From Anaerolineae bacterium (GTDB lineage: Bacteria > Chloroflexota > Anaerolineae > B4-G1 > SLSP01): DNA of 33,998 nt. Position 1 is the stretch's first letter. The number at the start of each line of letters is the position of its first letter. The notes below the pieces were generated by a model. That model saw nothing but the letters and a program-made list of their open reading frames with translations. It searched no databases and was not told where the DNA came from. The stretch is taken from NCBI GenBank assembly GCA_025454475.1, contig JALOOJ010000017.1, forward strand, positions 1 through 33,998, in the 5' to 3' direction. Positions 1-33,998 of this stretch are shown one piece after another. The position numbers and the translations under genes were made by a program.

Positions 1-827
1 GCCATCGCCAGCGGGCCCAGGAACTGGGCCATCGCAGCCTCGTTAATGCTTACTCTGACTGTCTCGTCGTCAACCTGGATCGAGAGCATACCGGCTAGCA
101 CATCCGGTGATACCGTCCATGGGCCAGGATCACCCTCTTGTGGGGTGAACACGAGCAGCGTCAACGGCGTTCCCAGGATCCCCTCGGCGATGCTAATCGC
201 CTGCTGCGCCTGAGCGTCGCCGATCGCAGGCTGAATCTCCCTTACCGGGACCACGATCTCCTCATGCTGGAGGGCAAGCAGGCTGGGCACCAAAGCCGAC
301 AGCATACCGGCCACGTCCACCCGTTTGCCGACATCTCCTGCCAGGAGCTCCACCTGTGCTCCAGATACCCGGACGGCGGCATCCTGGGCGGGGCGATCGA
401 TTTCCGCGGCGACGCTCTCCAGGGCTCTTTGAGCAACTGCCTCGTCCCATGTCAACACAGGGCTGAGTTGCCGCCCCCTGGTCATCACCGCGATCCGCTC
501 TGACAGGACGCCTATACCCTCGCGTGAATGCCCCGGACCAAAGGCAGCAACCAGAGTCTCCCGGGCATCAATCGCCACACCCAAATCGGCCGGCGAGAAG
601 GACCACTTCTGGCCGGCAGGCCCCACCAACACGATCTTCGGCTGATTCAGCGGCAGCGCTGTCCGGAGTAGGTCCGCAGCCTCCTCTATCGCGAGCCCTC
701 CCAGCGGCGTGTCCCAGACCCAGATACCCGGAACGAAACGCTGCTCCAGCCCTGGGCCCAGCAGCCACCCGAAGAGGAGGAGCACCACCAACTCGACAAC
801 CGCAAGCACAACGAGTAGACGCGACAT
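1..827 (-). CDS. VanW/YoaR-like peptidoglycan-binding membrane protein, 5' part (runs off left edge)
   Basis: The reading frame is open from an ATG at 827 to the window edge, giving 275 codons with no stop, so the C-terminal part is missing. Residues 1-24 form one hydrophobic membrane anchor or uncleaved signal. The following extracytoplasmic part has the pattern of PG_binding_4 repeats: segments such as WSFSPADLGVAIDA (75-88) and RPAQDAAVRV (145-154) followed by GDVGKRVD (164-171). In this family such repeats precede a VanW or L,D-transpeptidase domain, which is not visible here. The start is supported by AGGA about 8 nt upstream. It probably acts in cell-wall binding or modification, in keeping with the LCP proteins a few kb away. 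Family assignment is good; the exact subtype is unknown because of truncation. Confidence 0.72.
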   Translation of the reverse strand, partial: MSRLLVVLAVVELVVLLLFGWLLGPGLEQRFVPGIWVWDTPLGGLAIEEAADLLRTALPLNQPKIVLVGPAGQKWSFSPADLGVAIDARETLVAAFGPGHSREGIGVLSERIAVMTRGRQLSPVLTWDEAVAQRALESVAAEIDRPAQDAAVRVSGAQVELLAGDVGKRVDVAGMLSALVPSLLALQHEEIVVPVREIQPAIGDAQAQQAISIAEGILGTPLTLLVFTPQEGDPGPWTVSPDVLAGMLSIQVDDETVRVSINEAAMAQFLGPLAM

Positions 828-1166
828 TGCCTGATTCCTACACTAGAGCAAACTGAAACGCCAGGCGGTCCATACAGACCAGCTCTTCTGCGCACGCGTG
901 TCCAACAGCACCGTGGGCATAGCGATCAGTGGCGCACGATGTATGCCGGGTGTGCACAAGCCACGAAGATCGCTAGACCTCCAGGAACGCCCAATCTGCG
1001 CACACTGAGGCCGTAGTTTACAGGAAATCGGACGTCGGGGTAGAGGATGAGGCAGATGCAGCCCAATCATGGAAGAGCGCCCCCAGCCGGCTGGGGGCGC
1101 CTACGCGGACCGATTTCACCGTCGCGACAGACCGCCTTCTACAGGTCGCCTGATGGGTAGATCGCG
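828..1166. other. Intergenic region, 339 bp
   Basis: No convincing coding frame was seen. It contains the hairpin at 1077-1100 described separately and a short inverted repeat GGTC/GACC near 867-880. It must hold the promoter of the VanW-like gene on the minus strand, but no clear -35/-10 pair was found. Confidence 0.5.
1077..1100 (-). terminator. Hairpin terminator downstream of the FmdB-like gene
   Basis: A perfect 10-bp stem (GCGCCCCCAG/CTGGGGGCGC) with a CCGG loop is followed on the minus strand by TCTTCC, a weak T-rich run. It lies 66 nt past the stop of the FmdB-like gene and before the VanW-like gene, so it probably separates these transcripts. Confidence 0.65.
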
Positions 1167-1406
1167 CTAGTGACCACCGCACGATGCGCAGGAATGGCCG
1201 CTGCAGGATGCGCAGCCGCCGCCACCGGAGGTGGAAACTCCGCTGTTCCCACCGCCGCTCGTCGCGGAGAAGAACCGTGACAGGCCGCGCTTGGCCTGAA
1301 ACGAGCCGCAGTCCGGGCACGTGATCGGCGCGTCAGCATCCTTCATTGCACGCCTCGCCTGGAACGCAGCACCGCACTCCGCGCACTGATACTCGTAGAT
1401 CGCCAT
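1167..1406 (-). CDS. FmdB/CxxC_CxxC_SSSS-type zinc-ribbon protein
   Basis: This 79-aa protein starts MAIYEYQCAECG. The N-terminal ribbon has two CxxC knuckles, C8/C11 and C30/C33, with 18 residues between the inner cysteines, as in FmdB-family putative regulators. The C-terminal tail is Gly/Ser rich and ends in further Cys/His motifs (CASC...CASCGGH), which could bind additional metal. The ATG at 1406 is chosen over an upstream in-frame start because GGGAGGAG lies directly before it and because the family always begins at this MxxYEY motif. It is followed by a hairpin terminator and preceded, 43 nt away, by the DUF59 gene on the same strand. The molecular function of the family is not well established; a regulatory or metal-handling role is inference. 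Confidence 0.85.
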   Translation of the reverse strand: MAIYEYQCAECGAAFQARRAMKDADAPITCPDCGSFQAKRGLSRFFSATSGGGNSGVSTSGGGGCASCSGHSCASCGGH

Positions 1407-1449
1407 TGAGCACTCCTCCCCAGGATGTTGCCAGCTACCACGGGCAGCG

Positions 1450-1755
1450 TCAGATAACCGAGCGGTTGACCATTTCCGTAAGCTCGGTCGCACGCACGTA
1501 CCCAGCTACATGGATCTTCTGCTCAGCAACCCCGTGAACCGAGGCTACCGCGCGTTTCAGGTCCATCGCCAGGCTGTGAGCAAGCGGACAAAGCGGCGAC
1601 GAGGGACGGAAGGTATAAGATACGAGCCCTGTGGCCTCATCGACTTCCAGGTCCTCCACCAGGCGCATGCGCAAAACGTCAACACCCGTCTCAGGATCGA
1701 TCACGTCGACCAGGCGCATCAGGATCCGCTCGCGTAGCGTCATATCCGTTGCCAT
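1450..1755 (-). CDS. DUF59/MIP18-family (PaaD/SufT-like) Fe-S assembly protein
   Basis: The protein has 101 aa. The family signature is visible as VIDPETGVDV near the N-terminus, then a beta-rich stretch and a P-x-CPLAHSLA segment with the conserved Cys, ending in HGVAEQKIHV. DUF59 proteins help mature iron-sulfur proteins. Here that could serve the radical-SAM activase or other Fe-S enzymes of the cell, but nothing local links them directly. The ATG at 1755 is preferred over the longer frame because GGGAGGG sits just upstream and a TATAAT lies at 1776-1771; the longer start would overlap that promoter. It is probably co-transcribed with the FmdB-like gene 43 nt downstream. Confidence 0.82.
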   Translation of the reverse strand: MATDMTLRERILMRLVDVIDPETGVDVLRMRLVEDLEVDEATGLVSYTFRPSSPLCPLAHSLAMDLKRAVASVHGVAEQKIHVAGYVRATELTEMVNRSVI

Positions 1756-1770
1756 GAAACCCTCCCCGCC

Positions 1771-1776
1771 ATTATA
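1771..1776 (-). promoter_or_regulatory. Extended -10 promoter of the DUF59-FmdB unit
   Basis: On the minus strand the sequence reads TGGTATAAT, a perfect -10 with a TG extension. It ends 15 nt before the ATG at 1755. No good -35 is seen, as is common for extended -10 promoters. The predicted leader is only about 9 nt and includes the ribosome binding site. Confidence 0.6.
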
Positions 1777-1806
1777 CCAGACCACGTGAACCAGACAGTC
1801 GCCGAT

Positions 1807-2073
1807 TCAGCCACGAATCCTCTTGCCCTCAAAGAGCTCGACGAGCCCATACCACAGAAGGGCGAAGGCAGCCCCCTCGTCCAGGTTACCCACGAACGGC
1901 AAGTTGTCTGGTAGCAGTTCCAGGACGCCTGCCGTCGGGTTGAGGATGTAGATGAGTCCAAACAGGCCCGCCAGATACACGAGCCACACGGGAATGCCAC
2001 GCAAGGATAACGGCGTCAGGAAGGGCCCCAGTTGATCGCGAAGCTCCTGCTTCTGTGTCTTCTGCTCCACCAT
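1807..2073 (-). CDS. DUF1232 (YkvA-like) small membrane protein
   Basis: The protein has 88 aa. A hydrophobic segment at about residues 26-46 is followed by the DUF1232 signature LELLPDNLPFVGNLDE, equivalent to the family consensus with an LPD-x(2)-P-x-(V/L)G-x-(L)D core. The family is widespread and of unknown function. The ATG at 2073 is chosen because GGAGG precedes it at good spacing; the longer frame to 2235 runs through the divergent promoter region and begins at an alternative codon. It is transcribed divergently from the GT39-like gene. Confidence 0.78.
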   Translation of the reverse strand: MVEQKTQKQELRDQLGPFLTPLSLRGIPVWLVYLAGLFGLIYILNPTAGVLELLPDNLPFVGNLDEGAAFALLWYGLVELFEGKRIRG

Positions 2074-2136
2074 CAGGCTTCCTCCGTCAAGAGTAAGGTC
2101 AGAGCGCTCGCTGCAAGGACTATCCTCACCAACGTG

Positions 2137-2142
2137 ATTATA
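2137..2142 (-). promoter_or_regulatory. -10 element for the DUF1232 gene
   Basis: A perfect TATAAT on the minus strand lies 63 nt before the ATG at 2073. The -35 region is poor, so this rests on the -10 match and its position in a divergent intergenic region. Confidence 0.45.
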
Positions 2143-2182
2143 CCGCAGGTGTGCGACCAGGCACAGCACGTTGGCGTCACGA

Positions 2183-2217
2183 TTGCCAGGGTAGTACCCC
2201 CGGCTATAATCCGCCCC
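2183..2217 (+). promoter_or_regulatory. Promoter of the GT39-like gene, predicted leaderless
   Basis: TTGCCA (2183-2188), a 16-bp spacer and a perfect TATAAT (2205-2210) are followed after 7 nt by the ATG at 2218. The expected transcription start coincides with the ATG, and no Shine-Dalgarno sequence is present, so translation is probably leaderless. Confidence 0.65.
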
Positions 2218-4023
2218 ATGCTCACAAGACGACACCTTGGCTGGCTCATGATAGCTGCGGGCATCGGTGGGGATCTCGTTGTGCTGCTCTTGGGGCGGCT
2301 GGGCGCCGGTGCCTGGAGCGGCATCGGCCCGATCGAGCAGATTCTGTTAATCGGCGGGATCACTATCGGCCTCCTCGGACTGCCTCTGCTTCTGCTGGCC
2401 GATGCGCCCGCGGCCGGGGATGGGGAACCCAGCTACCACATCCCGGCTGATGTCAGCCGTGACGTCCGCCGACCGTGGACCTGGGCCGCGCGCGCAGCGT
2501 GTGTGCTTGCGCTCCTGATCTACGTCGGGTATCTCGCCATCTATGTCACCTATGCCGTGGACCTCTTCCGGTGGCCCTACGACTACGATCAGGGCGAGAG
2601 CTTTGAGCTCTATGATGCCGTGCTCCACAGTCGCGGGGAATGGCCCTACCGCGACAGCACCACCTATCCCTTCTACTCGTCCAACTATCCTCCCGTCTTC
2701 CACATCCTCAACGCACTACTCTTCCCGTTGTTCGGGCAGACACTGCTGTCGGGCCGCATACTCGGGTTCACGATCACCCTACTCACCGCCGGGATGATCG
2801 GGCTCACTGTCTACCGGCGCACAGGGGGTTTCTTCCTCCCATGCGTCTCGGGTCTGGCTTATCTGGCATCGCCATTTGTCTACCACGTCGGCCCCCTCTG
2901 CCGCCAACACCTGACGATGGTCTTCCTGGAGGTGGTCTGCATCTACTTCATCGCGGCCTCCGCCGACGCGAGGCACGGCACGCGCAACCTGCTTCTCGGT
3001 CTGCTCTGCCTGTTCCTGGCAGGCTACGCAAAGCAGCTCGCGGTCTTCACGGCGGTCGCCGTGTTCGGCCATCTGTTCCTGCGAGGACCTGTGCGGGCAA
3101 TACTTCTCGCCCTGGCATTCGGCGTGAGCTTCGGCGCCGTGTTCCTGCTCATCAACTGGGCCACCGACGGTTACTGGTGGACCAACACCATAGCCGCGAA
3201 CGTGAATGCTGTCCTCATTCCCCAACTCATCGGGCTCACGCGCACGTGGGGCAGGGTGCATCCTCTGTTCATTGGTCTGTCAGCAGCGATGGTCTTCATC
3301 GAGACATACCGCAGCCGCATCACGGTGTACAGCCTCTGGTTCCTGGCCACGCTGGGGACAGGCATGATGTCGGCGAAGTGGGGCGCTGGTGAGGCCTATT
3401 GGGTCAGCTCCGTCGCTGCAGGCATCATTCTGACCGGGTTCGCCATCGGTAAGGCGCGGGAATCGATCGCATCACAGCACCCACGGTGGCTGGGCGCTGT
3501 GACTGTGTTCGTCCCCATCCTGTTCATGTGGCAGGCCGCGCAGATGATCCACCTCCCAACTGAAGGCCCGATTTGGGGGCACGTGGCAAGCGTTCTGGGT
3601 GTCAGAGGGTTATCTGCCTATGCCGACTACCCCTACTATGACGTGGTGGGCTACTCACAGGTGGGGCACCTGATGTTGCCGCGCGACTACGAAGGGGCGG
3701 AACGCATCATGGCGCACGTCAGAGCGACAACGCTGCCAGTTCTGAGCGAGGAGGCCGCGTTCACAATGGTGGCCGGCAAACCGGTGATCACCAACCCAAC
3801 GCAGCTACTCAATCTATACAACAACGGCCTGCTAGATACCAGCGAAATCGAGGCCATGGTCCGTGACAGAGCATTCGGCCTCGTGATCATGCGGGCGCAG
3901 TTCTACCCACCCCCGGTGCTGGCAGCCATTGGCCAGCACTATGGCCTGGTCGAGCACGTGCCGATGAACGGCTTCAACTACATCATCATGAAACCGCTAG
4001 CTCTGACCGAGGCCGCCGACTGA
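2218..4023 (+). CDS. GT39-like (ArnT/PMT type) integral membrane glycosyltransferase
   Basis: The protein has 601 aa with many transmembrane helices (about 5-60, 92-112, then a run to about 480) and a soluble C-terminal part from about residue 500. After the third helix comes an acidic extracytoplasmic loop, YDYDQGESFELYDA (121-134), then SNYPPVFHILNALLFP (155-170). The acidic residues and the YPP motif match lipid-phosphate-sugar transferases of the GT39/GT83 (GT-C) type. It probably moves a sugar from polyprenyl-phosphate to an envelope acceptor. The ATG at 2218 is chosen because the promoter ends 7 nt before it; upstream in-frame codons would lie inside the divergent DUF1232 gene. It converges with the LCP genes (14 nt gap), an envelope context. 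Donor and acceptor cannot be read from the sequence. Confidence 0.75.
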   Translation: MLTRRHLGWLMIAAGIGGDLVVLLLGRLGAGAWSGIGPIEQILLIGGITIGLLGLPLLLLADAPAAGDGEPSYHIPADVSRDVRRPWTWAARAACVLALLIYVGYLAIYVTYAVDLFRWPYDYDQGESFELYDAVLHSRGEWPYRDSTTYPFYSSNYPPVFHILNALLFPLFGQTLLSGRILGFTITLLTAGMIGLTVYRRTGGFFLPCVSGLAYLASPFVYHVGPLCRQHLTMVFLEVVCIYFIAASADARHGTRNLLLGLLCLFLAGYAKQLAVFTAVAVFGHLFLRGPVRAILLALAFGVSFGAVFLLINWATDGYWWTNTIAANVNAVLIPQLIGLTRTWGRVHPLFIGLSAAMVFIETYRSRITVYSLWFLATLGTGMMSAKWGAGEAYWVSSVAAGIILTGFAIGKARESIASQHPRWLGAVTVFVPILFMWQAAQMIHLPTEGPIWGHVASVLGVRGLSAYADYPYYDVVGYSQVGHLMLPRDYEGAERIMAHVRATTLPVLSEEAAFTMVAGKPVITNPTQLLNLYNNGLLDTSEIEAMVRDRAFGLVIMRAQFYPPPVLAAIGQHYGLVEHVPMNGFNYIIMKPLALTEAAD

Positions 4024-4037
4024 GCTCCGCCGATGGG

Positions 4038-5426
4038 TCATTCGCCGGCGAGCGCTGTGGCAAAGTCCGCTCCAAGGATCACCACGACGTCATACTGGGC
4101 CGTCGGGTTTGACCCATGGACCACGGCGGAATGTGGCATTCCCAGAATCGCCAGGATCCGCTCAGCCGTCTTGGGCTTATCGCGGTTGAGGATCACCAGT
4201 GATGTGTCGTAGTCTGCGCGGTCGGCGTTCTCATATGACGATACGCGGATGCTGCCGGCCTCAAGCCTCTCAGTGGCTGCATAGGCAAGTCCCGCCGTCG
4301 CAGTGCCATTCAGGACTGTCACCGTTGCCGCTTCCTCACTCACCGTGGGAACAGAGCCTGCCCGTGGCGTGAGGCCCAGAAACTCATCGCGCACTTCTCG
4401 GATCCTGTCCCGAAGTGGGATAAGAATCTGCTGCCGATCGGGCGTCTCTGCGAAGAGCGTACAGGTCTCATCGATCACAAAGAACCGTCGGTCCTCATCT
4501 GTGATCCTGGTCGCCAGATTTGCCAGGGCGATGATCTCATCGAGTTGCAAGTTGGGGTCGATCTTGACCGACTCATCGACGATCGCCCAGATCTCTGACG
4601 CGCGTGCAGCCAACTGCGGCAGCAGCTTCTGATCGGTGATTCGCTCGATCACGGCGTCGATCACCTGCTGTTGACGTCGCGCGCGGTCGAAGTCGCCACC
4701 AGAGGTGTGTCGCACCCGAGCGTACTTCAGCGCCATATCACCGTAGAAGTGCTGTGGTCCGGCATCGATGTGCAACTGCTCGCAGCCGTAGTCTGGCGTG
4801 GGATAACAGTAGTCATCGATCGGCTCAGGTACATCGATGTCGATACCGCCAATAAGGTCGACCCCATCGACAAACGCCTGGAAGTTGATCCGCACATAGT
4901 AGTCGATCTCGACGCCCAGGTTGTACTCTACCGTCTCCACAGCCAGCGCCGGGCCTCCTCCGGGATGGTTATAGGCATCTCCCAGTGCGTGGGCGGTGTT
5001 GATACGGTTCTCGGTATAGCCGGGGATTGGGACCCACAGGTCGCGCGGGATGGACAGAAGCCCTGCCTGCATCGTCACGGGGTCCAGCGTAGCCAGGATC
5101 ATAGTATCTGTGCGCCAGTAGTCGTCCTTCTCCTGCATGCGCTGGTCGATCCCCAGAATCAACACACTGACACGATCCGTGCCCGTCCAGACAGGGAGAG
5201 CCTCGCCCTCAACTCGCTCGGTGTTCGGGCTGTCGCCGGACTCCGGCTTGGTAAGGGTGAAGTCCGGTAGGATATCTGACTTAGCAACTTGGTCCCGAAC
5301 GCGGTAGAAGACAACGAGCGCCGAGGCCCCCAGCGCAATGAGGTAGATCAGGACCACACCGGCGCGAATCAACAGCGCGTAGGGCAGAGCGCGCCGAGGC
5401 GCGCTCGCTACAATGGACTCAGCCAT
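4038..5426 (-). CDS. LytR-CpsA-Psr (LCP) family cell-wall glycopolymer ligase, copy 2
   Basis: The protein has 462 aa. One N-terminal transmembrane helix is followed by an LCP domain with the conserved blocks WRTDTMILATLD, SIPRDLWVPIP, NRINTAHALGD, GGIDIDVPEPIDD and LKYARVRHTSGGDFDRARRQ. The Arg and Asp residues of these blocks bind the polyprenyl pyrophosphate and metal in known LCP enzymes. The last ~90 residues (ATVTVLNGT onward to VVVILGAD) are a LytR_C domain. LCP proteins attach teichoic acid-like or other glycopolymers to peptidoglycan. The ATG at 5426 with GGGAG upstream is preferred to a TTG at 5447. It lies 39 nt downstream of a paralogue and is probably in the same operon. Confidence 0.92.
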   Translation of the reverse strand: MAESIVASAPRRALPYALLIRAGVVLIYLIALGASALVVFYRVRDQVAKSDILPDFTLTKPESGDSPNTERVEGEALPVWTGTDRVSVLILGIDQRMQEKDDYWRTDTMILATLDPVTMQAGLLSIPRDLWVPIPGYTENRINTAHALGDAYNHPGGGPALAVETVEYNLGVEIDYYVRINFQAFVDGVDLIGGIDIDVPEPIDDYCYPTPDYGCEQLHIDAGPQHFYGDMALKYARVRHTSGGDFDRARRQQQVIDAVIERITDQKLLPQLAARASEIWAIVDESVKIDPNLQLDEIIALANLATRITDEDRRFFVIDETCTLFAETPDRQQILIPLRDRIREVRDEFLGLTPRAGSVPTVSEEAATVTVLNGTATAGLAYAATERLEAGSIRVSSYENADRADYDTSLVILNRDKPKTAERILAILGMPHSAVVHGSNPTAQYDVVVILGADFATALAGE

Positions 5427-5465
5427 CTCGTCGCTCCCGTGGCGCAACAGCGACCCTGATCACGC

Positions 5466-6839
5466 TCAGGGCTCCTGATAGTCTTGCCCGAGCACGACAA
5501 CGATGTCGTAGAGGGCTCCAGCATCTGCAGAGCGAACTATCGCGGTCTGGGACAGGCCCAGCACATCCAGCACCGTGGCCAGTGTACGGGGCTTGTCGCG
5601 ATAGGAGATAACCTGTGTGGCGACATAGTCCTGGCGGTCAGCATTGCCGACTTGCACAACATTCACGGACCTGTCACGCAGCAGATCTGCGGAGCTGCCG
5701 GCCAGTCCAGCCCGCGCCGTCCCGTTCAGCACCGCAACTGTAGCGACCTCAGGCGTTGGCGTAGGCAGTGGCACGGCGGGCGCCTCGCCGGCTTCGACAG
5801 TTGGCGCGTCAGCGTACCAGATATAGTCGCGGACTTCCCTGATCCGATCACGCAGAGGCACAAGCACCTGTGCACCTTCAGGCGTCACCCAGGGCTGAGT
5901 GCACGTTTGGTCGATAACCCCTGTGCGAATGCTGTCCTTGCCAACCGCAGTGGCCAGACTGCCCAGCGCCAGGATCTGATCCAGCGCCAGATCCGTGCTC
6001 ACGGATGCCTGCACTGTTTGATACACCTGTGGAGCGGTTCGAGCCAGTTGGGGCAGGAGTTCGTACGATGTCACCCGCTCCATAATGGCCAGCATCACCT
6101 GTTGCTGACGCCGGGCGCGGTCGAAGTCATTGCTTGTGTGACGAGTGCGCGCATACTTGAGCGCCATCTCCCCATCGAAGTGCTGCCACCCAGCCTCGAT
6201 GTGAAGTGGATCGTAGCCGTAGGCATGATCTGGGTAAAGCGGGTCATCGATGGTCTCCTCGACGTACACATCAATGCCCCCGATCTGGTTGACCAACGTC
6301 ACGAATGCCTGGAAGTTGATCCGGACATAGTAGTCGATGGGAACACCGAGGTTATACTCCACTGTGTCCACAGCCAGCCCTGGGCCCCCACCCTCGTAAG
6401 CATAGAGATCGCCGAGAAAATGCGCCGTGTTGATCCGGCCATCCTTATGTCCAGGGATTGGGACCCAAAGGTCGCGCGGGATTGACAGCACCCCGGCCTG
6501 CCGCAAGGCCGGATCGAGGGTCAGTAGCATCATCGTGTCCGTCCGCCACGGCCCACTCTCCTGCTCGCGTTCATCGACGCCCAACAGCAACACAGTGATA
6601 CGGCTGGTGCCACTCCAGGTCGGCAGGATCTGGCCAAAACCATAGGTGACGTTCTCGCTCGGTTTCGTGTTGCCCGGCAGGCCTGGAGAGACACCTGGCG
6701 TTGCAAGGCTGCCTCGGACCCACGAGAAGAGGAAGAGTACAACACCGACACCGATCCCCAGGAGCAAGAGGATCAAGATACTCGCAAGCAGTACCGGCGC
6801 CTTCTGCGCCCGCCCGGCTGATCGTCGTCTCGTTACCAT
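5466..6839 (-). CDS. LytR-CpsA-Psr (LCP) family cell-wall glycopolymer ligase, copy 1
   Basis: The protein has 457 aa. A basic N-terminus and one membrane helix (about residues 16-40) precede an extracytoplasmic LCP domain with WRTDTMMLLTLD, SIPRDLWVPIP, GRINTAHFLGD, GGIDVYVEETIDD and LKYARTRHTSNDFDRARRQ. A Pro/Thr linker near residue 350 leads to a LytR_C domain (ATVAVLNGTARAG to VVVLGQD). It is clearly a paralogue of the next gene, with the same domain order. The reaction is transfer of lipid-linked glycopolymer onto peptidoglycan at the outer face of the membrane. The start at 6839 is supported by AGGTGG upstream and a TATAAT at 6886-6881. It begins a two-gene operon. Confidence 0.92.
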   Translation of the reverse strand: MVTRRRSAGRAQKAPVLLASILILLLLGIGVGVVLFLFSWVRGSLATPGVSPGLPGNTKPSENVTYGFGQILPTWSGTSRITVLLLGVDEREQESGPWRTDTMMLLTLDPALRQAGVLSIPRDLWVPIPGHKDGRINTAHFLGDLYAYEGGGPGLAVDTVEYNLGVPIDYYVRINFQAFVTLVNQIGGIDVYVEETIDDPLYPDHAYGYDPLHIEAGWQHFDGEMALKYARTRHTSNDFDRARRQQQVMLAIMERVTSYELLPQLARTAPQVYQTVQASVSTDLALDQILALGSLATAVGKDSIRTGVIDQTCTQPWVTPEGAQVLVPLRDRIREVRDYIWYADAPTVEAGEAPAVPLPTPTPEVATVAVLNGTARAGLAGSSADLLRDRSVNVVQVGNADRQDYVATQVISYRDKPRTLATVLDVLGLSQTAIVRSADAGALYDIVVVLGQDYQEP

Positions 6840-6880
6840 AGCTCAGTTCCACCTGCGTCATCATCGCAGGGAGTGAAGCG

Positions 6881-6886
6881 ATTATA
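6881..6886 (-). promoter_or_regulatory. -10 element of the LCP operon
   Basis: The minus strand reads ATGGTATAATCGC, a perfect TATAAT with a TG dinucleotide one base upstream (extended -10), 41 nt before the LCP start codon. No strong -35 is seen. Confidence 0.5.
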
Positions 6887-6924
6887 CCATGCCCAGCAGC
6901 CCCAGAAGCCCGACACCAGCCGAC

Positions 6925-8085
6925 TTAGCTAGTCAAGTCCCGGATGACAGTGTCCCATCGAGCCACTGCCGTGTCAAGATTGTAGTGCCTGGCAACGAAC
7001 TCCTGTGCCGCAGCCGACATCCGAGCCCTCTCGCCGGCATCTGCAAGGAGCGAGACGACCGCGTCGGCGAAGTGCTCTGGAGCGTCAGCGATGAGCAAGT
7101 GCTCTCCAGGCGTGGCACCCACGCCGTGATTGCACACACTGGTCGCCACGATCGGCACGCCCATCGCCATAGCATCGAGCACCTTCTGCAGCATACCCCC
7201 GGCCACCAACAACGGCGAGATGAACACGGTCGCGGCCTCATACCAGGGTGCTAGATCCTCGACGGAGCCGGTGACAACGACGCTACGGCCATCAACCCGC
7301 CGAAGGAGCGCCTCCGATGGCCCCCGCCCCACAACATACAGACGTGCGTCCGGCCTTGCCGTCAGCACGCGCGCCCAGATGTGGTCCAGAAACCACATTA
7401 TTCCCTGGTGGTTGTGATCGCGGGACATCGCGCCAACGAACAGGACGTTTGCGTCGCCCGCAGCAGCAGGGCTCATTCCCAGGCTATGGGTCACCGCAGG
7501 CGCCAAGGGCACTAGCAGCAGGCGGGCGTCCCCAATCGCTTCCGCCAGCAATCGGCGATCGCCCTCAGATATCGCCAGGGTCAGATCGTAACGGCGGGCG
7601 ACCCACGGCTCCAGTCGGCGGAGAAGCCAGCGTTCCCCCCGAGCGAGCCAGCGGCGCACGTGATGCAGTCGCGGTAAGCGCTGTTCCACCATATACCAGT
7701 TGACGTCCTGAGTGCGGTAGGTAGCAGGCGGCCGACGTAGGCCAAGGGTTATGGCGGCAGTCTGCAGCGTCTCCACGTGAAGGAAATCAGGACGCTCAGC
7801 CCGAATCGCGTGCCGCAACGCCGCCCGCAGAGCCAGATAGCTGCGCACGATGGCCAGAGGCCTGGGCCCGCGCATAGTCCGGTGGTGCGGCACGGTGTAT
7901 ACAGCATCGCAGATCGCCGCGGTCAGGGACAGATACTGGCGTTCATCCGCGGCGATCCGCGCTACCAGCGCCAGGCGATGTCCCCTACGATGCAACGCCT
8001 GCATCAGCGCGAACAGAGACTCCCCCCCGGCGTGACCGACCGAGGGGGCTGGGAACTGCTTGTAGGCGACAAGGATTCGAGCCAT
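6925..8085 (-). CDS. GT4-family (GT-B fold) glycosyltransferase
   Basis: The protein has 386 aa. The N-terminal half opens with a Rossmann strand and a loop rich in Gly (GHAGGESLFALMQALHRRGH). The C-terminal half has VLFVGAMSRDHNHQGI, VVGRGP, VVTGSVEDLAPWY and the donor-binding helix GGMLQKVLDAMAMGVPIVAT. This matches group-1 glycosyltransferases that use nucleotide sugars. In the usual E-x7-E motif the second Glu is Asp here. It ends with the usual C-terminal helices. No Shine-Dalgarno is seen before the ATG at 8085, but the gene begins 39 nt after the RNase J stop, so it may be translated on the same message. Role in envelope polysaccharide synthesis is inferred from the LCP and GT39 neighbours. 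Confidence 0.85.
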   Translation of the reverse strand: MARILVAYKQFPAPSVGHAGGESLFALMQALHRRGHRLALVARIAADERQYLSLTAAICDAVYTVPHHRTMRGPRPLAIVRSYLALRAALRHAIRAERPDFLHVETLQTAAITLGLRRPPATYRTQDVNWYMVEQRLPRLHHVRRWLARGERWLLRRLEPWVARRYDLTLAISEGDRRLLAEAIGDARLLLVPLAPAVTHSLGMSPAAAGDANVLFVGAMSRDHNHQGIMWFLDHIWARVLTARPDARLYVVGRGPSEALLRRVDGRSVVVTGSVEDLAPWYEAATVFISPLLVAGGMLQKVLDAMAMGVPIVATSVCNHGVGATPGEHLLIADAPEHFADAVVSLLADAGERARMSAAAQEFVARHYNLDTAVARWDTVIRDLTS

Positions 8086-8124
8086 ATGTATGGTACTGGC
8101 GCTCGGGGCCTTGCTCGCGCCCCC

Positions 8125-9777
8125 TTACGTCAGGGATAGAACTTGGACAACGATCTGGGGGCGGTTGCGAGCCTCGCGGAAGAAGAAATCGGAGAGCGCC
8201 CGCTCCACAGCTCGCTCTACGGTGGATGCAGGCGTAAACGGACTGATGCCCCGCATGACACCTTTGACCAAGTCGACTGCCTCAGGCAGCAGTTGCCCCA
8301 GGACATCGGGGGAGACTATCGCGCGACCGCTGAGGCGCGGCGGTCCCACAAGTTTGCCCGCCGACTCATCGTAGACGATGGATACGGCACATACCCCGGT
8401 CTCGGCAAGCTCCTCACGGCTCCGGATGAGCTCGGGGCTTACGGCATCCCCAACCCATGTGCCGTCAACGAACACATACCCCCCAGGCAGGCGCTCGCCA
8501 ACCTCGACAGCGTCCTCGGACATGCGGATGACATAGCCATTCTCGACAACCGCGATGTTTTCCTTCGGCACGCCGACCTCACGTGCCAGACCAGCGTGAA
8601 GCGTCAGCTGCCGCAACTCACCGTGGATCGGCACGAAGAACTTGGGGCGCAGAATGCTGATCAGGAACTTCTGCTCCTCCTGACTTGCGTGGCCCGAGAC
8701 GTGCACCGGCGCCACAGGATGGTAGACGACGTTGGCGCCTTTCTGGAAAAGCCGGTTGATCACCCGATGCACCGTCTCTTCGTTTCCCGGGATCGTGTGC
8801 GATGACAAGACCACCGTATCACCAGGGATGATCCGCAGCGACGGGTGCATCCCGGTGGCTAGCCGTCCCATGATCGATCGCGGCTCGCCCTGCGCCCCCG
8901 TCGCGATGATCGTCACTTGGTGGGGAGGCAACTGGTTGACGTCCTGCAGCGACAGGATCAGGTCATCGGGCACGTCCAGGTATCCCAGTCGCCGCGCCAT
9001 GCGGACGTTCTTGGCCATGCTCGTCCCGGCGATCGCCACTTTTCGTCCGAAGCTCCGAGCGACCTCCATCACCTGTTGTATACGCGAGATCAACGAAGCA
9101 AACGTCGCCACAATCACGCGGCCCTTGGCCGGACGGAATACATCGGCCAACGTCGTGTTCAGCGACTGCTCCGAAAGCGTTCGACCGGGATGGTCAGCGT
9201 TGGTGCTGTCCGCCAGCAGGGCGAGAACCTTTCGTTGACTGAACTCGGCCAGCTTGGCGATGTCCGTCGGCCAGCCATCCACTGGGGTATTATCGAACTT
9301 GAAATCGCCGCTGTGAACTACCAGTCCGATGGGTGTCGTAATGCCCAAGCCCACGGTGTCCGGAATGCTATGGCAGACGTGATAGGGCTCAACCTGGAAT
9401 GGGCCGAGGTGTACGACGTCGCCGGGTTGCATGGTCTCCAGCTTCGCCCGCATACCCAGATCGCGACTCAGCTTCACCTCGATCAAGCCCCGCGTGAGCC
9501 TGGTGGCGTAGACAGGGACGTTGAACTCCTGCAGGAAGTGCGGCAGCGCGCCGATGTGATCCTCGTGACCGTGTGTGATAACGACGCCGCGGATGCGATC
9601 TTCCTTGCCCCGCAGATAGCGGTAGTCTGGGATTATGTAGTCGACACCGGGCATATCGCTCTCGGGGAACATCATCCCCACGTCGACCACTATGATGTTT
9701 CGCCCGTACTCCAAAGCCATCATATTCTTGCCAACTTCCCCCAGCCCACCCAGGGGAATGATCTGTAGACGGTCCAT
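8125..9777 (-). CDS. rnj: Ribonuclease J (metallo-beta-lactamase/beta-CASP)
   Basis: The protein has 550 aa, the normal RNase J length. The start MDRLQIIPLGGLGEVGKN is characteristic. The metal-binding motif HGHEDH (69-74), H136 in CHSIPD and HSGD (155-158) are present. The beta-CASP region carries DSTNADHPGRT and the later GHASQEEQ and PIHGE segments, and a C-terminal domain follows residue ~450. The enzyme is a 5'-3' exo- and endoribonuclease acting in mRNA decay and rRNA maturation in the cytoplasm. The ATG at 9777 has AGGCAGG upstream. A promoter is proposed at 9949-9922, and the GT4 gene follows 39 nt downstream. Confidence 0.97.
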   Translation of the reverse strand: MDRLQIIPLGGLGEVGKNMMALEYGRNIIVVDVGMMFPESDMPGVDYIIPDYRYLRGKEDRIRGVVITHGHEDHIGALPHFLQEFNVPVYATRLTRGLIEVKLSRDLGMRAKLETMQPGDVVHLGPFQVEPYHVCHSIPDTVGLGITTPIGLVVHSGDFKFDNTPVDGWPTDIAKLAEFSQRKVLALLADSTNADHPGRTLSEQSLNTTLADVFRPAKGRVIVATFASLISRIQQVMEVARSFGRKVAIAGTSMAKNVRMARRLGYLDVPDDLILSLQDVNQLPPHQVTIIATGAQGEPRSIMGRLATGMHPSLRIIPGDTVVLSSHTIPGNEETVHRVINRLFQKGANVVYHPVAPVHVSGHASQEEQKFLISILRPKFFVPIHGELRQLTLHAGLAREVGVPKENIAVVENGYVIRMSEDAVEVGERLPGGYVFVDGTWVGDAVSPELIRSREELAETGVCAVSIVYDESAGKLVGPPRLSGRAIVSPDVLGQLLPEAVDLVKGVMRGISPFTPASTVERAVERALSDFFFREARNRPQIVVQVLSLT

Positions 9778-9921
9778 AGTACCTGCCTTTGCAGTTGCCC
9801 TACCGGGCGGGATAGACTCGTGGCCCTAACCGGACAGCAAGTCGTGCAGCCAGAGGGGGCATGAGCGGGTCAGCACACACGTAGGCCGGCGGCTCGTTTT
9901 CACGGTCGGTCGGCGCGCGGT

Positions 9922-9949
9922 ATGGTAGCACATTGGAGGGGCAAGTCAA
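9922..9949 (-). promoter_or_regulatory. Promoter of rnj
   Basis: On the minus strand TTGACT (9949-9944), a 16-bp spacer and TACCAT (9927-9922) form a plausible sigma-70 promoter. It leaves a leader of roughly 140 nt before the ATG at 9777. RNase J genes often have long leaders, but no specific structure was identified. Confidence 0.5.
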
Positions 9950-9963
9950 ACGATGCCGAATGC

Positions 9964-9991
9964 TTGACACATGGACGCTTTGTGATAGGAT
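9964..9991 (+). promoter_or_regulatory. Promoter of tRNA-Glu
   Basis: A perfect TTGACA (9964-9969), a 16-bp spacer and TAGGAT (9986-9991) lie 13 nt before the mature tRNA 5' end. It is back to back with the proposed rnj promoter, 14 bp apart. Confidence 0.6.
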
Positions 9992-10004
9992 TCTCGGCGT
10001 GCCG

Positions 10005-10079
10005 GCCCCCATCGTCTAGGATGGTCTAGGACACAGGCCTTTCAAGCCTGGTACATGGGTTCAAATCCCGTTGGGGGCA
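10005..10079 (+). tRNA. tRNA-Glu (anticodon TTC)
   Basis: The 75-nt cloverleaf can be folded by eye. The acceptor stem is GCCCCCA/TGGGGGC with discriminator A at 10079. A short D stem (GTC/GAC) follows. The anticodon stem is CAGGC/GCCTG with loop CTTTCAA, anticodon TTC at 10041-10043. The T arm is ATGGG-TTCAAAT-CCCGT. The 3' CCA is not encoded. The TCGTCTAG D-arm sequence is typical of tRNA-Glu. Confidence 0.96.
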
Positions 10080-10209
10080 CACGTGTTCGGTGTAGCGCTC
10101 ACAGTGTGACTTCCTAGACGCAATCCGCGCGCTGCAGATATCCCTGTCACAACTCCGCACCAGCATCGTCACCCCGTCGCGCAGAGCAGTTCGGTCACAT
10201 CGGCATCCC

Positions 10210-10238
10210 TTGCGTTCTGGCGCCGCCTATGCTATTCT
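10210..10238 (+). promoter_or_regulatory. Candidate promoter of the glycoside-utilisation operon
   Basis: TTGCGT (10210-10215), a 17-bp spacer and TATTCT (10233-10238) match sigma-70 elements at about 4/6 each. It would give a leader of roughly 155 nt before the esterase ATG. Confidence 0.4.
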
Positions 10239-10314
10239 GCCATTGTCGGCTGCTACTCGCAATCTGCTCGGCCGATCTCCGGGCGAACCTCGCGGAGGCC
10301 AGGAGGGAGACTCC

Positions 10315-10353
10315 GTGGAAATACGCAATGTGAGATGCGTCATGCTTCCATAG
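10315..10353 (+). CDS. Possible 12-aa leader peptide upstream of the esterase
   Basis: GTG at 10315 follows GGAGGGAG by about five bases, the strongest ribosome binding site in this intergenic region. It opens a frame of 12 codons, MEIRNVRCVMLP, ending in TAG at 10353. The frame differs from that of the esterase, which itself has no clear ribosome binding site. It could be a regulatory leader or a chance ORF; no sequence family can be assigned. Confidence 0.25.
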   Translation: MEIRNVRCVMLP

Positions 10354-10400
10354 GCGGCTTCGCCGGACAACGTGTCTCAGGCATGGGAATGCCCTGACTG

Positions 10401-12449
10401 ATGTCCCCAGGACTACCGCAGCGCTCGATAGCACCCACAGCCGATCTACGCGAGATGCTGCGTGAGCACATCATCGTCCGTGGTCTCGCGCACATGGCCA
10501 ACGCTGCAGCGCGAAGAGAGACGGCCCTTGCGAGTGGCGCGATCGCCGAATACCGGGAAACGATCCGTGCAGCCGTACGCGGCCTCTATGGGAACCTGCC
10601 AGCGGGCTGTCGAGCCGACCCACCGCAGGCCGCACTCGTTAGCAGCTTCACCCACGACGACTTCCGTATCGAGAACGTGCTCTTCGACACCTACCCCGGG
10701 TGCCAGGTTAATGCGACCGTCTACATACCGACCGAGGTATCGCCCCCTTTCCCCGCGGTCGTCGTACCCGTCGGACACTCATCGAAGCGCGGCGAAAGCT
10801 ACCAGCTGCCGTGCCAGTTCTTTGCCCGCAGTGGGTTCGTAGCCATCTGCTTTGATCCGCCAGGACAGGCCGGCGAGAAGCAACCCGGCAACGATCACTT
10901 CACCGATGGTGTGCGCGACTACCTTCTGGGCGAGACATCGAGCCGCTACTTCGTGGCTGATGCCCTGCGCTGCATAGACTACCTCGCAACGCGCGATGAT
11001 GTCTCGCTTGGCCTCGGTGTTGCTATGACCGGGGTTTCTGGTGGCGGCACCACAACAACGTTCGCCGCTCTGCTCGATGAACGCATCACAGTCATCGGCC
11101 CCTCCTGTTGTGTCACGTCGCTGGCCGACCTCGATATCAGCCAATGCTACAGCGGGTGCCCAGAGACGCATCCCTTTGGGCGCTATGCGCTGGGCATTGA
11201 CGAAGTCGACCTGCTCTGCGCTGCCTCGCCGGCTCCGTGTTTGCTGATGGCAGGCGAAGAGGATGAGGTATTCCGCATTTCCGACACCCGTCGTCTCGCC
11301 GAGTTGGTACGTCGGTTCTACGTCAGTGCTGATGCTGACGACCGCTTCAGCTTCTTCACCGACTCTGGCGGACACGCCTACACGCTGGCCCAAGCTCGCA
11401 GATTCGTGGCCTTTGCGCGGCGCTGGTTGCAGCCAGACGAGGCGGCAGCACGGCACACACTGGCTGAGTCGCCGGTGCCTGCATTCCACTTACTGCCGGA
11501 CGAAGAGCTGCGCTGCAGCCCGCGAACCGACGTTAACATGCGCACCCTGGCAATCGATCAGGCCGATAGGCTGTCGCATAGCTGGGACCGGTCGCATCAG
11601 GCAGTACGCCGTGCGGCAGCGCGAATCGTCGGCGTCCACAGCGTGCCATCTGGCCAACCGCCGTCAGTAGGCGATCCTTTTCCAGTTTGGTCACACGACT
11701 GGAGAGCGGTCATGCTGCGCCCCGAGATGGGGATTGAGCTCCCTGCGACGCTACTCACGGCGCGGTCGGACCGTCCCACGTCGGCCCTGCTGCACATTGA
11801 CGACAGCGGGCGCCATCGGCATCTACACCGACACGGGCTGCTCACGGCCGCAGTGGGTTTCCTCAGCGAGAATGGCAACGCGCGCCATCTCCTCACCGTC
11901 GACCTGCGCGGCTGGGGCGACACAGCGGCGGCGATGTACCCTTACGAGATGGCGGGCTGGGGCAGCATCGACCGCTACCTGGCCTATGCCAGCGCCGCCC
12001 TTGGTGACGCCGTATTGGCAATGCGTGTTCGGGACGCCCTCTTCGCCCTTGGCTGGCTGCGCACCCGGCCCGAGGTCAATGCGGCCCGCATACTGCTCTC
12101 CGCGAGCGGCATGGGCAGCGTGGTCGCACTCCACGCAGCCGCCCTCGATGGCGGGGTTGCCGGCGTGGTCACCTGGGGCGGCCTCTCATCGTTCCGGAGC
12201 CTGATCGCCGCCGAGACCTACCCCTGGCCTGCCGACGCCTTTCTGCCACACGTGCTGCGGTATTATGATCTACCGGGCCTCGCAGCGGCATCGGGGTGTC
12301 CTGTCCACCTGTTCGGCTTGCGCGACGGAGTGGGCCAGCCAGCACCGGTGCAGGAGCTTGTGCGGTATCGAGAGGCAGGGATCGAGTCTGTGAGCGCCGA
12401 GTCGGATGTGCGATTGATCATCCAGTGTCTAGAGGCCATACTCGCCTAG
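10401..12449 (+). CDS. Tandem alpha/beta-hydrolase, acetyl-xylan-esterase-like
   Basis: The protein has 682 aa and two alpha/beta-hydrolase halves. The first half contains VVPVGHSSKRGESYQ (121-135), a GFVAICFDPPGQ strand-turn (145-156), the nucleophile elbow GVSGGG with Ser213, an acidic loop GEEDEV (285-290) and GGHAYT with His325. This is a complete triad layout of the Abhydrolase_7/CE7-like kind. The second half (about 360-682) has DLRGWGDTAAA and LLSASGMGS but lacks a proper G-x-S-x-G elbow, so it may be inactive. No signal peptide is visible, suggesting cytoplasmic action on imported oligosaccharides. It begins an operon with GH36-like and GH43/GH3 genes (24 nt gap). Deacetylation of hemicellulose fragments is inferred, not shown. 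The start is the only early ATG in frame; a stop lies 6 nt upstream. Confidence 0.72.
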   Translation: MSPGLPQRSIAPTADLREMLREHIIVRGLAHMANAAARRETALASGAIAEYRETIRAAVRGLYGNLPAGCRADPPQAALVSSFTHDDFRIENVLFDTYPGCQVNATVYIPTEVSPPFPAVVVPVGHSSKRGESYQLPCQFFARSGFVAICFDPPGQAGEKQPGNDHFTDGVRDYLLGETSSRYFVADALRCIDYLATRDDVSLGLGVAMTGVSGGGTTTTFAALLDERITVIGPSCCVTSLADLDISQCYSGCPETHPFGRYALGIDEVDLLCAASPAPCLLMAGEEDEVFRISDTRRLAELVRRFYVSADADDRFSFFTDSGGHAYTLAQARRFVAFARRWLQPDEAAARHTLAESPVPAFHLLPDEELRCSPRTDVNMRTLAIDQADRLSHSWDRSHQAVRRAAARIVGVHSVPSGQPPSVGDPFPVWSHDWRAVMLRPEMGIELPATLLTARSDRPTSALLHIDDSGRHRHLHRHGLLTAAVGFLSENGNARHLLTVDLRGWGDTAAAMYPYEMAGWGSIDRYLAYASAALGDAVLAMRVRDALFALGWLRTRPEVNAARILLSASGMGSVVALHAAALDGGVAGVVTWGGLSSFRSLIAAETYPWPADAFLPHVLRYYDLPGLAAASGCPVHLFGLRDGVGQPAPVQELVRYREAGIESVSAESDVRLIIQCLEAILA

Positions 12450-12473
12450 CACAGCCATCACACAGGAGCCCAT

Positions 12474-14918
12474 ATGAACAGCACCGAGGCAAGTCGACCT
12501 CTCGAACGTGTGCTGCAGTCTTCCCTTGAGCTGGACGCGAGTTTCACACTAGCGTGCTCGGGCTGGCCTGGACTCCGCCTCGGCGGGTTCCGTCCGGCAC
12601 TCCAGATCGATGGACGGGCGCTCAATCTCGTCGCCTCGGCTCTGACCGCCTCGACCGCGGGCGCACGCGCGGTCTATGTGGCGAACGCGTGCATCTTTAC
12701 GCTTGAGATTGAGTCACTGGACGGTGGCGGCTACGCTGTTCTGTCTTCACTCCAGTCGCGGATCAGTGGTACCCTCAACCACGTACACCTGCTCGTGAGT
12801 GAATCGGCAGCCTTCGGAGCCGACCCGTCTACGGTACGCGTGATGATCCTGAGTCGCTACGGCGGCGATGTGTTGCCCCTGGCGCCGTCCGGATCGCCAC
12901 GAGCCCCAGGCGCCGGCGAACCCAACCAGGCATCACCACGTCTTGAGCCCAGTTCGCTGAGGTCGGACAACGTGATGGTCATCTACGACCGTTCCATCCG
13001 GAGCGCGCTGCTGGTTGGTTTCCTTGCCAGTGAGCGGTGGGAGGGCCGCATCACGCTCGACGTGACGCCTCAAGGCAATGGTCACCGGCTGGACATCGGC
13101 TTTGACGGTGGGGATCTGGCGTTGGGGCCTGGCGATGACCTGACACTGGAGCCGTTTGCCTTTATGGTCGGCGATGACCCGTGGTCGCTCCTCGAGCGCT
13201 ACGGCGATCTGGTGCGCGCGCGGCACGGCGTCACCTGCCCGGATATCCCACCCGTGAGCTGGTGCAGTTGGTATCCGTACCGCCTGGGTGTCACCGAGGA
13301 TCGCCTGCTCGCAGAGGCGCGCACCGCCGCCCAACGGTTGAAACCACTCGGGCTCAGCATCATCGAGGCCGATCTCGGCTGGGAACGCCAGCATCTACCA
13401 AACGCCTTCGAGCCCAACGCCAAGTTCCCCCACGGGCTCAGGTGGCTATCGGACCAGTTGGCGGCCCTGGGGTTCAGGCTCGGCGTCTGGAAAGCTCCCT
13501 TCACGATAAGTGCGTTTGACGATCTCCCCGCGGTCCATCCCGAGTGGGTGATCCAGGGCGAGGATGAGCGTCCCCTCTCGGTGTGGACATGGTTCTGGGA
13601 ACCCCACGGCGATGTCTACATCCTCGATCTGACGCACCCCGGCGCACTGCAGTGGCTACGCGAGCGCCTTTCCGAGTTACGTGAGGCGGGCATTGGCTAC
13701 CTCAAGGCGGACTTCATCGGTATGGTCTCCGGCGACGCCGCAAAACGGCGCTATGATGCTCGAATCGTCGCAGGCGCGGGGACTGAGGCCGCGCGCACCG
13801 GCGCGCGGGTTATCCGGGACGAGCTGCCTGATGCCTTACTCCTAAACTGCGGAGGCCCCCCCATGCCGGGTACCGGCGCCTGGCCGCTCCTCTACACATG
13901 CAACGACACCGGCAACACCGGCCTGCAATCCTGGGAGTTCATGCGCAGCAACTTCCGCGCAGTCGCGTGTCACTTGTGGCAGAACCATCGGTGGGGCATT
14001 ATCCAGTCCTCGTGCCTCTGTGTCGGCCTCCCCGGGGCGATTGAGGAAGCTCGACTTCGCGCCACCGCGGTATTCCTCTCAGGTGGGCAGATCGACATCT
14101 CCGATGCCCTGACAACGCTGCCCGAGGATCGTTGGGCTGTGCTGCAAGCCACGCTGCCACCATTGGGATTGACCGCCCGACCGGTCGACCTCTTTGAACC
14201 CATCTACGACCTCAAAGCCTCCGATTATGAAGCGCTTTGCAGGGGGTTACCCACCCCCATCGAACAACGCGAGCATCCCCCAGGATCCGTCTGGCATCTG
14301 CAGGTGACGCGTGAGTGGGATACCTGGGACCTCATCGCTTGCTTTGCCTACGACCAGGGGCCAGCCAACGACCGGCCTGATCTCACGAACTTTACGATTC
14401 CCCTCAACCGAGTGGGCCTGGAGCCTGAGGGCAGTTACTGGGCGCACGAGTTCTGGAGCGGGCAGTTCCTCGGCACCGCGCCCGGCTGGCGCACCAACCC
14501 CGACGGGTATGCGCATCCCGGCGACTGGCAGGACTTGCTGACCCCAGGTCCTCCTGGCGCGCTGAGCCTCAGCTTCACGGGTCCGGGCGTTAAGCTGCTC
14601 GCGCTGCGTCGCGTGCGACCACACCCTTGGGTTGTCGGAAGCACCTTCCACCAGAGCTGTGGCGCGGAGCTCACGGAGGTCGCGTGGGATCCCTACAGCG
14701 GCATTCTGTCAGGAAGGCTCAGCCGCCCTGCGGGTGAGTGTGGGGCGTTGTTCATCACCGGTGCCGGCTGGACCGCCGTCGGGGCAGAGGTGAGCGGAAG
14801 GCCCACGCGCCCGATCTTGGCACCGCACGCGGCTTGGCGCATCCCGATCGTGACGTCCGGCGGCGAGGCCGCCTGGTCCGTTCATCTCAAGGAGTCTGCC
14901 AATGTCCAAAGTGGCTAA
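12474..14918 (+). CDS. GH36-like (clan GH-D) alpha-glycosidase
   Basis: The protein has 814 aa. An N-terminal beta-rich domain (about 1-240) precedes a TIM barrel. Barrel motifs include VSWCSWYPYR (261-270), IIEADLGWE (296-304), FPHGLRWLSDQL (318-329), GFRLGVWKAPF (333-343) and GYLKADF (408-414), where Asp413 matches the catalytic nucleophile of GH36 alpha-galactosidases. Asp478 in YTCNDTGNT is a candidate acid/base. A C-terminal beta domain follows from about residue 620. No signal peptide is seen. Alpha-galactosidase is the best guess, but related members act on other alpha-linked sugars. AGGAG lies just upstream of the ATG. The 3' end overlaps the next gene by 17 nt, showing tight coupling. 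Confidence 0.83.
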   Translation: MNSTEASRPLERVLQSSLELDASFTLACSGWPGLRLGGFRPALQIDGRALNLVASALTASTAGARAVYVANACIFTLEIESLDGGGYAVLSSLQSRISGTLNHVHLLVSESAAFGADPSTVRVMILSRYGGDVLPLAPSGSPRAPGAGEPNQASPRLEPSSLRSDNVMVIYDRSIRSALLVGFLASERWEGRITLDVTPQGNGHRLDIGFDGGDLALGPGDDLTLEPFAFMVGDDPWSLLERYGDLVRARHGVTCPDIPPVSWCSWYPYRLGVTEDRLLAEARTAAQRLKPLGLSIIEADLGWERQHLPNAFEPNAKFPHGLRWLSDQLAALGFRLGVWKAPFTISAFDDLPAVHPEWVIQGEDERPLSVWTWFWEPHGDVYILDLTHPGALQWLRERLSELREAGIGYLKADFIGMVSGDAAKRRYDARIVAGAGTEAARTGARVIRDELPDALLLNCGGPPMPGTGAWPLLYTCNDTGNTGLQSWEFMRSNFRAVACHLWQNHRWGIIQSSCLCVGLPGAIEEARLRATAVFLSGGQIDISDALTTLPEDRWAVLQATLPPLGLTARPVDLFEPIYDLKASDYEALCRGLPTPIEQREHPPGSVWHLQVTREWDTWDLIACFAYDQGPANDRPDLTNFTIPLNRVGLEPEGSYWAHEFWSGQFLGTAPGWRTNPDGYAHPGDWQDLLTPGPPGALSLSFTGPGVKLLALRRVRPHPWVVGSTFHQSCGAELTEVAWDPYSGILSGRLSRPAGECGALFITGAGWTAVGAEVSGRPTRPILAPHAAWRIPIVTSGGEAAWSVHLKESANVQSG

Positions 14919-17900
14919 CTCATTCCGGCTAACCGACCAAGGCGTTCTGACGCCCCGCATCCGCGACCCTTTCGTCCTCGCTGACCCAGCGACCCGGACC
15001 TACTACCTCTGCACGTCCCTGGGGAAGGCCGTTGGCGTCTACACGAGCAAAGACTTGGAGACATGGCAGGGTCCCACGACGGTCTATGAGATCCCCCCTG
15101 GCTTCTGGGCGCAACGAGGGATCTGGGCGCCCGAGATGCACGCGTATCAGGATCGCTTCTACCTCTTTCTGACATGTAGCACCGATGATCGGCTCCCCGG
15201 CAACCCCACACCAGCGCCCGAACGGCCTGCCAACTGGCCTCCGCTCGTGAAGCGTGGGTCGCAGGTGCTAGTGGCGGACTCACCATTGGGTCCCTTCCGC
15301 CCCTTCCACAACCGCGCCCACACACCGGCGGACAAGATGACGCTCGATGGCACGCTATGGGTCGAGGATGGGGTGCCGACTATGGTCTATTGCCACGAAT
15401 GGGTACAGATGGGCGATGGGACTGTGGAGGCGATGCGCTTGGCGCATGACCTGTCCGACGTCGTCGGCGATCCGGTCACGCTGTTCAGGGGCAGCGACGC
15501 CGCTCGGGTGCGCCCGGGTCAGGACCGCTACGTCACCGATGGGCCATTCCTCTACCGAACCCGAACCGGACGCCTGCTTATGCTTTGGTCCACGTTTGGC
15601 CTGCAAGGCTATATGACGATCGTCGCCGCGTCCGAGTCCGGCACACTCCATGGCCCCTGGGCGCAACAGCCGCGACCGCTCTTCGCCCAAGACGGCGGCC
15701 ATGCGATGGTCTTCCGAGACTTCGGTGGCAGGCTGATGTTGATCCTGCACCACCCGAACCGGACTCCCAATGAGCGCGCGCTGCTCTTCGAGCTCGAGGA
15801 CAGAGGTGACACACTCTCAGTCGTACACCGGCATCCCTCCCAGTACCCCTTCGCAGATCCCGCGGTGCCCATTGAGGAGCGCATCGGCGACATCCTGACG
15901 CGTATGACCCTTGACGAGAAGGTCGCGTGTCTCGGCACCGTACCCAATGTGCCACGCCTCGGAATCTGGGGCTCCGGTCACGTCGAGGGACTCCACGGCC
16001 TGGCGATGGGCGGGCCGGGTGGATGGGGCGGCGACGCCCCAATCCCCACAACCCAGTTCCCGCAGGCCATCGGCCTGGGTGAGACTTGGGACCCCGACCT
16101 GATCCAGCGTGCCGCCGCCATCGAGGGGTACGAGGCCCGCTATGTGGCTCAGAGCAAGGCCTACGAACGGGGCGGATTGGTCGTCCGGGCGCCCAACGCC
16201 GATCTGGGCCGCGACATCCGCTGGGGGCGCACGGAGGAGTGCTATGGAGAGGATCCCTACCTAAACGGGACGCTGGTTACGGCATTCGTCAGGGGCCTCC
16301 AGGGCAACGACCCACGCTACTGGCAGACAGCATCGCTGCTCAAGCATTTCCTGGCGAACAGCAACGAGGATGAACGCGTCCGCTCCTCCTCCGACTTCGA
16401 CGAGCGCCTGCTCCGGGAGTACTACTCGGCGCCCTTCCGGATGGGGATATCCGAAGGTGGAGCGAGAGCCTTCATGGCGGCATACAACGCCTACAACGGC
16501 ATCCCCTGCACCGTCCACCCGATCCTGAGGGATATCACGGTGGATGAGTGGGGTCAGGACGGCATCATCTGTACCGATGCCGGCGCCCTAACGATGCTGG
16601 TCACCGAGCACAGGTACTACCCAGATCCGGAGATGGCAGCCGCAGCTTCCATCAAGGCCGGCATCAACCAGTTTCTGGACCGCTATCGCGAGGGTACCGA
16701 GGGTGCTCTCGCCTCAGGGCTGCTGACCGAGGCGAATATCGATGCGTCCCTACGCGGCGTCTTCCGCGTTATGATGAAGCTCGGCCTACTGGACCCTCCC
16801 GACAGTGTGCCCTACAGCGCGATCGGGCAGGATGGTGAACCTGAGCCATGGCTCAGTGAGCGGCATCGGGCATTCGCGCGTCTGGTAACACAACGCTCGA
16901 TCGTGCTGCTCAAGAACGCGGGGGCACTCCTGCCGCTCGACCGAACGAAGGTGAGGTCCATCGCCGTGATCGGGCCACGCGCTGACGAGGTGCTTCTCGA
17001 CTGGTACAGCGGCACGCCTCCGTATACGGTCACGCCCTTTGCCGGCATACAGACTAAGGTAGGAGAGCGCATCAGCGTGACCTACGTCGCCGACAACGAG
17101 GGGGGCGCTGCTGCCAGGGCTGCGCGCGCAGCCGATGTAGCCATTGTCTGCGTGGGCAACCACCCCACTGGCGACGCCGGCTGGGCACAGTGCCCCACCC
17201 CGAGCGACGGCAAGGAGGCCGTCGATCGCCGCTCTATCATCCTGGAGCAGGAAGCCCTTATCAAGGAGGTCTATCGCGCCAACCCAAACACGGTCGTCGT
17301 CCTGATAAGCAGCTTCCCCTTCGCCATCACCTGGACCGACCACCACGTGCCTGCCATCGTCCACCTGACCCATAACAGCCAGGAGCTTGGAAATGCCCTG
17401 GCGGACGTGCTCTTTGGCGACGCGAGTCCAGGCGGACGACTCGTGCAGACCTGGCCTCGAGCGATCGAGCAGCTACCCCCGCGGCTGGACTACGACCTCC
17501 GCAACGGCAGGACATACATGTACTTCAGAGGCGAGCCGCTCTATCCCTTCGGATATGGTCTCAGCTATACCACCTTCGCCTATGCCAACCTACGGTTGAG
17601 CACCGCTCTACTCCAGCCCGAGGACTGCATGACCGTCAGTGTTGACGTGACGAACACCGGCACTCGGGCCGGAGACGAGGTCGTTCAGTTGTACGTTCAC
17701 CATCTCAACTCCGCGGTCGATCGTCCGGCTAAGGCGCTCAAGGGCTTCCGGCGCCTTACGCTTCTCCCCGGTGAGACGCACACGGTGAAGCTAGTGTTGA
17801 GCTGGGACGCGCTATCCCACTGGAACCCCGATGCCGGGCGGTTCGAAACCGAAGCAGGGACCGTGCGCGTGATGGTGGGCAGCTCCGCAGCCACTATCCA

Positions 17901-17931
17901 CCTCGTCGAGGATATCGAGATCGCCGACTGA
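14902..17931 (+). CDS. GH43-like / GH3 fusion glycosidase
   Basis: The protein has 1009 aa. Residues 1-310 look like a five-bladed beta-propeller of the GH43/GH117 type: RIRDPFVLADP (Asp22 candidate base), GIWAPEMHAYQDRFYLF (73-89), LDGTLWVEDG (Asp149) and VTDGPFLYRT (211-220). From 315 a complete GH3 enzyme follows: IEERIGDILTRMTLDEKV, the barrel segment PNADLGRDIRWGR, LLKHFLANSNEDER, and GIICTDAGAL with Asp559 as nucleophile. The second GH3 domain (RSIVLLKNAG, IAVIGPRAD) and an Fn3-like domain (VTNTGTRAGDEVVQLYV) complete it. This suggests a bifunctional debranching enzyme, for example arabinofuranosidase plus beta-xylosidase or beta-glucosidase. AAGGAG precedes the ATG inside the end of the GH36-like gene. 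No signal peptide is visible. Confidence 0.88.
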   Translation: MSKVANSFRLTDQGVLTPRIRDPFVLADPATRTYYLCTSLGKAVGVYTSKDLETWQGPTTVYEIPPGFWAQRGIWAPEMHAYQDRFYLFLTCSTDDRLPGNPTPAPERPANWPPLVKRGSQVLVADSPLGPFRPFHNRAHTPADKMTLDGTLWVEDGVPTMVYCHEWVQMGDGTVEAMRLAHDLSDVVGDPVTLFRGSDAARVRPGQDRYVTDGPFLYRTRTGRLLMLWSTFGLQGYMTIVAASESGTLHGPWAQQPRPLFAQDGGHAMVFRDFGGRLMLILHHPNRTPNERALLFELEDRGDTLSVVHRHPSQYPFADPAVPIEERIGDILTRMTLDEKVACLGTVPNVPRLGIWGSGHVEGLHGLAMGGPGGWGGDAPIPTTQFPQAIGLGETWDPDLIQRAAAIEGYEARYVAQSKAYERGGLVVRAPNADLGRDIRWGRTEECYGEDPYLNGTLVTAFVRGLQGNDPRYWQTASLLKHFLANSNEDERVRSSSDFDERLLREYYSAPFRMGISEGGARAFMAAYNAYNGIPCTVHPILRDITVDEWGQDGIICTDAGALTMLVTEHRYYPDPEMAAAASIKAGINQFLDRYREGTEGALASGLLTEANIDASLRGVFRVMMKLGLLDPPDSVPYSAIGQDGEPEPWLSERHRAFARLVTQRSIVLLKNAGALLPLDRTKVRSIAVIGPRADEVLLDWYSGTPPYTVTPFAGIQTKVGERISVTYVADNEGGAAARAARAADVAIVCVGNHPTGDAGWAQCPTPSDGKEAVDRRSIILEQEALIKEVYRANPNTVVVLISSFPFAITWTDHHVPAIVHLTHNSQELGNALADVLFGDASPGGRLVQTWPRAIEQLPPRLDYDLRNGRTYMYFRGEPLYPFGYGLSYTTFAYANLRLSTALLQPEDCMTVSVDVTNTGTRAGDEVVQLYVHHLNSAVDRPAKALKGFRRLTLLPGETHTVKLVLSWDALSHWNPDAGRFETEAGTVRVMVGSSAATIHLVEDIEIAD

Positions 17932-17940
17932 CAAGCATAG

Positions 17941-17971
17941 GGCCCCGCTGCACGAGCTGTGCAGCGGGGCC
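17941..17971. terminator. Strong hairpin terminator between convergent operons
   Basis: A perfect 13-bp GC-rich stem (GGCCCCGCTGCAC/GTGCAGCGGGGCC) with a 5-nt loop starts 9 nt after the GH43/GH3 stop. It can serve that operon and the minus-strand HMA gene that ends at 18036. There is no clear T-tract on either side. Confidence 0.75.
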
Positions 17972-18035
17972 TGCCTTCCGAGACTACCTCGAGACGGCGG
18001 GCTTCCGCTATCGTCCCTAGTCGCCGCCGGCTTGC

Positions 18036-18245
18036 CTACGTCTGCACATCGTAGCCCAATGCCCGGATGGCCTCGACCAAGTGCGCCTCTGTCAGTCTTG
18101 TCTCATCGAACTCAACGTCCAGCCGCTGACGGCGATAACTCGCGCTGGCTCGGTGTACTCCCGGCAGATCGTCCTCCAGCGACTCGAGGCGCATCGCGCA
18201 CATAGAACAGTGCATTCCCTGAATGTGATAGGACTTCTTCTGCAT
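18036..18245 (-). CDS. HMA-domain copper chaperone (CopZ-like), distal copy
   Basis: The protein has 69 aa, one heavy-metal-associated domain. The metal site GMHCSMC (residues 10-16) has the GMxCxxC pattern with an extra His and Met around it, and the fold continues with LPGVHRASASYRRQRLDVEF and a C-terminal ALGYDV. It would bind Cu(I) in the cytoplasm and pass it to a partner. GGGGAG lies before the ATG. It follows the TauE/SafE-cupredoxin gene after 36 nt, so it is probably in the same CsoR-controlled arm. In related organisms an HMA domain can be fused to this transporter type; here it is separate. Confidence 0.88.
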   Translation of the reverse strand: MQKKSYHIQGMHCSMCAMRLESLEDDLPGVHRASASYRRQRLDVEFDETRLTEAHLVEAIRALGYDVQT

Positions 18246-18281
18246 CGGGTACTCCCCTACTCCAGCCTGTATGTGCGCGAC

Positions 18282-19433
18282 CTAGCGATCGAAGATGATC
18301 TCACCCGTGTACATACCCATCGAGCACGAATAGCGCAGCACGGTGCCCGGCGCCATAGGGGGTATCTCAATGGTCTCGCTCCCGGTCTCGGGCAGCAGTT
18401 TCTCTACCCACAGTGCCGGGATGATAAAGGCGCGTGAACACGAGCGCGTATTCTGTGTGGTAACGGTGAGCATCGACGCGACGTTGGCCACGGCATGCTG
18501 CGTCGGCGGGAAGTAGCCGTCAGGACGAGCCTCGATAGCCAGCTCCTGAACATCGTTCTCAGTCGTCACGCCGTAAACCTGTGGCGCATCAGTCGAGGGC
18601 GGCAATGTGTCCGAGGCAGCACTGGTGGTCCGCCCGCCAACCGCGGCACGCATCAGCCGGCTCACGCTCACGGGGGAGCCCATCATGTTCATCCCGGTCT
18701 CAATGGCTACGAGGCCCAGGACCAGCATAAGCACAGCAACGACACGAACAAAGGTCGTCTCGAGTCGTTTCCCGAGGCGCGTAGCCGAATAGGCCACGGC
18801 GAAGAACACAGGGCTCGTTCCCAACGTGAAGGCTGCCATCAACACGGCGCCCGTCAGCGCATTCCCACTGCCCATGGCGGTCGCCATCATCGCTTGGGTG
18901 ACACCACACGGAATCAGCACGGTCATTGCGCCCAGTATCAGCGGGGTCGCGATGGACACGTCACGCTTCGAGGTGCGGCGAATGGCACGTGTAACGAACG
19001 AGGGCGGCTCAAATGCGAAGAAACTGAACATAGGGTGGACGTTCAACATCCGCAGCGCGTTCCCGATCATGAAGACACCAATCCCGAGCTGCAAGATGGC
19101 ACGCGTCAGCGCATTGAGCTGCAGGATGGAGCCAAGAGCGCCCAGCAGAAAGCCAAGGATCGTGTAGGCCACGAGCTTCGCACCCAGAAATAACAGGATA
19201 GGCTGAGCCGCGTCGGCTCCTGCCTCAGGCACAACACCCTGGTGCGGCCTGCCACTCAGGCGAGCAGGGCGGCGACTCGCCTTTCGCGAAAGATGCGTCA
19301 TACCGTTCCGACGGCCCACATCTGCCTCAAGCCGATGCGCCACCGAGCTTGCTAGCAGCCCACCCTGCACGGCGAGGCAGCTTAGCCCGCCGGTGGTCAA
19401 CCCGGTGATAAAGGCGATCCAGAGACTTGTCAT
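18282..19433 (-). CDS. TauE/SafE-type membrane protein with C-terminal cupredoxin-like domain
   Basis: The protein has 383 aa (384 from the ATG at 19436). Several transmembrane helices carry GGLSCLAVQGGLL near the N-terminus and IPCGVTQAMM in the middle, the paired Cys-containing helices of the DsbD/SafE transporter fold. A loop of about 45 residues after the first helix is basic and low complexity. The last ~60 residues form a cupredoxin-like tail with Cys in RSCSRAF and YSCSMGMYTG, a likely Cu site with Met. It probably moves copper or copper-linked reductant across the membrane. The second ATG (19433) is better spaced from AAGGGGGA. It diverges from csoR, with the operator between. Confidence 0.8.
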   Translation of the reverse strand: MTSLWIAFITGLTTGGLSCLAVQGGLLASSVAHRLEADVGRRNGMTHLSRKASRRPARLSGRPHQGVVPEAGADAAQPILLFLGAKLVAYTILGFLLGALGSILQLNALTRAILQLGIGVFMIGNALRMLNVHPMFSFFAFEPPSFVTRAIRRTSKRDVSIATPLILGAMTVLIPCGVTQAMMATAMGSGNALTGAVLMAAFTLGTSPVFFAVAYSATRLGKRLETTFVRVVAVLMLVLGLVAIETGMNMMGSPVSVSRLMRAAVGGRTTSAASDTLPPSTDAPQVYGVTTENDVQELAIEARPDGYFPPTQHAVANVASMLTVTTQNTRSCSRAFIIPALWVEKLLPETGSETIEIPPMAPGTVLRYSCSMGMYTGEIIFDR

Positions 19434-19466
19434 CATTCCCCCTTGACGGATGCCGCGATCAGCGGT

Positions 19467-19516
19467 ATAGTAAGCACCATACCCCCCCCAGGGGGGAGGG
19501 GTATACTAGCTATTAT
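19467..19516. promoter_or_regulatory. Divergent copper-responsive control region with CsoR-type operator
   Basis: A G-tract palindrome at 19479-19504 has outer arms ATACCCC and GGGGTAT around a C-run/G-run core, the form of CsoR boxes. A minus-strand -10-like TACTAT lies at 19472-19467, and plus-strand -10-like TATACT (19502-19507) and TATTAT (19511-19516) lie on the other side. A bound CsoR tetramer would cover the -35 regions of both arms. Regulation by CsoR is inferred from the site and the adjacent gene. Confidence 0.75.
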
Positions 19517-19548
19517 AGCGGACATGGCGCGGAGCGCAAGGAGGCAGT

Positions 19549-19911
19549 TTGGCTCAGGAACAGATCCATCAGATGCACCAACCGGCAGTGGAGCCGGCAG
19601 ACCATGCGACGGGTCATCCGGCTCAGCACATTGGTCACGGCAGTCATCACGAGGCCGCCCTCAAGCGACTGAGGAGCGCGGAGGGACACCTGCGAGGCAT
19701 TCAGAGGATGGTGGAGGAGGACGCCTACTGTATCGAGATCATCCATCAGATCCAGGCGGTGCAGGCGGCGCTGTCCAAGATCAGCGTCCAGATTCTCGAT
19801 GAACACCTTAACACCTGCGTTCTAACTGCCGTGCGCGGCGACGATCCCGTGGAGCGCGAGCGCGTTCTCAAGGAGATCAGCGATGTCTTCGAGATGGTCG
19901 CCAAGGGATGA
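19549..19911 (+). CDS. csoR: CsoR-family copper-sensing repressor with His-rich N-terminus
   Basis: The protein has 120 aa. The DUF156/CsoR helical core begins near residue 36 (ALKRLRSAEGHLRGIQRMV). The Cu(I) ligand pattern is Cys61 (AYCIEI), His86 and Cys90 (EHLNTC), matching the C-H-C set of copper-sensing CsoR. The first 34 residues carry eight His and one Met, an extension beyond the core fold that could bind or buffer metal. The start is TTG at 19549, supported by AAGGAGG four bases upstream; an ATG at 19524 is out of frame. It leads the operon csoR-copZ-copA. It should repress at the adjacent operator and release DNA on binding Cu(I). Confidence 0.93.
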   Translation: MAQEQIHQMHQPAVEPADHATGHPAQHIGHGSHHEAALKRLRSAEGHLRGIQRMVEEDAYCIEIIHQIQAVQAALSKISVQILDEHLNTCVLTAVRGDDPVERERVLKEISDVFEMVAKG

Positions 19912-19969
19912 CACGACATCCGCGTACAAGGTAGGATAGCCAGGTATTCACAGAATAGGAGACATGATG

Positions 19970-20176
19970 ATGACAACCGTAACGTACAGGATTCCGAATA
20001 TCTCGTGCAAGCACTGCGTCCACGCGATCAAGATGGAGGTAGGAGAGTTGCCCGGTGTGCAGGCAGTCGACGCGGATGTCGACTCCAGAACAGCGACGAT
20101 CACCTTCGATGCCCCGGCATCCGAGGTGCAGATCAAGGCACTATTGGCCGAGATCAACTACCCGCCCGCCAGCTAA
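19970..20176 (+). CDS. copZ: Copper chaperone CopZ (HMA domain)
   Basis: The protein has 68 aa from the third of three consecutive ATG codons (70 aa from 19964). The metal site is NISCKHCVHAI, i.e. CxxC with an internal His. It is followed by ELPGVQAVDADVDSRTATITF and ALLAEINY, the standard ferredoxin-like HMA fold. The AGGAG at 19957-19961 fits the third ATG best. It probably delivers Cu(I) to CopA encoded 50 nt downstream and to CsoR. Location is cytoplasmic. Confidence 0.92.
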   Translation: MTTVTYRIPNISCKHCVHAIKMEVGELPGVQAVDADVDSRTATITFDAPASEVQIKALLAEINYPPAS

Positions 20177-20225
20177 ACCAGGTGTTGCAGAGACCACCCG
20201 ACCGTAGCCCCAGGAGGCAACCCGA

Positions 20226-22670
20226 ATGGCGAATACGAGACGACTGACGCTGCCGGTCACCGGCATGACCTGTGCCAACTGCGTGGCGACGGTTGAGCGC
20301 AGCCTTAGGAAAGTGAACGGTGTGCAAGATGCAGCCGTCAATCTGTCGTCGGAGCGTGCCACGGTCGAGTTCGACCCCACACTCGTGATCCTGCCCGATC
20401 TCATCGGGCGTGTGGAGCGTGCCGGCTATGGGGTCGCCACCGGCGAAGCAGACTTCGCCATCAGGCGTATGAGTGACAGCTCGGACGCAGCACGTCTCGA
20501 AACCGCCCTCGGCAAACTTGAGGGTGTCCTTGAGGCTCAGGTGAACTTCGTCGCAGAGCGCGCTCGTGTCCGCTACATTCCCACGATCGTCAGCCAAGGT
20601 GAGTTGCGTCGTGTCGTAGCGACGACCGGCTTCGAGGCTGTTGAGGTCGGTGGCCAAGCCGAGGACGCCGAAGCGCTGGCGCGCGCCGCCGAGACTGCCC
20701 ATCAGCGTCATCTTCTCGTCGTCGGCCTGCTGTTCACAGTGCCGCTGTTCATCCTATCGATGTCCGCGGACTTAGGGCTGCTTCCAATGGCGTGGGCGCA
20801 TGCGCCGTGGCTCAAGTGGGTGATGCTTGTACTGGCCACTCCGGTGCAGTTCTACGTAGGCTGGCAGTATTACGTCGGTGCAGCAAAAGCCCTGCGGAAT
20901 GGCGCCGCCAACATGGATGTCCTCGTGGCGTTGGGCAGCTCCGCCGCCTTCTTCTACTCGCTGCCCGTGACATTCGGTCTGCTGGGCGGGCACGTCTACT
21001 TTGAGACTGCCGCCGTGATCATCACCCTGATCAAACTCGGCAAGTTCCTGGAGGCTCGCGCCAAGGGTCACACCAGCGAGGCCATCAAGAAGCTCATGAG
21101 CTTGCGCTCAAAGACTGCCCGAGTCTCGCGTGACGGAGGGGATGGCCTCGGCCAGCGCGAGATCGAGGTGTCGATCGACGACGTCCGTGTCGGCGACATT
21201 GTGACGGTTCGCCCCGGCGAGACGATTCCTGTGGACGGCGTCGTGATCGAGGGACGATCGAGCGTCGACGAGTCGATGCTCACCGGCGAATCACTCCCCG
21301 TAGATAAGGGGCCCGGCGCAGCTGTTGTCGGCGCCACGCTGAACAAGCTAGGACTGCTCAGGTTCGAGGCGACGAAGGTGGGCAAGGAGACTGCACTGGC
21401 GCAGATCATTCGCTTGGTCGAGGAGGCGCAGGGAAGCAAAGCCCCCATCCAGAAACTGGCTGATCAGATATCAGCCTACTTCGTGCCCGTCGTGATCGCC
21501 ATCGCCTTGGCCACGGCGCTCGTTTGGTACTTCCTCGTACCTCTGCCCTACGGCTCGGATGTCGGGCTCTTTACCCGCGCGCTCATCCATATGGTGGCAG
21601 TGCTAGTGATTGCGTGTCCCTGCGCAATGGGACTGGCAACGCCGACCGCTGTGATGGTAGGGACTGGCAAGGGCGCGCAGATGGGCATCTTGCTCAAGTC
21701 CGGAGAGGCGCTGGAACGTGCGGGGCGCATCACAACCGTCGTACTCGACAAGACCGGCACCATCACAAGGGGTCAGCCTGCCGTCACGGACGTGGTCACC
21801 GGAGACGGCATCGAGGAGAACGAGCTCCTCCGCCTGGCCGCTTCTGTCGAGAAGGGGAGTGAGCATCCGCTTGGCGAGGCCATTCAGGCCGAGGCAGGCG
21901 ACCGTGGGCTCCAGCTCTCGGAGCCAACGGGATTCCTGGCCGAAGCGGGCCACGGGGTCAGCGCTTCTGTCGATGGCCGACGGATACTGATTGGCAATGT
22001 CAGGCTGATGGCGCGGCACGATATCCCCCTCGACGGACTGGAGAGCGCACTACAGCGAGTTCAGGGCCAGGGAAAGAGCGCTATGCTCGTAGCCATTGAT
22101 AACAGCGCAAGTGGTGTGATCGGCGTGGCCGACACGGTCAAGGATAGCTCGCGGGAGGCTGTTGCACAACTCCACGCGCTCGGCCTACACGTGGCGATGC
22201 TCACCGGCGACACGGCGCAGACAGCCCACGTGATTGCAGGACAGGTAGGAATCGATGTGACTCTCGCAGAAGTGCTGCCGGGCGACAAGGCGGCTGAGGT
22301 AAAGAAGCTTCAGGCTGGGGGCGATGTCGTCGCTATGGTCGGCGACGGCATCAACGACGCGCCTGCGCTGGCTCAGGCTGACGTTGGCATCGCCATCGGC
22401 ACCGGAACCGATGTGGCAATGGCATCGGCGCCGGTGGTTCTGATCAGCGGCGACCTACGCGGAGTGCCACGGGCCATTGCCCTGTCGCGGCGCACGTTGC
22501 GCACGATCAAACAGAACCTGTTTTGGGCGTTCTTCTACAACGTCATCCTGATCCCGGCTGCCGCTATCGGACTGCTTAGCCCAATGCTGGCCGCCGGTGC
22601 GATGGCCTTCAGCAGCGTCTTTGTGGTGACCAATAGCCTGCGACTCAGGCACGCGGACATCGGTCTGTAG
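20226..22670 (+). CDS. copA: Copper-exporting P1B-type ATPase CopA
   Basis: The protein has 814 aa. The first HMA domain carries GMTCANC (Cys16, Cys19). A second HMA-like domain (about 76-145) keeps the fold pattern, but the metal site reads RMSDSSD (81-87), with Asp84 and Asp87 where the two Cys should be. The ATPase core follows with eight expected membrane helices, TGES in the actuator domain (353-356), the transmembrane Cu site CPC (464-466), DKTGT (508-512), an EHPLGEAI His-Pro motif, GDGINDAP and the C-terminal NSLRL. The enzyme pumps Cu(I) out of the cytoplasm using ATP. AGGAGG lies 9 nt before the ATG. It is the last gene of the csoR-copZ-copA operon. Confidence 0.97.
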
Positions 22671-22682
22671 TTCCCAGCGTGG

Positions 22683-22688
22683 TATAAT
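22683..22688 (+). promoter_or_regulatory. Extended -10 promoter of the GRE unit
   Basis: The sequence TGGTATAATGG is an extended -10 with a perfect TATAAT, 12 nt after the copA stop. The expected start of transcription is about 22695, only a few bases before the ribosome binding site of the 36-aa ORF at 22707. Confidence 0.55.
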
Positions 22689-22706
22689 GGAACTCACTGG
22701 AGTTAC

Positions 22707-22817
22707 ATGGCCTACTGCGACTATACTCAGTTCCGAACCAGCGCTGCAGCCTCAGGGCGCAGTGGATCCTGCAGCCTTCAGGTTATCTGTGCCTTAGCTT
22801 CCAAGGGCCTGCAGTAG
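22707..22817 (+). CDS. Possible 36-aa small ORF upstream of the transglycosylase-like gene
   Basis: An ATG at 22707 follows GGAG by four bases and opens a 36-codon frame (starting MAYCDYTQFRTSAAASG) that stops at 22817. This is 16 nt before the next gene, which has no ribosome binding site of its own. The product has three Cys and no recognised family. It could be a leader that couples translation to the next gene, or an accidental ORF. Confidence 0.3.
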   Translation: MAYCDYTQFRTSAAASGRSGSCSLQVICALASKGLQ

Positions 22818-22833
22818 GCCTGAGCTGTTTGCT

Positions 22834-23856
22834 ATGCGCAGTCAGAGCATCGTGCGGTTGGCTATCGTTGCGGTCGTTGCCGCGACCTTCACGGCTCAAG
22901 CCGTCAACGCTCCCCCCAGCTCCGCCTACGATAGCCCCGGCCTCCCCGAGGTCGGGGCCCAGAAGCCGCAGCCACAGAAGGAGCTCTCGGTGTGTGGGCT
23001 CGCGAAATCCCCACAGCGACGGTTGCTGGCTGGGCACCGTGCCATCCCTTCAGCCGTAGCCGTCTGGGCTCAGGTTCCAGATCCCACCGATGAGGACGCC
23101 GGTGACACCCTATGGGAAGCGCGGTATCTGATCTACCAGGAGCTGATCTCTCAGGGGAGCACTCCGTTGTTTCGCTCAGGGGGCGACTACCTGGAAGCTG
23201 AGGATGGGACGCCAATATGCCTCCTGCACGGGCGATCCGACGTTCTGGACAATAGCGAGCTCATTCGAACCGTCGCTGCGGAGTACCCAAGCATCGCGCC
23301 CGTGGTGGTGGCTGCGTGCATCGCCGAACAGGCCAGTGATGTGGAGCGCATCTTCGGCCTGGACGTGCTCGAGAAGACCATCCTGTCCGTCCCCGGGCAG
23401 GAGAACATGTCCATCGGCATCGCCCAGATTCGGCCCACGGAGGCTATGTCGCTGGGGCTGACCCTGGATCCCCTCGATCTGTTCGACCCGGAGATCGCCG
23501 TGCGAGGGATGGTAGCGAAGCTTCGTTCTGTAGACCAACGCATCGATACCTTACAAGACCCGGATAACCCGGTGTCGCTGACCGAGCGTTACATGCTTCT
23601 CTCGCTGGGGCAGAACAGCCCCGGCATCGCCGACGAGTACTTTCAGGAGGCAGGGAACTGGAACGTGCTCCTGAGTCGAGATAACAACGCGCGCGTAATG
23701 CGTTACTTCCTCGTCCACCTTGATTGGCTGGTCGCCAACGGATGGGAGCTCCCGGAGGACGTAGACCTGGATCACTGGCGCAAGATCGCGTTCTCGTCCC
23801 CACAGGAGATCGAGGACCCGAACTCAGAAAGCACCCCGCAACCACCAACACTGTGA
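22834..23856 (+). CDS. Secreted lysozyme/SLT-like protein
   Basis: The protein has 340 aa. Residues 1-26 are a signal peptide (basic start, hydrophobic core, AQAVNA cleavage-type end). A Pro-rich segment follows. The domain at about 135-320 has PVVVAACIAEQASD, where Glu165 is a candidate catalytic acid, then MSIGIAQIRPTEAMSLGL (192-209), which resembles the G-x-x-Q-I-x-P-T-A strand of goose-type lysozymes and lytic transglycosylases. It ends with helices and an acidic, Ser/Pro-rich tail. It would cut or bind peptidoglycan outside the membrane. No ribosome binding site is seen at the ATG. The stop lies 15 nt before the GRE gene, so the two are probably co-transcribed, an odd pairing. Function is moderately supported. 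Confidence 0.6.
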   Translation: MRSQSIVRLAIVAVVAATFTAQAVNAPPSSAYDSPGLPEVGAQKPQPQKELSVCGLAKSPQRRLLAGHRAIPSAVAVWAQVPDPTDEDAGDTLWEARYLIYQELISQGSTPLFRSGGDYLEAEDGTPICLLHGRSDVLDNSELIRTVAAEYPSIAPVVVAACIAEQASDVERIFGLDVLEKTILSVPGQENMSIGIAQIRPTEAMSLGLTLDPLDLFDPEIAVRGMVAKLRSVDQRIDTLQDPDNPVSLTERYMLLSLGQNSPGIADEYFQEAGNWNVLLSRDNNARVMRYFLVHLDWLVANGWELPEDVDLDHWRKIAFSSPQEIEDPNSESTPQPPTL

Positions 23857-23871
23857 CACTGGAGACACGCA

Positions 23872-26124
23872 ATGACAACATCATCCCACGACGTTCCGAC
23901 ATCGATCTATCAGCAACGCATTGACGCACTTCATGCCACCAAGAAGGAGCACACAGCCCTCAAAGTTGAGCTGTATGGCCACTTCGACACCGATGACCAC
24001 GGGTACATCCCGTGGACGGAGCCGATCCCCTTTGAGGTCATCCCCAACCACCCCTCAGGCGGCTGCTTTGGTATGCAGTGTATCGGCGACAACTTCCGGC
24101 GTTGGCTGGAGGTTCACCCACTTTACATCCACCCCATGAGCTCAATGGCCGGAGCCTGGGTCTACAAGGGCATCCCCGGCTTGGGTGGGTTTGAGCTTGA
24201 GTCCGGGATGGGACGTAACCGCAAGAAACGGATCAAGTCACTGGGTGAGGGCCAGCCGAGCAGTTGGAAGCCCGAGGATCGTCCCACGCATCTCTACGAA
24301 CTGCATCGCAAGTACAACACTTACAGCCCGGGCATTGGCAACAAGAACCACTTCGGCCCCGACATGCTGATCGGGCTCGAACTGGGCTGGGGAGGCTTAT
24401 TGGCCAAGGTGCGCCGGTACCGTGCCATCAACAACCCGCCAGATGCATCGTTCTATGACGGCGAAGAGCAGCTCATCCTCGGCGTGCAGACCTGGATCAG
24501 GCGCCACGTCGACCTGGCACGTGAGATGGCTGCAGTCGAGCATGACCCGCTCACCCGTCAGAATCTGCTCGACATCGCCGAGGTCAACGAGTGGCTGATT
24601 GACGGCGCACCGCGTACGTTCCGTGAGGCGTGCCAGTTCCTGGTCTGGGCACAGTCGATCGATCGGATGTGGGCACTTGGCGGCGCGTTGGGACAACTCG
24701 ACGAGCTCCTCCGCCCATACTACGAAGCGGACATCGCTGCCGGTCGCGAGAACGACGAGTCCGTGATTTGGCATCTGTCCAGTCTGTTTTACAACGATCC
24801 GCATTACTCGCAGATCGGGGGGCAGGCGCCCGACGGGCACGATCTAACCAGCAAGATGTCCTTTCTGATTCTGGAGGCGATGCACCGCGTCCGCATCCCA
24901 ACAAACATCGCGCTGCGCATCCACGAGGATATGGACCAAAGCTTGCTCCGGCGCGCGCTGGAATACATGATCGAGGACGGAACAGGCGTCGACTTCGCGC
25001 TGTCCGGTGGACTGGATGCTGGATTCGCCAAGAACGGCTACCCCATCGGACTGGCGCGCATGCGTGCCAAGGTGGGATGCAACTGGACCGCGCTGCCTGG
25101 GTTCGAATACAGTATCCAGGATGGGACACGGCTGTGTCTGGTCACGCCCTTACTTCTCGCGCTGGATGACATCATCGCGGACAACGCTGTGCGGCGGACA
25201 ATGGATGAGCTCTGGACGCGTTATGCTGAGCACCTGAGTGTCGTGGTCGAGGCTGTCAAGATCGGCAAGGACATCCACATGGAGCGTCAGGCCGACAACT
25301 ACACGGAGATCGTGTTGAACCTCTTCTGCCACGGCCCAATCGAGCGTGGACTCGACGCTTCTGCCGGGGGGCTGGACATCATCGACCTCGCCTTCGACGC
25401 TATCGGGCTCGCCACGGTCGCGGATTCGTTCGCTGCCATCGAGCAACGTGTGGTCGTTGAGCACAGACTGAGTTGGGAAGCACTTCAGAAGCACCTGAAA
25501 GACGATTTCGCAGGTGCCGAGAACGTCCGCCTCATGCTTCATAGCGTACCCAGGTATGGGAGTGGCGGCTCGCGGGCAGATTGGTGGGCCGAGCGCATCG
25601 CCGACCTATGGACCCACCTGGTCCGCGACACACCGACACCCAAGGGACGCTATACCTGCATCCCGGGCCTATTCTCCCACGGCGGCACGAACAGCTATGG
25701 GAAGCGTCTTGGGGCTACACCGAACGGGCGGCACGCAGGCATGCCGGTATCGCACAGCGCTGACCCAGACCCGGGATTCCTTCCAGGAGGCGCTGTGGCG
25801 TTGACTGCTAAGGCGAACGCCGTGGCAGCGACCCAATCGGGCTGGGGGAACACCACTCCTCTGCAGGTAGAACTGGACGACAAGCTGGTAAAAGGCCTCG
25901 GCGGCGTTGACGCCGTGATGGCATTCGTCATGGCCCACAACCGGCAGGGGGGTACGCTCATTAACATGAACGTCGTCTCCAAGGAGCAGATCCTCGAGGC
26001 GCACGCCGATCCATCCACTCATCCCGACCTGATGATCCGTGTGACCGGCTACAGCGCCTACTTCAACTCGCTGTCGTATGAGTACCGGCAGCCAATCGTG
26101 GACCGCATTCTGGCGGAAAACTGA
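23872..26124 (+). CDS. Glycyl radical enzyme of unassigned reaction
   Basis: The protein has 750 aa, close to the usual GRE size. The C-terminal glycyl radical loop is RVTGYSAYF, with Gly726 as the radical site. Other family marks are QIGGQAPDGHDLTS (314-327), RIPTNIALRIH (341-351), an ATPNGRHAGMPVS segment (615-627) and HNRQGGTLINMNVVS (689-703). The candidate thiyl Cys403 sits in KVGCNWTALPG. In dehydratase and decarboxylase GREs this Cys is followed by x-Glu; here it is Asn-Trp. It also differs from the Cys-Cys of pyruvate formate-lyase and the CMSPG-like site of benzylsuccinate synthases. The substrate is therefore not predictable. The activase gene starts 7 nt downstream. GGAGA lies six bases before the ATG. 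An anaerobic or oxygen-protected cytoplasm is implied. Confidence 0.88.
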   Translation: MTTSSHDVPTSIYQQRIDALHATKKEHTALKVELYGHFDTDDHGYIPWTEPIPFEVIPNHPSGGCFGMQCIGDNFRRWLEVHPLYIHPMSSMAGAWVYKGIPGLGGFELESGMGRNRKKRIKSLGEGQPSSWKPEDRPTHLYELHRKYNTYSPGIGNKNHFGPDMLIGLELGWGGLLAKVRRYRAINNPPDASFYDGEEQLILGVQTWIRRHVDLAREMAAVEHDPLTRQNLLDIAEVNEWLIDGAPRTFREACQFLVWAQSIDRMWALGGALGQLDELLRPYYEADIAAGRENDESVIWHLSSLFYNDPHYSQIGGQAPDGHDLTSKMSFLILEAMHRVRIPTNIALRIHEDMDQSLLRRALEYMIEDGTGVDFALSGGLDAGFAKNGYPIGLARMRAKVGCNWTALPGFEYSIQDGTRLCLVTPLLLALDDIIADNAVRRTMDELWTRYAEHLSVVVEAVKIGKDIHMERQADNYTEIVLNLFCHGPIERGLDASAGGLDIIDLAFDAIGLATVADSFAAIEQRVVVEHRLSWEALQKHLKDDFAGAENVRLMLHSVPRYGSGGSRADWWAERIADLWTHLVRDTPTPKGRYTCIPGLFSHGGTNSYGKRLGATPNGRHAGMPVSHSADPDPGFLPGGAVALTAKANAVAATQSGWGNTTPLQVELDDKLVKGLGGVDAVMAFVMAHNRQGGTLINMNVVSKEQILEAHADPSTHPDLMIRVTGYSAYFNSLSYEYRQPIVDRILAEN

Positions 26125-26131
26125 GAACCCG

Positions 26132-27034
26132 ATGACAACGGGCACGATCACCGATATCCAGCGTTTCTCGATTCACGACGGTCCCGGAATACGGACAACG
26201 GTGTTTCTGAAAGGCTGCAATCAACGCTGTTTTTGGTGCCACAACCCCGAGACCCTCGACTCGAAGCCGCAGTTGCAGTACTTCGCCGACCGCTGCATCG
26301 GGTGTGGTGCCTGCGTTGAACGCTGCCCTCAGGGCGCCCACACGTTCGTAGAGGGAGTTCACCGTCTGGACCGCACGCGCTGCGTGGCTTGCGGAGCGTG
26401 CGCCGACACGTGCTACGCCAGGGCCCTCGTGATGGTCGGAGAGACGAAGTCCGCCGATGAAGTCGTCGACGTGATCATTCGCGACCGCGCCTTCTACGAG
26501 ACCTCGGGTGGCGGCGTTACACTATCGGGCGGCGACCCTATGCTACAACTGGAGTTCTCCGAGGCGGTCCTCGCCCGTTGTAGGGACGCAGGCATCCACA
26601 CAGCCATTGAGACCGCCGCGAACGTCCCGTGGGAACGTCTCGAGCGCATCATCGCGGTTTCCGACCTCGTGATGATGGACATCAAGCACATGGACTCGGA
26701 CCGCCATCAAGCCTTTACCGGCGTGCCCAACGAGCGCATCCTGGCGAATGCCCGGCGGCTGAGCGAGAACGGTGTGCCGCTGATCATACGCACGCCAATT
26801 GTGCCCGGCGTCAATGACGACAAGGAGAGCATCGGCGCGATCGCGGCTTTCGTGTCCGAACTGCCCGGTGAGGTGTCGTATGAGCTGCTGCGATTCCACG
26901 CGATGGCGACCGCCAAGTATGACAGCCTGGGCATGGTCTACGAAGCCGCCACAATCCAGGCTCCGACAACCGAGGATATGGCGCGGCTGACTGAAGGGGC
27001 TCGCACCTGGGGTCTTGCGGTGCGACACTCTTAG
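26132..27034 (+). CDS. Glycyl radical enzyme activating enzyme (radical SAM)
   Basis: The protein has 300 aa. IQRFSIHDGPGIRTTVFLKGC leads into the radical-SAM cluster motif C29-x3-C33-x2-C36 (CNQRCFWC). Two ferredoxin-type motifs follow: Cys55/58/61/65 and Cys84/87/90/94. This is the typical insertion of GRE activases outside the PFL type. SGGDP (132-136) is the SAM-binding GGEP-like motif with Asp for Glu. DIKHMD and TPIVPGVND lie further on. It abstracts H from the Gly726 loop of the upstream GRE using SAM. The ATG at 26132, 7 nt after the GRE stop, is chosen over a longer frame that would begin inside the GRE gene. The ribosome binding site is weak, so coupling is likely. Confidence 0.94.
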   Translation: MTTGTITDIQRFSIHDGPGIRTTVFLKGCNQRCFWCHNPETLDSKPQLQYFADRCIGCGACVERCPQGAHTFVEGVHRLDRTRCVACGACADTCYARALVMVGETKSADEVVDVIIRDRAFYETSGGGVTLSGGDPMLQLEFSEAVLARCRDAGIHTAIETAANVPWERLERIIAVSDLVMMDIKHMDSDRHQAFTGVPNERILANARRLSENGVPLIIRTPIVPGVNDDKESIGAIAAFVSELPGEVSYELLRFHAMATAKYDSLGMVYEAATIQAPTTEDMARLTEGARTWGLAVRHS

Positions 27035-27076
27035 GGGTCGGGCCGAGTACCGGGCAGTGCTGCTCGCCGCATGTTC

Positions 27077-27112
27077 TGATCGTCCTGCGCTTGAGGGAGC
27101 GCAGGACGATCA
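27077..27112. terminator. Bidirectional hairpin between convergent genes
   Basis: A perfect 14-bp stem (TGATCGTCCTGCGC/GCGCAGGACGATCA) with an 8-nt loop lies 42 nt after the activase stop. On the minus strand the stop codon of the metallophosphoesterase gene (27112-27110) is the first three bases of the stem. No long T-tract is present. Confidence 0.7.
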
Positions 27113-28264
27113 GCAGGCAGCCAAGACATCCTCCAGTAGGTCTCGCGCGAGGACGCGCGGACGCGGCTCGCCTTCGTCGTCGGGCCAGCGCACCAGGCGG
27201 ATCTCGCCGTCGGCGATCTCAATGCCGGTGATGTCCCCATCGTCGTAGCTGCAGCACCCTGTGTTGAAGTAACACGGCTTGGCGAAGGTCACGCCCTCGG
27301 ACTGTCGCTGCGCATCCTGTTCCTCGGTGCGCACCCACTCCAGCCGCGACAGCAGCAGTGCGTGCTGCTCGAGTACACCGCGGCTGGGCGATGGGTCATT
27401 CCCACGACCGCCGATCCGGGCCTCGAACTCCGCTAGCTCCAGCGCAAGCTGCGCCTCGTGAGACATCGAGCGGAAGACCGGATGGTGGGTGTGCCCTGCG
27501 ATCAGAACCAGATTCGACTGGCTCTCCGCCCAGGTGTACATGGCTCGATTCAGCTTGTGGCGCAGGTCATACTTCGTGGCCGGCGTATTGACCTGAGCCC
27601 GGGTTAACCGTTGGTAAGGACGCCACAGCCAGCGAATCACCCAGCGTGAGAGCCAGGCCCATTGGTCGCTCCGGGCATCGCCCTGGTGGCCGTGAACCAA
27701 CAGCAAGTGGCCCAGCGCGACGCCTCCCTTCTTGACCCCAAGCAGAACACCCTCGTACGCCACCAGCGGGCGGCCGCCATAGACTGGGTGCAGATAGCGC
27801 TGCACGCTGTCCTCGAACTGCCATGCATCATCGTGATTGCCCCAGACCCGCACGTAGCGATCGGCTTGATGGAACTGCGCCTCCAGCGCTAGAGTATCGC
27901 TGTACGCGTCCAGCACAACCTGGGGACGCTCCTCCCAGAGCTCCTCGGCATCGCCTAGTACGACCAGTGTGTGCCCCAGACGCAGGTAGTAGGCGAGCGC
28001 AGCCCGGTAGGCCCGCTCGGTGCGTCGGAACTCGTCCGCTGCATTCCGCGCGCCCCGGTGCAGGTCCGAAAAGATGACCACTTTGTCCCAACGACCGTTG
28101 CCGTCAGAACGGCTCTCGCCCAGGCTCAGCTCGCCAGGCAAACAGGTCGAGCTGCCCAACCTAGCGCGCCCCGCGACTGCCCCAAGCGCCCGCGCCACGC
28201 GCGCCGTGTAGCCTTGGCTTTCCGCCCGGTTTCGATTGGCTCCGACGGCCGGTGTCATGTGCAT
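27110..28264 (-). CDS. Metallophosphoesterase (calcineurin-like)
   Basis: The protein has 384 aa. Residues 61-272 hold the five metal motifs: FSDLH (Asp67, His69), VLGDAEELW (Asp105), WGNHDD (143-145), VHGHQGD (191-196) and AGHTHHPVF. Asp-Ala-Glu replaces the more usual GD-x-x-D. The first ~58 residues are basic and poorly conserved-looking, so a later start is possible. The C-terminal third contains CYFNTGCCSYDDGDITGIEI, a strand-rich tail seen in large UDP-diacylglucosamine-hydrolase-like phosphoesterases. Substrate is unknown. No convincing ribosome binding site is seen before 28264. It lies 76 nt downstream of the FHA gene on the same strand and could be the last gene of that transcript. 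Confidence 0.8.
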   Translation of the reverse strand: MHMTPAVGANRNRAESQGYTARVARALGAVAGRARLGSSTCLPGELSLGESRSDGNGRWDKVVIFSDLHRGARNAADEFRRTERAYRAALAYYLRLGHTLVVLGDAEELWEERPQVVLDAYSDTLALEAQFHQADRYVRVWGNHDDAWQFEDSVQRYLHPVYGGRPLVAYEGVLLGVKKGGVALGHLLLVHGHQGDARSDQWAWLSRWVIRWLWRPYQRLTRAQVNTPATKYDLRHKLNRAMYTWAESQSNLVLIAGHTHHPVFRSMSHEAQLALELAEFEARIGGRGNDPSPSRGVLEQHALLLSRLEWVRTEEQDAQRQSEGVTFAKPCYFNTGCCSYDDGDITGIEIADGEIRLVRWPDDEGEPRPRVLARDLLEDVLAAC

Positions 28265-28295
28265 GAGGGCCCGGCCGCTGAGGTAAGATCTCGAG

Positions 28296-28334
28296 CGTCA
28301 CAGCGACGCATCTTGCATGCGCAGCGCCGTGACG
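28296..28334 (-). other. Imperfect inverted repeat between the FHA and phosphoesterase genes
   Basis: CGTCAC (28296-28301) and GTGACG (28329-28334) flank an internal region that can pair further with bulges. It could be a weak terminator of the FHA gene or an RNA processing site. Weakly supported. Confidence 0.3.
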
Positions 28335-28340
28335 TGCCCA

Positions 28341-29384
28341 TCACGACACCTGGAGAACGAGCAGCACGCGGCCTATCTTGATCTGGTCGCTGTTTGAGAG
28401 CAAGCACTTCTCACCGAACGCGAGCCGCACACCGTTGACGAATGTGCCGTTTACACTACCGAGGTCCTCGATCGCGAACTGCCCGCCCTGAACGGCCAGA
28501 CGTGCGTGTTTGCGGGAGACGCCGCCTTCATCGCCACCGTGGTCAGTCAAGTCGACATCGGGATAGATCCCGCTGATCGGGTCCTCTCGGCCTATCAGGA
28601 GCTCCAGCTTGCCCGGTGGCAGTGGAAGTAGCGCACCTGTCGCCTGAACCACAAGCCTACCGGTGACCACAGGTGCTGCCCACGGAGCCGTCGCGGGCTC
28701 CCAGGCCGGAGCTCCGACCATCACGGTGCGCCCCGGCTGGAACGGCGCCCAGTCTGCAACCGGCTCGACGGGCTCCGCCGTCGCGACGACCCCCGCCGCC
28801 GAGGCCGTTCCGACGGTCGTGATCTGGGTTTGCACCTCGTTGGGGGATCGCACTGCACCTCTGGTGACCGGCGCACCACACATATCGCAGAAAGCGCTTC
28901 CGGGCTGCAGCGACGCTCCACACTGTCCGCAGATCAGAGCCTCGACCCCGGCTGCCTCCGCGATCTCGACCGCGGCTCCAGTCACGGTTCTGACCGCCTC
29001 GACCACGGTCGGAACCGCGGTTCCGACCGCGTCGACCGGCTGAACCGTCGGGACGCCCGCGCCGTGGGTAGCAGCCGGCGCCTGCTGCGATGGAACTACC
29101 GCTGGCATGGCCACCACAGTCGCGCCGATCAGCGCTGGTACAGAGGAAGGCGTCGGCTGGGACGCTTCCCTGAGCGCAGCACCGCAATTGGTGCAGAATG
29201 GGTCTCTCGGTGACGTTTGTGCACCACAGGTTGGGCAGACACTGGAAGCTACGACAGTTCTGGACTGGACCGATGGGGGTGCCGGCGGCTGGACAACTTG
29301 GGCGCCACGAAGCGGAGAACCGCACTCATCGCAGAATGCCGCATCATCAGGTTGGCGCGCGCCGCAGTTGATACATATGGGCAT
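28341..29384 (-). CDS. Triple zinc-ribbon FHA-domain protein
   Basis: The protein has 347 aa and no membrane segment. Three zinc ribbons are visible: Cys4/7/18/21, Cys50/53/64/67 and Cys152/155/166/169, joined by Ala/Pro/Val-rich linkers. The C-terminal FHA domain (about 258-345) has all phosphothreonine-binding marks: GRE (265-267), SRKH (290-293), SVNGT (310-314) and NG (317-318). It should bind phospho-Thr peptides in the cytoplasm and may act as an adaptor. GGAGGGA supports the ATG at 29384 over a longer frame. It lies 110 nt downstream of the VWA-FHA gene, with a 13-nt tandem repeat in that gap. The target phosphoprotein is unknown. Confidence 0.9.
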   Translation of the reverse strand: MPICINCGARQPDDAAFCDECGSPLRGAQVVQPPAPPSVQSRTVVASSVCPTCGAQTSPRDPFCTNCGAALREASQPTPSSVPALIGATVVAMPAVVPSQQAPAATHGAGVPTVQPVDAVGTAVPTVVEAVRTVTGAAVEIAEAAGVEALICGQCGASLQPGSAFCDMCGAPVTRGAVRSPNEVQTQITTVGTASAAGVVATAEPVEPVADWAPFQPGRTVMVGAPAWEPATAPWAAPVVTGRLVVQATGALLPLPPGKLELLIGREDPISGIYPDVDLTDHGGDEGGVSRKHARLAVQGGQFAIEDLGSVNGTFVNGVRLAFGEKCLLSNSDQIKIGRVLLVLQVS

Positions 29385-29464
29385 TGCTTCCCTCCAAGTC
29401 GAATCTAGATCACATCCACGAGTGGAACCTCGCGGTCTTCTGTCAAGATGCGTCTGCACACGCC

Positions 29465-29490
29465 GCCGGTTCCGACCGCCGGTTCCGACC
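29465..29490. repeat. 13-bp direct repeat (two copies) upstream of the FHA gene
   Basis: GCCGGTTCCGACC occurs twice in tandem at 29465-29477 and 29478-29490, in the gap between the VWA-FHA stop and the FHA start. A related core, CGGTTCCGACC, forms half of a 22-bp palindrome inside the FHA gene at 29007-29028. Possible protein-binding site; chance in GC-rich DNA is not excluded. Confidence 0.5.
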
Positions 29491-29494
29491 GCCG

Positions 29495-31525
29495 TCACCG
29501 TCCCTTGGGCCGCCCGTTCATAGCCACCTCGGTCGTCGGGCCATCCTGCGCCTGCGTTGGCCCGAGACCCATCCGGGTCGGAGCGAAGCCCTGACCGCCG
29601 CCGCTGGAGTCGGACTGACCCGGACCGAGGATCCTTGTCGCCCCACCCAGCCTCTTGTACTGGAGCCGCGTCTGGCCCACCTCCAGGATCGCGTCGGCAG
29701 GGAGCGGGAGCCGCTGGTGCGTGGGGATCGCCGTACCGTTGAGACGCGTCCGGTTCGTACTGCCCTCATCCTGAACGTAGCACTGCTCGCCCTCCTGAAC
29801 TACAGTGAAATGCGGATTCGACACGTACTGGTCGTTCAGCGCGAAGTCGCAGAACTGCGGATCACGTCCCACCTTCACCACGTCGGCAGCCAGGCGGAAC
29901 TCGGTACCCGCGCGTGGCCCCTGAACCACGACGAGTTTGCCCCTTGCCGGGGGCAGCGCCCCACCGCCTCCAAGCCGCTGTGTGACGCCTTTGACCGCCA
30001 CGCTGGTGGACTGCACGACCTTCTTGGCGACCTGCCCTCGGGTTCGAATCAGCAGCACCGCGACGACGATCAGGCCCAATCCCAGTATACCGAAGATCGG
30101 CAGTACCCACCAAGTCTGAGCGACGCTCTCGGTCACCTCCTCGGTGACCGTCTTCGGCTCGACCTCTTGCGCCTCCCAGACAATGCGCAGATCCAACGGT
30201 TCACTCTGGATCGCCTCGTCCAGATAGGGATCAGTCGCTCTGGCGATGAGCGTATACGTCCGCGTGACGGCGTCGCTCGACATCGCCTCCAGGTCCGTGA
30301 CGTCCCACACCAGGGCATAGTCCGGCGCTGCACTCGATGTGCCGATGCGCCGTTCGTTGGCGAAGTAAGCGATCTCACCCGGCTCGCGGGGTGCTCCATC
30401 CCTGAAGGTCACTTGGGCACTTAGCGGCACAGTCGTCGTCACGAAGCTCTCCGCGTCTTTCGAGTACGGAACGGTGATGGCAGGATCCGGAGGCGCCACC
30501 AACGAAAGCCCTGGCTTCTGCAGTCGAGACGTGACCACATCTGCGTCAGACGCCGATCCACCCGGGGTGTCGAGCACGCGAATCTGAACCTGATACTCGC
30601 CCTGAGGGCGAATGACAGGAAACGTAACGCGGTAGGCTTGACGTTGGGTGACCACGTCCCGAAAGCGCTCCCGTACTTCCTCGTGTGTGTCGGGGCTGTC
30701 CACAAAGTAGGTGCCCCCGGTCTGCGCCGCCATTGCGTTAAGGCTGTCTGACTCGGTAGTCCTGCCCTGGGACGTCAGCTGAACAGCGTAGATCAGGATA
30801 TCGGCCTTGCTCGCTCGGTCGACGATCAGCGCCTCGTGCGATTCATCGCTAAAATCGCGATCGATGCCATCTGAGAACACGAAGATAACGCGCCTGCGCG
30901 TCGCCAGCTTTTCCTGGATGATCGCGTCAGGGTTGTCCGTGATCCACGAGATCGCGCGATCGATCCCTTCATAGAGAGGCGTGGTCTCGTCGACCACCTG
31001 CGTCAGCAAGCCATCGAACTCATTGCTGATGGCCACGGGGTCGTAGTCTGTGAAGTTCACAGCCGGCGTGAGTCCACCGGCATCCTGCCCGCGAATACCG
31101 ATCAGCGACACCATGTCTGCCGTTGGGCTGCCGTCGAGCGTAAGCATGCCTAGAAGTCCGTCGGCCAAGTTCACAGCGCTGCCAATGCGGGGGTCATTCT
31201 TCCGCGCGATGCCACCGCGGTCTATGACCATCGCCACGGCCAGACCCGTCGTGTCCAGCACTGTCGTCTGCGGAACATCCTCATCGGAGATGCGTACGCG
31301 GAAATTGGCATCGCCTAGGTCACCAACAACTCGCCCAGTCATTCTGTCAACCACCGACACGAGGACCGAGGCGTTAGGCGGATTCGAAAGCGAGTCCGGT
31401 CTCCCCAGGATATCCACCACCGGGGGCTCGTTTCCTTGGGCGTTGACGGGCACCGGAGCAATCGGGCCGTGGATCAGAAACACGCAGAGGCAGAGAGCAC
31501 ACAAACAGGCACGCAGCAATCTCAT
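29495..31525 (-). CDS. Extracytoplasmic VWA-domain protein with cytoplasmic FHA domain
   Basis: The protein has 676 aa. A signal peptide (1-30, ending PVNAQ) is followed by a short beta domain and a von Willebrand A domain (about 93-290) with VAMVIDRGG and VIFVFSDGIDRDF. The canonical MIDAS DxSxS is changed to D-R-G-G, so metal binding may be lost or altered. A beta-rich region leads to one transmembrane helix near 475-500 (WWVLPIFGILGLGLIVVAVLLI). The inside part has an FHA domain (KVGRDPQFCDF, VSNPHFTVV, STNRTRLNG) in which the usual SRxH and NG(T) are partly altered, then a Gly-rich tail. This could relay an external binding event to phosphoprotein partners. GGGGAGGTG lies before the ATG at 31525. 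Confidence 0.88.
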   Translation of the reverse strand: MRLLRACLCALCLCVFLIHGPIAPVPVNAQGNEPPVVDILGRPDSLSNPPNASVLVSVVDRMTGRVVGDLGDANFRVRISDEDVPQTTVLDTTGLAVAMVIDRGGIARKNDPRIGSAVNLADGLLGMLTLDGSPTADMVSLIGIRGQDAGGLTPAVNFTDYDPVAISNEFDGLLTQVVDETTPLYEGIDRAISWITDNPDAIIQEKLATRRRVIFVFSDGIDRDFSDESHEALIVDRASKADILIYAVQLTSQGRTTESDSLNAMAAQTGGTYFVDSPDTHEEVRERFRDVVTQRQAYRVTFPVIRPQGEYQVQIRVLDTPGGSASDADVVTSRLQKPGLSLVAPPDPAITVPYSKDAESFVTTTVPLSAQVTFRDGAPREPGEIAYFANERRIGTSSAAPDYALVWDVTDLEAMSSDAVTRTYTLIARATDPYLDEAIQSEPLDLRIVWEAQEVEPKTVTEEVTESVAQTWWVLPIFGILGLGLIVVAVLLIRTRGQVAKKVVQSTSVAVKGVTQRLGGGGALPPARGKLVVVQGPRAGTEFRLAADVVKVGRDPQFCDFALNDQYVSNPHFTVVQEGEQCYVQDEGSTNRTRLNGTAIPTHQRLPLPADAILEVGQTRLQYKRLGGATRILGPGQSDSSGGGQGFAPTRMGLGPTQAQDGPTTEVAMNGRPKGR

Positions 31526-31555
31526 CGCAGCACCTCCCCACTTACCTCGCACGCC

Positions 31556-33343
31556 TTACTGTCGGAGCGGTTGGCCCCCGATGCGGCCCTGCACGATAAT
31601 CACGGTGATGTTGTCCTCACCCCCAGCCTGGTTGGCGGCCGTTACCATACGATCGCAGGCCTCCTGCGGTGACACGGATGTCCTCCAGATGTCCAGCAGC
31701 CGCTCGTCTGGCACCTTTCCGCTGAGTCCATCTGAACAGAGAAGCAATGCCTCATCGCCGAGGAGCGACACCTCAAAGAGGTCGATCTCTACCTCGGGTT
31801 GATCCCCGATCGCCCGATAGATGACGTTGCGCTGCGGGTGCGCGTCGGCCTCATCACGGCCAATCTGGCCCGCGGCCACGAGGCGTTCGACCAGCGAGTG
31901 GTCCGTTGTCACCCGACGGATTCCACCAGTCCCTATATGGTAGCAGCGGCTATCTCCCACGTTCGCGATGATCGCCGTTGTGCCCACGGTCAGGGCAGCG
32001 ACCAGCGTTGTTCCCATTTCCGAGTTCGCTGAGCGACGCGCAGCATGCACGGCGCTATTTGCCTCCGCGGCCCAACGCTTGAGATAGGAGCTCAGTCCGG
32101 AGCCGTTCTGTGCGAACGCCTCCCTCGGAACTTCACGAGCCAGCTTCCCCATCGTCTGGACCACCAGGCCACTGGCGATCTCGCCCGCATCGTAGCCGCC
32201 CATGCCATCGGCAACCACATAAAGGGCTGACGGGGCGCCCACTGAGGTCCCGGCAGACGGTACAGGCCCGAGATCCAGCACCAGGTAGCTGTCTTCGTTG
32301 AGCTCCCGAACCAGACCGACGTCCGTGCAGTGCCCGATCCGCATCGGCTCTGACCGCATCTCAGTCAGAATGGACTGCAACCCGGACGCGAGGGCAGCCG
32401 CTCGCACCTCCATCGGGTGTTCAACAGTCTTGCGCAGCAACTGCACTAGCGCACCAGATGCCGCGGCATCAAATGCCGCTGCGTCGGGATGGGGCGTGTC
32501 ACCGCCCGGCAGAAGGCCGGCAAGCACACGCCCGAGGGCCTGTACATCACGGGCAAACACCTCGTGGGCCCGCGTTCGCTGCTCCGGCGGCACGATCGTG
32601 GCGTCGCCGAGGCCAACCCACAGAGCGTGCTGTCCATTGACAGCAATGTGGGCGGCATCGACGGTCCCAAGTGCAACTTGGTGCTTGTGCAAGAATGCCA
32701 TTGCCTGCGCCAAGTCCGCGCCCAGTCGCGCTACTGCAGCGACGGCACTGGCCTCTGCTTGGAGCCCGCCGGTACTGACTGCGTCGCTCTGCCCTTTCAG
32801 CGATTGGAGCAGCGGCGGCAGGAACTCCGGCATTACCCGATAGGTCCGTGGCGCTCCATAATGTACTTCCTCAAAGACAGCCGCAGGCAACAGCAGGCCG
32901 GGATGAGCAAGCTGCATACCGAGGAGTTGCCGCTCGCAGCGAACCGCACGATCGCTATCGTCTTCACTCACGAGGTAGCGCGCCAGCGTGGAGTCTGCCT
33001 TGGCAAGGTCGGCTCCGCAGTCACTGCAATATCGCTCCGCTTCGTCAGACGTGACGGCCGAACAGCCTGGGCACCGTCGCGAGGCGACGAGATCCTCCGC
33101 CAGATAGACGTTGCGGTGCTCCCCAACAGCGCGCACTTCACGCACCACGTATCTGCTTCCGAGGACCGTACCCGCCGGCAAGGCCGGAAATCCACCGTCG
33201 AGCCGCTCCGTCGCATCGTCCCGGTCACTGGCAGACGTAACCGGCAGCCCATGGCCCTGCGATGGCAGCTCCTGTGTGGTCGGTAGCGCGCGATCGTCCT
33301 TTCGCTGTCCTCTGAACCATCTGAAGCGTCCCCTCTGCGCCAT
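31556..33343 (-). CDS. Pseudokinase-zinc ribbon-PP2C phosphatase fusion
   Basis: The protein has 595 aa. Residues ~58-325 resemble a Ser/Thr kinase in layout (VLGSRYVVREVRAVGEHRNVYLAED at the N-lobe) but lack catalytic marks: no VAIK Lys is apparent, the HRD position reads LGTVDAAHI and the DFG position GLGDATI. A zinc ribbon (Cys91/94/106/109) is inserted in the N-lobe. The C-terminal PP2C domain is intact: GLVRELNEDSYLV (Asp351), VVADGMGGYDAG (Asp379), GTTLVAALT, ANVGDSRCY, LLCSDGLSG and GGEDNITVII. It should remove phosphate from Ser/Thr using Mn/Mg in the cytoplasm. The ATG at 33343 lies 5 nt after the previous stop, with AAAGGCGG upstream, so it is coupled; a GTG at 33367 is the alternative. 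Confidence 0.92.
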   Translation of the reverse strand: MAQRGRFRWFRGQRKDDRALPTTQELPSQGHGLPVTSASDRDDATERLDGGFPALPAGTVLGSRYVVREVRAVGEHRNVYLAEDLVASRRCPGCSAVTSDEAERYCSDCGADLAKADSTLARYLVSEDDSDRAVRCERQLLGMQLAHPGLLLPAAVFEEVHYGAPRTYRVMPEFLPPLLQSLKGQSDAVSTGGLQAEASAVAAVARLGADLAQAMAFLHKHQVALGTVDAAHIAVNGQHALWVGLGDATIVPPEQRTRAHEVFARDVQALGRVLAGLLPGGDTPHPDAAAFDAAASGALVQLLRKTVEHPMEVRAAALASGLQSILTEMRSEPMRIGHCTDVGLVRELNEDSYLVLDLGPVPSAGTSVGAPSALYVVADGMGGYDAGEIASGLVVQTMGKLAREVPREAFAQNGSGLSSYLKRWAAEANSAVHAARRSANSEMGTTLVAALTVGTTAIIANVGDSRCYHIGTGGIRRVTTDHSLVERLVAAGQIGRDEADAHPQRNVIYRAIGDQPEVEIDLFEVSLLGDEALLLCSDGLSGKVPDERLLDIWRTSVSPQEACDRMVTAANQAGGEDNITVIIVQGRIGGQPLRQ

Positions 33344-33348
33344 CTGAT

Positions 33349-33998
33349 TCAGACCGCCTTTCCACACTCAGTACAGAACCTGCCATCGGGCGGCAACGCC
33401 GCGCCACACGCCTCGCAGTATCCGGCTTGGGGTTCCATAGCGAGCGGCGCACCACAGGTAGCACAGAACCTTGCGCCCGCTCGGACCTCCGCATTGCAGG
33501 AAGGGCATCGTGACGGCGGTGCAAGCCGCGGTGGGTCCACATCGACGCCTGCCGCGTCTGGGCGTTGCGGCGAGTCCGGTGACGACAGCCAGATCTGCGT
33601 TGCGCCGAGGGACGCAGCCGGAGTTACGGGTGGACTTGCCCGGTCCTGACCGGCAAAACGGTGCTGACCAGCGTCGACGGCCGCAGACGGGGGTGGGAGA
33701 CGCACAGGGGCTGACGGACGTGCTGACGACCTCACAGGTGGCCGTTGGTACCCCTTCTTGGACCGCCGATCCGCGATCAGCAACACGCCGCCCACGATCA
33801 CCAGTGCCCCACCCCCAAGACCAAAGCCCCCCACGACCACAAGCGCCAAGATCAGCGTGCCCAGGTTGCTGCCGCCTTCGTCAGGAGCCTCAGGTGTGAC
33901 GAAGGCTACCGGCGTGGGCGCCACCAGCGGGCGAGGCGTGGACGTTGCTAGTTCCGGGACACCGGCGATGCCGGGAGTTGGAGTCGGCAGACCGATGA
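33349..33998 (-). CDS. Membrane protein with Pro/Thr linker and two zinc ribbons, 3' part (runs off right edge)
   Basis: The frame is open through the right edge, giving at least 215 codons; the true start lies beyond the window. From N to C it shows a Thr/Pro-rich, probably extracytoplasmic linker (PTPTPG...TSTPRP), one transmembrane helix (LGTLILALVVVGGFGLGGGALVIVGGVLLIA, in part), a basic Pro/Ser-rich cytoplasmic stretch and two C-terminal zinc ribbons (CPSC...CATC and CEAC...CTEC). The missing N-terminal part could be a sensor domain. The stop is 5 nt from the PP2C gene start, so the two are co-translated. The ribbons resemble those of the PP2C and FHA proteins downstream, which suggests a shared partner or surface. 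Function unknown. Confidence 0.75.
   Translation of the reverse strand, partial: IGLPTPTPGIAGVPELATSTPRPLVAPTPVAFVTPEAPDEGGSNLGTLILALVVVGGFGLGGGALVIVGGVLLIADRRSKKGYQRPPVRSSARPSAPVRLPPPSAAVDAGQHRFAGQDRASPPVTPAASLGATQIWLSSPDSPQRPDAAGVDVDPPRLAPPSRCPSCNAEVRAGARFCATCGAPLAMEPQAGYCEACGAALPPDGRFCTECGKAV

Follow-up and report, generated by a model that had tools for sequence, protein, structure and literature searches.

The window analyzed here is a stretch of 33,998 nucleotides from an Anaerolineae bacterium and corresponds to one entire contig (JALOOJ010000017.1). Towards its end lie four genes on the minus strand, which a sequence-only reading had described as a signalling cluster with a pseudokinase-PP2C, a VWA-TM-FHA and a zinc-ribbon FHA protein, and with zinc ribbons in three of the four products. 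All of these genes are present, and the ribbons number two in the first gene, one in the pseudokinase and three in the zinc-ribbon FHA protein.

Genes at the end of the window

The first gene (33349..33998, minus strand) is open at the contig end and encodes the C-terminal part of a membrane-anchored subtilase (S8), composed of a Thr/Pro linker, a TM helix and two cytoplasmic zinc ribbons (Zn_Ribbon_1/DZR). The membrane segment and the ribbons were thus rightly recognized by the sequence-only reading, but the protein is the tail of an extracytoplasmic protease and not a zinc-ribbon sensor. We also considered a frameshift at 33349-33367 that would have split one gene for a zinc ribbon and PP2C. 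This was rejected as unnecessary, because ATG 33343 directly follows the upstream stop and the subtilases of two relatives (G002 and G003) bear zinc ribbons as well.

The second gene (31556..33343, minus strand) encodes a fusion of a zinc-ribbon pseudokinase with a PP2C phosphatase (PP2C, E 1.8e-14). The phosphatase domain passes the Stp1/IreP model (Stp1_PP2C_phos, NCBIfam NF033484; 234.2 bits, cut-off 230) and retains intact metal-site motifs (RELNED 354, DGMGG 387, SDGL 545 and GGEDN 582). Conserved cysteines define a zinc ribbon within the N-lobe of the pseudokinase (33017..33073, minus strand; C99, C102, C114 and C117, numbered from GTG 33367), and all four are invariant across 19-20 sequences. 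The Lys of VAIK, the Asp of HRD and the Asp of DFG are found neither in the window protein nor anywhere in a 19-sequence alignment. Since these catalytic motifs are missing, we consider the kinase-like half a pseudokinase despite its kinase fold. Its profile matches PknB among solved structures (E 4e-6), and PknB and PknG are its closest solved relatives. A model of the pseudokinase alone, built from 4 sequences and of moderate quality (pLDDT 68.6, pTM 0.64), keeps the fold of the kinase C-lobe in structure comparison. A second structural aligner placed the N-lobe and the zinc ribbon in none of its alignments, whose listed ranges begin at model residue 87-90, and single-sequence prediction of the PP2C protein was unusable (mean pLDDT 35).

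A first search of genome contigs with the PP2C protein as query found no relative. A second search with an alignment as query returned mostly PP2C-only matches, together with a Poribacteria protein showing the zinc-ribbon/pseudokinase/PP2C layout. The phylum-wide pseudokinase profile also catches true kinases and was left out of the counting. PRK14559, a cyanobacterial Ser/Thr phosphatase with N-terminal zinc ribbons, similarly combines ribbons and a C-terminal PP2C domain within one protein. The window protein, however, matches it over the PP2C part only and falls below the equivalog cut-off (118.7 versus 374 bits).

The third gene (29495..31552, minus strand, with a possible alternative start at ATG 31525) encodes a protein with a signal sequence, an extracytoplasmic VWA domain (VWA_2, weak; acidobact_VWFA, E 2.3e-8), a TM helix and a cytoplasmic FHA domain (E 1.9e-11). 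The VWA metal site is non-canonical, with DRGG replacing DxSxS, and is invariant in 11 sequences. Residues R563, S578, H581 and N600 of the FHA domain are also invariant (alignment A2). The fourth gene (28341..29384, minus strand) encodes an FHA protein (E 1.2e-14) with three zinc ribbons (Zn_Ribbon_1) in an ArnA-like layout. Its start at ATG 29384, with GGAGG upstream, is better than the longest-ORF start at 29498. Among PDB structures its closest relatives are GarA, OdhI and ArnA (5a8i, 8s05_C for ArnA), and its phosphothreonine-site residues are intact. PT-V/Q/R motifs are repeated in the tail of the VWA-TM-FHA protein and in the linkers of the zinc-ribbon FHA protein; PT[VR] and PTV counts exceed those of all 1000 shuffles, uncorrected for repeat expansion and shared ancestry.

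The run ends with a calcineurin-like metallophosphoesterase (27110..28264, minus strand; Metallophos, E 7.3e-9). It occupies the same position in a sister species (G002, L056; 57% identical) and is tied to the cluster in this genus only. A scan for promoters and terminators gave no signal above chance level.

Continuation of the cluster on a second contig

As the sequence-only reading had noted, no intact kinase is visible in the window, which is explained by the contig ending there. The window shares its final 99 bases, without a mismatch, with the beginning of C359, a further contig of this genome. They match nowhere else, and the subtilase reading frame runs unbroken through the join. The composite subtilase is 848 amino acids long, or 813 from the likely ATG. 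Its protease domain lies on C359 (L195:2-1996; Peptidase_S8, E 1.1e-31), where the motifs around the catalytic Asp (LDLG), His (HGTACA), Asn (NSAGN) and Ser (GTSAS) are all present, and orthologs were detected at two further loci (L055 and L057).

Beyond the edge, the same strand of C359 encodes a PknB-like kinase, a LysM peptidase, a pair of membrane proteins whose ectodomains are related, an FHA-ABC exporter, a lipoprotein and the body of the subtilase. Extending the sequence past position 33998 therefore yields the Hanks kinase that had been looked for there. The kinase (Pkinase, E 1.4e-42) lies four genes upstream of the exporter, has all Hanks active-site motifs (GGGGMG, AVK, FRDLKPSN, DFG and APE) and bears an ectodomain of PD40 repeats, an outside beta-propeller. 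We consequently dropped the idea that the pseudokinase serves as the missing kinase, as the contig overlap supplies an intact one. The exporter joins two zinc ribbons, two FHA domains, ABC_tran and ABC2_membrane in one chain. The lipoprotein resembles a subtilase propeptide, and an LmeA-like Pfam match among the C359 proteins remains below the cut-off (E 0.004). The best explanation of these sequence data is a same-strand signalling island of 11 genes, whose downstream end is formed by the genes at the end of the window. The system is approximately three times larger than the four genes described from the window.

Conservation of gene order in relatives

In all 19 loci whose upstream side is visible, PP2C lies directly upstream of VWA-TM-FHA. 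These loci form two diverged groups, and kinases are usually found near them. This gene order agrees with the earlier proposal of a coherent system and, being conserved, excludes that the genes occur together by chance. In G002, which belongs to the same genus, two contigs carry the same order of FHA-ABC, lipoprotein, subtilase-TM-ZnR, PK-PP2C, VWA-TM-FHA, ZnR-FHA and metallophosphoesterase, and in two further genomes (G020 and G022) the modules lie within a single co-directional island. Five genomes of another family (f6) have a compact core, composed of a small protein, PP2C, VWA-TM-FHA, ZnR-FHA and two kinases, at around 33% identity and with no subtilase nearby. In other genera the subtilase module is around 30 kb away or on a separate contig, the latter being the case in G005, G039, G035, G027 and G045, and ZnR-FHA can stand apart from VWA-TM-FHA, so that each half may be a system separable from the other. 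Among 59 relatives, 11 have both subtilase-TM-ZnR and VWA-FHA, five have only the one, five only the other and 38 neither (p 4e-5, uncorrected for relatedness). Across the phylum, the VWA-FHA gene is present in only 6 of 400 genomes.

Several relatives have a gene for a cytosolic VWA protein adjoining ZnR-FHA. No such partner is encoded at this locus, and one distant DnaJ-VWA homolog lies elsewhere in the genome (contig C140). Neither scattering of the genes nor neighbours identifying a known secretion locus, either of which would have spoken against a coherent system, were found. In particular, the genome has zero matches to the type VI sheath protein TssC/VipB (PF05943), with a positive E. 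coli control, and a link to type VI secretion was rejected for lack of this gene. Our literature searches, confined to open-access papers and hence weak evidence of absence, found no description of this gene set.

A putative trans-envelope phosphorylation system

By comparison with known systems, the island is best read as a lineage-restricted trans-envelope kinase/phosphatase/FHA system that resembles PknF-Rv1747, ArnA-ArnB and the type VI threonine pathway and is a member of none. Like PknF-Rv1747, it has a single gene run that holds both a Hanks kinase and an ABC exporter whose chain contains two FHA domains, one NBD and an ABC2 membrane domain. In Mycobacterium tuberculosis, both FHA domains of Rv1747 are required for the interaction with PknF (PMC3908365). 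Unlike Rv1747, the exporter of this island has two zinc ribbons preceding FHA, and the protease, lipoprotein, VWA-FHA and PK-PP2C, among others, are absent from PknF-Rv1747. Sulfolobus ArnA-ArnB, with the kinase ArnC and the phosphatase PP2A, also comprises a zinc-ribbon FHA protein, a VWA partner, a kinase and a phosphatase. There, ArnB is tethered by the ribbon of ArnA while unphosphorylated and is bound by the ArnA FHA domain once phosphorylated (PMC12852372). Among solved structures, the cytosolic VWA of the relatives has its best match in 8s05 chain A (E 1.7e-10), which is the vWA of the ArnA-ArnB complex. However, ArnA has one ribbon and the window protein three, the window VWA lies outside the membrane and shares one chain with an FHA of its own, a PP2C takes the place of PP2A and there is no tie to archaella. 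The type VI pathway (PpkA, PppA and Fha1) likewise includes a kinase, a PP2C, an FHA protein and a VWA domain, which in PpkA is at the C-terminus (PMC1262709); here the VWA is fused to FHA and the kinase ectodomain is made of PD40 with no VWA.

We consider it reasonably probable that the genes at the end of the window form the downstream half of a trans-envelope Ser/Thr phosphorylation system with 11 genes. Gene content, order, strand and domain layout are read from the sequence, as are the active-site motifs, intact in kinase, PP2C and subtilase, and the likewise intact phosphothreonine-site residues of FHA; we infer that an outside signal governs phosphorylation. The PknB-like kinase would sense the envelope state or an external ligand through its beta-propeller, with help from the VWA, LysM-peptidase and subtilase domains on the outside, and would phosphorylate threonines in the PT-V/Q/R motifs of its partners' disordered cytoplasmic tails. 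The FHA domains of VWA-TM-FHA, ZnR-FHA and the exporter may then bind these phosphosites and bring the proteins together at the membrane, where zinc ribbons would act as tethers by analogy with the ArnA ribbon on ArnB. The assembled complex would switch the FHA-ABC exporter, as PknF does with Rv1747, and PP2C would reset the system, steered by its pseudokinase through binding rather than phosphorylation. The exporter may carry an envelope lipid or glycolipid, as weakly hinted by the single LmeA-like match. The propeptide-like lipoprotein may restrain the subtilase, and proteolysis could be input or output. That surface proteolysis, the phosphothreonine switch of kinase, zinc-ribbon pseudokinase-PP2C and FHA readers, and FHA-ABC export form one circuit, with the lipoprotein-restrained subtilase coupled to the switch through the membrane and the exporter gated by it, is a tentative proposal to which we give a fairly low probability. 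Such a circuit would be an envelope system of a new kind.

The locus may instead consist of two modules that merely adjoin in this genus, each with its own kinase: a switch of kinase, PP2C, VWA-FHA and ZnR-FHA, and an envelope-processing module of subtilase, lipoprotein and FHA-ABC. The compact core of family f6, the five genomes with subtilase and VWA-FHA on different contigs and the 14 kinase matches available in the host genome are all consistent with this. We nevertheless judge it rather unlikely, given the co-occurrence of subtilase-TM-ZnR and VWA-FHA among relatives, the single-strand islands of G020 and G022 and the presence of FHA and zinc ribbons throughout both halves. A PrkC/PknB-type checkpoint of cell wall and division (PknB-PstP-FhaA/FhaB), with VWA and propeller reading wall status, would fit the Stp1/IreP-type phosphatase, the LysM domain and a partial FHA match to FhaB/FipA. 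That match, however, misses the NF049868 cut-off (64 versus 125 bits); PASTA repeats, rodA and pbpA were not found among the cluster proteins, and the rarity of the VWA-FHA gene in the phylum is unlike a housekeeping checkpoint, all of which makes this reading improbable. Least probable is a biological-conflict or TerY-P-like stress system with a kinase-ZnR, PP2C and vWA triad. A passage on actinobacterial GAP1-N2 systems reports a kinase-zinc ribbon, PP2C and standalone vWA in neighbouring genes and leaves FHA unmentioned (PMC7159879), and the cytosolic VWA adjoining ZnR-FHA in relatives is reminiscent of this trio. Yet the VWA of this locus is extracytoplasmic, and no GAP1-N2 GTPase or other GTPase, toxin/nuclease effector or MoxR-effector pair was recognized among the island proteins scanned.

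Most bacterial Hanks kinases known so far come from mycobacteria, Firmicutes and type VI loci. In the Chloroflexota island, one conserved set of genes connects a kinase, VWA, protease and lipoprotein that face outwards with FHA readers on the inside, a zinc-ribbon pseudokinase-PP2C and an FHA-ABC exporter. If the phosphorylation system proposed here is real, it would offer a bounded set of proteins to study the control of a PP2C phosphatase by its pseudokinase, and a setting to learn the role of zinc ribbons in FHA signalling and the gating of an exporter by phosphorylation. It would also suggest that bacteria, too, have a switch of the ArnA/ArnB kind.

The signalling genes and their upstream continuation

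Domain searches of the window confirmed the four minus-strand genes that the sequence-only reading had placed in 28341-33998, the first being the tail of a subtilase gene (33349-33998). In the second gene (pseudokinase-PP2C, 31556-33343), the PP2C half scores 234.2 bits against a cut-off of 230 with the Stp1/IreP model, and retains the metal-site motifs. In the third product (VWA-TM-FHA, 29495-31552), a signal sequence precedes a VWA-like domain, a transmembrane (TM) helix with basic residues after it, and an FHA domain. This topology would place the VWA domain outside the cytoplasm and the FHA domain inside, as had been proposed. The fourth gene (ZnR-FHA, 28341-29384), for which ATG 29384 is the better start, encodes three zinc ribbons (ZnR) and one FHA domain. 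Genes for a glycyl radical enzyme resembling pyruvate formate-lyase and for its radical SAM activase (23872-27034, +) point at the cluster from the opposite strand; nothing indicates that they are linked to it.

The window is the complete contig C369, and its final 99 bases are identical to the initial 99 of C359, the sole other place in the genome that matches them. Since C224 and C295 of this genome also overlap by exactly 99 bases, the length of the overlap appears to be set by the assembler. The subtilase reading frame is unbroken across the junction, and a same-genus protein (L057) covers both sides. On the window's scale, C359 position x is 33899+x. Upstream of the window, in transcription order on the minus strand, C359 encodes a 676 aa kinase-TM-PD40 propeller protein (8801-10831), a LysM/peptidase-MA-like protein (7246-8841) containing HEMTH, a zinc-ribbon TM protein (6093-7136) that has a weak LmeA-like match, a related TM protein (5513-6091), a zinc-ribbon/FHA/FHA/ABC/ABC2 protein (2646-5516), a lipoprotein (1926-2633) that bears an LAGC lipobox and is homologous to the propeptide region of the subtilase, and the subtilase (2-1996), which runs on into the window. 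The catalytic motifs of kinase and subtilase are intact, and relatives' homologs of the lipoprotein match the N-terminal region of the subtilase at 36-48%. The sequence-only reading had seen no intact kinase and advised extension past 33998; the join and the gene content of C359 place one on the same strand, about 9 kb beyond the window's end.

Conservation of gene order

Of 60 genomes searched, counting the window's own, 17 carry VWA-TM-FHA, at 18 loci in all; phylum-wide it is rare (6/400). A PP2C gene or gene end lies directly upstream at 15 loci; at the other three the VWA gene sits at a contig edge. The order [small protein]-PP2C-VWA-TM-FHA-ZnR-FHA-kinase-kinase recurs, at ~33% identity, in five genomes of another family of the class. 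As one of these is already among the 17, PP2C is directly upstream at 19/19 assessable loci overall. Two genomes unite all modules and several further kinases in one co-directional island (roughly 27-65 kb of contig in G020, 20-54 kb in G022). In the same genus, two contigs of G002 together encode FHA-ABC, lipoprotein, subtilase-TM-ZnR, FHA-PK-PP2C (PK, pseudokinase), VWA-TM-FHA, ZnR-FHA and a metallophosphoesterase; their ends share 63 exact bases and then diverge, so that joining them is likely, short of proof. VWA-FHA and subtilase-TM-ZnR co-occur among 59 relatives (11/5/5/38; Fisher p 4e-5, relatedness ignored).

In G003 the subtilase gene (L055 1070-3534) is divided between overlapping frames of 145 aa and 676 aa, and is either frameshifted or mis-sequenced. 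By eye, a gene for a transglutaminase-like membrane protein was recognised upstream of TM-FHA in several genera (L033, L037, L038, L058); in L038 two more genes, possibly DUF58 and MoxR, precede it. Other Chloroflexota carry clusters of PP2C and cytosolic VWA genes without transmembrane VWA-FHA (L174, L178, L175, L111), which possibly represent an ancestral form; L111, L174 and L178 also include a kinase and ZnR-FHA.

The zinc-ribbon pseudokinase

Kinase motifs are absent from 19 full-length pseudokinase homologs, in which the ribbon C-x2-C-x11-C-x2-C, spaced as in the window protein, is invariant. A profile of the region matches PknB structures (E 4e-6). The predicted structure is modest (pLDDT 68.6); with it, Foldseek matched kinases, PknG at the top, and the best 50 matches of a second structural aligner were all kinases (Z 11.6-13.2 over the C-lobe). 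A Poribacteria protein (L067 419-2404) shares the layout of N-terminal zinc ribbon, ribbon-inserted pseudokinase and PP2C, which extends this architecture beyond Chloroflexota; it has a residual DFQ where kinases have DFG, and a kinase gene follows it. The inserted ribbon is absent from the PP2C protein of the other family (f6).

The window's genome has a second pseudokinase-PP2C, split across the end of L051 (C224) and the start of L052 (C295) with the 99-base overlap; two intact TM kinases come after it, and a comparable pair is present in G001 and G002. An alternative neighbourhood of pseudokinase-PP2C (L045-L048, L064) comprises a cyclase-AAA/TPR protein, a LysM protein that in L048 has lost its HExxH, and a kinase-FHA fusion.

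Relation to known systems and a proposed mechanism

Every part belongs to a known family, and an open-access literature search found no described system with this gene set. The system did not qualify as a type VI threonine phosphorylation pathway, nor did a window protein as PRK14559 or FhaB. We did not class the locus as an ArnA-ArnB module because it has no cytosolic VWA partner in the window's genome, whereas relatives' loci look closer to ArnA-ArnB. Elsewhere in this genome a DnaJ-VWA fusion lies beside a kinase gene (L201 4012-5517); in most relatives its homologs lie between the PP2C and FHA genes. We regard the locus as a variant of bacterial kinase/PP2C/FHA signalling that is new as a set.

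The FHA domains retain the phosphothreonine-binding residues. PT-V/R motifs are more frequent in the VWA-FHA tail and in the linkers of ZnR-FHA than in any of 1000 shuffles, which is suggestive of candidate kinase sites. Rv1747 is an FHA-ABC exporter phosphorylated and tuned by the neighbouring kinase (PMC3908365). In ArnA-ArnB, the zinc ribbon tethers the partner first and FHA locks on afterwards (PMC12852372). Together with the FHA and motif evidence, these precedents suggest that phosphorylation would assemble a membrane complex, for which the subtilase and lipoprotein may be input, output or both; by analogy, this complex probably gates export and would be reset by PP2C.
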